Below are positions 1-64,000 of a stretch of DNA of 64,000 nt, piece after piece. The position numbers were made by a program, and so were the translations under genes. A model generated the notes under the pieces. It did no database searches. It saw only the letters and a program-made list of their open reading frames with translations, and was not told the DNA's origin. How positions within the stretch are numbered: the first letter of the stretch is position 1; every line of letters begins with the position of its first letter. Source of the DNA: Stentor roeselii (taxonomy: Eukaryota > Ciliophora > Heterotrichea > Heterotrichida > Stentoridae); contig RSEH01000112.1 of assembly GCA_006503475.1 (NCBI GenBank), positions 1 through 64,000 on the forward strand, read 5' to 3'.

Positions 1-1720
1 TTAGAAAGTCAAATGAAAATCTTGAAAAGATAAAAAATAAGTATTTGTAAAGGGATAAGTAATCATTTGCTATGGAATAAATTTTTTGTTTAATAGTTTT
101 ATAAAGATAGTCAATAAAGTTAAATAATCTTTGAGATCCTTTATATTTTAAGAATACTTTTAATACTAAAAATAAATTGGAGGGATTTACTATATCTTTG
201 AGGAAATGGTTGAATTAGAGATTTATTTCACTGATGAACTTAATGAATCATAGCAAAAGTAGGACAATGAGTGATAAGGATTAGTTTAATGAGCAGAAAT
301 TGACATAATATGAAGGGTTAAATTTATACAATTTGGCTATAGCAATTCTTTAAATATTTTTCATATATATTTTTTAATTTCACTTAAATTCCAAGTTTAC
401 CCATAAGAAATTCTACTAATTTACCGTTAGTTAGCCTTCATATTTTTTAATTTTTATATAAATGAGAAGAATAGAGTTATTTGAGATTATGATTACTGAG
501 ATAAAAACCTTAGAATAGTATTAGAATATATGGATCATAATATTTATCCAATTTGCTTAAAGTGTTAAAGGGACTCAACATAACTTGAAAAAGTAAGGAT
601 ATTGATGCAAAAATACCAAGCGCCGAGCTTTAATATTATTATATAGTAAAGGAGATTTTTATATAGTAACGATATTATCATATAGTAAAGGGCATTATTA
701 TATAGCAAAGGGTATTATTATAAAGCAAAAGATATTATCATATGGTAAAGAAAGAGCATTTAAAGAATAAAACTTGATTATTTTGAGGCAATTTCAAGAG
801 TAAATAATACTGAGTGTTTAATTGAAGTTGTAAGTGATAGAAGTGAAGAAATTTAAATGAAGTTATTAAAAGGAGGATAAAGCCAGGCAGTGAGAATTCT
901 AGTGATTCATGGAAGCATAAGTAAATTTAAAGGATTTTCTTTCTAAAATGCTGTTTGTTGATCATAAAAGCTAAATCACCCAAAAAAATATAAATCGTTG
1001 AGATAATAAATCTGATTCTCAAAATTTAGAATCATTTTGGTCAGTTTTTAACCGAAAATTATGAGAATGTGGAGTGAAACAATATGAGACTCAAATTGAA
1101 CAATTTATTTATTAAAGACTTCATGAATTCAAACTTTTGAAAAATTATAAAGCATCTAAGTGATTATAATTAATTTAAAATAGTAAGTAAAACTAAATTG
1201 AGTTTGCTATTAATATATCAAATCTAATTTATTTTAATAAACAATTGATGATAGAATTGAATGATATGCATTCGAAAATTTTAAAGCTTGCTGTAAAAAT
1301 ATTTCTCAGTTTGGATATTTTTAGGATAAGGTAAAAATTTATTCTATCTGCTATATTTTGAAACTAATATAAACAATAAAAATATCCTGCAGTCCAAATT
1401 TTAAAATCTAAAAATTTTCCAATTATAAACTAAATAAATCTTATTACTTCGTTGATAAAAGCTTCAATATCTAAATAAACCCTCAATCTTGCTTGTTTTG
1501 AAAGATTCCAAGCCAAATTTAGTGAACCTTCTGAAATACTAAAAAATTTCTATTCTCAATCCTAACTCACCAAATCTCCCAAAATAATAAAATCCCCAAA
1601 TAAACAGAAAACTTCCTTAAAATCAAATAAAACCCCCAAAATTTCCTAATTCTCAACATTCCCTAACCCCCCTACCATAAATTCTTAAATCCCGGTAAAA
1701 AATCATAAAAAATCCAACTA
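1..1720. other. gene-free AT-rich region with leader-like right end
   Basis: I see no open frame that looks coding on either strand. The left 1.4 kb is very AT-rich with stops in all frames and contains a short tandem repeat near 634-752. From about 1480 to 1720 the plus strand becomes A/C-rich and almost free of G, the composition seen upstream of most plus-strand genes here. I therefore take 1480-1720 as the promoter and leader of the B-box gene that follows. Confidence 0.6.
634..752. repeat. degenerate 20-bp tandem repeat, about six copies
   Basis: Six head-to-tail units of 19-20 bp can be lined up, starting at 634, 654, 673, 693, 713 and 733. The consensus is roughly ATTATTATATAGTAAAGGGT, and the copies differ at one to five positions. 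It lies in gene-free DNA, and no protein reading is suggested because the unit length is not a multiple of three. Confidence 0.7.
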
Positions 1721-2569
1721 ATGGACAGTTTATTTCTCAACTGTTTCTCATGCGAGTCATTATTCAACGCAAAGCATCTAAATCCAGAAGATTTCATCTT
1801 ATCCTGCAACCACTTCCGATGCGAGTCATGTTCATATCAATCAAAGCCCTGCAAATTAGACAATACCAGAAAAAAATTCGAAATAATCGAAAGCGATTTA
1901 AAGTCCTTCCTCGAAAACAACCCACATTTAAAAGATTCCATTTGCGAATCTCACAACCTTCCCGAAGAGTGCTACTGCGAAACTTGCATGAAACTCATCT
2001 GCTACAGATGCACCACTTTGCACAAAACTCATGAAATCTTCGATGAAAACCAACTAAATGAACTTCTTCAAGACTGCAAAATAAGATTCGATAAGAATTT
2101 CAAAAATCTTCTTTTAAGCATAAATCAAGAAAGTTTTAAAGTTCTTCAATTACGAGCTGGAATTAAGCAGAGTAGGAAAAATATCAAAAGAATTAAAGTA
2201 CAAATGATTGAGGATCTAGCGAAATGTAATTTGAAGTTTCAGAATAGAAAGGAGAAGGAATTTGAAGATTTTAAGAAGTTTAATAAGTACTGGGTTGATA
2301 TTTTTAGAAGAGGATTTGAAGATTGCATGATTCTTAGAGAAATAGTTGTGAAAGGAAGGGAGTATTTGAGGAGAAAAAGGGAATTTCTTCAGGCTGCTGA
2401 AAAGGATCCGAGGTTGTTGTTTGTTGAAGGCGCTTTGGATGTTGAAGAGATTGAATTCAAATCGAATTCTTTGGAAATGAAGAGTCTTCCACATTGTTAT
2501 GGGTTGGAATATGCTAGTGTTGAAGAACTTCGGTACTTACATGAGTATTCGAATAGATCTAGTAATTGA
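1721..2569 (+). CDS. RING-like/B-box zinc-finger protein (TRIM-like)
   Basis: A 282-residue protein with an N-terminal RING-like half site (C8-x2-C11, then C29-x-H31-x2-C34-x2-C37). A canonical type 2 B-box follows: C75-x2-H78-x7-C86-x2-C89-x4-C94-x2-C97-x3-H101-x2-H104. Residues 125-230 are rich in K and E and probably helical or coiled coil. RING, B-box and coiled coil in this order is the TRIM arrangement, and such proteins usually act as ubiquitin ligases or scaffolds. The last zinc pair of the RING is not evident, so ligase activity is uncertain. The start follows a G-poor leader. The TGA stop lies only 8 nt before the next start codon. Confidence 0.75.
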   Translation: MDSLFLNCFSCESLFNAKHLNPEDFILSCNHFRCESCSYQSKPCKLDNTRKKFEIIESDLKSFLENNPHLKDSICESHNLPEECYCETCMKLICYRCTTLHKTHEIFDENQLNELLQDCKIRFDKNFKNLLLSINQESFKVLQLRAGIKQSRKNIKRIKVQMIEDLAKCNLKFQNRKEKEFEDFKKFNKYWVDIFRRGFEDCMILREIVVKGREYLRRKREFLQAAEKDPRLLFVEGALDVEEIEFKSNSLEMKSLPHCYGLEYASVEELRYLHEYSNRSSN

Positions 2570-2577
2570 AGTGTATA

Positions 2578-3705
2578 ATGATGGAAAATTCTCTTCCTGT
2601 TAAACGACCAAGAGAACCAGCCAGGTTCAAAATGGACGAAAAAGGAAAACTTCTCGATGAATCCGGTAAAGAAATCGACACATCTCTGAAAAACCGTCTT
2701 TCCCTTCAAGTAAACCAAGAAAGATTCGAGAAAAAGAAAAAAAAGTCTTTAAAATTTTCAGGTCCTTCATTAAAAAAACATTCTCGAGGTCAATTCTTCG
2801 ACAAAAACCTTCCAAAAAAGAAGAAATCTCGATTTTCGTCTCTATTTTCCAGTCTTTCATCTCTCGTGGCAAACGTGACTCCTCTTATTGAATGGTGGGA
2901 CAAAGAAATCGTCGACAGCTACTCACAAAGTCCCCTTCTTGAAAAGCTTAAAAATCCAATCGAAGCTGGAAATTTGCCTTGCCCAGAGCCTTTAAATTCA
3001 ACGACTCATCTGCCGACGATCCATTTGACCCCAAAAGAAAAAAAAAAGCTAAAAAGGCTTCAAAAATTGAGAAAAATGAAAGAAACTCAAGATAAGATCA
3101 AACTTGGACTTATTGAACCTCCTGAGCCAAAAACAAAACTTACAAGTTTAATGAAAATCATGGCAAAAGAACTTGCTATCGACCCTAGTAAAACTGAGCA
3201 GGAAATCATGGAAAAATATAATAAAAGAATACAGAAACATTTGGAAAGAAATGAAAAAAATAAACTTAATCATGCACAGAAAGTAGAGAAGATGATCAGG
3301 AAATTGAAAAGAGATAGCGCAAGGGAAACTAGGGTCGCTGTTTTCAGGTTTAAATATTTTAATAGTGCGAAAATCAAGTTTAAGATTATTAAGAATGCTT
3401 CGCAACTTGCTTTGGTAGGGGTTTGTATTGTTCCTCCTCAGAATTTACCTGGAATTATTGTGGTTCAGGGAGGGAAAAGAGCTGTCAAGTTCTTTACAAG
3501 GCTTTGTTTAAACAGGATTCAATGGGAACAAGACAAGTGCGAGATGGTCTTTACAAGCGAAATAAAAGATGCCAACTTTTTTAAATTCAAATTGATAACC
3601 GTTGAAAGTGAGCTCGAAGTCAGAAGGATACTTTCCAAAAAAGGTGCAGAAAACTACTGGAATCTCGTATCCAGGTCATCTGAAACTAAAGAAGTCCTAG
3701 TTTAA
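2578..3705 (+). CDS. PRPF3: U4/U6 snRNP protein PRPF3/Prp3
   Basis: A 375-residue Prp3 homologue, a U4/U6.U5 tri-snRNP protein that contacts U4/U6 RNA. The N-terminus carries the family line with LLDESGKEID. The centre has the PRP3 signature TPLIEWWD (about residue 100) followed by a basic helix with LTPKEKKKLKRL. The C-terminal ~120 residues match the DUF1115 domain, with a fold line around FKIIKNASQLAL and VVQGGKRAVKFF. The N-terminal PWI domain of the human protein is absent, and the protein is shorter than the ~680-residue human one. The first in-frame ATG pair is at 2578/2581. It begins 8 nt after the B-box stop with no G-poor leader of its own, so it may share that gene's transcript. 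Confidence 0.88.
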   Translation: MMENSLPVKRPREPARFKMDEKGKLLDESGKEIDTSLKNRLSLQVNQERFEKKKKKSLKFSGPSLKKHSRGQFFDKNLPKKKKSRFSSLFSSLSSLVANVTPLIEWWDKEIVDSYSQSPLLEKLKNPIEAGNLPCPEPLNSTTHLPTIHLTPKEKKKLKRLQKLRKMKETQDKIKLGLIEPPEPKTKLTSLMKIMAKELAIDPSKTEQEIMEKYNKRIQKHLERNEKNKLNHAQKVEKMIRKLKRDSARETRVAVFRFKYFNSAKIKFKIIKNASQLALVGVCIVPPQNLPGIIVVQGGKRAVKFFTRLCLNRIQWEQDKCEMVFTSEIKDANFFKFKLITVESELEVRRILSKKGAENYWNLVSRSSETKEVLV

Positions 3706-3912
3706 TTAATCTAAAATATTTGCACCACATCTAAAAAACATTTTTCCATTGATATCGATAAAGAAAATGGATTCTCCCTAATAATTCTCCTTTCTCCAAA
3801 CTTCCAAAAAACCAATTTTTTTCCATCATCTTCCAATTTTTTTTATCTTATTTTCTTCTTTCTCCATCTACCGAACAACTACTGAAAAAACAGGCCTTTC
3901 ATAGCCATATAT
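3706..3912. promoter_or_regulatory. G-poor leader upstream of rquA
   Basis: 207 nt between the PRPF3 stop and the RquA start. From about 3770 the plus strand is pyrimidine-rich with very little G, like other plus-strand leaders here. An in-frame TGA at 3883 fixes the RquA start at 3913 or later. The promoter role is inferred from composition only. Confidence 0.4.
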
Positions 3913-4608
3913 ATGAAAAGACTCAGGCCTCTTCTAAAGCTTCAAAGCGATCCAATCCCAAAGCTACCTCAGTACTTAGAAGAAACTTATTGGTGGGCTT
4001 ATGTGCACCCAAGAGCCGTCTGGTTTTTCGAACGTCAATGGATCGTGAACCTGATTCTTTGGGGAAACTTTTACAAGCTGCGAGACCTGGCTTTAAAAGA
4101 AGTGAAACAAAAGGAGACTATCTTGCAAGTTGCCTGTGTTTATGGAGATTTCACTGAAAAGCTCTCAAAGATTCAACCTAAAAGTGACATTCATGTCGTT
4201 GATGTCGCCGAGATTCAACTGAAAAACTTGTCGAAAAAGTTGAAGGGTCATGAAAATGTCACTCTTTATCATCAGGACTCGTCGAAACTCGCTTTTGATG
4301 ATAGCCAATTCGACTCTGTCATTGTTTTTTTCTTGCTTCATGAGATGCCGGAATCTGTGAGGAAGGAAACTATGAGTGAAGTTGTCAGAGTTTTGAAAAC
4401 TGGAGGGAAAGCTGTTTTTGTTGATTATCATCCCCCTCATCGTTTTAATCCTTTTAGGTATGTCATGTTTCCAGTACTTAAGATCTTGGAACCTTTTGCT
4501 CTTGACTTGTGGAGGGTTGAACTGGCTTCGTACTTGCCTAGCACAGTGAAAGTGGAAAAAAATACTTATTTTGGAGGACTTTACCAAAAAGTGATAGTTA
4601 CAAAATAA
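3913..4608 (+). CDS. rquA: RquA, rhodoquinone biosynthesis enzyme
   Basis: A 231-residue class I methyltransferase-fold protein that carries the RquA signature throughout: YLEETYWWAYVHP (about residues 21-33), ERQWIVNLILWGNF (about 40-53), the unusual SAM-site line LQVACVYGDF in place of the usual GxGxG, then HQDS, FFLLHEMP and VDYHPPHRFNPFRYVM, ending with EPFALDLW. In the known family, RquA converts ubiquinone to rhodoquinone by replacing a ring methoxy group with an amine taken from SAM. Rhodoquinone lets complex I and a reverse-running complex II (fumarate reductase) work under hypoxia. The N-terminus MKRLRPLLKLQS is short and basic and could be a mitochondrial presequence. RquA is bacterial in origin and patchy in eukaryotes, so ancestral lateral transfer is the standard explanation. 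Base composition matches the neighbours and no intron is evident. Confidence 0.9.
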   Translation: MKRLRPLLKLQSDPIPKLPQYLEETYWWAYVHPRAVWFFERQWIVNLILWGNFYKLRDLALKEVKQKETILQVACVYGDFTEKLSKIQPKSDIHVVDVAEIQLKNLSKKLKGHENVTLYHQDSSKLAFDDSQFDSVIVFFLLHEMPESVRKETMSEVVRVLKTGGKAVFVDYHPPHRFNPFRYVMFPVLKILEPFALDLWRVELASYLPSTVKVEKNTYFGGLYQKVIVTK

Positions 4609-4619
4609 TATAATTAACC

Positions 4620-5405
4620 ATGGGCTGTGTCTGTAATGCGCCCTTGCTCTCTGAAAACCACTTCGAATGCTCTTTCATTACCCTGAAATTCTCAGAAAAC
4701 TCGGAAGAACAACTTGAAAAAATATCTAAAACTTCGAAAATCCACTTTGAAAGTGTTAATTCCTCTCCAGGTTCTTGTAAAACTTCTGACACTAAGTCTA
4801 TTCCAAGGCTTCAAAAAACGCTTCAACCAGTGAAAAGCTGCATAATTTCAGGGGAATTGATGAAGTACCATCCAGGAATATCCTGCCAGTTCACATCTCG
4901 TTTCTGCGTATTAAAATCCGAAAGTTTCAGCTACTTCAAAAGCCTTCACAGTTTCACCCTAGACGAGAAGCCTCTTTTTTCAGTTCGATCTTGCGACATA
5001 GTATCAGTGAACCAGTAAGATTTATTCAGTGTCACATTTCAAACAACTGAAAAACAGAAAAAATTCAGTAAAAGCAACAATTTTTTTCAGTTCGAAGTTT
5101 TTATCAGAGATGAAGACGAAATGACGGGTCTCAGCCGAAGGACTGACAAATGCCCTGTCGACAGAGAATTGATCGAAAAAACTGCTGTGAGTGACTCGGG
5201 CTCTTCGGTGCAAGACGGAAAACTCGTCAGAAGACCCATCAAGATGAATGTCGCCAAAGCTGATATACAACTTGATAGATTTAACTGGACTATGAGGGAA
5301 GTTGAATGGTGCACTGCTGAGAAAAGATTGATGTTTAGTGCGAAAAATCAACGTGATGCTGATGAATGGGTCACGGAAATTGAAAATGTCATTCTAAGTA
5401 ATTAA
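4620..5405 (+). CDS. N-myristoylated PH-domain protein (one 15-nt intron)
   Basis: Joining 4620-5014 to 5030-5405 across a 15-nt intron gives 256 residues. The N-terminus MGCVC is a good myristoylation plus palmitoylation signal. A PH domain begins near residue 78 (SGELMKYHPG), runs through SRFCVLKSESFSYFKS, and after a long loop (about residues 140-215) ends with the C-terminal helix line AKNQRDADEWVTEIENVI, whose W is the conserved PH tryptophan. I infer a peripheral membrane protein that reads phosphoinositides. The start is 11 nt after the RquA stop without a separate leader, so co-transcription with rquA is possible. The stop is 8 nt from the convergent neighbour's stop. Confidence 0.8.
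5015..5029 (+). other. 15-nt spliceosomal intron
   Basis: GTAAGATTTATTCAG, with A at position 10. It splits a His codon, and removal opens the frame through the rest of the PH domain. Retention gives an immediate TAA. Confidence 0.9.
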
Positions 5406-5413
5406 TTTTACAT

Positions 5414-6922
5414 TCATGGCTTGCTTTTACGCTTTAGAACGGGAGTTCGATTGGTTTTTGGAGTTAGTTTCACTGATTTGTTTAGAGCTTCTTTGAAGTT
5501 TTCTGCGTCGTACTCGCTGTCGATACCTTGTTCTACTGAGAATCTTTTTCTCAGTGGCCTGACAACAGGAGTATCAAGAACAAAATTCTCCATATATTCC
5601 TTAAAAGGTTTGAAAGACCCTCCAATCCTGCACATCAAGCTGCCATTAACGATCATTAAACTGATTTTTCGATTTCCATAAATATACATCTGCTCCCTAT
5701 CCTTTATAGGTGGTTCAGGCAGGTTCATCGCTTTAGAATGAGCTCTGACAGCTTCATCAAGTTCATCAATAATCGAAATCGAGACATTTTGCGATTCTTT
5801 AGTATCCGAGTCAGAAGGTTTATTCCTATTCAAAGTTTTTTGCAAAGTATGAATAATAGAATCCTTCTCATAAATCTTCGCCTCATACTCTTCAATTTTT
5901 TCAAGTTTAACAAGTCTTCCTTGCAAGACTTCAACCAAAGTTCTCAACTTCTGAACTTCATTCAAAAGAATAGAAGGACTTAAAATCTCGACTTCCTTCA
6001 ACAACCCAGAATTAATTTCCCTCAATCTTAAATTTTCAATTTCCAATTTCTGATTCGAGCATCTTAAACAAACAATTTCTTCCTGCGCAACTTTCGCTTC
6101 AATTTCCTTTTCATGTACAAGTTGAATAAGACTTTCTTCTCGATCCTGACTTCTTTTAACCTGATCCTTAAAATTTTCAACAAGTTTTACAAAAGTTTCT
6201 TCATAGTCCTGTACTTTTTTATTGTTAGTCTCAGAAACTCCAAGTAAGTCTTGATATTTAAAGAAGAGGTCATCATAAGCCCCTCGAATAGAGCTTTCTT
6301 CCCTGAAGAGTTCAAATGAATTCCTTTCAAAATTTTCACTGAGAGCTGAATTGTCCTTATCCCAAATGCGACTAAGTTTTTCACTGTTAGGAACAGGAGT
6401 GACTTCTTCGGGGTTGTCCTCATGAATACTGCTTTGATCTAAAAATTCACTTCCAATACTTTCTAAGAACTCTTGGGTGTTAACCGTTTGACCCTCAGTC
6501 TCAACTCTTTGACTTAAAGGGTTTTCTTCACTTTCAGAGACTGATAAGCTGCTGTCTTCAGAGATTTCTCCACTTTCCTCGATTATGTGAAGGTTCTTGC
6601 TCTTGCATAATACCATCAAGAATCGCGGAGAAGTTGTTTCTTCTGGAAGGTTTAATATTAACTCGTTTGAGTCGAATAGTGGAAGCCATTGAGCACCGTC
6701 GTCGGAGAATAGAGAAAGCTTTAAGGTTAGGTACTTGCTTTGGTCGCCTGAAGTGAACATAAATGTGTACTGGCCTTGACCTGAGAGCTGGATCGATTTT
6801 TGCTGGGTTATTGGGTTGTATTCTTCTTTTAAACGAGTGTTGTAGAATATCTTGCATGATAGACTTTCTTTGTTTAGACCGTCTACTCTGATGATTTTGC
6901 CTTCAAATGAATCTTTAAGCAT
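5414..6922 (-). CDS. coiled-coil protein with N-terminal C2-like domain
   Basis: 502 residues. Residues 1-110 look like a beta sandwich of C2/NT-C2 type (DSFEGKIIRVDGL, then QGQYTFMF and SKYLTLKLSLF). A Ser/Glu-rich acidic linker follows, and then a long coiled coil from about 210 to 370 (QLVHEKEIEAKVAQEEI, LRTLVEVLQGRLVKLEKI). The C-terminus is basic. I do not recognise the family; the layout suggests a cytoskeletal or basal-body scaffold, which is inference. The ATG at 6922 is the first in frame; farther upstream only a GTG is available. It ends tail-to-tail with the PH gene. Confidence 0.75.
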   Translation of the reverse strand: MLKDSFEGKIIRVDGLNKESLSCKIFYNTRLKEEYNPITQQKSIQLSGQGQYTFMFTSGDQSKYLTLKLSLFSDDGAQWLPLFDSNELILNLPEETTSPRFLMVLCKSKNLHIIEESGEISEDSSLSVSESEENPLSQRVETEGQTVNTQEFLESIGSEFLDQSSIHEDNPEEVTPVPNSEKLSRIWDKDNSALSENFERNSFELFREESSIRGAYDDLFFKYQDLLGVSETNNKKVQDYEETFVKLVENFKDQVKRSQDREESLIQLVHEKEIEAKVAQEEIVCLRCSNQKLEIENLRLREINSGLLKEVEILSPSILLNEVQKLRTLVEVLQGRLVKLEKIEEYEAKIYEKDSIIHTLQKTLNRNKPSDSDTKESQNVSISIIDELDEAVRAHSKAMNLPEPPIKDREQMYIYGNRKISLMIVNGSLMCRIGGSFKPFKEYMENFVLDTPVVRPLRKRFSVEQGIDSEYDAENFKEALNKSVKLTPKTNRTPVLKRKSKP

Positions 6923-7073
6923 ATGTTTATAAACCAAAAAATCTATCACTAATATTTTAAATTCCTAATCATATAAAGTCATAAAACCCGAATCAATCCA
7001 AAATCATTCAAATAAACTTCCAGCAGAACTCTCGAGCGATGGATAAAAAAGTTTTCCATGATTGAATATAAAA

Positions 7074-7496
7074 ATGGATACCGGCATAAGTCAAATGGTC
7101 TTAACTCTAGAAGATTTCAAAGACCCTGAAAAAAGAGCGGCTTATGAAGAAGCCTCCAGTGTTAAAGTCTTGCAGAAAAACCTGGCCAGTGCTATACAAG
7201 AAGCAAGAAATTCAATTGAAACCTTTAAAGAACAGAGCCATAACTGCAATTTAGAAATGTTAATGCTCAAAGAAAATCATGAAAAGGAAGTCGGCATGAT
7301 TGAACCTCAGTTTCATTTAGAAATTGAAGACTTAATCGATAAGCTTCGAAATGAAATTATTGGACAAAATAGTGAAAATATGAAATTCAATAAACAGACC
7401 CAGCAGCTCGTTAGGGAAAAGAATGTTTTACAGCAGCTCACGCATGAATCGACTGCGAAGTTTGATAAAATTGAAGATTCGATGAGTGTTAGATAA
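7074..7496 (+). CDS. small coiled-coil protein
   Basis: 140 residues, almost all predicted helix (VLQKNLASAIQEARNSIETF and later IDKLRNEIIGQN...QQLVREKNVLQQL). No known domain was recognised. It starts at the first ATG, 151 nt from the divergent start of the C2/coiled-coil gene. TAA stop. Confidence 0.65.
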   Translation: MDTGISQMVLTLEDFKDPEKRAAYEEASSVKVLQKNLASAIQEARNSIETFKEQSHNCNLEMLMLKENHEKEVGMIEPQFHLEIEDLIDKLRNEIIGQNSENMKFNKQTQQLVREKNVLQQLTHESTAKFDKIEDSMSVR

Positions 7497-7691
7497 TTTT
7501 TCCTAAGAAGGAATCAATAAAACCATCACATCCCCTTTAACTTGAATCATTCATACAATAAATTCTCCTCTGAATTAAGAGGCTTTAAAAAAATATAAAC
7601 AAGAAAACCTTACACAAAATCTTCACTCTTCTAAAATATTCACAACGAAGCACGATATAAATGGATAGTTCGATTATAATTTCTAAGCTAT

Positions 7692-8084
7692 ATGTCTAAA
7701 AAAGACTTTCGAAAAAACATTCCATCAAACTACTCCTTCGACCAAGCAAAAGAAGTCCAGCAGTACCGAACAGAATCAGACTGCCGATACAAAACCGAGC
7801 TTTGCCGAAACTGGGAAGCAGGGACATGCGAATACCGAGACAAGTGTTTTTACGCTCACGGGCAAAGCGAACTGAGAGAGAAGACAGGAGCCAAGATATT
7901 CAAAGACCAGAAATGCGAGAATTTTTTCAAGTTTGGTTACTGCATAAGTGGGCCAAAGTGCTTTTTCAGCCATATTGACGACTCCAGCTTAACTTCTAAA
8001 AAGACCTTGATTGTCAGTAGTCCAGAAAAGACTTTTCAAAGACCATTGTTTATTGACCTTGAAACTCGGATTCCGTACCGTTAA
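7692..8084 (+). CDS. tandem CCCH zinc-finger protein, tristetraprolin-like
   Basis: 130 residues with two CCCH fingers: C38-x7-C46-x5-C52-x3-H56 and C75-x8-C84-x5-C90-x3-H94, separated by exactly 18 residues as in tristetraprolin. Each finger has a lead-in (YKTEL before the first, IFKDQK before the second). TTP-type proteins bind AU-rich elements in 3' UTRs and trigger mRNA decay, so an RNA-binding post-transcriptional regulator is likely. The first finger is one residue shorter between C1 and C2 than in mammalian TTP. Its stop lies 18 nt from the convergent importin alpha stop. Confidence 0.85.
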   Translation: MSKKDFRKNIPSNYSFDQAKEVQQYRTESDCRYKTELCRNWEAGTCEYRDKCFYAHGQSELREKTGAKIFKDQKCENFFKFGYCISGPKCFFSHIDDSSLTSKKTLIVSSPEKTFQRPLFIDLETRIPYR

Positions 8085-8102
8085 TATTTAAACTAATAAC
8101 AC

Positions 8103-9542
8103 CTAATTAGAATAACTTTGAAGGATTTGAATGCATTTATCGAAGACTAAAGGGTTTTGATGGGTTTGGAGTTTTTCAACTACTGCGTCGTAGTTTTTCA
8201 TGTAAAATTCTTGGTTTCCTTTTACTTTCACGAACTCTTCGAAGACTGTTAAGAGATTTGATATGAATTCTGGGTCTTTGTGTTCCATGGCTTGAATAAT
8301 AGCCTGCACAAACTGATCATTTAAAAGTCTGGCCTTCATTTCCTCACTAGAGTGTTTTAAATAATTCCTAACAATATAGCTAGCTTCATTTCTAATCCTT
8401 GCTTTCTGACTCATCAGTCCATTCAACGAGCTATAAAAAACACAATGCGATGAAAGAATTTTAAGCTGAGCGACAGTCCCAGCAGCAATATTTTGAATAG
8501 AAAAGTAAATCACATAAAGCAATTCATCATCATCAGTATTCAAATAAGTCCAAAGCAAGTCAAGAATTCCTTTATCCAGAACCTTCTGAGTATGAGAGTA
8601 AGTCCCACTACAAACATTAGAAGCAAGAGTAATAATCGCTGAATGATACTCCGGGTTCGTTATAAATTCAAAACATTTCTCAAAAACTGGACTTTCAACC
8701 AGCAAGTCAACTTTTTTATTTTCATTTCGAATTAACCGAGACAAGACAAGAATGCCTTTACAATGCAACTCAATACTTGGAAAATTGAATAATTTTTGAC
8801 AAACTTCAATAACAATAGTCGTTTGTTCCTCATTAAACAAGTGGTCGAAATGGCAGAAGTTAGAAAGTCCCCAAACGATTGACATCATTAAAGTTTCAGT
8901 GAAAAACTTTGAAATAATTGACTTTACATGACCTAATAGTCCTTTTTCTAACATTGATTTGCAGTAGTTTTCATTATTACAGGCGAGGTTGAAAAGGCAC
9001 ATCAATGAATACTCGATGATTTCTTGAGAGTCTTCAGAGAGGTACTGAAACCAGTTGTCAACAAGTGACCCTTCAGTCAACTGGCTGATTATCTCGACAT
9101 TGTAACTTGCAGAGATGTTGCTGAAGACCCACATTGATGTAGCTCTGATCTCCTCAGAGAAGCCTCTTGATGTGTAAGGCTGAAGCTTTTCAACAAGTCC
9201 TGCATTTATCAGCATCATTTGGATTTCATCGTTGTTTCTTGTCACCATCACCAGGGTGTTCAAGAATTGCAAAAGAACTGAAGGCTCTAAGTCTTGAAGG
9301 GACTTCAATAGTTTTACGTAATCGCCTTTCAAAGGGTTAAAATCTTCTTCATTGTCTTCCTCGCATGAATCGGATGGACCGAAGGACATTTCCATCGAAG
9401 GCTCTTTGAAACGACTTGATATCAACTTCTCGAAACGCTTCTTCTTTCGAAGTTGAACTGAAAACTCTTGACGTTTTTGAAGTTCACTGTTAAAATCGCT
9501 TTTCTGGAATTTTCTGTTTCGTTCTTCGAGGGGATCGCCCAT
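8103..9542 (-). CDS. importin alpha (karyopherin alpha)
   Basis: 479 residues. The first ~50 are a basic importin-beta-binding segment (RNRKFQKSDF, VQLRKKKRFEKL). The rest is a chain of armadillo repeats (LEPSVLLQFLNTLVMVTRNND, EEIRATSMWVFSNISA, IEYSLMCLFNLACNN, MSIVWGLSNFCHF). The conserved W and N of the NLS groove are seen in several repeats, though eroded in later ones. It carries classical NLS cargo into the nucleus with importin beta. It is somewhat shorter than the usual ~520-540 residues. The start is in an AATAAATG context. Confidence 0.85.
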   Translation of the reverse strand: MGDPLEERNRKFQKSDFNSELQKRQEFSVQLRKKKRFEKLISSRFKEPSMEMSFGPSDSCEEDNEEDFNPLKGDYVKLLKSLQDLEPSVLLQFLNTLVMVTRNNDEIQMMLINAGLVEKLQPYTSRGFSEEIRATSMWVFSNISASYNVEIISQLTEGSLVDNWFQYLSEDSQEIIEYSLMCLFNLACNNENYCKSMLEKGLLGHVKSIISKFFTETLMMSIVWGLSNFCHFDHLFNEEQTTIVIEVCQKLFNFPSIELHCKGILVLSRLIRNENKKVDLLVESPVFEKCFEFITNPEYHSAIITLASNVCSGTYSHTQKVLDKGILDLLWTYLNTDDDELLYVIYFSIQNIAAGTVAQLKILSSHCVFYSSLNGLMSQKARIRNEASYIVRNYLKHSSEEMKARLLNDQFVQAIIQAMEHKDPEFISNLLTVFEEFVKVKGNQEFYMKNYDAVVEKLQTHQNPLVFDKCIQILQSYSN

Positions 9543-9709
9543 TTATTTGTTATTAGGAGGCTGAAGCACTGTCTGAAATATGAAAGATTCAGTGAATATT
9601 TCTCAGTTTTTCAGAAATTCTTGAAGATTGAGTGAAAATGAAGATTTTTTAATCTTTTATGATATTTGGGAATTGATTTAATCATGGTTAAAGATTTATT
9701 TTTAGTTCC

Positions 9710-10663
9710 TTAATTATATTCTCGACATTCACTCATGGCTGCTATGATTTTATTATTTCCAGCCAAACTATTTAAAATTTTCTTTCTTCTTTCAGTGATG
9801 ATTGAAATTTCTCCTGATAAGAAACTTGAACTACCTTCTCGGATTATATTTGCAAGTTCTTCCATGCAGAACTTTAGTAAAGATCTGGAAAAAATACTAA
9901 AAAAGTGGTCAAAGTTGCATCTTTTTGATAATTTAATGGAGATTCTTTTGATATCATTCACATTTTCGACTATTCTTTGTTCATGAAAAAGGTTTAGTAC
10001 TTCATCGAAGTTTACATAACCATTTTTAGATTTATCAAGGCGATTCCACCAAATTTTTATAACGTAAATCAAACCTTCCAGGGTTTTATCATTTGGTTTC
10101 ATAAACTCGCACTCTTTTTTCAATATTCTTAAAATATGCTCGGTTTTCCAGTCATCACATAGTCTTAGTAAATCTATTCGAGAGAAGGAAATGAATTCTA
10201 ATGGGATTTCTTCACAAATGCCACCCATGATTTTCGCTAGTTCCTTTGCACTATCACAGTACCCAAGACTGATAAATAAAGAAATAAGACTATGTGCCTG
10301 GACCCTGCTCTGTTCGCACTTAAAAATAGAAAAGAGTGCATCGATAACTTCTGAGAAGTTATTAAGATTTGGTATATACTTCGATATTATCTTCCCTTTC
10401 GAAGACTTAGAGACTTTTGAATACATCTTGGCAAGCAGCGTGTCTTTTTCTATTAATGAACTTTTTACTTCATCTGAAATCGGTCTTAGGTTCAAGGGCG
10501 AGTCTGAAGAGTCGTTTTTTGATTTGGAGATTTTTGTTGGAGAAACAGAAACGATTCGCTCCGATTTTCTTAATCTTGGCCGAATAAAAGAACGATTCTG
10601 AGAATTTCTAAGGATTGTTGGAGTCGTTGAGCCTGAGGATATGCTTGGTAGCTGGGTTCTCAT
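9710..10663 (-). CDS. EF-hand protein of unknown function
   Basis: 317 residues. The N-terminal ~60 are basic and Ser/Pro-rich (KISKSKNDSSDSP). One good EF-hand loop lies at about residues 210-221 (DKSKNGYVNFDE), and the flanking helices resemble further degenerate EF-hands (RVQAHSLISLFISLGYC). This looks like a calcium-binding regulator, but I cannot assign a family. It follows importin alpha head-to-tail with a 167-nt gap. Confidence 0.7.
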   Translation of the reverse strand: MRTQLPSISSGSTTPTILRNSQNRSFIRPRLRKSERIVSVSPTKISKSKNDSSDSPLNLRPISDEVKSSLIEKDTLLAKMYSKVSKSSKGKIISKYIPNLNNFSEVIDALFSIFKCEQSRVQAHSLISLFISLGYCDSAKELAKIMGGICEEIPLEFISFSRIDLLRLCDDWKTEHILRILKKECEFMKPNDKTLEGLIYVIKIWWNRLDKSKNGYVNFDEVLNLFHEQRIVENVNDIKRISIKLSKRCNFDHFFSIFSRSLLKFCMEELANIIREGSSSFLSGEISIITERRKKILNSLAGNNKIIAAMSECREYN

Positions 10664-11303
10664 GGAGTTCTTTGGTAAAATATGGCTGAAAATTTCAACA
10701 AGATTAATACTATTTCTACTAAGGCGAATTTATAATAGCTTGTTTTAAGCTTTAGTATGAATGAAATGATTTATTGGTTGATTGAAATTATAACGGGAAT
10801 TTTAATGGGTGGATTTTTGTTATAATTTTAGATTTTAGGATGTACTTGAAATATTGGAATGCATCTGAAATTGATTATTAAATAATTAGAATAATCAAGT
10901 TGAATCATTACTCTATAATTTGCTTTTACCACTGAGTATCATAGTAAAATATATAATAATATTATATAGGCTAAATTAAAATGCTTAAAATATACCCTAA
11001 CCCAATATCCATAAATAATATCCATAATAAATTGACATTTATATCAAATATCCAATATTAAATTATGAAAATCCTTAACTAACCTTCAAATAAATAAATT
11101 CTCAATAAACCTCCCAAATCCAAAAAAAATCATGATCAATAAAATTTAAAAAAATTTCCACTAATAAACCAAAAAAATTCTTAACACAACCTTCACCTTT
11201 ACCCATACCACCTCAATAAATTTTCTTATCTCTTCTACCTTTGCAACCAAACAATCTTAAAATCGAAAAAAATCAACCAAACTAGTAAATAACCAAACCA
11301 TAA
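10664..11303. other. divergent intergenic region, promoter-type composition
   Basis: 640 nt between two divergent starts. The part near 10664-10900 is G/T-rich on the plus strand (leader side of the minus gene). From about 10980 to 11300 it is A/C-rich and nearly G-free (leader of the plus gene). I see no open frame or RNA gene. Confidence 0.55.
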
Positions 11304-12329
11304 ATGCAAAACAAGTACTCAGACGAAAAACAAGATTCCCTTCGTTCAGATTCAAAAAAATCACACATATCCGACCGAGAAAGCCATTCTCACAAGTCCC
11401 TATCATCAATGCCATCCGAGTTAAAACGAGCAGAAATTTCAATTCAAAACCTTCTTCACGAAAAAGAGTCTTTAAAGCATGCCCTTTCCAAATCAAACCA
11501 AAAAAAAGAAGAGCTTTTCCAAGTTTTAATCGACTACAAAGAAGCTCTTGAAAGACTGAAATCAAAAAACCTTGAACTCGAATTAAGACTAAGCGAAGTC
11601 AACATGGTACGCAGCGAAATCGAGAAAGTAAAGCACCAACTAACCAGAAGAGACGAAAAAATCGAGTTTTTGATTTCCAGGAACCAAGAACTCGAATCCC
11701 TAGTTTCAGAACTTTCATTAAAACCCAAGAAACCTCATCCAAAACCTCAAAACTTTCCCCAAAGTGCGAAAACAATGCTAGAAAAAATCAAATTTCACGG
11801 AAATTTTCACAGAATTTTCAAGTCCTGTGCTCCTTGCATTAACTCTTTCATTGAATTCATCGAATTTGGTGATTTGAGTTCAGCTTTAGACTCAGTCTGC
11901 AAGTTTTCAATTGAATTGATGAAAGAATATGAAAGATTTATAACAAGAGACTTGAGTCCCGGCCTTTCTGAGATACAGTCTTCGAACCCTGTGTCAAACA
12001 ACGCGACTTTGAACATGAACGGGTATCATTCTGAAGACGGTGGAAATGATGAAGAAAGGATTGAAAAGTTGCATTTGGAATTGAAAGAAGCTGTTGCAAG
12101 GTCAAAAGAAGTTCTTTTTAATAGAAGTATCTCAACTTCTCAACTCACTGTTGAAAGTTCTGCTTTTAGTATGAAGAAAAGAAATGAAAAGAAAAGTGTC
12201 AAGGTGGATGACTCTAAGCAGGTCAATTCTAAGATTTTTAAAACTACTGCTTCGAGGATTCCTGCTTTTGAGAAGAGTAAAAGTGCGAAATGTGGACTTA
12301 AATCGTCTATTTTGAAAAGAAATGAATAA
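11304..12329 (+). CDS. coiled-coil protein
   Basis: 341 residues. The Ser/Lys/Asp-rich start (SLRSDSKKSHISDRESH) is followed by a coiled coil from about 35 to 140 (IQNLLHEKESLKHALSKSN, LIDYKEALERLKSKNLEL). A compact region at about 155-220 contains CAPCINSFIEFIEFGDL, and the tail is basic. I do not recognise it; centrosome/basal-body linker proteins look like this. It starts in an ATAAATG context and ends 11 nt from the kinesin stop. Confidence 0.7.
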   Translation: MQNKYSDEKQDSLRSDSKKSHISDRESHSHKSLSSMPSELKRAEISIQNLLHEKESLKHALSKSNQKKEELFQVLIDYKEALERLKSKNLELELRLSEVNMVRSEIEKVKHQLTRRDEKIEFLISRNQELESLVSELSLKPKKPHPKPQNFPQSAKTMLEKIKFHGNFHRIFKSCAPCINSFIEFIEFGDLSSALDSVCKFSIELMKEYERFITRDLSPGLSEIQSSNPVSNNATLNMNGYHSEDGGNDEERIEKLHLELKEAVARSKEVLFNRSISTSQLTVESSAFSMKKRNEKKSVKVDDSKQVNSKIFKTTASRIPAFEKSKSAKCGLKSSILKRNE

Positions 12330-12340
12330 TTTAATTAAAG

Positions 12341-14170
12341 TTACTGGTATCGTGCCTCGGAACCGCGGTGGGAATTTAGAATTTCACTGATTTTTCTTCG
12401 GTCGTCTATGAGTCGTTCGGATAAGGTCTGGATCTTTGTGAAGTACTGGTCTTGAAGTCTTTCAAGGCTTTTTTTATACTCGGAAACTAACTTGCTTGAA
12501 ACTTCTTTCCACTCTGACATGTTTTCGTTTGGGATTGATACGTCTGTCTCGATGTGGAATATCAGGGAGTCTAGGAAGTCCATGTCTAGGTTGGGGTGAT
12601 AAGAAAATTCAGGTGTTGGGATGTCTACAGGACTTCCACCAGACCTAACTATAAGTTGATTTAAATGTGCCAAAGTCTGCTGTTCACTTTTAATAGTCCT
12701 AGCAAGTACCTCCTTATGACTTTCCAATTCCTTCTCCACCTCATTCCTGCCCCTCCTCTCCTCCTGTAATTTTTCCACAATTTTCTGATAAGCACTATTC
12801 ATTTTAATTTTCTCCTTCTCAAACTCAACCTGTTGCTTATCCATCATAATTCTAAGTCGATCAACAACTTCCCTTTCCTGATTATTCCCTTCTAAAATCT
12901 GTTCAATCTGCTGTTCCTTAACAAGAACTTCCTTCTTCGCACTTTCCAATTGATTTTCCAGAAACCCGCATTGACTTTCAAAGCTAATCTTCGCCGAGTT
13001 CAATTCAAGTAATTCCTGCTGCAGTTTCGTTAATTGACTTTTCAATTCAGTCGAAGAAGCAAGTTCTCCTAATATTTCATTGATATGAGGGGCGTTATGA
13101 ACAGTTTTTGCCCTGCTGGCAAAGCGAAGGGTTGACAAGGTTTGTTGATAGTTCATGGCAGCTGGAGAGACTGTGCAAATGATGGAGGCCAGCGAGTTGC
13201 CTCCCAGGGCTTGGCTTAAGATGCGAGTGAGTTTTGAGTCTCGGTAAGGAATGTGCTTTGTTTTTCCTTCTGCTAGTTTGTTGACGACGTGCGCGAGGAC
13301 GAAGAGACTTTTGTTGATGTAGCCTGCTTCGCCTACTTGGGATAGGTTTTTGGAGTCGAACTCGTTTAAACGCTCGCTTCCTGCCAGGTCTACGAGATTC
13401 AAACAGGCGTAGCGGATACGCCCACGGCCCCGAGAACCTCTCGCGTAACTCTCGATGTAGACTTGGAATAAAGTGTGGGATCTCGAAGAGTGCTCGTGAA
13501 TACTCGTCTCACGGTAGGTACGGTGCTCTTCACCGTAGTTCATTAGAAGGATCACTTGGTCGAACGTCCAGACTTGCTGTTGTTTTACTTCTTGGATTAT
13601 TACTCCTTGTTTTGGATCTTCTTTTATTTTTAGGTTTACTTTTCCTGGAGCTAGCAGGTCGTTTACTTGCTCGTTGTAGATTTCTATGTATGAGATCCAG
13701 ACGTTATATTCGTTTTCTGTGTCCTTTACAATTGTTTGGAAAATTTCACGAATTGAACAAGGAAGAATCCCAGGAAAATCAGGGGTTCCAAGCATAGTGT
13801 AAGTCTTTCCAGAAGTTGTCTGGCCATACATAAAAATAGTTCCATTAAAGCCGTTCAGCACTCGATGAATTATCGGACGAGAGACTTCATAATAGATCTG
13901 CTGAGAAGTAGACTCAGGACCATAGATATAATCAAAACTGAAAGACTGAGGACCTAAAGTCTCAGCATATCGAAGTTTGGCTTCTTTTTCACGAAGAGAT
14001 CCAGAAGAATTACTTGAAATATCTAAAAGTTTCGATGCAAAACTAGAAGTCAAGGTAAAAATTGTGCTGGTTCGAGAATCAATTCCCCAGATCTCTTCGT
14101 CTTCATAAGGCGCGAGTAGGGGACGCATACGGATGCAGACTTTTATAACTTCTCGGCTGAGGGATGACAT
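12341..14170 (-). CDS. kinesin-7 (CENP-E-like) motor protein
   Basis: 609 residues. An N-terminal kinesin motor spans about 1-355: P-loop GQTTSGKTYTM (residues 116-126), switch I SSRSH (about 230), switch II NLVDLAGSE (about 260), and HIPYRDSKLTRIL. A coiled coil covers about 365-500, and a helical tail follows. The P-loop GQTTSGKT (not GQTGSGKT) is the form seen in kinesin-7/CENP-E members, which I use for the family call. All ATPase motifs are intact. It is far shorter than CENP-E. It is expected to be an N-terminal, plus-end-directed motor. Confidence 0.85.
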   Translation of the reverse strand: MSSLSREVIKVCIRMRPLLAPYEDEEIWGIDSRTSTIFTLTSSFASKLLDISSNSSGSLREKEAKLRYAETLGPQSFSFDYIYGPESTSQQIYYEVSRPIIHRVLNGFNGTIFMYGQTTSGKTYTMLGTPDFPGILPCSIREIFQTIVKDTENEYNVWISYIEIYNEQVNDLLAPGKVNLKIKEDPKQGVIIQEVKQQQVWTFDQVILLMNYGEEHRTYRETSIHEHSSRSHTLFQVYIESYARGSRGRGRIRYACLNLVDLAGSERLNEFDSKNLSQVGEAGYINKSLFVLAHVVNKLAEGKTKHIPYRDSKLTRILSQALGGNSLASIICTVSPAAMNYQQTLSTLRFASRAKTVHNAPHINEILGELASSTELKSQLTKLQQELLELNSAKISFESQCGFLENQLESAKKEVLVKEQQIEQILEGNNQEREVVDRLRIMMDKQQVEFEKEKIKMNSAYQKIVEKLQEERRGRNEVEKELESHKEVLARTIKSEQQTLAHLNQLIVRSGGSPVDIPTPEFSYHPNLDMDFLDSLIFHIETDVSIPNENMSEWKEVSSKLVSEYKKSLERLQDQYFTKIQTLSERLIDDRRKISEILNSHRGSEARYQ

Positions 14171-14306
14171 TTATTTAATGTAAGCCGAAAGAGGTCTCAA
14201 GATAGAATTTTTAATCTATAAAGTTTTGAATTATTTAGAATATGAAAGAATTAATTAAAGGATAAACAAAAGAATTAAAGAAAGATTGTTGTTTAAATGA
14301 TATTTG

Positions 14307-15353
14307 TTAGAAGTCAGTTAATTTATACTTTTTCATTTTTCCGTATTCGAAGTCTATGATTTCCAAATAGTCGCCTGTTATATAAATGCACTTTTTATCT
14401 AAAATAGTCATTTTTGGACAGTCATTTTTTATTTCTAAGATTGTTTTATCAATAAATTCATAAAGGTCTGTTGCATTTAGTTTCTCATCAGTCACCAGAT
14501 AAAGTTTAGAGATTCCAATCATAAAGTAAATTTTTACTTTGAAAGTGAAAAGCTCAACAATATTCAGTTCATTATTTTCTTTATCAAACTCGACCTGCCA
14601 GATATTGTAAAAATTCGCTAAAAAAATGATTGAATTTAAAACCGCTGTTGTTTTAATATTATTTATTTCAAGTTTGCTCTCTTTTATTAAATCCAATGAA
14701 GGCTTATAAATAAATACTAAAGTACTTTGGCTTTCTATTGAAGATTCTTCTGAATTTAACTTAAAGAGAAAGAGTCTTCTGCTAACATAATCTAATAAAT
14801 AAGAACCTTGAGGTGCTTTTACTTTGTGTTCCAAATCAAGATTTATTGCTGAAATTTTATAAAGAAAAGACTTGTAAGTACTTCCAGAATGAATAAAAAT
14901 CGTGTTTTTGTAAGATTTTATTGATGAGTCTAAAGCATTGATTAAAATATCCTTGGGTCTTAGATCATGATGCGAAATTCTATCAAAAAGAATATCGATT
15001 TTTAGAAGTTTTGAATCGTAGAGTAAAAATGCTAGCATTTCATTGTTTTCAGTATATTCTGCTTGAAAGTCTAGGTTAATTGAGGGAATTTTTACTCTTT
15101 CCAACTCGATTATTTTTGTATCTAGTTCATCTAAACTCAGTGATTCCAAATCTCCTAAGTTTTTCATTTTTGATGAGAATTTTTCATTGAATTCTTCTAG
15201 TTTTGACTTAAGTTCAGCGATTTTTGTTCGAATTATTGCAAAATATTCACTTTGTTTATTATAAAGTTGTTTTATTTCTTGGGTAATTGAGTCTAATATT
15301 TTTTTTTCGAGTTTTCTGATTTTTTCAATTTTTTTTACCTCTTCTATTCCCAT
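14307..15353 (-). CDS. coiled-coil plus beta-propeller-like protein
   Basis: 348 residues. Residues 1-85 are a coiled coil (KLEKKILDSITQEIKQL, KIAELKSKLEEFNEKF). The remainder has repeated beta-strand blocks with Y/F-K patterns (STYKSFLYKISAINLD, YVSRRLFLFKLN, KIYFMIGISKLYLV) that resemble a degenerate propeller of the kelch or B-box-associated type found widely in ciliates. No zinc finger is present. The first in-frame ATG is at 15353. It is 28 nt downstream of the CDPK stop on the same strand. Confidence 0.65.
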   Translation of the reverse strand: MGIEEVKKIEKIRKLEKKILDSITQEIKQLYNKQSEYFAIIRTKIAELKSKLEEFNEKFSSKMKNLGDLESLSLDELDTKIIELERVKIPSINLDFQAEYTENNEMLAFLLYDSKLLKIDILFDRISHHDLRPKDILINALDSSIKSYKNTIFIHSGSTYKSFLYKISAINLDLEHKVKAPQGSYLLDYVSRRLFLFKLNSEESSIESQSTLVFIYKPSLDLIKESKLEINNIKTTAVLNSIIFLANFYNIWQVEFDKENNELNIVELFTFKVKIYFMIGISKLYLVTDEKLNATDLYEFIDKTILEIKNDCPKMTILDKKCIYITGDYLEIIDFEYGKMKKYKLTDF

Positions 15354-15381
15354 TTCCAAAGTTATATTAAATTAATAATTA

Positions 15382-16941
15382 CTACAAGTTTGGATTCGCT
15401 GAACTCATTTTTCTTGAACTAAGACGTTTATGTGATAATTTACGCTTTTGGCTGAAAGTGTTATGAGAATGAACTGAACTGTCAGCAGAGAAACCTAAAT
15501 AAATAATACAAAAGATAATCTCTTTAAACTTTTCATAACTCATAAAATCCCCAGCCTTCAATTCAAATTCATTACAAATTTCATCAATTTCAGTCTTCGA
15601 AATATAACACCCCGCCTTTTCAAGCACATATTCCAAATCACTAACACTGACAGTTCCATGAGAGTTCTAGATAAAAAATACAATATCAAAGTAGTTAAAA
15701 GCACTCCAAATACTTTCCTCATCAAAAATAGACCTTCGATCAGCAGTGACAATTAAAAATTGAGTGTAATTCAATTTTCCCTTGCCCAAATAATCAATCA
15801 AATCAATCAATTTCCTGATTTCCTCAGCAACGACAGGATAACCATTACTCAACATTGCCCTTTCAATATTTTCCGCAGTGATAAACCCTGTATGCTCCAA
15901 ATCAATTGCTTTAAATGCGGAGTCAAGAGTTTGAATTTCTTCATACGACAGGTTTTTGATGAAAACCTTCATCACTTCATTCCAAAGTTTTCCATGAGCC
16001 TTGAAATTTTTCAAAGAGTTGAAAATTTCAAGCTTTACTGGAGGCAGACCAGTTAAATTTGAGAACCAAGAATGGCATAAGGCACTTGGAATTGAAAGTC
16101 GTAATAATGGGTCAACAACGAGTAGTCTTGAGATCAGGTCCTTCGCCTCTTCAGAGACCAGATTCCATTTGGGGTCATTAAACGAGTACCTGCAATTCAA
16201 AATATTTGAAAGCAACTCACTCATATTTTTCCCTTTAAACGGTTGTCTTCCCGTAAGAAGAAAGAACATAACAACCCCTAAGCTCCAAACATCACATTCT
16301 TTTCCATAGTTCCCCAGACAGACTTCAGGAGCAAGATAATAAGGAGTTCCAACCACAGTATGCATCGGGTCCTCACTAAACTTGACGGCCATTCCAAAGT
16401 CAACAAGTTTTACTTCAGAGTTGGCTTCATGAGAAACCAAAAGAAAATTATCAGGTTTTAAGTCTCTATGACAAATCGAAACAGTATGCAAATGATTAAC
16501 AGCAAGAAAAACCTTCTTCATAACAATCATCACTTCTTTTTCAGTCAAACTTCCTTTATTCAAAATATAATCATAAAGGTCCCCCCCCCTGCAGAGGTCG
16601 AGGACAAGGTGAAGATATTTCTCGTCTTCATAAATTTCATGAAGTTTTATTATGTTTGGATGATCCACTATTGAAAGAAGGTCAAGCTCGCTTTTAAGAA
16701 CTGAAAACTTTTTGAAGACTTTTTCTTTTGAAATTGATTTTATTGCGAAACTCTTGCTTTGTGAATCGAGCTTTGTTGCTTCTCTTACTGTGCCGAATTG
16801 CCCGAAGCCTAAAACTTTTATGAATTTGTAGTGACTGTGGATACTGTTCAGTCGAGACTTGTTTGAAACTTCTGAACGAGTTAATAATGCGGCTTTGAAT
16901 GGCTCTCGCGTGTTTGTGACTAGAGGACAGCAGGTTCCCAT
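15382..16941 (-). CDS. CDPK: calcium-dependent protein kinase with eroded EF-hands (one 15-nt intron)
   Basis: Joining 16941-15682 to 15666-15382 gives 514 residues. MGTCC at the start signals myristoylation and palmitoylation. The kinase domain (about 40-293) is complete: GFGQFG loop, K68 in AIK, HRD at 158-160 with DLKPDN, DFG at 181-183, and APE at 204-206. A CDPK junction and four EF-hand positions follow, but the loops are poor: DLEHTGFITAEN (347-358), DYLGKGKLNYTQ (383-394), DINSHGTVSVSD (419-430), and a fourth with no recognisable ligands. Calcium control may therefore be weak or lost. The intron sits inside the third EF loop. Its start codon is only 39 nt from the divergent neighbour's. 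Confidence 0.88.
15667..15681 (-). other. 15-nt spliceosomal intron
   Basis: Read on the minus strand: GTATTTTTTATCTAG, with A at position 10. It is phase 0, between the first two residues (DI) and NSHG of the third EF loop. Removal restores a continuous EF-hand; retention ends in TAG. Confidence 0.92.
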
Positions 16942-16980
16942 TTGTTTATTTTACAATATTTTAATGATATTATAACTAGC
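16942..16980. promoter_or_regulatory. 39-nt divergent promoter interval
   Basis: This is the entire space between the divergent CDPK and 16981 start codons. It is AT-rich (TTTATTTTACAATATTTTAA). Any promoter must either fit here or lie inside the opposite coding region. Confidence 0.5.
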
Positions 16981-17733
16981 ATGGAGATTTGGATGGATTT
17001 TCAAGCAAGTGCTTTTTATATGATTAATAGAACTACGGGTGATCAAGTAAACTGTGACAAGTTCGGTTCACTTCCTTCAAGTTTCAAGCCCTATTCAACC
17101 GGTTTCCAAAGTCAAAGACCTCAAAACATAATAGAAGCCGACCATAACTACCGAGTGCAACCTAAAAAATTCGACGGGTACTTCCAATGTCCCCGCCCAT
17201 CCTCTCACATATCAGAAGTGCGTCGTCCTTACACGTCAACCACAAAAAAATACATCCCAAAGCGTTTATCCGACGACATAAAAAAACTGCCCCGACCAGT
17301 GGCATCTTTAAGTTTTTCTAAAGTCTTTGAAGGCCAATCAACGCCACCACAAATGACAAGAGCCCACAAGTCATCCCTTCCAGAAAGCGAAGCCTTAACA
17401 ATAGAAACAATAAAAAGTTCAATGCGTGAAAGTCCAATACGAGAAATCAAGACAGCAAAGCAAATCCTCGACCATAACCATCAAGAAAAAGAAAAAGCTA
17501 AAGGGTACCAAGCCCCAGCTTCTAAAGTAAAAAGGCGAAAGTTAAAAGGCTTTTTTATGGTCGACTTCCCCACAGATCACGATTTGGTCAAGAAGGAAAA
17601 AAATCTTCTTGAAAAAACGAATCCAGTCGCAGTGGAAAAGCAAAGAAAGTTAGAAGCTGCTGAATATAAAAATCTTGAAAGGAGAAGGGCTCAGAAGGTG
17701 CTGAAGAATAAGTTGATTGAAGGCAGGGGATGA
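16981..17733 (+). CDS. basic protein of unknown function
   Basis: 250 residues, rich in K, R, P and S, with no recognised domain. Visible features are a proline-containing central line (KKLPRPVASLSFSKVF) and a C-terminal basic helix with many K/R/E (EKQRKLEAAEYKNLERRRAQ). Such proteins are often microtubule- or axoneme-associated, which is only a guess. The first usable ATG is at 16981. The TGA stop is 32 nt before the giant fusion gene. Confidence 0.6.
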   Translation: MEIWMDFQASAFYMINRTTGDQVNCDKFGSLPSSFKPYSTGFQSQRPQNIIEADHNYRVQPKKFDGYFQCPRPSSHISEVRRPYTSTTKKYIPKRLSDDIKKLPRPVASLSFSKVFEGQSTPPQMTRAHKSSLPESEALTIETIKSSMRESPIREIKTAKQILDHNHQEKEKAKGYQAPASKVKRRKLKGFFMVDFPTDHDLVKKEKNLLEKTNPVAVEKQRKLEAAEYKNLERRRAQKVLKNKLIEGRG

Positions 17734-17765
17734 GTTTAATGATATTCGATAAACTTTTGATATAA

Positions 17766-20700
17766 ATGGAGCAGTTACATGACAACAGTCCTCGAGTCAT
17801 CTTCGTGACCGGCGGGCCTGGCACGGGTAAAGGGACTCAATGTCCGAAACTAGTGGAAGAATTTGGATATAAGCATGTTTCAATTGGAGACCTGATGAGA
17901 GCTGAAATCAAATCTGGAAGTGAAGAAGGAAAGAATATTGTTTCTATTGTACAGTCTGGAGGATTGGTGCCTAAAGAATTGACTGTCTCACTTCTGCAGA
18001 AGTCGTTGTCTAGCATCTCGGCACATACTGTTCTTGTTGACGGCTTTCCTCGTTCAGTTGACCAAGCCTTATACCTAGAGCAGATCGGTGTTCGAGTAAA
18101 GTTCCTTCTGCACTTCGACACCGACAAAGAAGACGTTCTTTTAAACCGTTTAATCGAGCGAGGCAAGATCAGTGGTCGAGCAGACGACAACGAAGAGACA
18201 ATAGTAAAAAGATTTAAAGTTTACAAGTCAGAGTCCCTTCCAGTCCTTCAGCTTTACGAGCCATTCGGAGTAGTAAGAAAAGTGAACTGCATGGGTACAG
18301 TAAACGAAGTCTTTTTCCGAACCCTTTGCGCCTTAAGACCTGAGACCTTCTTCATCGCAGGTGCAAAGTCAAGCGGCAAGTCGACATTAGCAGAAGCATT
18401 AGGCCGAAGATACTATTTTTTTGTGTTAGACCTTCAAAGAGTCATCAAGAAAACTGACGGCTCCGATGAAGCAATCACTAGAAAACTCGTCCAAACATTG
18501 CAGGGCTTCAAACATGAATCTCGAGTACTCGTTGACGGGTTCCCCATGAATGAAAATCAAGCGAGGTTGTTTTCAGGAATGCTTGGATTGCCGAATAAGG
18601 TGTTGTTCCTTGAATGTCCTCCTGATGTCTGTCAAGAAAGACAATTGGCACTTGGGAAAAAGACTCCTGGGTATATCAGTTCTAATGATTTAAGCAAACA
18701 ATATGCAGAGTCGGTCAAAACTTATTCGGCTTTGAGTCAGTATTACTCGTCTACACTTTCTTCTCACTTTAAAAAAATCAACTCGAGGAATGTTGAACAG
18801 GTCTTTAAAGAAGCTTCTTCTTTTGTTGAACCTGAAGTTTTACTTGTTAGAGGAAATATTAGACCTTGCTTTTTGATTTATTTTAAGGAAAAAGGATTTA
18901 AATTGGTTAATGTTGTACACTTGATTGAACTTTGGAGAAATGCTAGGGGACAGTCTGTTAGTGAAAATCAAAGTAATCTTTCGGATGACTTGGAAACTAT
19001 TGATGTTATTAGGGATTTGGTTTTTTCGGGGAATGCTACGGAAAAGTTCTTGATTTATAACTTTGCGCTTGGGAACCCTGAACTTATTGAAATGTTTGAA
19101 AGACGTGTCTGCAAGATTTCAAAAGTCTTTCAACTCTACAGCGGAAAAGAAGTCTCACTGGACAGAGTAAACTGTTACTTCGCATCTCGTCCAAATTTTT
19201 TCACGATAAACTCTGAAAAAATCTCATACAAGCGAAAACTCCTTCCAGAAGACAAAAAGATAATCGAAGACAGTATCAGAAGTCAAAGTCCAGCCGATCA
19301 AAGCCAGTTCATTTTCCTATTAGGAGCGAGTTTAACAGGAAAAACAACAATTTCCAAGCATTTACAAAGACTCGGAATGCGTATCATGGACTTTTCCTCC
19401 TTCATCGAAGAGACAAAAGCCCGTTTATCAACAGAAGAAGAGCCAAAAGAAGACCTGAGCTTTTCTGAAATAATTGAAAGTCTTCAAGAAGAAGCTAAAA
19501 AGAACCCTTTTCAAAAAATCATCTTTGACGGGCTTCCTCCTTCTGAAGTTCTCTTCGCGAAGGACCCGCTATGGCCTTTGCCCGAGTCAGACGAGAAGGC
19601 AGAAGAAGAACTGCCTTTCGACGAAGACCCTTCAATTCAGTCCAGGGTCTCTTCAACAGCCCTTAGAATGAAAATCTTGATGGAAAAACTTCAAGTCTTG
19701 TCAGTGATTCACCTGAAGGTCCCTTACCAGGTCCTTGAAAAACGTGCCAGGAAAAAATTTGAAGTACCAGAAGAAGAAGATTTAAACAACGAGCAAAAAT
19801 CTCAGATTTTTGAAAGTTGGATGATTTCTCAAAGACTTTACTCGAAACCTGTTCCTAGTCGATTTTTTATTCCTCAGGTTTTGAGTTTTAATACTGAAAA
19901 GGTTTCAATTCCTCAGATTTCTGCGAAACTTCAGAATGTTTTTAAGAGAAAATGCGTTTTAGTTGAAAGCAACTATCCAAGTGGGTTTGATGCTGTGAAG
20001 AAGATGGCTTTGAAGCATTTGATTCCTTGTATTGATTTTTCTCTTTTGTCAGCAGGTGATCCGAGTTTATCAAAACAAGACCTTTTGAAATCCCGAGCTC
20101 TTTCTCTTCCTCCAAACAGCAGATACGTCATTTTGTGTAACTTTCCATTTAAACTTCAAGAGTTTCAGTCAATTTTAGAAGATTTCACATCTTTAGAAGA
20201 CTGGATGGGCCATCTTCATAAGTTTTACATATTTTCTTCGAAAGAAGTGAATTCAGAGACCTTTCAAATTGATCCAAGTCCTCGTTCAGGTGATTCTCAT
20301 GTTGTTATGTGGAACAATTCAGAACTTTCATCGCAATATAAAGTTTTTTCTATGTTTAAAGGAGAACCTTGCAAGTTTTCAGCTTATTCAATTGATTATA
20401 ACAATTATTCACAAGTTGTCGAACAATTGGTGGAAACTATTGATGATGAAGGAAGACTTTTAATGAATTTTGTGATGGATGAAAGCTCGGCAAGGGGTTT
20501 TCAGTCTTATTTTTATGATGAGATGCTTTCTTTTTGTGGGGATTTTAAAGAACACCTGTTTTTAGACCTTTCTTCTTTAGATACTAAGAAAAAGATTCAA
20601 AATGCGCTGAAAAATCCACTTTCGAAAGAGTTTCATGATAGGTATTTAAAGGCTTATACTGTACCGTTTTGCTTGTTTTTTGAACATTTCACTAAAGTGC

Positions 20701-23027
20701 TGAAGGAAGAAGAACTTGTTGTAACTTCTGGGCTGAGGAAAAGTATTAAAGAGTCGATTGACTTGAATAAGAATAGTTTTATTGATGCTGAAGAAGTTTC
20801 ACTGTTTTTTGACTCTTGGGGTATTTCAGAAGAAAGAGAAATGATTATTAATCGAGGAGTATCTTATGATCGAAGAGAAGTTATTGATAAACTTGGGTAT
20901 TCACTTATTTTCTTAGTTGAACAAGCACTTCCTGATGCTGTTACTGGAGTTTCTAGCTTTAAACGTGGGGAATCTTTTGAAATTCAATTTGAAGGGTTGA
21001 AGAATTCGAAAAGGTTCTGCGCGGATCGGACGGTTTACTTCGGCAAGGAGAACCCTCAATTCAAAAACGACATAGAGTTCAACTCAGCAGATACTCGTGT
21101 AAGCATAAGCCACTTCCAAATCCACTCCAAGAAAACAGGTTACTTCCTAGTAGACAACTCGAACTCAAACGTGATGAAGCTCCAGATCTTCGAAATTCCT
21201 GTCACGCTTTTCGAAGACTGCCTGATTTTCATCGGAGAGCACCAGATTCGTGTAAAAACTTTGACAGTTCCTTTAATTCAAGACGACGACGTCTTAAAAC
21301 TAAACTTCAGAGGTCGTTCATCTCAAATAGACCCGATTCCAGTCATAGAACTTGAATTTCTCTCAGAGTCTCTCTACGGCCTCAAGTTTAACAACTCCGG
21401 CAAAAAAGTCCTGACAATTGGAAGTTCCAGTTCAAGTGACCTGGTCATTTACGGCGCAAGTCCTTGTCACGCGATAATCGAACTGCGAAAGGCAGGTTGG
21501 TGCATAAAAGACAATCACACTGTTTCAGGTACTTACATTTCAATAAACTCCTTTTACAACATTTCTTATAAAAAACCTTCTCCAGCTCTTCAGATAGTTC
21601 ATGGAATGCGTTTTGAAGTAGCAGGTCTTTCATTCAGACTTCTTCAAAAATCCTCATCAAAATTAATAGTAGATGTAAACGACTTCCAACAATTCCGCTT
21701 TGAGAAGTTCAGTGATCATTACTCAATCGTGAGGCATTTAAGTAAAAGTGTCCTTGGAGAGAAGTACATTGTAAGGCACCTTCAATCGAAGCAGTACTTT
21801 ATCGCGAAGATGGTGAGTTTAGAGCAAATCACAGAAGACGCGATAACTGAAATGCAGATACTGAAGCAACTCGACCATCCGAACACAGTTCGCGTTGTTG
21901 ACACGATCGCGGACTACAACAACAAACTTTACATCATCAGCGAGATGTGCACTGGACCTGAACTCATGGAAAGGATCATGTCTAAAGGAAGCCATTCAGA
22001 AGAAAACGCCTGCAGGTATATTCGGCAGGTCTTGCAAGGACTGGCTTATCTTCACAGCAACGGCGTTCTTTGCAGGGACCTGCGGCCTGAAAACCTGCAG
22101 TTCGCTGACGGCTCTGAAGACTCTCTGCTGAAAATATGTGAATTCGCTAATGCCATTGAAACGAAAGGATTCGTTGATAAAATCGTCGCAAGTAGTCATT
22201 ACCTGGCACCTGAAGTATTTAGTAATGTTTATACAAGTGCCTCAGATATTTGGGCTTGTGGGGTCTTGCTTTATACTCTTCTTGTTGGAGTACCGCCTTT
22301 CACTGGGAAAACTGATGCTGATGTCAGGAAAAAGGCAATGAAAGGAAATCCTGGGTATAAAGAAAAAGCTTGGGCAAGGGTCTCTAATCATGCGAAAAGA
22401 GTTGTTAGACTTTTACTTACTTTTGATTATTTGAAAAGACCTACGGCTGAAGAGGTTTTAAATGATCCTTGGGTCAAGCAGTCTTTGAAGTTTTTAGATA
22501 TTTCGAAACCGATGATTGCGAGAACTTTCAAGAATTTTAAACATTTTTATTCATCGAATAAATTGCAACATTCGATTTATATGTTTATTGCAGAGAATCT
22601 CAATAATAATGAAATTAAAAAACAGGCTGCTGACTTGTTTACTCATCTTGATTTGAATGGAGATGGAAAGGTTAGTGTGCAAGAACTTGTTGCGGGAATG
22701 GCTGATATGGGGATTTTAATGAGTGAGCAGGAAATTCAGATGATTATTCAGGAAGTGGATGGGAATGGAAATGGATGGGTGGATTTTTCTGAGTTTTTAA
22801 CTGTCTTCACAACACGACAAAACATCTCCACAAAAGAAAACCTCGAAAAAGCGTTCTCCCTCTTCGACGCAGACGGTAGCGGCGAAATCAGTACCTCAGA
22901 GCTAAAGCGTATATTAGGCCAAAGCGAGAACGAGTGGTCTCAAATAATAAAAGAAATCGACGAAAACAAAGACGGCAAGATCGACTTAAAAGAATTCAAA
23001 AACCTTCTCCTAAGAGTAGGCTCATAA
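17766..23027 (+). CDS. adenylate kinase repeats-FHA-FHA-pseudokinase-EF-hand fusion
   Basis: 1753 residues in one uninterrupted frame. (1) Residues 10-190: an intact adenylate/UMP-CMP kinase with P-loop GGPGTGKGTQ (16-25), DGFPR (92-96) and lid SGRADDNEE. (2) 195-345: a second unit with AGAKSSGKST (198-207) and DGFP, but no normal lid. (3) 513-720: a third with GASLTGKTT (520-528) and DGLP (588-591). A more eroded unit may lie at 728-900. (4) An EF-hand-like loop DLNKNSFIDAEE (999-1010). (5) Two FHA domains at about 1070-1165 and 1197-1295, each with the SxxH motif. (6) A kinase-fold domain (1320-1575) that keeps K1348 and APE but has CRD for HRD, R1440 for the DLK lysine, EFA for DFG and no glycine loop, so it is probably a pseudokinase. 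(7) Four canonical EF loops: DLNGDGKVSVQE, DGNGNGWVDFSE, DADGSGEISTSE and DENKDGKIDLKE. I infer a calcium-responsive nucleotide kinase. The start is in a TATAAATG context. Confidence 0.9.
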   Translation: MEQLHDNSPRVIFVTGGPGTGKGTQCPKLVEEFGYKHVSIGDLMRAEIKSGSEEGKNIVSIVQSGGLVPKELTVSLLQKSLSSISAHTVLVDGFPRSVDQALYLEQIGVRVKFLLHFDTDKEDVLLNRLIERGKISGRADDNEETIVKRFKVYKSESLPVLQLYEPFGVVRKVNCMGTVNEVFFRTLCALRPETFFIAGAKSSGKSTLAEALGRRYYFFVLDLQRVIKKTDGSDEAITRKLVQTLQGFKHESRVLVDGFPMNENQARLFSGMLGLPNKVLFLECPPDVCQERQLALGKKTPGYISSNDLSKQYAESVKTYSALSQYYSSTLSSHFKKINSRNVEQVFKEASSFVEPEVLLVRGNIRPCFLIYFKEKGFKLVNVVHLIELWRNARGQSVSENQSNLSDDLETIDVIRDLVFSGNATEKFLIYNFALGNPELIEMFERRVCKISKVFQLYSGKEVSLDRVNCYFASRPNFFTINSEKISYKRKLLPEDKKIIEDSIRSQSPADQSQFIFLLGASLTGKTTISKHLQRLGMRIMDFSSFIEETKARLSTEEEPKEDLSFSEIIESLQEEAKKNPFQKIIFDGLPPSEVLFAKDPLWPLPESDEKAEEELPFDEDPSIQSRVSSTALRMKILMEKLQVLSVIHLKVPYQVLEKRARKKFEVPEEEDLNNEQKSQIFESWMISQRLYSKPVPSRFFIPQVLSFNTEKVSIPQISAKLQNVFKRKCVLVESNYPSGFDAVKKMALKHLIPCIDFSLLSAGDPSLSKQDLLKSRALSLPPNSRYVILCNFPFKLQEFQSILEDFTSLEDWMGHLHKFYIFSSKEVNSETFQIDPSPRSGDSHVVMWNNSELSSQYKVFSMFKGEPCKFSAYSIDYNNYSQVVEQLVETIDDEGRLLMNFVMDESSARGFQSYFYDEMLSFCGDFKEHLFLDLSSLDTKKKIQNALKNPLSKEFHDRYLKAYTVPFCLFFEHFTKVLKEEELVVTSGLRKSIKESIDLNKNSFIDAEEVSLFFDSWGISEEREMIINRGVSYDRREVIDKLGYSLIFLVEQALPDAVTGVSSFKRGESFEIQFEGLKNSKRFCADRTVYFGKENPQFKNDIEFNSADTRVSISHFQIHSKKTGYFLVDNSNSNVMKLQIFEIPVTLFEDCLIFIGEHQIRVKTLTVPLIQDDDVLKLNFRGRSSQIDPIPVIELEFLSESLYGLKFNNSGKKVLTIGSSSSSDLVIYGASPCHAIIELRKAGWCIKDNHTVSGTYISINSFYNISYKKPSPALQIVHGMRFEVAGLSFRLLQKSSSKLIVDVNDFQQFRFEKFSDHYSIVRHLSKSVLGEKYIVRHLQSKQYFIAKMVSLEQITEDAITEMQILKQLDHPNTVRVVDTIADYNNKLYIISEMCTGPELMERIMSKGSHSEENACRYIRQVLQGLAYLHSNGVLCRDLRPENLQFADGSEDSLLKICEFANAIETKGFVDKIVASSHYLAPEVFSNVYTSASDIWACGVLLYTLLVGVPPFTGKTDADVRKKAMKGNPGYKEKAWARVSNHAKRVVRLLLTFDYLKRPTAEEVLNDPWVKQSLKFLDISKPMIARTFKNFKHFYSSNKLQHSIYMFIAENLNNNEIKKQAADLFTHLDLNGDGKVSVQELVAGMADMGILMSEQEIQMIIQEVDGNGNGWVDFSEFLTVFTTRQNISTKENLEKAFSLFDADGSGEISTSELKRILGQSENEWSQIIKEIDENKDGKIDLKEFKNLLLRVGS

Positions 23028-23048
23028 GCATAAATAATCTAAAATCGA

Positions 23049-24053
23049 TTATCTAGAGACAACACTTTCAAAAGAGACCATCGACTTCGTAGGTCTTAAA
23101 AAACTGTTCTGAACTTTAATACTCGAAATAATTTGAAGGTTGACATAAACCCAAACCGCTTCCCAGTCCTGCTCAGTCAAATTGCAAAAAGGCCCAAAGA
23201 GATTTTTCGTCATTTTTAAAGAAATATTTCCAAGATTTTCAAGTTTTTCTCGCATTTCAAATACTTTTCTTTTGTCTAGTCCACTTTCGATCTCTGTTAA
23301 ATATACTGAACCTTTACGGCATAGAAGACGCTCGTGAGATTTGCAGAAACCGAGATGGTTTGCTTCGAATCCGCATTGAGATTTCTTGCATAAAGTTCTT
23401 CGGTTGAACCAGATTGATTTGAAGTTTTGCTCGTTTAGAGATGAAGATTTACAGGTTTTCATTAGGAAGGTTTTTACTGTCTTTTCTCCGCAGGGAATAC
23501 TCAAGTAATTAAGCATCCTCGTAAATTCGAAAAATCCAATCGACTTCCCCTTCGAAAATTTATTCCAAGCAGTTTGAAAATCTGGAAAAGCCTCTTGAAG
23601 TTTCAAACTCAAATTGAATTTATAGCTACTAAAAGGTGACATTTCCCTAAAATCAGCAGTTCTCGAAGGACGAACAGGTTCAACAGGCGCTTTAGGTATA
23701 AAAAGCGGTTCATCCTCAACATCCCAGTTAGTTTCAGGCATGAGTAAAAAGCTGATAAGCGTGTTTCTAGCAACGATGCAGTTATTTTTTCCTGAAAAAA
23801 CTTGAAAAATAACTTTTAGGTCCTGATGATTGAAACCGATTCTGAGAAAACTGAGAAAAGTTGAAAAGTCTTTCAAGGTTATTGGGTCTGGAAGCATTTG
23901 CTGAAGTTGTGACTCGAGGTTTGAAGGAGAGTAGATGTCTTCTAAGCAGCATCTGAGTTTTAACCAAAATTTGTCGCCGTAGTGACGGAGACAGAATCGG
24001 CCGATTACTTTTACTTTTTTACAAGATTGAATAGCGCAAAAAATTGATGACAT
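23049..24053 (-). CDS. protein with duplicated C-x4-C-x9-C-x2-H zinc motif
   Basis: 334 residues. The same cysteine/histidine spacing occurs twice: near the N-terminus (CAIQSC...FCLRH, residues 6-24) and around 229-247 (CKKSQC...FCKSH), both C-x4-C-x9-C-x2-H. This recalls the WRKY19-type small zinc motif. Between them are helical pairs resembling degenerate EF-hands (ITLKDFSTFLSFLRIGF, KGKSIGFFEFTRMLNYL). Function is unknown; a zinc-stabilised calcium-binding-fold protein is one reading. It converges on the fusion gene with 21 nt between stops. Confidence 0.65.
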   Translation of the reverse strand: MSSIFCAIQSCKKVKVIGRFCLRHYGDKFWLKLRCCLEDIYSPSNLESQLQQMLPDPITLKDFSTFLSFLRIGFNHQDLKVIFQVFSGKNNCIVARNTLISFLLMPETNWDVEDEPLFIPKAPVEPVRPSRTADFREMSPFSSYKFNLSLKLQEAFPDFQTAWNKFSKGKSIGFFEFTRMLNYLSIPCGEKTVKTFLMKTCKSSSLNEQNFKSIWFNRRTLCKKSQCGFEANHLGFCKSHERLLCRKGSVYLTEIESGLDKRKVFEMREKLENLGNISLKMTKNLFGPFCNLTEQDWEAVWVYVNLQIISSIKVQNSFLRPTKSMVSFESVVSR

Positions 24054-24362
24054 TTATTGGGAAATGATTGAATTATAATTGGAATAAATGATAGAGAATT
24101 ATTAATTTCAGAAAACTTTACTATACTTGCTGAATAAGTGAAGTGAAATGATATGAAAGAGAATTAATTATTTAAGATATTGTTAATAAAGGCTAATCTA
24201 TTATGATTGATGACTAATATTAGTTGCTCTTGATTAAAAGTATTAAATCTTTACCTATTGGTTATACGATATTTAGCATCTTCTGATGATTTCATCACTT
24301 CTAAAAAACCATAATTTTCTCATAATCCTTAAAAATCCCTTACCAATAATTTAATTAACTAC
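24054..24362. other. short intergenic region, nothing recognised
   Basis: 309 nt of AT-rich DNA between two head-to-tail minus-strand genes. No frame or RNA gene is seen. The side next to 24053 should hold the leader of that gene. Confidence 0.5.
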
Positions 24363-25676
24363 TTAACTTTTAGTAAACAGCTCTTGATAGAGTTTATCTA
24401 ATTTCGATTTTTTCTCATGTCTCTTTTTCGACTTGCTTTTTTCTTCAAATTTCAAACTTTCCTTTTCACAACCTGAGCTATTTTTCATTTTCTTCACTTT
24501 ATCCTTAATACAAGCTTCCATTATTTTCGACTTAGGAGTGTTTTTCTGAGCCACTGCAAAACTTTCCTTTTTTCCACCAGCCGGGGACAAAGATCGATTC
24601 GTTTTCGGAGTTTTAATCGACGAGTCACTACTTTTCGGAGTTTTTTCAGCATCAATCGAATCCTTCGACTTACTTTTCGATTTTTTACGAAAACTTGATT
24701 CTCTACTTTTTTTTTTATTTTCACTTTCAAGAGTTGGAAATTTCGGCGAATCTTTAAATTCAAAATCTTTCGTCGTTAAAAACTTTTCAGGCGAAAACTG
24801 ATTTTCTTTAACATTCCCATTTTTTTGTATCGTTTCAGACAACTTCTGTAACCGGGCATTGAAATTTTTAGTGATTCTTGATTCAGACTCAGCGAAAACC
24901 TGTTGATTATTCTCCAGTTTTTTCACATCTTCCGCGACAGCCATTAAAAAATTTTCCAAATCTTTTACAGAATTTTCGATTTTTTCAATTTTATCTAAAA
25001 AAAACTCATTTTTTTCTTTTGTTTTTTGGATTCTGTCTTCTGGTATCTGAAAATCCTGAAATTTTTGGATTTTTTTCGAAATTTCAAGAAAAGATTCAGA
25101 TAAATTGTTTATTTTTAAGTCGAGGTTAGATTCAAGGGTTCTGTTTATTTTTTTCACTTTAAGTTCGAGGTCTTCATTGGTTTTAATCAGGAAGGCTTCA
25201 AGTTTAGAGTCTTGTGTTTTTAATGCTGAGGCGAGTTTTAATGAAAAGTCTTCATTTTGTTCATTTTTTCCTCTTGGCAAGTCGATTTTGTCTTCTAAGA
25301 CCTTGACCCGCCTCTCTGCTGACTGAAGAGAAGCAGCGAGATGAGAAGTTTTCGACTCAACCAGGAGATCAAGAGAGTTTTTAAAGGTTGATAAGTCTTC
25401 TTCTTGCTTTTCAGAGTAAGTTTGTTGTAGCTTTACAAGTTTTGTGAGTTGAGATAGTTTTTCATCTGAGGTCTGGAACTGGAACTGCAGATTTTCCAGT
25501 CTTTCAGTGAAGGTCTGGGTCAGCAACACGGATTGAGTCACTTTTTCCAGTTGAACTTCGAGGTAAGTGATGTAGGCTTGCTTATCTGTCATCATTTTAG
25601 ACAAATCGGACTTTTCATGTGTTTCAAGAGTTTTCTTTTCCTTGTATTTTTCCCAGTACTTGCTTGTTGTGGACAT
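24363..25676 (-). CDS. coiled-coil protein with basic Ser/Lys-rich tail
   Basis: 437 residues. Residues 25-275 form an extended coiled coil (QAYITYLEVQLEKVTQSVLL, ERRVKVLEDKIDL, FFLDKIEKIENSVKDLENFL). From about 300 the tail is K/S-rich and disordered (KSKSKDSIDAEKTPKSSDSS), with many SP/TP-like sites. There is no catalytic or zinc motif. It may be a cytoskeletal or nuclear scaffold, but I do not recognise a family. Confidence 0.7.
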   Translation of the reverse strand: MSTTSKYWEKYKEKKTLETHEKSDLSKMMTDKQAYITYLEVQLEKVTQSVLLTQTFTERLENLQFQFQTSDEKLSQLTKLVKLQQTYSEKQEEDLSTFKNSLDLLVESKTSHLAASLQSAERRVKVLEDKIDLPRGKNEQNEDFSLKLASALKTQDSKLEAFLIKTNEDLELKVKKINRTLESNLDLKINNLSESFLEISKKIQKFQDFQIPEDRIQKTKEKNEFFLDKIEKIENSVKDLENFLMAVAEDVKKLENNQQVFAESESRITKNFNARLQKLSETIQKNGNVKENQFSPEKFLTTKDFEFKDSPKFPTLESENKKKSRESSFRKKSKSKSKDSIDAEKTPKSSDSSIKTPKTNRSLSPAGGKKESFAVAQKNTPKSKIMEACIKDKVKKMKNSSGCEKESLKFEEKSKSKKRHEKKSKLDKLYQELFTKS

Positions 25677-25854
25677 TTAAAATATGAAAATTTTTAGAAA
25701 TATAAATTTTCTGGATTTTCGAAAGTTTTCGGGATTTTAGAAGGTGTTTAAAGAAAAATCTTGAAAATAAGTTTTTTTTAGAGTTTTTTGAGTGGATTGA
25801 CTTTTAGGATGTTTATCTGAGGAGCTTTTCAGGGTAAAATAATTGTAGAGAAAA

Positions 25855-27672
25855 ATGAAAGACTACCAACCTATTATTAATGATAGTGTTCGTGATGGAC
25901 CTGTTGAGCATCGTAAGTGTACAGATTTATTTTGTTGTCTTGTTTTCACTGCTTTTGTCATCGCTTTCTTCACTGTTGGAATTGTCGGGTTTACGAAGGG
26001 AGATCCAGAATTATTGATCTACCCTTTTGATTCTTCCGGACATCAATGTGGAAGACCGAATAGAGACACTCATGACTATCAATACGTTTATTATGCAGCT
26101 GCGAATAAACAAGACGATGTTTCCGACTATAAAAAATACCGAATATGTCTCAAACATTGTCCAAAAGGAAATGGCGAAAGTCTTGAATACCACAACAACG
26201 ACTACGTAGCATACATCGAAAAAGAAAAAAAATTTGCTATTAAAGCCGGAGACGAAATAGTCTTTTCAAAGCCATATGACAGTGATTCTCTTTGGAAACG
26301 CTTTTGCATTCCAGATCACGGCGAAGACTACTTCGACGACGTTCTCGACGACGTTTATGAAATCGGAGCCCAGTCATGGATTTCAGACATCTACAGAAGT
26401 TGGTCAGCGATGTTTATAGTCTTAGGTCTTTCAATCGGTTTTTCAATAATCTACCTGATTCTTTTAAGGTACTGTGCAGGGGTGGTAGTCTGGGCAACAA
26501 TAATAGCAACTTTCGTGATAATGATTCTTTTCGGAGTCTACATCGAAAAAGTAGCCCACGAGAAGTACTCTTCACATAAAGATAGAAAAACACGACACGG
26601 TCTTGAAACTTTCGCGATTATCATCTTTGTATGCATCGCGATTTTTTTCCTGATAGTTTTATTCATGTTTCGAAGAATCCGACTTGCCGTAGCAGTTTTA
26701 AAGTCAGGTTCGATTTTCTTAAAAGACGTTCCAAGTATTCTATTCGTCCCAATCGTGATTTTTTTACTTTCTTTCGCATTTTACACTTACTGGATAACAG
26801 CTCTTATTTACATTTACTCTTCAGGACATATCAAAGATCATGACTCAGCAGTTTCGAAGATGGACTGGGATAAGTCAACTCGTCATTCGCTTTACTTCGA
26901 GGTGTTAGGAGTGGTTTGGATAAATTCGATAAAAATTGCTTTTACTCAGTTTATCATCGCGTGTACTGTGGGGATCTGGTACTTTTCAAGGGAAAAAGCT
27001 GGGTATAAAGCGATTTTGACTTCTACGTTTTACTCTGTTCGGTATCATCTTGGATCACTCGCCTTCGGCTCGCTTTTGTTAAGTGTCATCAGGTGGATCA
27101 AGTTCGCTCTTTGGTATCTGAAGGAAAAGGTCTTTAAAGAAGCGTATGAAGGGAACTGTCTTGTTAGGATGGGCTGCAAGTGTGTTGGGTGTTATGTTGA
27201 TTGCTTTGAAAGGTTTGTGAAGTTTATTGATAAACATGCTTATATTCAAATAGCACTTACAGGGGAAAGCTTTTGTGAAGCTGCGAAAAATGCTTTTTCT
27301 ATGATTGTTGAAAATTCTGCTAGGTTTGCTGCACTTGGAGCTCTTGGAGATATTTTTAGTGTACTTGGAAAGATTTTTATTACTTTTTTCACGACTTATG
27401 TGGGGTTTTTAATTGTTACTCATGTTGAACATTATAAGGAAAAGTTACAGTCGCCTATTGCTCCTACTTGTGTATTTGCGCTTATTTCTTATACGGTTGC
27501 AGGAGTTTTTATGAGTGTCTTTGAAATGACTTGTGATACTATTATTCAGGCATTTTTGATTGATGAACATCTGCATAAGGGTCCTGCTGTTTTTGCACCT
27601 GAACCGCTGAAGGAGTTTATGAAGGAACATAAGGATCAGGAACATAAATCTTACTGTTGTGGATGCCTTTAA
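25855..27672 (+). CDS. choline transporter-like protein (SLC44/CTL)
   Basis: 605 residues with the CTL layout: an N-terminal RKCTDLFCCLVF line entering TM1, then the conserved GDPELLIYPFDSSGHQCG, a large Cys-containing extracellular loop, and about nine more membrane spans. The C-terminal region has the family line YVDCFERFVKFIDKHAYIQIAL, with AYIQIALTGESFCEAAKNAF. SLC44 proteins carry choline and related amines across plasma or organelle membranes. Length and topology are normal. No intron is evident. The start is the first ATG, 178 nt from a divergent neighbour. Confidence 0.9.
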   Translation: MKDYQPIINDSVRDGPVEHRKCTDLFCCLVFTAFVIAFFTVGIVGFTKGDPELLIYPFDSSGHQCGRPNRDTHDYQYVYYAAANKQDDVSDYKKYRICLKHCPKGNGESLEYHNNDYVAYIEKEKKFAIKAGDEIVFSKPYDSDSLWKRFCIPDHGEDYFDDVLDDVYEIGAQSWISDIYRSWSAMFIVLGLSIGFSIIYLILLRYCAGVVVWATIIATFVIMILFGVYIEKVAHEKYSSHKDRKTRHGLETFAIIIFVCIAIFFLIVLFMFRRIRLAVAVLKSGSIFLKDVPSILFVPIVIFLLSFAFYTYWITALIYIYSSGHIKDHDSAVSKMDWDKSTRHSLYFEVLGVVWINSIKIAFTQFIIACTVGIWYFSREKAGYKAILTSTFYSVRYHLGSLAFGSLLLSVIRWIKFALWYLKEKVFKEAYEGNCLVRMGCKCVGCYVDCFERFVKFIDKHAYIQIALTGESFCEAAKNAFSMIVENSARFAALGALGDIFSVLGKIFITFFTTYVGFLIVTHVEHYKEKLQSPIAPTCVFALISYTVAGVFMSVFEMTCDTIIQAFLIDEHLHKGPAVFAPEPLKEFMKEHKDQEHKSYCCGCL

Positions 27673-28265
27673 TTTAAGGTTATTAGTGATAAATGGTTTA
27701 GTTTGAATATGTTTTTAAATTATTGGTCAAGTTTTTAGATTTTTTTTAATCTTTGGTGGTATAATAAGTAGAATTATTAAAGGAAAACAAAGTAGAATCA
27801 TTTTAAAGGTAAGTAAAAGGAATAATATTGTCGAAGTTTTAGTTGATATTTTTAGATACCTGCTGCTGTCTTATTTGAGGATTAATATTTTTGAATGCTT
27901 TATTCTGGATGTTTTTCCTAATATTTTTTATAGTATTAAAAATTTGTTCATGATTTGAACTTCAAATGTTTTATATCAAAGTAAATTAATTATTTAGAAG
28001 AAAAGTTTACAGTGTCTTCATCAAATCTTACCTCCAACTCTTTCATTATTACGACAAACAAGGAGTAGATATGCATCATGATCAACCTAAGGGGTTATGA
28101 ATAAAGTACATGACAAGAGCTTGAAAAATCTTGAATAAGAAATAAAGATGAAAAGCCCATTATCATAAAATTCAAATTTCAGATCTTTATTTACACAACA
28201 TTCAAATCTCTTTAATAAAGTCCTTCCTTTAAGATCTCGATCTAAATTATCTAACTTAATCTAAT
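27673..28265. other. gene-free AT-rich region
   Basis: 593 nt downstream of the CTL gene. I see no coding frame. The right end, from about 28157, belongs to the left copy of the segmental duplication described separately. Confidence 0.55.
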
Positions 28266-28673
28266 TTATTTAATTCTAAAAGCTTTTTGACCTATAAAGC
28301 AGGTATAAAGAATCATAAAGAAAAGAAATATGAATATTAAAGTGGCAATCAGATGCAGTGCTTTGTCATAGATTGAGTAGTTGTCTCCGCTGAATTTCAT
28401 TTCTAGTAATCTTAATAAATTTTGGATCAATCCACCAATTGACAAGGTTAAAAACACTATCCACTGCTGATAATTCGTATAGAGCATATAAGCAGCCAAA
28501 ATACTTAAGAATATCGAAAAAAAATGAAAGACGTATCGAAATTCATTATACTTTCTGTACAAGTAATATCCCAAACCTTGATGAAGATTGCTTGCTTCCA
28601 TAATTATAGCAATATGGGAATTCTAAACATATTTTATTAGTTGAATTCAATATTTTGGAGGCAAATCATATGA
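28157..28673. repeat. segmental duplication, left copy
   Basis: It matches 29271-29803 over its whole length, including non-coding flanks. Both copies share 3' flanks with TTCAAATCTCTTT and CTAAATTATCTAACTTAA. They also share a 5' flank with ATATTTTATTAGTTGAATTC. A run of about 50 identical bases lies inside the gene. Confidence 0.88.
28266..28601 (-). CDS. small three-span membrane protein, tandem copy 1
   Basis: 111 residues with three hydrophobic segments at about 24-44, 48-65 and 85-106. It is paralogous to the gene at 29378-29731. The N-terminus (QGLGYYLYRKYNE) and the central line RLLEMKFSGDNYSIYD are identical in the two copies, while the membrane segments differ widely. Conserved flanks show that the whole gene with its promoter and tail was copied. 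No family is recognised. The intact frames in both copies support real genes. Confidence 0.7.
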   Translation of the reverse strand: MEASNLHQGLGYYLYRKYNEFRYVFHFFSIFLSILAAYMLYTNYQQWIVFLTLSIGGLIQNLLRLLEMKFSGDNYSIYDKALHLIATLIFIFLFFMILYTCFIGQKAFRIK

Positions 28674-29377
28674 ATCTAATAATTAATACTATCACTACCT
28701 GGGCTCACAAATAACTAACTCCTACGCTAAACTTCAAAAAAGAATTTATTTACAAAGACTAACGAGTTTATTAAACTTCACTAAAGGAATCAATTCTTAA
28801 AATAAGATATTTTATAAGATTTATAAACAGTGACCTAGAATAATTTACACTATCATCAGAAAGGATTAGTAAGTTTATTGTGATCTTTGAAATCAATAGT
28901 TATTCTGAAAAAATATTCAATTTCAATGATTAATTGGAATTTACGAAAAGCAGGAACTTAAAAGTAATTTTATAATACTTCGACTTATTAAGATTTGTAA
29001 TTAGGAATCAATCTTTATAAAATATTTACAATCGGAAGAACTAATGAACTAATAATATATTAATTCTTTTATGATTGAGAAAGTACCATAAACAGTTAGG
29101 AATTTATTAATCAATCAAAACCTGAAATGTTGCTTTTAAATACTAATATATTAACCTATTTAAGCATATTCCTTCATTCAATTTGAATATAATATACAAT
29201 AAATTGAAAATATCTTTTTAGCTTAAATGCTTCAGATTACCTTTGAACTAATTTAAGATATATAGTTGAAATTCCATTATCATAACATTCAAATTTTAGA
29301 TCTTTATAGATAACATTCAAATCTCTTTTAATTTAATATCTTCCTTTGAAATCTCAATCTAAATTATCTAACTTAAC
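28602..29377. other. gene-free spacer between tandem duplicates
   Basis: 776 nt. The left ~70 nt and the right ~105 nt belong to the duplicated units. The middle is AT-rich, without a coding frame or recognised RNA. Confidence 0.55.
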
Positions 29378-29803
29378 CTAATTTATTCCTTTCTGATAGC
29401 TTCTTACCCTAAATTCTTGACCTAAATAGCATATATATAGACTCAGAAAGAAAAGAAATATATATACTAAAGTGTAAATCCAATGCTTCGCTATGTCGTA
29501 GATTGAGTAGTTGTCTCCGCTGAATTTCATTTCTAGTAATCTTAATAAATTGTGGATCAATCCAACAGTTGAAATAACTAATAACCATATCCATAGCTGA
29601 TAATTCATATAGAGCACATAAGCAGGCAAAAAATATAAGAGTATCAAAAACCAACTAAAGATGTCTTGATCTTCATTATACTTTCTGTACAAGTAATATC
29701 CCAGACCCTGATTAAGATTCCTTGCTTCCATTATTATTTCAACATGGAAATTCTAAACATATTTTATTAGTTGAATTCAATATTTTGGAGGGAAAGCATA
29801 TTA
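29271..29803. repeat. segmental duplication, right copy
   Basis: This is the counterpart of 28157-28673, in the same orientation, about 1.1 kb away. Similarity falls off abruptly outside these limits on both sides. Confidence 0.88.
29378..29731 (-). CDS. small three-span membrane protein, tandem copy 2
   Basis: 117 residues, paralogue of the gene at 28266-28601. It has three hydrophobic segments in the same positions and a slightly longer basic tail (RVRSYQKGIN). Changes cluster in the membrane segments, whereas the loop RLLEMKFSGDNYSIYD is unchanged at protein level and almost unchanged in DNA. Function is unknown. Confidence 0.7.
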   Translation of the reverse strand: MEARNLNQGLGYYLYRKYNEDQDIFSWFLILLYFLPAYVLYMNYQLWIWLLVISTVGLIHNLLRLLEMKFSGDNYSIYDIAKHWIYTLVYIFLFFLSLYICYLGQEFRVRSYQKGIN

Positions 29804-30731
29804 ATTAGTGATCGTCTGGATTCATGTCTATCTTTTATCAAGAATATTTTAACTCTAAATTTATTTAAAATTTGCATCTTATGGAATATGAATTATAGAA
29901 GATAATAAACCTGCAGAAATTAAAAGAATTGCTTAAATAAATGATATCTACTGAAAAAAATCGAAAAGTGAGAACCTTTATTTTTAGGGATAATTACAAA
30001 GTTTAAAGTTTTGACTACTTTGCAACAATTTCCACTTGTCCTGATAGACCGTGAATCGCGATTTGTTGAATTATAATAAAATTCAATATACTTATTCAAT
30101 TCTTTATTTACGAAAACATTTCAACAGTTAACTTAAAACCGAGGAAGAAATTATCTATGAGGAGATTTATGTTTGGAAAAATAGCTTGAGCTACGAAAGC
30201 AGTTTCTTTAGATTTCTTAAATTTTAAGAATTCATAGTGAAAATACTCCATCATGTTTTCAACAGAAAGAGGAATTTTCTTTCATGCTAAATATCTTAAT
30301 CATTCTTTGAGCCTACTCTTTACAACAGTAATTGACTTACAATTTAAATAGTTTTCTTGGGATTAAACCTAATAAATTTTTCTTATAATATGAGACCGAA
30401 TAATATTGGGATCGTATTTTATGTCTAATTAATCCCATATATACCTATAGATAATTAACTATAAATAGCTTCTATGCCAGGACTAAATCAAATAAAAACT
30501 CTCTAATCTTTCCTGATAAATATTGAGAGGAAAATTCTGTATGACTAGCTCAATTCTTTGAGTTGAACAATATCCATTAATTATTTTTGATTTCTATTTA
30601 GCTGATCAAAGCGTTATTTATCCTATTAGGACAAGAATTCAAATCGCAAAGTACTACACTCATTGAAGTAGACTTTTCTTAATAATTAATATATCTAAAA
30701 CATAAACTTAATCCTATATAATCTAAATTAT
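29732..30731. other. gene-poor region containing a decayed coding remnant
   Basis: 1 kb without an intact gene. The left ~70 nt are the leader of tandem copy 2. The centre, about 29990-30420, carries a minus-strand coding-like remnant listed separately. The right 300 nt show nothing. Confidence 0.5.
29990..30420 (-). pseudogene. decayed protein-coding remnant, unidentified
   Basis: Minus-strand reading gives stretches that look like real protein rather than AT-rich noise, for example IPLSVENMMEYFHYEF, KETAFVAQAIFPNINLLIDN and QQIAIHGLSGQVEIVA, in a mostly shared frame but broken several times. The helical charge pattern and varied residues argue for a former gene. I cannot name the family; a recombinase or transposase origin is conceivable but unsupported. 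Confidence 0.4.
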
Positions 30732-33700
30732 CTAAATTTTGCTTTTATAATAATTCGGCCAAGTTTGTACTGTGCCCTCATTTTTATCATTAAAAGGAAC
30801 AACGGCTCTTCTTCTTCTGATCCACATCTTCATTTTGAAAATTAACTTTCCAATAATAAAGAAAATGTTGCTTGAGAGAGCAATAGAAACAATAGAAATA
30901 ATATAAAAGTCATCAATCTCAAACCTAAAAGGAAATTTCAAGATCATAATCCAATAAAAAAAGACAGTAGTGCATTCACTTGTCAATAAGAAGCCTTTAT
31001 TAAAAGGTTCAATATGAGATTGTGAAAAAATGATATAAAACACATTCTACTTAAAACTTACAGCAACTGAAAAAATTGAAAGCAGGAACAAAATAACAGC
31101 TTCACTTTTAAACAACAGCAAAATCAACAAAAATGCAAATCTTCTAACTACAAACAAAACATAAAACAAACAATAAGAATCCGATTTAAATTCATTGAAA
31201 AACGTTCCGAATTTCTTGAGAAAAGCTGCTTTTTCTTCTTCATCAGTTATCTTGTAATGCTTGTTGATTGTTATGTACAAAACTGGAATTCCTATAAAGT
31301 TTATCAGCTACTTGAATGTTACCAGTGTAAAAAAACAAACAACAAGGTCAATAAATTGAAATGAATTCGCAAATTCAGTGTTTTTTATCCCGATTATGCT
31401 GCATAAAGTAGTTTCAAGATACCCCTGCAGCCAAAGTTTGAGAAAAGCATCGAATTCTAAGTATTCAAGGACTTTTCGAGATAAAGTATTACTTTTTAAT
31501 AAATCGATTAACTTGAAAATAATGTAAAAAGAACCAAAAATAGCGAAAGAAATGAAATACATTCCTGAGTTCAAAAGGATGAAGTTGGTTTTATAACCGT
31601 ATTTAATAAACTTTTGATTTAGTTTCACTCCTGAGTTGCTGTCGAAAAACTTCTCAATGAATGTCGGCAAAGTAGAGGAATAATGGATTTGGGCTAAAAA
31701 TGCTGTGATGTTTGGAGACATTTCTATGTCGTATAAAATTATGCTGGAAAAGATTTCTGCGCTGTTGCGAAAGTTGAGGTAGCTTTTTAGGTCCATATTC
31801 ATCAAACTCATTCCAGCACTTACAGCAGCTCCTATCAACATTCCTTTTTCGGTGGCTGATTCAATATACTTGACATCATCAATTTTTTTTTCCAATTTTA
31901 GAGGAAATAAATAGGCATTATGATAGATATTAGAGAGCAATGATAGTTTTTTTGAGTATATTGGCTTTGAAAATAAAAGATATAATTGATCGTTTTGATA
32001 GACATCTTCCTGAAAATCAATCGTTATTACCAACACCGATGAATTTAGAAAGTAAATCGAAAAGGGAAGTGAATTATTGTTTACTTTAATCTCGATATCA
32101 CTTTTTGAAGGATTTTTTAACAAAGATTCATTGAAAATTACTGTCAAAGCATTCTTTAAGTCCACAGTTAAAGCACAATAAAAATAAACCTGCTCACACT
32201 TTAGATACCCTTGAAACCCCATTTCACATCCACAAAGATTATCATTTTTCACTTCAGCATTTTTACTACAATTAAAACAATAACTTGAACTCGCACAACT
32301 ACTACAAAGTCTCGGACACTTCTGACAACTCATCAAATTTTCATCAAAATACTCAGACTCTCCACAAACCGGTACACAAATTTTCCTAAAAAGTCTAAAA
32401 TTTTCATTGCAAGTGACACAAGATCCCTGAGAATAATCTCTGCATTCAAAACAATTCAAGTCCTCACAAAGGTTACAAGAAATTTTACTCCGACATCCTT
32501 TTTCACATTGACTGCACTGAAAGCACTCAGAAGGAAAGGTGGAAATATTACAGAAAGAAAGACATTCTCCATCAACAGGAAAAAATCCACAGTTTTCACT
32601 AAAATTCAAATAAATTGAAAAGTCTGAAGGTCCTGAAAAAAGTGAAATTTCATATAAAAAACCTGAAAATCCATTAAAAAACTCAGCTGAACTTCCGAAG
32701 TAAAGCTTTGTAGTTGACGTTGAGTTAAAAGGAGTTTTTCCAAAGGTTTGCCAGTCTTCTTGAGCCAAGTTTAAGACAAGTGCCAGACTAGTCTCTGTCG
32801 AGTACTTGACCATAAAAGCCAAAAAGTTCCATTTTCCTGTTTTTATTGAACTCATGAAGGTAGCAGTCTTGTAATCTTCTAACAAAAGTTGAAATTTTAT
32901 CAGTCCAGAATCAATGAATGCTTTGATTTGATAAGTTGAAAAATTCTTGGCACTCATTATAATACCTGAGTCTTTTTCAAGATTTATCCAAAGTCCTATT
33001 GAAAATTGAATTCCGAGAAAGTACTCTGGGTACCTTGAAGCTAAACCTAATGCTGAATGACCTGTCATGTATACACCTCGACCTATTGCTGGCCATGGGT
33101 CGTTTTTATCAAGATGAGGATAGAAATATTTGTCGCTTCCATGGGTTAGTCGAAATGTTTTAGTGTTGTCGTAGAAAACTCCATCCAGTCTTTCGAGTTT
33201 AAATCTAAGGATCAGGATTTTTGGATCTTGAATGCATTCTTTGTTTATTTGGTTATAACCAAAAGGACATAAATTTACACAAACACTGCCGAGTAAGTAA
33301 TTAGAACAACTTGTGCATCGATAGTATTCATTAGTTAAACATCCATAGCAATATTTATGGCAACGAATACAATCTCCATATGAATTCATCCAATATCCTT
33401 CATCACAGACACAAGATAAATTTTCACTATGCGAATGAGCAAAACAAAAGCAAGTTTCTAAACTGACACAACTTTCACAGTTATTTTGACAAGGATCACA
33501 AGAGTAGTTAAGATGATTGTAATAAAATCCTTTATCACAACTGCACATTGAGCCATTAAATGTTGAGTTTGGTTTACAATTCACGCAACCATATTCGAAG
33601 TTAACGCAAGAGGAACAAAGCGGGTCTTTGCAAAGTTCACAGACTTTGTTTCTGACACAGCCATATGAGCAGTTATTACAAGATGAGCAGTTTCCATTGT

Positions 33701-36368
33701 TAAAGTAAGTATCGATTGTGCAGTTAGAAAGACATTCTAAGGTCAATGAAGTGATACAGAAGCTTACTGGAAGGGAAATCATTTCAAGTGAATTATAAGC
33801 TTTGAACCTGTATAGAAAGCCGATAAATGATAAAGATTGATCTCCAATTATCATAGGTGACAGTACTTTATCGAGCATTCCTTGACTCCATGCTAATGAT
33901 GATTCACTATTATCTCTTCTACATCTAACAATCTGATTCCCATACAAGTCAATCCAAAACCCAAGCGAAACAAAATGCCATTCCAAATCAGAAACACCAA
34001 AACTTCCTTGATCCCCAGTAGACGAAAAATTAAAAACCTTCAAATACAAATCTTCATAAACAACTTGATAATCTCCCTTTCTAAAAAAATTCCCATTTCC
34101 TTCAAACCTGACCCAAAAGACCAAAGTAAAATTATAACTCAACCTTTTCTCTTCAGTAACAAGAAAACTTTCCTTCCTAAAGTAAAACCCTCTTCTCAAA
34201 GCAGGTACAGGATGCGTCGGGTTCAATTCCGGAAACACAGCAGAATCATTTCCCATCAAAATCTTAGTCTTGCCCAAATCATCATAAAATTCAAATGAAA
34301 TCGACGTGAAATCTTTACTGATAAGAAGAGTGTCTGAACTGGAACATTTCGAGTTTAAGTTAACGAATTGCGAAGGACAAGCATCAGTGCAAGCATGTCC
34401 TAAGAGCAGAGAAGAGTTGCAACTAAGGCATGCAAATCGGTGACTATCGAAACAACTGCTGCATTCTGAATTGCAGCAGAGACCGTTCGTGTAACGAGAT
34501 GAAGAGTCACACATCGTTGAGTTGTTTCTGATGCATTCTTCGTCCCAACTGGAACAAGATGTGCAGTCTGGGTATTTGCAGTGATTGTTTGTTCCCCAAC
34601 TTGAACATTTGCTCGAGTTTGGACATGATCTGCAGATTTTTTGGTATGAGTTGTAATAGGATAACTCGTTGCAGGTGATTTTTACGTCGTTTTGAAGGAT
34701 GTTGTTACGGTTTAAAAGGACGTAGTCTTGGTAAATAGTTATTGAGTATAAGATTATTAAGCCTGTTGAAGAGATTATCATTTTATCGTCGTTGCTTAGA
34801 TAAATGAAACCTGCGATTGAGAAAATTATTTCTTCGTTCATTTCTAAAACTCCTCTGATGGTTGTTATGTCATTCAAGAAATTTACACTAAGTGAAAAGT
34901 AAATCCAGGAGTTATAGATTTGGTTTGAGTGGCCTTGATTTACAACACGATATGAGTCTGTACCTGTTAAGGTTATGGAAAAACTTGCATGGTTTTTCAT
35001 TATAAAGTTTCCTAAATCAATGATATTTGTTGTTGTTGTAAATACCCAGATTCCTACAGTGAATTTGTAGTTTAAATTAAGGTATTTTCCATCACGAGTT
35101 TTTAAGAGTTTGTAGCTATTAATGTAAAGTCCTCGATTGGGCACGATGTAAGGATCATCAGTGGAATGGTTGTAAGGAAACCATGTTTGGGGATCAGCTC
35201 CACTTTGAAGTAATCCGAATTTATACTGCTCATAAGTCCTGAATACATAGTCAACAACAGGGTACTTCTCAGAGCCTGGATAGTAATCATAAGGTTGCTT
35301 CATACATTTAGTGTTTAATAAAATATAACCGCTTTCGCATGATGTGCAGGTGAATGTAGATGTACAGTTAGTGCAATGCATAGCACACATGCAATTAGGA
35401 GGTGACAGACTTGGATTAGTGCAATTTGTGCAACTTAGATAGTCGTATGCTGAGCAACTATCGCAAGCTGAACTGTAGCAAACATTGCATGATTCTCTTA
35501 TGCACCAGGGCCAGGTGGGACATGATGAGTTGCAGTCCACACAGACTTTCCAAGGATTACAGTACTGATTATAATCACACAAACAAGTATACCGGTAGCT
35601 AAATGGTAAAAATGTACCTCCTTGAGACACAAAGTTCGACTCAATAAGAAAGCCTCTAAAACTATCCGCGAACATACTTCCATAAGCGAATTCCGTTTCC
35701 CCACTACACGGTCTATATTCAAAGCCACCTACAGCGATACTATCCCAATCAGTGATAGTAGTGATTCGAAAATCAACTCGACTAGTAGAAGGATGATTAA
35801 TAAAAACCGAAAAACTTTCCCAGTGGGTGTTATTAAAAGTTCTTTCAAGTATCTTAACTTGAAAATCAGAGATATTGACAAACCTGACATGTGCTTGAAT
35901 TTTACTTCCTAATATCGAGACCTTAAATTGACTTATTCCATCACAGAGCAGCTCAAAGACCTTTCCATCTCCTTTAAAGATTCCTGTTACCCTGAAGGCG
36001 AAATTAGGAGAAAGGCTGGCATTAGTGATGTTATTCATAAAACTCGAACTCTCAAAGTAAAACCCTTGATCGACTGTAGGAATTGGAGTGATTCGAGAAG
36101 GTGAGTTAAAAGGAATTCCTCCAAGTGTGTTGAATCCATTGAAACTAGTCAGGGAATAGTCAGAGACTGAGTAAAATTTGTTTGAAAAGATAGTCTCTGG
36201 AAGAGCGGAGCAGAAACTGGCGTTTGGACTTGAAGGAACTGGACATCTATCAACACAGAGCCTGTTGTTGTATTTTTTCCCTTTAGTGCATGTTGTGCAT
36301 AGTAAGTCTGAGCAAAACATGCTGGCGTTCACTTTGGAGGCCAGAAGAAAAGCAATCATTAACCACAT
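30732..36368 (-). CDS. large cysteine-rich, LamG-like, multi-span surface protein (two 15-nt introns)
   Basis: Joining 36368-31323, 31307-31062 and 31046-30732 gives 1868 residues. A signal peptide (MWLMIAFLLASKVNASMF) is followed by four beta-rich modules of about 200 residues that look like concanavalin/LamG sandwiches. Each module is introduced by an R/Q-G-x-Y motif (QGFYF, RGLYI, RGFYF, RGVYM). Between them lie furin/GFR-type cysteine repeats (CxxC...CxxC, such as CRSKISCNLCEDLNCFECRD). From about residue 1440 there is a beta domain and then a multi-span membrane region with the line FDAFLKLWLQGYLETTL, shared with the paralogue at 47168-50982. The C-terminus has three or four further spans and a basic tail. 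Similar ciliate proteins are surface receptors or TRP-like channels. Function is inferred only. Confidence 0.8.
31047..31061 (-). other. 15-nt spliceosomal intron
   Basis: Minus strand GTAAGTTTTAAGTAG, phase 0, between FSVA and NVFYII. It is identical in sequence to the intron at 47776-47790 in the paralogue, which lies at a different homologous position. Confidence 0.92.
31308..31322 (-). other. 15-nt spliceosomal intron
   Basis: Minus strand GTAACATTCAAGTAG, with A at position 10, phase 0, between CFFTL and LINFIG. Its position matches the intron at 47776-47790 in the paralogue. Confidence 0.9.
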
Positions 36369-36960
36369 TTATATCTCATCACATTTCAGAAGACTTTAAA
36401 GAAATATTAGAGGAGTTAAATTTTTGCTTTGATATCAAATATAAAAAATTTAAAGAAGAACTTAGAGTTGGTTAACTTGTGGAATCTTATAATGAAATTT
36501 CTAATGAATATATCATTTTCTCTAGCTTGTTATTTAAATTATGTAAGAGATTTTCTTAGATTTGGGAATTTGTTGAGAACATAAGATTAGATTATTTCAA
36601 CTATAAAATACTTATTTAAGATCTTTTGGGTAGAGGAATTTATTGATTTACTAGGATCATGAAAGAATTAAGCTTGCATATTAAACTTAAATTTAAGTTA
36701 AAATATTTGCCATCAAAGACTTGAATTATTTGGTTATACTATATATTAATTTTAACTATGTAAATAACGATCTATCTTTTAGATTAAAAAACACTAAGTC
36801 TACTCTTATGAATCGAATCTCAATGATAATCCAAATAAATCATACACCCTAACTCCACCCCCAAATCACTAAAATTCCCCCAAATCCCTTCCTCCAAAAA
36901 AATCCATCTAAACCTAACCTTCAAAAAAGCCCATAACTCCAATAACAAATCAAAAATCTA
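36369..36960. other. divergent intergenic region with G-free plus-strand leader
   Basis: 592 nt between divergent starts. The left half is T/G-rich on the plus strand. From about 36790 the plus strand is A/C-rich, with 60-nt stretches holding no or one G, which marks the leader of the synergin-like gene. No frame or RNA gene is seen. Confidence 0.55.
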
Positions 36961-38082
36961 ATGGAAGACGATTTTTCAGAGTTCAAGTCAGGTGACCCGA
37001 TTCACGACATCGACCTTTTAGACACTTCTTCCTGGCCACGAGAGTCATCAAAAGCCTTCTCCTTTTCATTCTCAGAAGTAATTCCAAAGCATCCAGCATT
37101 AAAAAAGAAATCTTTCGTCTTCCCCCTAGACCTAGAGCTAAACGCATCAAATCTTCTTGAAATGATATCAACTGAGTCCAAACCCACTCCATGGTCGCTT
37201 CTAGAAAACATAGAAGGTCTGAACTCTCTCTGCAAAAAACTCGTCGACAATGGAAGACTCACTCAGGCTCTTCGATGTAAGAAGCACTCAGAGACAGTAA
37301 GCGAAATTCAACGCATCAAAGAAGTGAAACGAATTGCAACTGAAAGAGGGGACTACGAGACCGCCATTCAATATCGCAACCTTGTCGCACAACTTGAAAA
37401 ACAACTAAGTCCTGTTGAAGAGATCGAGGAATGGCTTAAAGAACAGAAAGACACAACTTTAAATGATTTAAAAGAACAAGCTGCTGAATTAGGACCTGAA
37501 ACTCTTGAAATGTTTAAAGAAAAATTCATATGGCCTGAGATTCAAAAGTCAAGTGACATTGAAAAGGCTCAGATTGTCTTGAATAACGCCCTTCAATTCA
37601 TTTATTTAAAGAAAATTCTAAAAAATCAGCTTCAGTCTTTTGTAAGTCAAACAAAAACTGTCCTGGTTAAAGTCAATGATGAACTTTGTAAGGCCATGAG
37701 TGTCTTGTTTAAGTTGAAACCTTTTTGGAAAGATGTTGGGAATGATGAGGAGGTCTTGATGTTCATGAAAGCCTTGCCTGAAGTCTTTTTCATCGCTGCA
37801 AGACTGAAGAAAGTCGTCAGTTTAACTGGCTTGGATCACGAGTTCCAGAAAATCATCGCTGAAGTGTTTTTTAATTGGGAAGAAATCAAGACTTTTCTGC
37901 CTAAAATCGCAAATGAAGGGAAATATGAACATGGAGAAAATGTCTGTGGGGTCTGCTTGTTTGCAGGAAAAGGACTGGTCATGTTGTGCAGTAGCTACTT
38001 TCATGTTACTTGCATCAATTTTTGGATTAACAGGATTTCTGTTGACCCTCCTTTGTTGGTCCCTGCGAGTAATTTTAATTAA
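36961..38082 (+). CDS. gamma-synergin-like AP-1 adaptor partner
   Basis: 373 residues. The N-terminus has an acidic-phenylalanine motif (DDFSEFKSGDP) like the DFxDF ear-binding motifs of gamma-synergin and aftiphilin. The middle is helical (RIKEVKRIATERGDYETAIQ). The C-terminus is the clearest part: CGVC...SSYFHVTCINFWINR followed by DPPLLVP, matching the cysteine/histidine module that ends gamma-synergin (CGVCLL...YH..CANFWINC...KPPGL). Gamma-synergin binds the ear of AP-1 at the trans-Golgi network and links it to clathrin traffic. The EH domain of the animal protein is missing. The family call rests on the C-terminal module. Confidence 0.72.
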   Translation: MEDDFSEFKSGDPIHDIDLLDTSSWPRESSKAFSFSFSEVIPKHPALKKKSFVFPLDLELNASNLLEMISTESKPTPWSLLENIEGLNSLCKKLVDNGRLTQALRCKKHSETVSEIQRIKEVKRIATERGDYETAIQYRNLVAQLEKQLSPVEEIEEWLKEQKDTTLNDLKEQAAELGPETLEMFKEKFIWPEIQKSSDIEKAQIVLNNALQFIYLKKILKNQLQSFVSQTKTVLVKVNDELCKAMSVLFKLKPFWKDVGNDEEVLMFMKALPEVFFIAARLKKVVSLTGLDHEFQKIIAEVFFNWEEIKTFLPKIANEGKYEHGENVCGVCLFAGKGLVMLCSSYFHVTCINFWINRISVDPPLLVPASNFN

Positions 38083-38144
38083 GTGTGAAAAAGATTGATT
38101 ATCTTAAATGGTTCACCAAGAATCTAATTAAGTCTAAATGGCAA

Positions 38145-38702
38145 CTACTCAGGGTTTCCTACATGAACAGCAAGACTTTCAGAAGCGACATCAATTCTTC
38201 TAATGCAATCAAGTAAAATCCTCATTTTCGCTTCAACACATCCCAGAAGTCTTTTTTCATTTTCTAGTTCTAGCTCCTTTTGCACAACAAGAGCTTTTAA
38301 CTCATTTCTTCCATCATATTCTTCTTTAAAAAGCTTTAAAATTGTTTCTTTTTCTCCTATAAAAGGAATTCCAAGTTCTTTTAACTCGCGAGTATCGAGT
38401 TTTTTTATCCTTTGTGTTTCATTCTCGATGCAAGTCTTCTGATACTTCAGGTTTTCTAAAGTTGAATGAAGATCGTCGGTCTTTTCTACTACTTGGATCA
38501 AGTCTTCCTTTGCAACTTCTACACTTTCTGCTAGTTCTCTTTGTTTCTTTCTTAAATGCATCAAAAGGGACTTGTTTTGCTGAAGAAGACCAACAAGTTC
38601 ACGGTTCCAACGATTGTGCTTTGCTTTGTGGATGTTGTCGATGTTGTGTCGTAGTTTTTCGATTATCGCGAGGGACTCGTCGGCGTTTGTTTGGATTTCC
38701 AT
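38145..38702 (-). CDS. THOC5-like coiled-coil protein
   Basis: 185 residues, nearly all coiled coil. The order of segments resembles THO complex subunit 5: a basic helix, then HSTLENLKYQKTCIENETQRI (compare the LQNLLYEVMHLQKEI line of THOC5), then a conserved-looking ELKELGIPF segment, then LELENEKRLLGCVEAKMRIL. THOC5 helps package mRNA for export. Only the N-terminal coiled-coil part of a THOC5 would be present, so another coiled-coil family is possible. Its ATG lies 5 nt from the divergent kinase ATG. Confidence 0.5.
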   Translation of the reverse strand: MEIQTNADESLAIIEKLRHNIDNIHKAKHNRWNRELVGLLQQNKSLLMHLRKKQRELAESVEVAKEDLIQVVEKTDDLHSTLENLKYQKTCIENETQRIKKLDTRELKELGIPFIGEKETILKLFKEEYDGRNELKALVVQKELELENEKRLLGCVEAKMRILLDCIRRIDVASESLAVHVGNPE

Positions 38703-38707
38703 TTATA
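38703..38707. promoter_or_regulatory. 5-nt interval between two divergent start codons
   Basis: Only TTATA separates the minus-strand ATG (38702) from the plus-strand ATG (38708). Transcripts of the two genes must either start almost at their ATGs or begin inside the opposing coding region. Confidence 0.7.
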
Positions 38708-40852
38708 ATGGCTATTCCCAAAAGCTTCGGCGAGTACGTAACCAAAACTTAGGAATGTTTAGGACGTTTCGGAAACTCAGGTGAGCAGATGTTTCAAGTG
38801 CTCGACCTAAAAAACGAAATCCTCCTTCTTCGACTAATTCCTCAAGAAAACTACGAATTTAGCAATTTAGAACTGAAAGTAAGTTTACTAAAAGACGTGG
38901 CTTACAAGTACCTTCTTTCTTACAACAACTGCTTCTTGCTTAGCAGGTCGATTTCCATATGCTATGATTTTTTCTCTGGGGATCTACTCTGTGATTATGT
39001 CAAAGCACAGGGAAACCTTTTAGAAGACCTTGTAAAGAAAATATTAAAACAAGTCCTTAAAGCTCTTCATTTTTTACATAATCAAGGATTGATTCATGGA
39101 AACTTGGATAGCAACAAGATCATTATTTCTTCGGAAGGAAAAGCTAAAGTTTTTGACTTTGGAATGATTCAGACAGAATTTCATGAATTTTCTAGTCCTG
39201 AGTCTAAACAAGGAAAGGATTTGGATTCTTCTAATGATATTTGGTGTCTTGGGATACTTGTTGTTGAGATGCTTACTGGAAAGAAACATCATGTCAAAGA
39301 CTTTGCTTCTAATATTTTTTCCAATGAAATCCAAGATTTTGTTTCAATATGCACACATCCTACTCCTCAACTCAGACCATCAACCAAGGATTTACTTCAA
39401 CATGGATTTTTTTCACTTCGAGATTCGTTTTTCAAGCATAGAAGATCCGAGGCTTGCAACACAAATACTCATGCAGAGCTGGTCCTCTCTCCAAACAATC
39501 TTGCGTCAAAATCACCTCAATTAGAAGGAAGTACAAATTCGAAAGGTTTTCATGACTCTTTTTCAATATTGAGTCTTGATGACCACTCCCAACTCGTCGA
39601 AAGCATCGACCTAAACTCATCACATCTCGGTAGCAACCTAGAGATCCTCCTTCTAAAAATAAAAGAAAACCCTGAAGTAAAAGACTCAATGGCCAGTCAA
39701 TTAGTAAAACTAAAAGAAGTAATCGAGTTAAGTCCCGACGACGAAATCGTATTACTCGCCTTAAAAATCATAACAACACTTTCCGACAAGTCTCACGAGT
39801 TACTCGAAAGAATTTGCTTAATCGGTTTACTTGCATCAATTTTACCCTTAGCAGGAGAAGAGCATTTAAGAGAGACTCGAATCGAAGTTGCTTTTTTGAT
39901 AGTCCAGATGTTTAAATACGAAGACCTTGGCAAGATGTGCCTTGCAGCAGGAGGCTTGGAGGCCCTTCCCAAGTTACTCGACGCGGACTACGACGAAAAT
40001 AAAGACCTGGTCCTTATCGCGCTTGACTGCATGTTGCCCTTGAGTGCAAACAACGACAACCTTCGAGTCTGGGCAAACAACGGGACTGCAGAGCGCCTTG
40101 TGATCACTTTTTCATCTCTGCTTAAAGACAGTCAGTCCTACGTCTCAAAACTCGCTGAACTCATTTTCGCTTTCGCCCGAGGACCTAAGGCTGAGTTTTT
40201 ATGTGTTGCTGAAGTACTTGAATTGTACCTTTTTTCTCTTAAAGAAGTCTCAGATGATGTCCTTCTCATCTGTTTAAAGACCATTCAGGTCTTGATTCCT
40301 AAATTTCATAATTCACTGGAAAACCTTGGGTGCATTGTTGATTTTATCACTTTTCTTAGAAGGTCTTCTGAAGTTCAAGAACTTACTCTTATTTGTCTTA
40401 TTCAGTTCTGTGAACTTTCACCTGCGAGGTATGAACAGTTTTGTATACTGGATGGAGTACCTCCACTTTTAGAGATACTTAGCAACTCTGAACATCTTGA
40501 CCTTGCAATTGAAATGCTTGCTGCTCTTCCTGCGGTTTCTAATGGAGCAAGGGCTGTGCTTAGAACTTTGAAAGTTATGAAGTTTATGGTCAGGCTACTT
40601 GTGGATGATAGGATTGTTGAAGCACTGAGTAAATGGATTAAAAATGATTCTTTGCTTGAGTCAGAAGTACTCGATTCAGAAGTTTTAGATGTTATTGGAA
40701 CTCGTATTAGTCAAGAGACTCAGTTGATTAAGTGGGAAGGAGTTTTTGAGAGTTCTTATAATATCAAAAAGAACTTATTTGAAGTTGTTAAGAAAAAAGG
40801 AGGAAGTCAACGAGTTTTAGACTTGATTAGACAGGAGTTGAGTAGAAGTTAA
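38708..40852 (+). CDS. pseudokinase with armadillo repeats (one 15-nt intron)
   Basis: Joining 38708-38737 to 38753-40852 gives 709 residues. Exon 1 codes only ten residues, and the splice completes the glycine-loop line GEYECLGRFGNSGEQ. The kinase fold (about 5-235) lacks the VAIK lysine (LLLRLIPQ), has HGN in place of HRD (IHGNLDSNKIII) and keeps DFG, so catalysis is doubtful. Residues 300-690 form armadillo/HEAT-like repeats (GLLASILPLAGEEHL, GGLEALPKLLDADYDENKDL). Kinase plus C-terminal ARM repeats recalls Cdc7/SepH/MAP3K-epsilon kinases of septation and cytokinesis pathways. Here it is probably a scaffold. The stop is 20 nt from a convergent stop. Confidence 0.8.
38738..38752 (+). other. 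15-nt spliceosomal intron after a 30-nt first coding exon
   Basis: GTAACCAAAACTTAG, with A at position 10, phase 0. Removal joins MAIPKSFGEY to ECLGRFGNSG, giving a sensible kinase N-lobe. Confidence 0.85.
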
Positions 40853-40872
40853 TGTATTAAGGTATGGAAATT

Positions 40873-41364
40873 CTAATATTTTTGGATGAAGGTTCCTTGA
40901 GTTGGGTAGTTCATCTGATATGGATTTATAGTTGGTCGAATAGGCATCATGCTTTGGTTTGAGTTGATAATTGGCATTGTATAATTCGGCATCATTCCTG
41001 GGTGTGTTATATTGCTGCTCATTTGGGAGGGAATCGGACTCATTGATACCTGAGGATTCATACCTAAATGATTTGGAACTCCTTGGCCATATGAAATTGG
41101 ATTCATTGTGGTCGAGATATTCATACCCGGTTGATATGGGTTTAGCTGGTTGTATGGACTCGGGTTAAAATTTGTTGGAAATGAGTTGTAAACTTGATTT
41201 GATAACTGCGGATTTCCGTAATTCATGGATGGAGCTCCTTGTCCAGTGTAGTTTATTATTACTTTTGTGTTATTTCTTGTCATTTGTTGTACTATTTGCA
41301 TCGCTTGTTGAAGGTCCTTGGAATTTATTGCTTGTTGTAAGTTTTGGCATAGCTGAAGTTCCAT
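40873..41364 (-). CDS. Asn/Gln/Pro/Met-rich low-complexity protein
   Basis: 163 residues. The first ~38 are helical (LCQNLQQAINSKDLQQAMQI) and end in a strand-like KVIINYTG, which could be the start of a small ubiquitin-like fold. The rest is low complexity, rich in N, P, Q, M, Y and G (MNPISYGQGVPNHLGMNPQ), and resembles prion-like RNA-granule or transactivator tails. No family is assigned. It is the last gene in the tight minus-strand array, 17 nt after the reductase stop. Confidence 0.6.
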   Translation of the reverse strand: MELQLCQNLQQAINSKDLQQAMQIVQQMTRNNTKVIINYTGQGAPSMNYGNPQLSNQVYNSFPTNFNPSPYNQLNPYQPGMNISTTMNPISYGQGVPNHLGMNPQVSMSPIPSQMSSNITHPGMMPNYTMPIINSNQSMMPIRPTINPYQMNYPTQGTFIQKY

Positions 41365-41381
41365 GATTTTATTATAGGGAA

Positions 41382-42278
41382 TTAATCATCTTCGAAACCT
41401 GCAATCAAGTAATGACCGATCCATGGCTCAACTATCGATACTAAACAATTGAGCAGGTACATCACGCTGTGCTTCCAGTGACCAGGCGTAAACCTTGTTA
41501 GCGTCAGTGAATTAAGAGCTTCCTTTGCGCATTCTCTTGCTGAAATCATTAAAGGTTTACTCTTCAGATTAAGGGTTGCTGGTGTGTCGACTAGACCTGG
41601 AGTCAAACACAAAAAATCTGATGATAGTTGGAATTTTTTTTTTATATAGCTTGTTTCACTGGCTAGAACATCACTAAAAACAAAGCCAAATGACTTAACA
41701 GCCCTATATGTAACTAATTTTGTCCCCGGAAACAAAGAAGCAACCGAACTAACAGTAATAACAGCAAAGTTAAATTTTCCATTAACCGCTTTATCAATCA
41801 AGAGCTTCGTCATGAAAACCGTAGAAAAAACATTCAAATTAAGAATCGAATGAATTTTTTTACTCTCAACAAAAAGCTTAACATGACTTCCTCCAACATT
41901 ATTAACGAGCAGTGACACCGGAATAGAAGAGATCTGATTGAAAAGGTCTTGAAAGAAATGAACTGGGTCTGAAGAGCTTTCTTCAAAGTCCTTCACTACC
42001 CAAACCACTTGAACCTGATATTTTTCTTTAAGACTTTCAGCAGTTTTCATTAATTTCGCCTCGTTTCTTCCAACTAGAACCAAATTTAGTCCTTTACTTG
42101 CAAGTTCTTGGCTAAAGCCTAGTCCAAGGCCATCTGTTGCTGCTGTGACCATGGCCCAGGAATGTTTAGGAGTTGATTCAGACTTTGTGATGAAAGTCGA
42201 AACAAATATAAGGCTGAGTTCGAAGATTATCTTGAAGAGATAAAGAAATCCTAAAGAGAAAAATAAAGACTCTAGCAT
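41382..42278 (-). CDS. very-long-chain 3-ketoacyl-CoA reductase / 17-beta-HSD12-type SDR
   Basis: 298 residues. An N-terminal membrane anchor (about 5-30) precedes a classical short-chain dehydrogenase: cofactor loop TAATDGLGLG (45-54), NNVGG (126-130), catalytic Ser near 177, and Y191-x3-K195 (TYRAVKSF). The anchor, the wide spacing and the C-terminal hydrophobic segment fit the ER-bound HSD17B12/KAR/Ifa38 group, which reduces 3-ketoacyl-CoA in very-long-chain fatty acid elongation. The first cofactor-loop residues read TAA rather than TGA/TGC, still acceptable. Its ATG begins 1 nt after the previous gene's stop. Confidence 0.82.
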   Translation of the reverse strand: MLESLFFSLGFLYLFKIIFELSLIFVSTFITKSESTPKHSWAMVTAATDGLGLGFSQELASKGLNLVLVGRNEAKLMKTAESLKEKYQVQVVWVVKDFEESSSDPVHFFQDLFNQISSIPVSLLVNNVGGSHVKLFVESKKIHSILNLNVFSTVFMTKLLIDKAVNGKFNFAVITVSSVASLFPGTKLVTYRAVKSFGFVFSDVLASETSYIKKKFQLSSDFLCLTPGLVDTPATLNLKSKPLMISARECAKEALNSLTLTRFTPGHWKHSVMYLLNCLVSIVEPWIGHYLIAGFEDD

Positions 42279-42279
42279 A

Positions 42280-43071
42280 TTAATTTAAGGGCTTTGATAA
42301 AGATTTTATTTTCCAGATTTCAAATGTGACATTCATCATCCAGGACAGTCTCATCTTCGACTCAATAAATCTTTCCAAAAACCTAACCACAAGTCTTTTC
42401 CCACGTTTACTCCTTAAAATAGCCTTATGAGTATTTTTAAAAACATTAAAAGTTCTATGAATTTTTTCATATTTTCTATCATCTTTCAACTTGTTCTGAA
42501 TATTTAAAATTTTTAATCTTGGACTTTTCTGCTGAAAAATCTTCAAATTCAAAAGAGTTCTTTCACGAGGACTATGAATCGCTTCAATTTTCGAAGTAGC
42601 GATTCTCTGAGAAGCTGAGTTATTTAATATCTTCCGATGCGTGACAGAAGTGTTTTTTCCTTTTGAACTACTCGAAACTTTTGCTTGTTTTTCATAAACT
42701 GTGTGTATTGGGGCTATAGTCGTGAGAGGGATTGAGTAAAGACTTGAACAAGGACCTTTCAGATGAGTTATCATTAGTTTTAATGAATTACTTGAAGGAA
42801 AACAATGCTCTGAAATATTTTTTAACAGTCTTTCAAACTGAAGATAAGTGATTTCAACTTGTTTTTCATCAGTAATAGTTTTTTTCATAGTGTTTGACAT
42901 GATTCTCTTCAATTCGCTAAGACTGATCAATTCTGGGTATAACTTCATCTTGATACAAAAACTTATAAACTGATTGAACCCCACAAATGGGCTTTCATTT
43001 TCAGCTAAGTTACTAAAAAATAACTCTTTCAGTGAAGATCTATTGCAATCAATCAAATATTCAGAATCCAT
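42280..43071 (-). CDS. basic protein with calmodulin-fold-like N-terminus
   Basis: 263 residues. Residues 1-95 resemble paired EF-hand helices without calcium ligands (FVGFNQFISFCIKMKLYPEL, VEITYLQFERLLKNI). Residues 130-263 are strongly basic (RTLLNLKIFQQKSPRLKIL, AILRSKRGKRLVVRFL). I cannot name it. It starts in a TTATAAATG context 7 nt after the upstream stop and ends 1 nt before the reductase start. Confidence 0.6.
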   Translation of the reverse strand: MDSEYLIDCNRSSLKELFFSNLAENESPFVGFNQFISFCIKMKLYPELISLSELKRIMSNTMKKTITDEKQVEITYLQFERLLKNISEHCFPSSNSLKLMITHLKGPCSSLYSIPLTTIAPIHTVYEKQAKVSSSSKGKNTSVTHRKILNNSASQRIATSKIEAIHSPRERTLLNLKIFQQKSPRLKILNIQNKLKDDRKYEKIHRTFNVFKNTHKAILRSKRGKRLVVRFLERFIESKMRLSWMMNVTFEIWKIKSLSKPLN

Positions 43072-43078
43072 TTATAAC

Positions 43079-43900
43079 CTACTTAAGCCTGATAGAAGCA
43101 GCACTTTTCCTTTTCGCTAAATTCTTCCGATTCTCCTCAAAAGCCCTGATTTTATCCCTAGGCGACGGTAAAAGTAAAGAAATAAGTGGTGACCTTGAAG
43201 TGATGGCCATATAAGGCGAGATCTTCACAAATCCAGGTCGATTAATTCCATCAAAATTCCCAGATTTTGCTTTTTCCCTTAAATAATTCCCTCTAAGCAA
43301 GATATTTTTAATAACTGCGTCATGGTCACGTCTCGAGTAAGGTTTTTTAAGAAGAGGAAATTTTTTAAGTTTTTCATCTTCAGCTAGTCTTCGATTAGTG
43401 ATGTTAAAAGCAGTGCTTCTGAAAAGTCTGTTGATTTCCTCGTCGATCACCCAGGACTGGTCCTTTTTAAACGCCGGTTGGACTGTGCGAATGAGAAAGT
43501 AAATCACGGTCTCGAAGAAGTTCTGGTCGTCGATCTTACTTACGACTCGCCTTTGAATTAATAAAAGTTCTCCGTAACGTTGGGCTGCTTGACGGCCGAG
43601 ATCGGGTAATTGTCTTGATTGGATCTCGGAAAACGACTTTGCTTCTCGAAATTTTCCTTCTTCTCGGAGAGATGCGCAACGAGAATTTATACCTGCCAGA
43701 CATTTGCAGTACTCGAAGACTGAGGATAATAGTTCTAACATCTCTGGCTTGTTGTAGAATTCGAGGAAGGAGTAGGGGATTATTAGGTCTGGGTTTTCTT
43801 CTTTACTTTTTAACATCTCTTGAACTGTTTCTTCCATTGCGGTTTGCAGGGAATAGTCTTTCTCGATGTGGAAGTCTTGTTGTTTAGACTGTCTTTTCAT
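43079..43900 (-). CDS. conserved-looking helical protein, possibly PPP1R36-like
   Basis: 273 residues, mostly helical. The line FFETVIYFLIRTVQPAF followed by IDEEINRLFRSTAFNITNRR reminds me of the PPP1R36 family (protein phosphatase 1 regulatory subunit 36, found in ciliated cells), but this is from memory and weak. A basic tail with SPLISLLLPSPRDKIRAFE follows. It has no catalytic motif. It sits in the tight minus-strand array, 33 nt after the preceding stop. Confidence 0.55.
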   Translation of the reverse strand: MKRQSKQQDFHIEKDYSLQTAMEETVQEMLKSKEENPDLIIPYSFLEFYNKPEMLELLSSVFEYCKCLAGINSRCASLREEGKFREAKSFSEIQSRQLPDLGRQAAQRYGELLLIQRRVVSKIDDQNFFETVIYFLIRTVQPAFKKDQSWVIDEEINRLFRSTAFNITNRRLAEDEKLKKFPLLKKPYSRRDHDAVIKNILLRGNYLREKAKSGNFDGINRPGFVKISPYMAITSRSPLISLLLPSPRDKIRAFEENRKNLAKRKSAASIRLK

Positions 43901-43933
43901 CAGTTGATAATAAGAATTTTATTAATTATTGAG

Positions 43934-45541
43934 TTACTCATCATTAACCCTTTTGGCTAAATACAATTGGATGGTATCAGGCCATCTATATAGAGGCACC
44001 TTATTTTTCATCAAATTATGGAAAAGTTTCCCAGTCGGTATTCTATTGATTTTTTCATTATAATTACATTTGGCCTTGATAACTTGGCAAAGTTTAACAA
44101 AATAGTCTTTAATCGGGTCATCAGGTGCAGAGTATTCTCTTCCATCAATAATTTTCTCCTTTTCATTACCTTTCAAGTCATGATGCTGAATTTTCACCTC
44201 TTCTGCTGGGTTGATCGAAAAAAACCCAACATTTTGAGTTTGAAGATTTTTCGGACTCAAAAAAAGACTCCTGGGGCTTGTCTGGAGAGAAGAAACAATT
44301 CGATGAGAAGAAAGAGCCTTAGGAAACAAATATTCTCCAGTAGGACTTTTCTTCAGCTTTGAAGCAGGAAAAGCATAAATAATCGACCCTGACTCAGCTT
44401 CTTGAAATCTTTTCTCAGGTCTAATGCTGTAGTTCTGTGTTCTAGAAATGGAAAAATTCAAACTTTTCGCTTTTGGAGTGAAAGAAAATGAGTTAACTGA
44501 AACAATTCGGTATTTTTCTTCAGGTTTTTTTGGAAAAACAAGGATTTTATTTTCACTTTTTGCTTCTGAACAGTTTTTGTAGTCGTTTAGAGAGATATCA
44601 TTAGCACCTAAGGAAAAAATGACTTCGCTTTGGGCTAAAGACTGCTCATCTTCCAGTAACTTTAAATCATTTTCATTTGCAAAGCTTTGAGAGTCGTTTC
44701 CGCTGATCTCTCCTAATTGAATCTGAGAAAAACTCTCTTCAAGTTGATTCGAGGTCTGAGTCGAGTTGTTTTTAACGAGTCCTACTTTTATCTGTAAGCA
44801 TCTTTCCTTGTATTGTGATTTCTTTATTTTCAATTCGTCAAGATTCGCCTCCAGTTCTTTCACTTGGATCTTGAGAAGGTTAATGTCATTTCGGTATTTT
44901 TCATTCTGGATCTTTTCACCAATAAGTTTTTGCTCATATTTTTCAACGATTTTTTCAGAATTTTCAGAAAATTCTAAACTTTTATCAGCGTTTTTTTCAA
45001 GTTTTTCGATTTTTTTCAAGAATTCTTCTTTTTCTTTTAGATGTTTTGTTTGAATTTCTTGGATTCGATTTAAATATTTTTCTTCTGCGGATTTCATTTC
45101 TTGTTTAAAAGTATCGAATTCAATTGAAATGTTATCTTTTTCTTCAGTGAGTGAATCGAAAATTTCTCGATATTCTTGAATGCTTTCTTCATTTTCAGTG
45201 AGTTTTTTCAAGGTTTCTTTTGATTTTAGTTCAGTTAAAACGATTTGAGACTCAAGCTGCCGAATTTTCGAGATTTGGGAAAAGTTTTTCGACTCCAAGT
45301 TAATCATTTCTTTATGAAGATTTTCACACATTGAGTGGAAGTCTTTTGTTAGTTTTATCAGCTTTTTTCCTTTGTGGTTCTGTTTTTTTAGTGCTTGCAT
45401 TAATATTTCTTTGGAGTTTAAATCGTTGAGACCGGTCTGTTCGGGAAGAAGAGGTGAGAAGAAGAATTTTGAGTATTGGTTTAGCTTTTGGATGATTTTT
45501 TCTCGGGGGTCTGAAGAATCAGGGTTGTAAGATTTTTCCAT
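43934..45541 (-). CDS. coiled-coil protein
   Basis: 535 residues. A coiled coil spans about 55-260 (QISKIRQLESQIVLTELKSK, EKEEFLKKIEKLEKNADKSL, INLLKIQVKELEANLDELKI). A Ser-rich acidic linker and a less structured C-terminal half follow, with short conserved-looking blocks (SPRSLFLSPKNLQTQN). The final ~60 residues (PIKDYFVKLCQVIKAKCNYN) look globular. No family is recognised. It starts in a TTATAAATG context. Confidence 0.7.
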   Translation of the reverse strand: MEKSYNPDSSDPREKIIQKLNQYSKFFFSPLLPEQTGLNDLNSKEILMQALKKQNHKGKKLIKLTKDFHSMCENLHKEMINLESKNFSQISKIRQLESQIVLTELKSKETLKKLTENEESIQEYREIFDSLTEEKDNISIEFDTFKQEMKSAEEKYLNRIQEIQTKHLKEKEEFLKKIEKLEKNADKSLEFSENSEKIVEKYEQKLIGEKIQNEKYRNDINLLKIQVKELEANLDELKIKKSQYKERCLQIKVGLVKNNSTQTSNQLEESFSQIQLGEISGNDSQSFANENDLKLLEDEQSLAQSEVIFSLGANDISLNDYKNCSEAKSENKILVFPKKPEEKYRIVSVNSFSFTPKAKSLNFSISRTQNYSIRPEKRFQEAESGSIIYAFPASKLKKSPTGEYLFPKALSSHRIVSSLQTSPRSLFLSPKNLQTQNVGFFSINPAEEVKIQHHDLKGNEKEKIIDGREYSAPDDPIKDYFVKLCQVIKAKCNYNEKINRIPTGKLFHNLMKNKVPLYRWPDTIQLYLAKRVNDE

Positions 45542-45651
45542 TTATAAGTGACTCAGATTTGATTATGGAAGATTTTTTTTTTGAATAGGTTTTTACAATT
45601 TTAATGGATTTTTGGGTTTTTGGAGATTTAGTTGGGGTTAACCTACCTTTA

Positions 45652-46329
45652 TTAAAATAAAGTACAAACTTTACATTCTATACCTTTTGATGAATCGTCT
45701 GGAATTGTTTCAGCTGTGGTCATCATGTTTCGGAAATCGGGGAACATCTTTTGTTTTCCCATATATTCATATTCACTCTCAACAATTTCCAGTCTTTTTT
45801 TCAGTTCAGAGACTTCTCTTTGAAGACTTTGAACTAATCTACAAGCATTAAAGTTTGAATCATTTTTAACATAAGTCTTTTTTTTACTAGTTGCAGTTGA
45901 AGGCGAACTGAACAAACTTTTGATTAACGGAGGAGTTAAGAACTGATTTTCAAGGCCTCTGAATTCTTGGTGAAGGACTTGAATGTCTTTGTGCAGTTCT
46001 CCTATCTCGTTTTCAACTATTTCGTTAAGATTCAGGTATTCTTGATTAGCTGATTTAAACTTGGATAACGACTCCAACAACTGATTTTCGAGTTCTTTAT
46101 TCTTGGCTTGGGACTTTTTGATCAATGGTGAGACTTCATTCTTCGTTGAAGAGTTTTCAGGTTTTAAGCGTTTCTCTGGAATTTGGACTTCGTGACTGGT
46201 CTTAGAAAGTGGAACTTCTGATGACTTTCTTCGATTTGGCTGAAGAGATGCCTGGTCTGGATAGAATGAAAGACGTGTTTTTATTGTTTGGGGTCTAGTG
46301 TTGAGAGTTTTTCGCTGGTTAAAAGACAT
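45652..46329 (-). CDS. coiled-coil protein with possible CaaX tail
   Basis: 225 residues. The basic N-terminus (FNQRKTLNTRPQTIKTR) is followed by a coiled coil at 70-130 and 160-195 (KSQAKNKELENQLLESL, VQSLQREVSELKKRLEIVE). The last four residues are CTLF, which fits a CaaX prenylation box, with another Cys three residues earlier. If prenylated, the protein would be membrane-tethered. No family is recognised. Confidence 0.65.
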   Translation of the reverse strand: MSFNQRKTLNTRPQTIKTRLSFYPDQASLQPNRRKSSEVPLSKTSHEVQIPEKRLKPENSSTKNEVSPLIKKSQAKNKELENQLLESLSKFKSANQEYLNLNEIVENEIGELHKDIQVLHQEFRGLENQFLTPPLIKSLFSSPSTATSKKKTYVKNDSNFNACRLVQSLQREVSELKKRLEIVESEYEYMGKQKMFPDFRNMMTTAETIPDDSSKGIECKVCTLF

Positions 46330-46503
46330 ATTATTGAATACTGATTATTGAGATAAATCTTGATAAAATAATTGATTAAATAATCATCCAAAACATATCA
46401 CAAAGCATTCCAAATAAAAAAATCTCCCCACTCAAAACCAAACCAGATAAATCCAATCACCCATCATTCCCTGCCCTATTCTCCATATCCAAGTCTCAAA
46501 TAA

Positions 46504-47010
46504 ATGTTTTTCATTCTAAACCTAAAGAAAAACCTAAACGTGACTCCAGAGTTTCTAGGTAAAAAGATCTCCGCTCACCTCCACGCTTTACTAAAACGAG
46601 CAGTAGAAGGTTCATTCAACAGTCGATACGGGTATCTTGTAAAAGTTTTGACAGCTGACAACATCGGCGAAGGTAAAGTCCAAGACGGTAGTGGCGATGT
46701 GGTCTTCTTGATATCTTACAAAGCTTTAGTCTTCATGCCCTACAAAGGAGAAGTCCTTGACGCTGTCGTGACTCAGATCCTCGAAGTCGGATTCACTGCC
46801 GCCGTCGGACCCATGAGTCTTTTTGTCGCTTCTCAGAAAATCACAGGGTATCGACTTGATATGGACGCCAGACCTCATCCCAGGTGGACTAGCATGATTG
46901 ATGGAACTCTTCATATTCAAGTCGGATCTGATGTTAGGCTCAGGATTATTGGAATTAGAGTTAATGGAAATGAAATGTTAGGAGTTTGTGAAATGGTTGA
47001 AAGCTTTTAG
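46504..47010 (+). CDS. RPB7: RNA polymerase II subunit RPB7
   Basis: 168 residues, full length for the family (~171). The N-terminal tip domain includes FGKK-like FLGKKISAHL and GRYGYLVKV-like SRYGYLVKVL. The C-terminal S1/OB domain includes VGFTAAVGPMSLFVASQKI and ends RVNGNEMLGVCEM. RPB7 pairs with RPB4 as the stalk of RNA polymerase II and contacts nascent RNA. The MFFILNL start is typical of RPB7. Archaeal-type RPC25 or RPA43 paralogues differ in these lines. Confidence 0.93.
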   Translation: MFFILNLKKNLNVTPEFLGKKISAHLHALLKRAVEGSFNSRYGYLVKVLTADNIGEGKVQDGSGDVVFLISYKALVFMPYKGEVLDAVVTQILEVGFTAAVGPMSLFVASQKITGYRLDMDARPHPRWTSMIDGTLHIQVGSDVRLRIIGIRVNGNEMLGVCEMVESF

Positions 47011-47167
47011 ATAAGATTTAGTGGATTTTTTTTGATTTGGGGTTTAAGAGTTTTTGGGTTGTAATTGAGATTTTTGTTAATTTCATTCAAAACTCAGCAA
47101 ACTACTAATGAAAAGAGTTATCAATATCATTATAATACTAACTATTATTATCCTAAACTAATTCAAT

Positions 47168-50100
47168 CTATTCCAGATTAATTTTCTGATTATTAAAAAC
47201 TGGAATTTCTGTAACCTTAGTAACTTCTAACACATTTGCTATTTTAATATGCTTTTTTCTGCGATTTTGAAGATACTCGTAAAACTTTTGAATAAATTTG
47301 TATAAACTATTTCCAATATTTAAGCCCCAAGTAACTGTAATAAGGGTCATGCTTATTGAAGAATAAGCTGTTGAATACTTAGATTCTTTAACAAGAAATG
47401 AAATGAATGTGATGATATACACAGTAGTTATCAAAGTTTCATTAAAAAAATGATAAAAATTCAAGACTCTCAACTTAAAACATCTTGAATAAACAATATA
47501 AAAACAAAGCTATTTATATTTACAATGAAGGAAATTCCGATGCATATTGAAAGTTGAAGAATTCCATCTCTGATAAATTTCAAACAGAGAAATAAAATCA
47601 ATCTCTTCAATATGAAAAAAACATAAAATAAGCAAGAAACCAGTCCTTCTTCTTTAAAATCATCAAAAAATGTACCATATTTTCTTTTGATCTCATTTAA
47701 TTTGTCTTGATTGGTTAAAGTTGCTCTTCTAAATATAACCAGAAATTGTAAAAAAATCATCAAAACCACAATAATCTACTTAAAACTTACCAAAAAAATC
47801 AAACATATAACAGTATCAAATATTTTTATCCCTCCATCAAGATAAAGTAAACTTAAACCAGAGGCTAATAAAACTTCAAAAAAATTCTGAAGCCACAATC
47901 TAAGAAAAGCTGAAAATGTGAGCAAATCATATAATTTTTCTAATAATTTAAAATTTGTAATAAACTTCAATAAAACGAAAAGAACAAACCACAAGACCCC
48001 AAAAACCGCAAAAGTAATAATTTGAATCCAAAGGTTAATAATAAAAATATGACTTTTATATCCAATCTTCTGATACTTTTCAGGAATTTCAGAGAAATCG
48101 CTTGAATCAATAAAATTTTCCAAAAAGTTCGGGATTTTCTTTTGGATTCTCATTCCAATCAAAAACTCTGAAAATACTGGGTTTAATTCAAGTTCAAAAA
48201 AGTGAAGAGCGTAAAACATTTCAGCTGTATTCAAAAAGCAAAAAATAGAAGAAGGGTCGAAATTTAAAAAGCTCAGAATTAATGATATTGAAATTCCTGC
48301 CGTTGTTCCTTTTTCTGAAAATTCTTTTGCAGCCTTCGCCTTTTCTGCTATTTTTTCTTGTTTTTGCAAATCAGAAGAATAGATAAGAGGGTGAGTGAAA
48401 ATTTCTGCTAGAAAAAGGGATTGATTAGTTGAGGTCAAATTTCTGAGAATTTCAATTTTTATTGAAAAACTTGATGTCACTTTTGAGATTTTTGGTTGTA
48501 TTGAATAGGTTTTAGAATCATCTTTGGAAAGTTTGAATGTTATTAATGATTCTTCAATTGAAACTTTTAGGTCGGAGTAATTCAGGTCTTCTGAAAGTGG
48601 TTCAGAAAAAATTAATTTGACGATGTTTTCTTTACTGATCCAAGATTTTATTGTTAAAATATTCCTGATACAATAAAGATCTTTTAAAGTATATCCAGGT
48701 TTGCAAGTGCATTCTGGTTCATTTGGTTCAAAGCCGTTTTCTGAGTAAGAGCAATGAGTTTTTTCTGGGCATTCTTTATAATAAGGAGGGCATTTTTGGC
48801 AATTCCCTAGCGATAATTCAAATCCTTCAACACAATGACCACAAAATATTTTTTCTTCTACCAGAAAACAGTTAGAGCATCCATATGGACAACTCTCACA
48901 AAATAATTCCCCATTAAAATAGTATCCTTCTATACATCTGCATTCACCTTCAAATACTTCTGAATTACTAATCGAGCAGCTAGTGCATAAATTAAGTGAA
49001 CTGCATTCTTTACAAACTTCTTTACATTTAACACAAGTACTATTCTCATATTGACCTTCATCAAAAAATCCTGAAGTGCAAATGCATCTTCCTCCAACCA
49101 ATTCTGAATGATTTTTTTCACACTTGATGCAATAATCTAATGAAATACATTCAGCGCAATCATTTTTACATTGAAGACAAATTTCATTTCCATCTTCTTC
49201 ATCTTCATAATATCCTGGTAAACATTTGCAGATGCCTTCAATGAGTTCGGAATGATTTTTCGCACATTTGGTGCAATTATCTAAAGAAATACATTCAGCG
49301 CAATCATTTTTACATTGAAGACAAATTGCATTTCCAGCTTCTTCTTGTTCATAGTAACCTGGTAAGCATTTACAGATGCCTTCTATGAGTTCGGAATTAT
49401 TTTTCGCACATCTGGTACAATTATCTAAAGAAATACATTCTGCACAGTCAGTTTTACATTTAAGACAAGTTTTATTTACAGCTGCATCTTCTTCATAGTA
49501 TCGTGGCAAACATTTGCATTTTCCTTCAACTAGTTCGGTGTTATTCTTTGAGCAGCTTGTGCAAGTGTCGAATGAAGAACATTCGTAACAATTTTCACTG
49601 CATTCCAAACATGTGATGTTTTCGATGTTTTTTTGTTGGTAAAAACCTGAAAAGCATCTGCATGTCCCAGATTCATCAACAAATGTTTTTTCATTCTTGC
49701 AAGAAATGCAGGTCAATGAATTATTGCAAGTTAAGCAATAATTATGGCAAAGTTTACAAGAATTAGTAGCATTCATTAATATGTTCTCTGGATAGTACCC
49801 CTGGTTACATGAACAGCCGCTCATATTATTAGGCTGTGCATTAAGCGCAATACAAGATTCACAATGGCTAGCAGAGCAATTGATACATTGTTCATTGCAT
49901 TTTAAGCACACACCTCCTTCATTCAAAGGGCTTGATTTATAAAATCCACTATTACAAACACAGTTACCATATTCTGGAGAAGCATTAGTATCTTTGCAAA
50001 TAACACAAGTAGCTGGATCTATGCATTTTAAACAATCGTTACTGCATTGAAGGCAATTCTCACTGATTGAAATATTAGTAGATGGGCAATCACAAAATGT

Positions 50101-50982
50101 TTGAGAAGAATAAAAAAAACAGCTTTTAAATGTGCAATTGCAGCTTACACATGTCCCATTCAGACACCCTGATGAGCAACTTCCTGAGCATGATGATAAA
50201 GAAATATTTGAGCTATTTGAAACGCATCCTATTTTTTGAAAAATTGGGTCAACAATTGAAATATTGCATCCTCCGCATCCCGGGTAAAAGCAATTTGAAG
50301 AGACCGAATTCTCAATCATATTTGAAAACGAGCTAACATTATAAGTGTGATGATAATACCATAGAAAACCTTGCATTCCCCAGCAACAACTAAGACTACC
50401 AAGAGTATAAAACTTGACAGCATTCTCAGTGTAAACCTGCGACAATTGAAAATTGATGAATGGAGATGCATTGATAAAGAAGCTGATTTTATCGAGATCA
50501 ATTCTAATCCCAAACAAATTCCAAGATGCTTAATAATAATTACCGAGGGTAGACATTTGAATAGCAACATTACCAGAATCATAAAGTGTTATGTATTGAA
50601 GGGTCATTTGGCAGGTCTTTTGAGCAATATTACACCAAACTTTAAGATAATCTCCAGAATTCATTAATCTTCGAAATATCATGCTGTTGTAGGTTGATGT
50701 TATTTTTGCCCAAAGAGATGCCGTAAATGCTCCTGATATTAATACTGGAGTAGGTGAAATATCGTTTGGGTAAAGAGTAATTCCATAGTCTATGGAAGGT
50801 AAATATACTCCACGGTCTGTCGGATTCACATCATATTTTGTTGTAGTAGAGTTCAAGCCATTTACAGCTACCAGGGAGGAATAGTATAGTCTATCTCTGT
50901 ATATTTGCCCAAATGATTTCCCGAAATGATACAAAACTTGACTGTAAGTCTGAAAAATGATAATTGTTACCCAAAAAAACAT
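47168..50982 (-). CDS. cysteine-rich multi-span surface protein, paralogue (three introns)
   Basis: Joining 50982-50544, 50528-47791, 47775-47524 and 47509-47168 gives 1256 residues. The signal peptide MFFWVTIIIFQTYSQ starts at the first ATG. One LamG-like module is introduced by DRGVYL. A run of furin/GFR cysteine repeats follows, with three nearly identical 48-residue copies. A beta domain and a multi-span membrane region with FSAFLRLWLQNFFEVLL match FDAFLKLWLQGYLETTL of the 30732-36368 gene. The last three exons align with that gene, and both shared intron positions are conserved. One of those introns is only 14 nt here. It is probably a receptor or channel-like surface protein; function is inferred. 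Confidence 0.8.
47510..47523 (-). other. candidate 14-nt spliceosomal intron
   Basis: Minus strand GTAAATATAAATAG, phase 0, between ISFI and LCFYIVYS. The paralogue has a 15-nt intron at the same place (FSVA/NVFYIIFS). A 14-nt removal is needed to keep the frame open to the final exon; 15 would not. Confidence 0.7.
47776..47790 (-). other. 15-nt spliceosomal intron
   Basis: Minus strand GTAAGTTTTAAGTAG, phase 0, between CLIFL and IIVVLM. It is at the position of the 31308-31322 intron in the paralogue. Confidence 0.92.
49143..49574. repeat. 144-bp in-frame tandem repeat, three copies
   Basis: Units begin at 49143, 49287 and 49431 and are close to identical in long stretches. Each codes 48 residues with the pattern CAECISLD.C..C.KN.SEL. 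A fourth, more diverged unit follows. The period is a multiple of three, so the frame is kept. Confidence 0.85.
50529..50543 (-). other. 15-nt spliceosomal intron
   Basis: Minus strand GTAATTATTATTAAG, with A at position 10, phase 1. Removal joins QMSTL through an Ala codon to SWNLFGIRID. Without it the frame stops at TAA. Confidence 0.88.
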
Positions 50983-52857
50983 TATAGACAAGTTTATATT
51001 TAAATTCACCTATTCAAGATTAGATATATGGTTTTTGTGGAGTTACACAATTCTTGTTATTTGGTCAATCAAAAAGTTTAAGTAAGAATCTCTAATTTAT
51101 TATAGACATATTCGAAACTTCAAAAAAATCGATCCTTTTGGGTATCTGGTTATTTAAGGTTAACAAGGGTTCAGGATGGTGATTATATTTGGAAATAGTT
51201 TAGGGTGAGATGGCTCCAATCCCAAGATCAACCATGATGTAAAAAGTATATTACTAATTACTCTTATGTGAAATATTTGATCATCTAGTAACTATTATAT
51301 AAAAATACACTTCTTGAATAGATAAACTTTACGTTTAGGTTAATCTCCTTAGTTTTTCGTTTCGTAAATATTTCCTTAAATTGATTAAGACTGATTAGAT
51401 AATAAAATCAATATTATTGATTGAAAAAGAACAAAAGATAGATTACTTATACTCAACTGGTATTAAAAATACCATGCTTAACCGATTTAAAGTATATATA
51501 AGTCTATTTAAATTTCTCATATTATTTGAAAAAAAAATTTGATTGAATAAGTATATCAGTTTATTTGAAAAAAGTTTTTATTGTAATTTTTTTGTTTAAA
51601 ATAGCATTCTTTACAAAGTTTCTGGAGAATATTTTAAATGATTATTAATTTTTTTAGTTTAAGTTTAGGATATCCTATGTATCTTAATAATCCTCAGCAA
51701 TGTTTTCAGTAATTAACTGTAAAATCATCTGTAGACTTCCTTAAAGAAATTTATTAAAGTAATTATCATTATTATCTTTCTGGAAAAATAATCCAAATCT
51801 TAATGAATACATATAGTCATAGAAAATAAACAAGAAGGCAAAGGTGATTAAATAAAATTATTTTTATTAAGGATAATATTTAAAATTGAAATATTATCAA
51901 AATGAGGGCACAGAACAGTTCAAAAAATAGTAGATGCAGATGAGAGTATTTACCCGTTGCAGATAATTAGCTACTATTAATTTTTTAGCTTAATCATATT
52001 TACCATGCCTTTTAATTTAAAGTATTTGATCTTTGTAAATCCTTAAGGACTGATTTTTAGAAATAGATAAGTATTCTTGTGTATTTAATTGTAAACAATT
52101 TGATTTTCCTGTAAGAGTTTCAACAAATAATATAAATGGAAATCAGGGACTTTTGTTCATTGATGCCTTCACGTATATAAGTGCAGAAAAACACAATAAC
52201 ATAAAAAAATTATAATATTTCTTTTAAGATATGATAAAAATTGCAAATCAATACTTTGTAACACTTGACTCCAATAATGTAAAGCAAATCTTTATAAAAC
52301 TTACCAAAACGAGAAGATTATAGGCAAGATCTTCTGAGGATAACCACCTTTTATGAGATTAAAAGGTACTTAAAAATTTGATTTTAATAATTTTTGTTAA
52401 ATTATGAATATTACTTGAATAAATCTAGACAAGGATATTTTATCAAAGAATTTATCTGAATAGTGATATGAGAAATAATTAGATTTGTACACTATAAGGT
52501 AGAATGCAGTTATGTAAAGATAATATAATTTACTTGATATTTATAGACAATCATTTTTTATATAATAAAGGCATGGCAGTTGCTTTAAATAAAGTTTAAG
52601 AGCTTAGGGTAGTCTTTAAAAGTGATTTCTGTACAGATTAAGAATTATTGAAAATTTTTCATATTTGAATTTTTTTCTGAAAGCATTCTCTTGAATATTT
52701 GTATAAGTTTCAAGAGTTTCTCTAAAATCACATCTAAACATCCCATTAACCCTATCTTAAAAGAAAAATCCATTTTCCATCTAATTTCACCCTCCATCCC
52801 AAACCTTGCTAAAATTTCCCAAAAATTTTTAAAACATCTAAAATAAATCCCTTTTAA
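50983..52857. other. largest gene-free region in the window
   Basis: About 1.9 kb of AT-rich DNA with stops in all frames. A short coding-like stretch on the plus strand near 51905-51980 reads HRTVQKIVDADESIYPLQII but is isolated. The right end (about 52730-52857) is A/C-rich on the plus strand, although the next gene runs on the minus strand. I see no RNA gene or repeat. Confidence 0.5.
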
Positions 52858-53478
52858 TTATTCTATGAAAACTTCCTGAGTTTTCGATTTCTTAAAAGTA
52901 ATATCTACTTTTTTCTTCTGTTTAACACAAACCTTATTCCTAAAGCTTTGAATATCTTTTCTACCTTCAACTTCAACAACCAGGTCACATTTAGGGCAAG
53001 TTTCAGAGACAATCAATTTCCTAAAAAAGGCAGTTTTATTTGAAATGACTTTTCCAAGACAACAAATTTCTTTTCCTGTCGACTGCTCTTCAAGATAAGC
53101 TTTGAAGGTCAAGTCTTGACTTTGGTCATTTTCCTTGTCGATGCCGAAAACTTCGACCATCAGCGGAAAACTTTTACCGATTTGAAGAACTTTAGCCAAC
53201 TCGCTCAATACTCGCACTTGAGGATGTTCAGAGATGGAAGATTCGCTGGAATCTGGAGATTCGAGTGATGGGATTACTTCGGATAGGGCATTTTTAGATG
53301 ATGACGCTTCTGATAGGACCTTCATAATGCTTGGCTGGGATTGAATCAGCTGTAAAATTGAACAAAGGAGACCTTTTTGGCTTAAGTTTGACTTTTCTTT
53401 GGCTTCTAATGATTTTTCAGAACAGCTGCAAGTGCATTGATCATCTTCTAGTGTACAAAGAAGGTTTAGTTTACACAT
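52858..53478 (-). CDS. unknown Cys-containing protein with C-terminal beta domain
   Basis: 206 residues. The N-terminus has a cysteine cluster (CTLEDDQCTCSCSEK). The middle is Ser-rich, and the C-terminal ~95 residues alternate as in a beta sandwich (FPLMVEVFGI, LTFKAYLEEQ, ICCLGKVISN, CDLVVEVEG). I do not recognise it. The frame is intact and codon use resembles the neighbours. Confidence 0.6.
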   Translation of the reverse strand: MCKLNLLCTLEDDQCTCSCSEKSLEAKEKSNLSQKGLLCSILQLIQSQPSIMKVLSEASSSKNALSEVIPSLESPDSSESSISEHPQVRVLSELAKVLQIGKSFPLMVEVFGIDKENDQSQDLTFKAYLEEQSTGKEICCLGKVISNKTAFFRKLIVSETCPKCDLVVEVEGRKDIQSFRNKVCVKQKKKVDITFKKSKTQEVFIE

Positions 53479-53885
53479 CTTGATAGTTTATAGGAGATTA
53501 TGAATTTAAAGATGAAATGGATTAAATTATAAGCTATTTTATGACTAAATCGGTTCTAGATTATAATCGAAATTCTAATTATTTAACAAGATTCTGAATT
53601 AAATGATGAGATGGATTAAATACTAAGCTACTTTTTAACAGCTTCTGTTCTAGATTTAAATCAAATAACAATTGTACTGATTAATAAAATCTTATCTAAA
53701 CACCATCTCATTTAAACAATCCTAAAAATCTTCCCAAAATATTCAAGTCCTTCATTACCAAGACCTTCAAATCCCATGAATTTCCATCAAAAACATAAAA
53801 ATTTCTTACTGAAAAAACCATCCACCCTTACCAACACTCAACCCATCACTGATACTTCATCAAATCTTCTAATAAAAATATATTA
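53479..53885. other. intergenic region with a short imperfect repeat
   Basis: 407 nt. A ~100-nt segment near 53505-53580 recurs imperfectly near 53605-53680: GATGARATGGATTAAAT, then AAGCTA.TTTT, then TTCTAGATT. From about 53690 the plus strand is A/C-rich. No gene is seen. Confidence 0.55.
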
Positions 53886-56141
53886 CTACTTTTTTCCTCT
53901 CTTCACTGGTGACTTTGCCCCTTTTCTCTTCGGTTTAGGCGACTCAGATATTTTCAAGCCATTAAAGTCAAATTCCAAGACCTTCTCTTGAACCTCATCA
54001 AAGCTAGTACCAAGCAAAACCTCAACAAAACAATTCGTAACAACTTTTTCACTAATCTCAGGATTTTCCTTCGAAACCACTTCTTGAAACCTTTGAAACT
54101 CTTTCAAATTTTCCACACTTTTCGCAAAATTTTCCCTTAAACTGATTTTTTTCAAGCAAATCTGAAAAAAAGCAAGTAAAAAATTTTCCTTTTCAATTTT
54201 AACCTCCTTAACCTTTTCATAACTTTCAAAAACAAACCAGTTATTAAAAGGCATTCCAGTCCTCGCCCTGAAAAACTCTTCAATTTCTTTTTCCGTAGCC
54301 CAAAAATTAACTTTATTCCTAGCCCAGTCCACAAATTCAGCCAAGGAGACCCCATCACGTTCAACAAGACTTCTAACATTTTTCTGCACCTTTTCAAAAA
54401 CCTGTGCAAATCTCATATCAACAACAGCTGAAATTTCTTTTCCCTTAAAATTTTGAGTTAATTTTTCTAAAACCTCTTCAGCGAAATTTCGTTCTTCAGG
54501 TAAAAAAGTTTGTAAAAATTCAACGATTTTTAAAATAGTCATTGAACCTGATTCAGAAGACTTATCAAAAAGTCCTGCAAGTTTAAACATGTTCTGCTCG
54601 ACTCGAAGATGAGACTTTTTGCTGTTGTTGAGAAGGGTCAGGTAGAACTCGGCTTGGACTGAATGATCGAGAAGGAGCTGATGGTAGATGCTTCGGAAGT
54701 TGGAGAAAAGGCTTTCTTTGTCCTTGTACATGCTCACTAAGAACATCAGAAGTTCGATGTAGTATTGGCGGCTTCCGTCGCATTCTTCGAATGCGCTTGA
54801 ACAGAGAGATAATGCGTTGTACTTTGGAGGGACTTTGGTGTGTTTTATTAGTACTGGGAATAAAGGGTATCTGGAAATTGAGATTATTTCTTGCTCTGGA
54901 AGAAAGGATTCACTTATTTGGATGGATGTTTGAGAAGGTTCTGAAGAGGTTGTTGGCTTTTCTCTTAGAATGTCTGCTGCTCGGATCACGAAGGATAAAT
55001 GGTTTAGGGTTGTTACTTGCTTGTTCTGCTCACTTTCGCTTTCAGTGATATATGAAGAGAGCTTATTTAGAAGTTGTCTTAACTCAACACAGGCTTTTTC
55101 TTGACTTTCAACTTCGGTCAGTTCGACGATTGTTCTTGACTTTTCGTTCACCATACGGATGAATTCGTTTTTTTCTTGGGTTAATGTGTTGATTTGCTCT
55201 AGACAGGTGGATACTTGTTTTTCTAGACGGCATTTTACTTCTTGGTACTCTTGATTAAGTTTAGAGATTTGGGCTAAGTATTTTTCATTTATTTCTTTCA
55301 GTCTATCCTTTGTGCACTCAATAACACAATTTAATGAGTACTCGTGCTTAGCTAAGGACTTATCGATAATATTAAACAAGACCTTCCACAGCATCTCGAT
55401 TAATATACCTTCATCTTCTGCTCCTTTTGTCATGATTCCTCTTAAAATATCTCTAAAAAGTCTCGAGCACTCTTTCAACTCATTAATAATCGGTTCCAAA
55501 CTAAAAGAATTCCTGGGTCCAATATTCGGAGGTTTCTTCAACTTATCCTCCAAAGCATAATAAACTCCCATCCGACTTTCATTCGGCGAGACATCCTTTC
55601 CCCTCGCAATTTCCCAGTTAAGATCAAGGTCAAACCTGAGTAGTTTGAGGTAAGTAAAATCATTTAAAATCTCTTCATGAGTTTTTTCATCAAAAGCTTT
55701 CAAAGTGGCTTCCAACTGAAGAACTTTTTTCTCACAAACGACTTCAGCAAGTTGAAACAAAGCAGTCTTCTGAAGGTCAATCGACTGTGTCTGAGGCCTG
55801 GACCCTCTGTAAAGTCGATCCACGCTTTGCTCAATGAAAACTTGACTATTTTTCGTTTTTTTATCGTTTTGCCCGTGAAGAGGAAAAAGCTCCTGCGTTT
55901 TTATTGCCGAAAAAATCGTTCCTGAATTGCCGGCACTTCCTGGACGAAGATAAGAGATTAAAGATTTTTCCGTTCGGGATAACGATGAGTCGTTTACTGT
56001 GTTTTTGGATTTTTGACGACGGTAGTCACGGAGTTGGTTTAAGATGTCGGGGTCTTTTGAATGCTCTGGCATTGATACTTCTGATATTCGCTTCACGTGT
56101 CTGGCTACGCTTCGCTTTTGAAGAGAGGGTCTTAAGGACAT
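53886..56141 (-). CDS. large coiled-coil protein, possibly EF-hand-related C-terminus
   Basis: 751 residues. A basic N-terminus (PSLQKRSVARHVKR) leads to a conserved-looking helical block (110-210) with VCEKKVLQLEATLKAFDEKT. A coiled coil follows at about 265-375 (YLAQISKLNQEYQEVKCRLE). The C-terminal half has paired helices like degenerate EF-hands (VSLAEFVDWARNKVNFWATE). The tail is K-rich. No family is assigned; an axonemal or cortical structural role is possible but unproven. Confidence 0.65.
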   Translation of the reverse strand: MSLRPSLQKRSVARHVKRISEVSMPEHSKDPDILNQLRDYRRQKSKNTVNDSSLSRTEKSLISYLRPGSAGNSGTIFSAIKTQELFPLHGQNDKKTKNSQVFIEQSVDRLYRGSRPQTQSIDLQKTALFQLAEVVCEKKVLQLEATLKAFDEKTHEEILNDFTYLKLLRFDLDLNWEIARGKDVSPNESRMGVYYALEDKLKKPPNIGPRNSFSLEPIINELKECSRLFRDILRGIMTKGAEDEGILIEMLWKVLFNIIDKSLAKHEYSLNCVIECTKDRLKEINEKYLAQISKLNQEYQEVKCRLEKQVSTCLEQINTLTQEKNEFIRMVNEKSRTIVELTEVESQEKACVELRQLLNKLSSYITESESEQNKQVTTLNHLSFVIRAADILREKPTTSSEPSQTSIQISESFLPEQEIISISRYPLFPVLIKHTKVPPKYNALSLCSSAFEECDGSRQYYIELLMFLVSMYKDKESLFSNFRSIYHQLLLDHSVQAEFYLTLLNNSKKSHLRVEQNMFKLAGLFDKSSESGSMTILKIVEFLQTFLPEERNFAEEVLEKLTQNFKGKEISAVVDMRFAQVFEKVQKNVRSLVERDGVSLAEFVDWARNKVNFWATEKEIEEFFRARTGMPFNNWFVFESYEKVKEVKIEKENFLLAFFQICLKKISLRENFAKSVENLKEFQRFQEVVSKENPEISEKVVTNCFVEVLLGTSFDEVQEKVLEFDFNGLKISESPKPKRKGAKSPVKRGKK

Positions 56142-56483
56142 TGGTTATTTATAGGAGATTATTGGCTGGGTGGTAGGTATCAAGTTTTTAGTGATTTTAG
56201 GGTTTGGAGAGTTTTTAGATATGTTATTGCCTTGATTTTTTTTGGTTGTTTTCAGAGAAAAGATTATTTTTAATGATTAAAGGTTAATGTCGCCAGTTAT
56301 TTCTTGTAAAGTTCACTTTTTATTATTCAATATTTTAAAATTACTCTAATTATCATTCCTTCTCTATTTTCTCTTTCTTTCTTAAAACGATTCAAAATTT
56401 ATCAAGTCTTTCCAATCAATAAATCAAAATCATTAACTAAATCACTAAAATTCAATATTCTCATCTTCAACTATTCAAAAATA
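56142..56483. promoter_or_regulatory. divergent promoter region
   Basis: 342 nt between divergent starts. The left half is G/T-rich on the plus strand (leader of the minus gene), and the right half from about 56340 is A/C/T-rich with few G (leader of DNAAF6). The composition switch marks the boundary. Confidence 0.5.
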
Positions 56484-57038
56484 ATGGCTTTTTCATTCGA
56501 AGATCTAGAAAACCTGAAAAAAATCATTTCCCCAGATGACGACGACGACCACTACTCAGGGCCAATAGGAAGCACCCTCACTCCAGCCTCAATGACAGGA
56601 GGTCGTAAAGAGTCAGCTCCGGCTCACAGTAAAATAACAGCGAAAGTGAACCGAAAGAACCCAAACGAGATCTGGAAAGAAGAAGAAACAAATAACTTGG
56701 CACAGAAGTTAAGCGACGATCGTCCAGAGCCAAATTACGAGATTCTTTACAAGCAAAAAGTCGGCACAGAAGATGTCTTCCTCGGAATCGGCGGTCTAGA
56801 TCCGAGTTCCCGTTGTTGCCAAGACCTTCTAATAAAAATCTCTCTTCCTGAAACAAGACAACCAGACATCTCACTCGACGTGCAGTCAAACGTGTTGAAG
56901 CTCCAAGCCCCGAAGTTCATTCTGACCCTGCCGCTGCCTCATCAAGTTGATGACAAGAAGGGAAACGCCAAGTGGGACGGAGATAAAAAAGTTCTTTCAG
57001 TGACTCTGCCGATAGTTCAAGAGTTTCCGATAATGTGA
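56484..57038 (+). CDS. DNAAF6: dynein axonemal assembly factor DNAAF6/PIH1D3
   Basis: 184 residues with the PIH1D3 pattern almost throughout: EIWKEEE, RPEPNYEILYKQKVGTEDVF, LGIGGLDPSSRCCQDL, KISLPET, and a CS-like end with LTLPLPHQVDDKKGNAKW and VLSVTLP. In animals this protein works with HSP90 and other DNAAFs to preassemble axonemal dynein arms in the cytoplasm. It is expected in a heavily ciliated cell. An acidic run (DDDDDH) lies near the start. Its stop is 9 nt from the MCM7 stop. Confidence 0.93.
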   Translation: MAFSFEDLENLKKIISPDDDDDHYSGPIGSTLTPASMTGGRKESAPAHSKITAKVNRKNPNEIWKEEETNNLAQKLSDDRPEPNYEILYKQKVGTEDVFLGIGGLDPSSRCCQDLLIKISLPETRQPDISLDVQSNVLKLQAPKFILTLPLPHQVDDKKGNAKWDGDKKVLSVTLPIVQEFPIM

Positions 57039-57047
57039 ATCTAACTA

Positions 57048-59222
57048 TTACTGAACTAAAGTGATCTGGTTTTCCCCGGAACTTAGAACTATCACGTTCA
57101 GTTCTGAGTAGGTCTTCAATGCGTTTTTCAGCTCTTGCTCTGAAAAACCTTGACCCACTACACGTTTTAAGACGTTTGCTCTGCTTGCTGTCATCGTCGA
57201 ACTTTTCTTGCATTCGTCTCGGATTATCTTGAAAACTGCAGACACTGGGTCTACTTTGCCTTTGGGCTGCGAGTCCTGATTGATCGTATTCCGACTAGCT
57301 TCCATAAGTCGAAGCGCTTCTTCAATATCATTTTGATCAACCTGATCAGAAAACCTAAGACGTGCCAAGCTTTGAGCAAGGCGTATGATACCAAGCAGTG
57401 TTCTAGGTGTGACATAAACATACCCAGCTTTATTAATTTCCATTTGTTCCTGACGTTTTTCCACATATTTTTCCAAAATAAAATTATGCAGTTGCGTTGG
57501 AATCGTCGGTTCAATTCTTTTAGCCTCTGCAATATAAGCTCTCAACGTATTCGCATCTAAAAGATGTGCATGGTCTTTATCCCTAGACCTAAGGTTCTGA
57601 TGCACAAAAGTCACAGCTTCTGCAAGTGCCAAATCGGCCTGAGCCTCATGTTGATCAAGTAACAAAAAGACCAAATCAAACCTCGACAAAAGTGCTGCAG
57701 GAAGATTGATATTTTCATGAGGAGTCTTTCTTCTGTCATATCTTCCATATAAAGGATTAGCCGCTGCTAAAATAGAGGTCCTTGCATTTAAAGTCGTAGT
57801 GATTCCAGCCTTTGCAATAGAAACTGTCTGTTGCTCCATCACTTCATGAATAGAAGTTCGGTCCCTTTCGTCCATTTTGTCGAATTCGTCAATACAGCAG
57901 ATGCCTTGATCGGCAAGAACCAAAGCTCCTCCTTCTAAGTTCATCTCGTTTGTTACGGCGTCTTTGATCACAGCTGCCGTGAGACCTACTCCAGAAGAGC
58001 CTTTTCCTGTGGTGTATACGCCTCTTGGAGCGAGAAGAGAAATGTGCTTTAAAAGCTGGCTTTTTGCTACTCCTGGATCGCCCATTAGTAAGATGTTGAT
58101 GTCTCCTCGGATCTTCATTCCGTCTGGCATCTTCTTTGATACTCCACCGACTAGTAGAAGAAGTAATGCTTTTTTTACGTCTTCAAGGCCGTGGATTTCT
58201 GGAGCTATTGATTTTGAAAGCAATGAGTAAACTTCTTGGTTATTACGCTCGGATTTTAACTTTTCTACCATTTCTTTGCTTAGGCTTGTTTCTTTGTAGC
58301 TTTTCTTGGAACGGGTTATTCTGAAGGCTTCCAGGTAGGTGTCATGGAGAAGTCCTGCTGTGATAGCCTTAAACCCTAAAAACGGTTGAGTTAAAAACAC
58401 TCCAGTAACAGTAACCAAATCCCCAGGCGAGCACTGTCGAGTACTATGTCCAAAAGCATAAACCTTCAAAGACCTTGGAACCTGTCCCATAGGAACCTGA
58501 TCAGAAGGTTCCTGAATCCTAATATCCTGAAAGCTGATAAACTTCGACCCACGAGTCTGCTGATGAAGATTTCCCCTGGAATGTGAAGTTTTACAAACTT
58601 CAGAATTACATTCAAAAAGTGGTAAAAAAGTCATTCCCCCGACAGTTTTAAACTCTTCATGACCACAGACATCACACACAAAAGAAGCGACAGAAATATG
58701 TGGCTTAACATCAGAAGCCCTAGTGACGATTCCCTGGACTGAAATAAGTCTTCCAATATCCTGAGCGCCGACCTGTCTCAAAGGGCGAGTTTCCTGTTTT
58801 TTTGTGTTTTTCGACACAATAACAAGTTCGTATCTTCTCTTGATCTCAGCAGGGATCTGTCCTTCTTCTGCATTAGTCGTCAACCGCTGTGACATGATCA
58901 CGTCTTGAACAGTGTTCTCCACTTGTTTTGATGCTCGCGGCATGATGCTGTCGACGGCTTCCATCATCAACTTTTGGTAACGTTTTGTATTGTTCATTAT
59001 CTGGTCAAACAATAGACTTTGCCCGATTTCTGTCAAATATGAACTTAGGTCTTCTGAATAGACTTCAAGAAGGGTTGAGTTTCTGTCGGCTATGTTTTGA
59101 AGTCGGACCTTGTACATGTTCTCTTCTGGGTCTTCTGAGGATGAGAATTCGTTGAAGAACTGGATCAAGATTTCTTTTTGTTCCGGGTAACGCAACTCTT
59201 TGGAGTACTTGGCTTTTGACAT
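57048..59222 (-). CDS. MCM7: DNA replication licensing factor MCM7
   Basis: 724 residues, full length (human 719). The zinc-binding site CDVCGHEEF...FECNSEVC lies in the N-terminal half, with QTRGSKFISFQDIRIQE and DQVPMGQVPRSL typical of MCM7. The AAA+ core has Walker A GDPGVAKSQ, Walker B CIDEFDKM, and the arginine-finger line SRFDLVF. MCM7 is one of six subunits of the replicative helicase. All motifs are intact. It has a C-free plus-strand leader upstream (59260-59400). Confidence 0.94.
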   Translation of the reverse strand: MSKAKYSKELRYPEQKEILIQFFNEFSSSEDPEENMYKVRLQNIADRNSTLLEVYSEDLSSYLTEIGQSLLFDQIMNNTKRYQKLMMEAVDSIMPRASKQVENTVQDVIMSQRLTTNAEEGQIPAEIKRRYELVIVSKNTKKQETRPLRQVGAQDIGRLISVQGIVTRASDVKPHISVASFVCDVCGHEEFKTVGGMTFLPLFECNSEVCKTSHSRGNLHQQTRGSKFISFQDIRIQEPSDQVPMGQVPRSLKVYAFGHSTRQCSPGDLVTVTGVFLTQPFLGFKAITAGLLHDTYLEAFRITRSKKSYKETSLSKEMVEKLKSERNNQEVYSLLSKSIAPEIHGLEDVKKALLLLLVGGVSKKMPDGMKIRGDINILLMGDPGVAKSQLLKHISLLAPRGVYTTGKGSSGVGLTAAVIKDAVTNEMNLEGGALVLADQGICCIDEFDKMDERDRTSIHEVMEQQTVSIAKAGITTTLNARTSILAAANPLYGRYDRRKTPHENINLPAALLSRFDLVFLLLDQHEAQADLALAEAVTFVHQNLRSRDKDHAHLLDANTLRAYIAEAKRIEPTIPTQLHNFILEKYVEKRQEQMEINKAGYVYVTPRTLLGIIRLAQSLARLRFSDQVDQNDIEEALRLMEASRNTINQDSQPKGKVDPVSAVFKIIRDECKKSSTMTASRANVLKRVVGQGFSEQELKNALKTYSELNVIVLSSGENQITLVQ

Positions 59223-59732
59223 TCGCGCGAGATTATAATATGGATGGAATTTTTTGTGTTGGGATTGGGAAGGAGGATCGGAAGAAGGAGGAGTGAGGTT
59301 GGAAGAGATGGAAGGAAGGGTTTTAGGGGGTTAGGGGTTTTTGAATGTTTTTTGGAAGTTGATTAGGTTTTGAGAGTTTGAATGAGATTTGGTTTTTTTT
59401 ATTTAAGTAGTTAAGATTTCAGTATCTTTTGATGATTCAAGTAGAAGAAAAGGACTAATTTCCTTAAGTTACTTGAAAATTTCACTATTAATTAACTTTG
59501 ATCACTAATCCTATCTATTTACTTCAATCCTTTCATTGAAAATTATCATCCTATCACTAACTCTTCGATTTGAAAGAAAGCAAAAAAACTCTACAAAAAT
59601 ATTATTCAAGAAATCAGGTAACTCTCTTGCCGCTTTCACAAACTATAAGTAAAAAGTTCAATAATCCAAAAAATCCAACAACAAGTATTTTTTCTCAGTC
59701 CTTCAGTCCACCTGAAAGTCACGAAATAAAAA
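59223..59732. promoter_or_regulatory. divergent promoter region with sharp composition switch
   Basis: 510 nt between MCM7 and the DHHC gene. Plus-strand 59280-59400 has essentially no C (G/T-rich), whereas from about 59450 it becomes A/C/T-rich with few G. The inversion at about 59405 is taken as the divide between the two leaders. Confidence 0.55.
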
Positions 59733-60632
59733 ATGGAAGAACAGTACATCCCAAGGCAATTGTGGGAAGTCTGGCCAGGCAAGAATCGTTTTTTTTGTAA
59801 AGGAAGACTAATGTTAGGCCCTCGATCAGACCAGCGTTATTTCATCTCAAGTCTTATTATATTGACAGTGATTCCAATCATATTTTTTGTATTCTTATCA
59901 GGTTACCTGGTGTTGGAAGGTTACTACATGATGACAGCGATAGATCTCATCCTTTACATCTGCACAATCTTTTTTTTCTTTAAAACTTCCTTGACAGAGC
60001 CAGGAATAATCCCAAGAAGAAGCGTTCTTCAAGTATTAGGCCAAAGAATCGATCAAGAAAACTTCAAAATGTGCACTACTTGTTTTATTTACAAATCAAA
60101 ACGTACTCATCACTGTCGAGAATGCGATAATTGTGTAGAAATCTTTGATCATCATTGCAGATTCTTGAACAACTGTATTGGAGCTCGTAATTATAGATAT
60201 TTTTTCATTTTTATTCTTTTTTTATCACTATTTTGTATATTAACAATAGTGATTTGCTTTCAGTTCATTTTTTTTGACTTTGGGGAAAAAGGATATGGGA
60301 AGAGGACTTGTAACGAATAAATAGTTGTTGGAAATGAAGTGTTTAACTTGAGTTTGTCTGTGATTCTTGCGGTTGTTTGCACACTACTTGGGATTTTTCC
60401 TACTCTCTTGTGCTTGCAACATCTTGTGATGTGCTTTACTGGGCAGACTACTAAAGAAAGGGTTTATGGACAACAAGATCAACAAGGAAATAAATGTGTT
60501 TTCAAGTGTAAAAGGAAAAACTCTAGGTTTGACTTGAGAAGGGTCTTGAATGAACAGGAGTTTTTTAAGATTAAGAATGGAACTATTGAAACTATTGAAA
60601 TTGAAATGGACTCTTTTTCTTTTGGTAAATAA
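59733..60632 (+). CDS. DHHC palmitoyltransferase (one 15-nt intron)
   Basis: Joining 59733-60309 to 60325-60632 gives 294 residues. Four membrane spans surround a cytosolic zinc-binding cysteine-rich domain: CTTCFIYKSKRTHHCRECDN, then DHHC in EIFDHHCRFLNNCIGARNYRYF. The N-terminal line RYFISSLIILTVIPIIFF is typical. DHHC enzymes S-acylate proteins at Golgi or plasma membranes, and several proteins encoded here have MGC-type N-termini that could be substrates. The TTxE motif is present as QTTKER after span 4. The intron falls between spans 3 and 4. Confidence 0.9.
60310..60324 (+). other. 15-nt spliceosomal intron
   Basis: GTAACGAATAAATAG, with A at position 10, phase 1. Removal creates a Phe codon and joins GKRT to VGNEVFNLSL. 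Confidence 0.9.
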
Positions 60633-61452
60633 TTTTTTCGGATTGGTTTTAAGTGGACTTTGGTAATTTATGAAGAATTTATTAAATTTTTAGGATTTTA
60701 GATAATCAGGAATTTTTGGGAATTTTTGAGTTTTTTGATGTATTTTTAGGTTTTTTTAGATTATTTGGATGTTTGGGTTTATAAATGATTTGCTAGGGAC
60801 ATTTTATGCTTGCTTTAAAAAGTACCTTCTGCATGTATTTCTCATATTTACTTCCTGGCAGGCTGAAATCATGCAAAGATAGAGTTTCACTAAATAAGAA
60901 ATATAAATCAGCCTTATTTTATCAATCCTATAGTTTTTATCTGCACAGCCCTATATAATGTATATTAATTTCAAATAATTCAATTATTTTTTTTTGTTTC
61001 CAAATCTTGATAATCTCGAATAATTCTCTCATAAAACATCCAGTTTTTCCTCAAAAGTTCAAAAAACATCTAATAATCCTCTAAATACTAAAAAATTTCC
61101 AAAATCCTAATCAACTCACCAAATCAAAACCTTCCTAAAAACATCAAATTTCACCTTAAAAGCTCCTTTCTTCCAAAAATTCAACTTCCTTCAAAGTTTT
61201 TTCCACTCTGCTTAAAAAATCCCATCAAAAAATTCGCAAACCCTAAAGTCTTCTCGAAATGCCAGCTCAATTCAAAAGCAGTCCTTCTAAAAGGTCATCT
61301 ACCCATAATCCATCCTAAAACTATACTCCTCCCAAGTCCTCCTCCAAACCTGAAACACTCCAAGTAATTCCAACTCAAAGCAAAAGTAATCCAAACCCAC
61401 TATACAAAAAAAATCTCTGAGTTATCCGTTATCAGAAACTGCTACAATTAAG
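60633..61452. other. intergenic region with long G-free leader
   Basis: 820 nt. 60633-60780 is T/G-rich (3' flank of the DHHC gene), and 60780-61000 is mixed. 61020-61440 is A/C/T-rich with hardly any G on the plus strand (none in 61081-61140), the clearest example of the leader composition. No open frame or RNA gene is seen. Confidence 0.55.
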
Positions 61453-62121
61453 ATGAACAGAAATACACCTTGTGAGGCCAAACAAGGAAAGTGGACTTCA
61501 GAAGAAGATGAACTTCTTCGTTCAGCGATAGATGAACACGGTGAAAAAAAGTGGAAGCTGGTTTCGAAGAAGGTCCATGGCAGGTCCCCAATTCAATGTT
61601 TGCATCGATGGACTAAAATTCTTAAGCCTGGACTCATCAAAGGCCCCTGGACTGAGTCGGAAGACCAGATGTTGATGGACTGGGTCGCGAAAGAAGGACC
61701 TGTCAAGTGGTCAAGATGCTCTAAGATCATTCAAGGACGCAATGGAAAACAATGCAGAGAACGTTGGTGTAATCATCTTGATCCTAGTGTCAGGAAAGGA
61801 CAGTGGACACTTGAAGAAGATGTCATTATTTTCAATGTTTTTCAGGCTTTTGGACCGAAATGGGCTTTCATTTCAAGGTTTTTGCCGGGAAGAACTGAAA
61901 ATTCAATAAAAAATAGGTTTTACTCAACAGTTAGAAAAATTGACAATAGGAAAAAAGTTGCTGAGGAAATTGATAAAAATTCGCAGGGGGAATTTGGAGA
62001 ATTGTCGAAATCTTTTATTTTTTTGAATAGTTTTCAGGAAAATCAAGAATTTTTTACTGTTGCTGTGGATCAAAATGGAAGGTTTTCGGGGAATCATTTT
62101 GAGTTTTGTTTTGGACAGTAG
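61453..62121 (+). CDS. three-repeat MYB transcription factor
   Basis: 222 residues with R1, R2 and R3 MYB repeats at about 12-58, 64-110 and 115-160: GKWTSEEDELLRSAI, GPWTESEDQMLMDWV and GQWTLEEDVIIFNVF, each with the regularly spaced tryptophans (third-repeat substitutions F are usual). CRERWCNHLDP and SIKNRFYSTVRK are the DNA-contact helices. c-MYB-like three-repeat proteins bind YAACNG and control cell-cycle and differentiation genes. The C-terminal 50 residues are short, with no clear activation domain. Confidence 0.92.
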   Translation: MNRNTPCEAKQGKWTSEEDELLRSAIDEHGEKKWKLVSKKVHGRSPIQCLHRWTKILKPGLIKGPWTESEDQMLMDWVAKEGPVKWSRCSKIIQGRNGKQCRERWCNHLDPSVRKGQWTLEEDVIIFNVFQAFGPKWAFISRFLPGRTENSIKNRFYSTVRKIDNRKKVAEEIDKNSQGEFGELSKSFIFLNSFQENQEFFTVAVDQNGRFSGNHFEFCFGQ

Positions 62122-62983
62122 TAAATTTGATATACATTTATTATTTAGTTTTATTTAAATCTCCTCTATTTTATAGAATCACTGATTTGGGAATTTATTG
62201 ATTGCAGTTAAATAGTTTTTCTTAGGTTTTTTTATGTTTTTTTGGAGGATTATTTCAATTTAGAGGATTTTTTAAGTGTTTAATGTATCTGGCGACACTT
62301 TGGTTGGGTAAAAGTTTTACTTAAAAATTAATCATAGACAATTTTTAGGAATTTTCTAGTGAAAAGTTCCGGTTTAGTAATTTAAATCAGTTGTTTAGGG
62401 ATCATTTGAGTCTTTTGGATTGAATGTTAGAGAGACATTTTTTATATAATTTAAATCTTTTATATGTTTATAGGATCCTATTATATGATCAAAATTTAGA
62501 TTTAGCTGTGTTAATGTTTAATTAAGTTCTAAAACCATAAAATGACAAAAAATTTAATTAAAGTGATCAAGAAATCTAAAAATTGATTTTATTCGATACT
62601 AACCAGCAAGTAACTTAATCAAAATCAAGTGATTATGATAACGACATACAAATTTTTTATATATTTTTTTGTGCCTTAGATGATTATATGTCATAAAAAA
62701 AATTTTGAAATTTTAGTTTCTTATGATACTGAAGACATATTTAATTTTTCCCCACCTATACAAAATGATTAAGATTTATATAAGATGATGACTCTAATAA
62801 CCCTAACACTAATAAATTATTTCTATCTCAAATAAATCATTAAGTTACTATTTAGATTTAATTATACAACCAATATTCTTACATTAGCATTATTTTATAT
62901 GATCTTTTCACGAAATATTCTGTATTATAAGCATTTAAACTTCACCCTTCATAGTATTCCAAATAAATCCTAAAATATTAAAC
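62122..62983. other. gene-free AT-rich region
   Basis: 862 nt between convergent genes. The first ~350 nt are T/G-rich, as in other 3' flanks of plus-strand genes; the remainder is AT-rich. A single CCCTAACA (62801-62808) occurs but is isolated. No gene is recognised. Confidence 0.55.
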
Positions 62984-63781
62984 CTAACGCAGCCTTGGGT
63001 TTTTATCCTGTTCATGATCGAATGAAATCTCGATTTCATAAATATTCTGCCAATTTTTACCTGTGACGAAAATTCTTTCATCAAAAACAGCAATTCCATT
63101 GAGGACAAACCCTGCAAACCAACTGACATTTTCATTTTTTTCTAGATCGCTTAGGTTGATCCACCCCAAGACCTTTCCATCACTCGGGCTAATCCTTGCA
63201 ACAAACTTAGAAAAATAAACATTTGCCCAGATCTCTCCATCAACCCATTCCAATTCATTTAAATTATGAATATTGGAGTTGAGACTTTTAACCTCGACTG
63301 ATTCCACAACTTCAAAATTTTCAGGATCGACTTTGAACAACTTAGAGCTTCCATCAGTGACATAAAGCCAAGTCCCATCATTGCAAAGGCCCCATCCAGA
63401 GGAGATCTCAGAAGGCAACTTGAGAGTTCGAAGAAGATTCAAAGACTTTGAATAAACATAAACATCTCGCTCCTGCCAAGTCAGTTGAAAGATTTCATCA
63501 TTCAGAATCGTCAGGCCTTCGCCGAAGGCTGAAGTTGGAAGAGGAATCTCTTGAAGCTTTTCCATTGAAGGGAAGGAGTAGGACTGCAACTTACTTTCAC
63601 CGTATTGGCCTGTTGACTGGTAAAGTTGACCTGATGAGTCGAATTCTAAACCTTGACTGAGTAGGACTTACGTGTAGTCTGACTTGCCGTGAGGGTATTT
63701 TTCTTTGATTGAGTACTTGTAGATTGGAACGGAAGAGGCTGTGATTGATAAGTACATCGTGATTAGACTGAAATAAAGCAT
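62984..63781 (-). CDS. secreted glutaminyl-peptide cyclotransferase, plant/bacterial type (one 15-nt intron)
   Basis: Joining 63781-63672 to 63656-62984 gives 260 residues. The signal peptide MLYFSLITMYLSITASS is followed by a five-bladed beta-propeller glutamine cyclotransferase: YTQGLEFD...YQSTGQYGES, FGEGLTILNDEIFQLTWQE, GWGLCNDGTWLYVTDGSSKL, LNELEWVDGEIWANVY, GKVLGWINLSDL, VLNGIAV...FVTGKNW. The enzyme cyclises N-terminal Gln to pyroglutamate on secreted proteins. The family is found in plants, bacteria and protists and is unrelated in fold to animal QPCT. The start is in an AATAAATG context. Confidence 0.92.
63657..63671 (-). other. 15-nt spliceosomal intron
   Basis: Minus strand GTAAGTCCTACTCAG, with A at position 10, phase 2. 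Removal gives the expected YTQGLEFD line of the cyclase family. Confidence 0.93.
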
Positions 63782-64000
63782 TTATTTTGGAGGTTTGAAT
63801 TAGATTAGATTTTGGAAAGGGATTTATTAACAATATTTTCATGGAATTTTATGGGGTGAAAGAATATCAGTTATTTCATTGTTCTTTTAAGTTCTGAAGT
63901 TTTGATTTGCAAAATTGTGATTTTAGATGTAGAATATTTATTTTATTAGGAAATTTGAAGATGCTCTCTGATTCGACTTTGAAATAACTGGATGTTAATC

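Follow-up and report, generated by a model that had tools for sequence, protein, structure and literature searches.

An NMP kinase joined to a CDPK-derived predicted pseudokinase with a conserved calcium switch in Stentor roeselii

Background

CDPKs are enzymes in which calcium releases a protein kinase, and described examples such as TgCDPK3, TgCDPK1 and Plasmodium CDPK2/4 are built from a kinase fold, a junction helix and four EF-hands. Titin kinase, a second system that bears on the locus described here, belongs to another kinase subfamily, is not accompanied by a nucleotide kinase and, to our knowledge, has a tail that carries no EF-hands. One study treats titin kinase as a pseudokinase devoid of activity, in which DFG carries Glu, VAIK carries Met, and the catalytic-loop Lys is replaced by Arg (PMC4042850). 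The same study reports that in twitchin kinase the D147E substitution alone leaves no measurable phosphotransfer, that kinases with IxK exist, and that Val at the VAIK position leaves twitchin kinase active (PMC4042850). In a further study, the Glu of an EFG motif was discussed as perhaps compensatory, such that some activity may be possible (PMC12862963).

The short NMP kinases AK1, UMP-CMP kinase and yeast uridylate kinase are chains of approximately 190 to 220 residues. NMP-kinase folds are also found within longer proteins, as in AK7 and AK9; we know of no CDPK or FHA part in either of these proteins or in AK8. Together with AK8, which is described as having two AK domains (PMC10056885), these ciliary adenylate kinases resemble the present protein in harboring such folds inside a longer chain.

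Domain order of the fusion protein

The window analysed here is a stretch of 64,000 nucleotides from Stentor roeselii (positions 1 to 64,000 of the forward strand of contig RSEH01000112.1, assembly GCA_006503475.1), and its long frames are readable with standard codons (table 11). Within it, an initial annotation had delineated one frame of 5.3 kb, and the 1753 stop-free codons found there bear this out (Table 1). The encoded protein comprises, from N to C terminus, an intact NMP kinase, a clear eroded relative of it, a marginal eroded relative, stretches without a family, a single EF-hand-like loop, two FHA matches of which the first is weak and the second significant, and lastly a complete CDPK module bearing four EF-hands. 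Approximately 400 of the 1753 residues are without an assignable family.

Table 1. Features of the fusion frame, in window coordinates
Feature	Residues	Position	Strand	Basis
Single open reading frame, 1753 aa, ATG to TAA		17766..23027	+	open throughout
Intact short-form NMP kinase (AK1/UMP-CMP kinase type)	9-188	17790..18329	+	motifs, Pfam, PDB matches
Eroded second NMP-kinase-like unit	186-357	18321..18836	+	Pfam, UMP-CMP model, shuffle test
No family match	358-504	18837..19277	+	Pfam scan, shuffle test
P-loop kinase-like unit	505-726	19278..19943	+	AAA_18 under cut-off; shuffle test
No credible family match	727-985	19944..20720	+	Pfam scan, shuffle test
EF-hand-like loop DLNKNSFIDAEE	999-1010	20760..20795	+	motif
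FHA1, weak	1065-1175	20958..21290	+	Pfam FHA 17.2 bits, cut-off 20.7
FHA2	1176-1316 (match 1217-1259)	21291..21713	+	Pfam FHA 26.5 bits, cut-off 20.7
CDPK-type kinase domain, predicted pseudokinase (SKSVLG, FIAK, CRDLRPEN, EFA)		21711..22484	+	Pkinase 2.5e-51, CDPK alignments, motifs
CDPK junction (autoinhibitory) helix region	1583-1616	22512..22613	+	aligned to 3hzt, 4ysj
EF-hand loop 1 DLNGDGKVSVQE		22650..22685	+	Pfam, motif
EF-hand loop 2 DGNGNGWVDFSE		22758..22793	+	Pfam, motif
EF-hand loop 3 DADGSGEISTSE		22866..22901	+	Pfam, motif
EF-hand loop 4 DENKDGKIDLKE		22959..22994	+	Pfam, motif

The N-terminal NMP kinase

The first domain displays the motifs GGPGTGKGT, GDLMR, DGFPRSVDQ and RGKISGRADDNEETIVKR, with its P-loop and LID arginines in place. 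Its assignment to the short-form NMP kinases (the AK1/UMP-CMP family in the broad sense) follows from the P-loop, the Arg of GDLxR, GFPR, the LID arginines, and a Pfam ADK score far over the cut-off when the whole protein is scanned (2e-46, 158.3 bits against 26.8, with residues 14-166 as the best stretch). Among solved structures in the PDB, the domain matches yeast uridylate kinase (1uky) at 2e-48, AK1 (3adk) at 8e-47 and UMP-CMP kinases at 7e-41, and domain alignments indicate that the Gln of GFPRSVDQ is common to yeast uridylate kinase (GFPRKMDQ) and AK1. The likeness to these enzymes extends over the entire domain and its catalytic motifs; unlike them, it is here the first domain of a much longer chain. 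The description of this region as an intact nucleotide kinase, and as the only clearly catalytic unit of the protein, is upheld.

The further suggestion that AMP is its specific substrate was not sustained. The domain alone lies under the cut-offs of both corresponding NCBIfam models, scoring 183.5 bits against 207.6 on the UMP-CMP model (TIGR01359) and 177.9 bits against 284.1 on the AK1 equivalog (TIGR01360), and a reading in terms of ATP, ADP and AMP is therefore just one option. The whole protein attains 207.8 bits on TIGR01359 only by adding a second stretch to the NMP kinase domain, and at 193.3 bits it is likewise under the cut-off of TIGR01360.

A peptide-pattern scan of prokaryote contigs with this domain returned at least 595 pattern stretches and at least 546 confirmed relatives, and the titles of the best 80 of these relatives name Prevotella, Bacteroides and other Bacteroidales. 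The prokaryotic relatives are taken to be ordinary bacterial adenylate kinases, uninformative with regard to the fusion.

Eroded P-loop units and FHA matches

The unit at residues 186-357 keeps a Walker A sequence (GAKSSGKST), DLQR, DGFP and the Gln, and shows Met in place of the catalytic Arg of GFPR together with an altered LID. It matches Pfam AAA_17 at 4.5e-8, Pfam ADK at 3e-5 (24.6 bits, under the cut-off of 26.8) and the UMP-CMP model at 2.5e-8. A shuffle test was conducted with a profile of 78 distinct bacterial kinases (drawn from the best 80 loci) and the window's own domain, using 500 shuffles of each stretch, and not one of the 500 shuffles of this unit reached its score. The unit at residues 505-726 keeps an intact Walker A sequence (GASLTGKTT) and FDGLP, and matches AAA_18 at 3.5e-5 (24.7 bits against a cut-off of 29.4); one of its 500 shuffles scored as well, that one shuffle at 9.5 bits against 0.9.

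Between and beyond these units the same profile gave no support, with stretches 357-505, 716-880 and 860-990 equalled by 96, 212 and 166 of 500 shuffles, respectively, and a control stretch (985-1316) by 262 of 500. An AK-like strand order seen by eye in residues 357-505 and 716-990, which had suggested more than three AK copies, was dropped because the profile fails to separate these stretches from shuffles. On the strength of the family scores and shuffle counts, the 'two or three eroded copies' proposed at the outset resolve into one clear eroded relative of the NMP kinase (186-357) and a second, marginal one that is likely (505-726), with any further copy unproven. The eroded units match AK8 weakly (E 0.31), and AK7 and AK9 are absent among the 16 sequences that match them at E ≤1.

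The region between the P-loop units and the CDPK module had been assigned an EF-hand and two FHA domains, and each assignment holds in part. The former is represented by a single canonical-looking loop, and no standard EF-hand family was matched by residues 967-1064 scanned alone, the sole hit being to the EF-hand-like domain Cbl_N2 (E 0.2). Of the latter, FHA2 by itself exceeds the Pfam cut-off and FHA1 falls under it, and a phmmer search of residues 967-1316 against solved structures returned nothing at E ≤10. FHA domains contact phosphothreonine through the Arg of GR, the Ser of SxxH and the Asn of NG. The corresponding motifs, read by eye rather than from a profile alignment, are GK, SISH and SNV in FHA1 and GS, SPCH and SGT in FHA2, such that Ser and His appear to be present and the conserved Arg to be missing from both; phosphothreonine docking through these domains is therefore doubtful.

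The CDPK-derived module

Residues 1316-1750 form a full-length CDPK module that can be aligned to apicomplexan CDPKs along its whole length (TgCDPK3, 3hzt, at 5.9e-86). Over 435 residues its layout is that of TgCDPK3, TgCDPK1 and Plasmodium CDPK2/4: the kinase fold is followed on the same chain by a junction helix and then by four EF-hands. The module differs from those proteins in the N-terminal fusion to FHA, P-loop units and an NMP kinase, and in its active site. The Gly loop is lost, reading SKSVLG where 3hzt has GSGAYG; RAIK of 3hzt is replaced by FIAK, which keeps the Lys and places Ile at the VAIK position; HRDLKPEN is replaced by CRDLRPEN (residues 1436-1443), which keeps the Arg, catalytic Asp and Asn and substitutes Arg for the catalytic-loop Lys; and DFG is replaced by EFA (residues 1459-1461), with loss of the metal-binding Asp and a change of Gly to Ala. 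The alphaC Glu and APE are kept. The initial annotation had described a kinase fold lacking both HRD and DFG: the loss of DFG stands, and the HRD motif is present as CRD, so that the catalytic Asp is kept. With that Asp in place and the DFG Asp and Gly-rich loop missing, the module is regarded, from its sequence, as CDPK-derived and is not classed as an active CDPK.

Three of these changes fall at the same positions as those of titin kinase (DFG, VAIK and the catalytic-loop Lys). The two kinases have in common the change of the DFG Asp to Glu, the change of the catalytic-loop Lys to Arg, a bulky VAIK residue and a flanking regulatory tail (PMC4042850, PMC12862963); titin kinase, on the other hand, has Met where the present VAIK residue is Ile, and the present protein has Ala in place of the DFG Gly. 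As an indication of inactivity, the Ile is the weakest of the three by analogy, since kinases with IxK exist and Val is harmless at that position in twitchin kinase (PMC4042850). Four canonical EF-hands had been claimed, and four canonical 12-residue loops are present; taken with the junction, they support the view that the calcium switch is conserved and its loops competent to bind calcium.

The better reading is thus probably the one originally proposed, in which an intact calcium switch is paired with a dead kinase, because titin kinase shares the Asp-to-Glu and Lys-to-Arg changes and because the former change alone abolishes the activity of twitchin kinase. Inactivity is a prediction, since the VAIK Lys, alphaC Glu, catalytic Asp, catalytic-loop Asn and APE are all kept. 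These same residues, the Arg of CRD, the conserved calcium-release machinery and a Glu that may be compensatory (PMC12862963) would also suit a working, if weak or unusual, calcium-dependent protein kinase for which the NMP kinase locally supplies or clears nucleotides. That alternative is unlikely, given that the metal-binding Asp has been lost together with a broken Gly loop and a Lys-to-Arg change, and that a D-to-E change was sufficient by itself to inactivate twitchin kinase (PMC4042850).

Other kinase-like frames occur in the window. A separate, neighboring CDPK-like gene (15667-16941, minus strand) keeps HRD and DFG, which favors the scaffold reading given below. It ends in a 15-nucleotide AT-rich GT..AG sequence, running from 15681 down to 15667 with an A at position 10, past which its frame resumes with EF-hand-like sequence, and the intron candidate's own TAG closes the open frame; a second candidate of the 15-nucleotide type lies nearby at 15509. 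Introns of 15-16 nucleotides are reported for Stentor coeruleus, in most of which position 10 or 11 holds the branch A (PMC9505925), and the candidate that closes the CDPK-like frame is of this type. A further frame (38789-40852, plus strand) is protein kinase-like (Pkinase 1.1e-23, model positions 49-263 of 263) and carries HGN in place of HRD (LIHGNLDSNK); it may be a pseudokinase as well, one extended by a long C-terminal part.

Possible roles of the calcium switch

The best explanation of this arrangement, advanced tentatively and with somewhat less than an even chance of being correct, is that of a calcium-responsive scaffold, in the form of a single large ciliate protein that carries one active NMP kinase. 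As happens in ordinary CDPKs, calcium bound to the four EF-hands would still make the CDPK activation module rearrange around the kinase fold, and because the kinase is inactive or nearly so, the output would be an altered shape or binding partner rather than phosphorylation. The eroded P-loop units and FHA folds may provide surfaces for docking or for structural support. At the site that the scaffold occupies, perhaps cilia or cortical contractile fibres, the N-terminal kinase would interconvert nucleotides (ATP with AMP or UMP/CMP). Targeted NMP kinases have precedent in ciliate motility: in Tetrahymena, adenylate kinases occur at radial spokes, six of them are reduced in various radial-spoke mutants, and three have been assigned to RS3 (PMC12399478).

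In the model favored by the initial annotation, calcium binding at the C terminus acts allosterically, within the same polypeptide, to turn the N-terminal NMP kinase on or off. The one catalytic unit that is clearly intact does lie on the same chain as an unimpaired calcium switch, and this co-residence is what speaks for direct gating. We nevertheless rate the model as improbable: about 1100 residues separate the NMP kinase from the CDPK module, the literature searched offers no contact, structure or precedent, and the alignment of the NMP kinase to stand-alone enzymes shows no evident regulatory insertion. The broader formulation of a calcium-gated nucleotide kinase, in which a CDPK has lost its protein kinase activity through titin-like substitutions and its switch is re-used through the FHA and eroded P-loop regions to control or place the NMP kinase, seems similarly doubtful. 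Single-sequence structure prediction, run with no alignment, gave mean pLDDT values of 33.9 (residues 185-1101) and 36.8 (residues 1065-1316), and the resulting models are unusable.

Neutral decay of the C-terminal half following the fusion, with the NMP kinase alone being of importance, would be consistent with the loss of the Gly loop and DFG and with the degenerate FHA motifs and P-loop copies. It has rather little to recommend it: the 1753 codons are open and the junction and four EF loops canonical, features that decay is not expected to spare, and an intact sensor alongside an altered catalytic site is not what simple decay of the whole half predicts.

Continuity of the reading frame

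The preceding frame (16942-17733, plus strand) reaches its stop 32 bases before the ATG of the fusion frame, and the next frame (23049-24053, minus strand) has its stop 21 bases past the end; neither gave a Pfam match at the thresholds used. A scan inside the fusion frame for introns (15 or 16 nucleotides, GT..AG, branch A in place, A+T at least 70%) identified a single weak 15-nucleotide candidate, at 20065, which contains no stop and would, if spliced, cost five residues. A gene-model or assembly artefact, in the form of a chimeric join or of two transcripts read as a single frame, might be argued from that candidate and from the frame being known from DNA sequence alone, and is very improbable given 5.26 kb of continuous, stop-free sequence, flanking frames that are separate at 32 and 21 bases, and the rarity with which an accidental join survives in frame.

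Third codon positions in the window flip blockwise along the coding strand between G/T-rich (maxima of 0.80-0.90 per 40 codons) and A/C-rich (minimum G/T of 0.12-0.25). All 11 of the long frames examined, a selection from 25 that includes 8103-9542, 12341-14170, 17766-23027, 53886-56141 and 57048-59222, behave in this way. For each frame, none of 300 synonymous-codon shuffles reached the observed spread, and the autocorrelation fades by approximately 80-100 codons. The asymmetry was considered as a mark of fused pieces, and was rejected as such given its presence in every one of these frames. Elsewhere, two large cysteine-rich frames on the minus strand (31308-36368 and 47776-50517) contain many CxxC units, have C-terminal ends that look alike by eye, and possibly encode related surface proteins.

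Relatives and significance

The eukaryotic comparison set consisted of the sequences of solved structures. Scans of viral contigs with the full protein and with the NMP kinase domain, and of prokaryote contigs with the CDPK module, recovered no relative; since each used six short peptide patterns, their outcome is weak evidence of absence. A 2017 preprint on the Stentor kinome reportedly mentions 'novel domain architectures' in its title. Literature on the architecture, searched by title or abstract, yielded no description of this domain order, and the word 'adenylate' is absent from the main texts of two articles (PMC5924475 and PMC3239843). The fusion is considered to be CDPK-derived, and the newness of its domain order in print is unproven.

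The titin-like changes in the active site would represent convergent loss in two distant CaM-kinase-type kinases. A calcium switch that has been kept, a protein kinase apparently lost and a nucleotide kinase apparently at work would, if this reading is true, amount to the re-use of a sensor for energy or nucleotide metabolism. The finding would matter if calcium proved to control or place the nucleotide kinase; were the latter indeed gated by calcium, calcium spikes in a giant contractile ciliate would be coupled to its local nucleotide balance.
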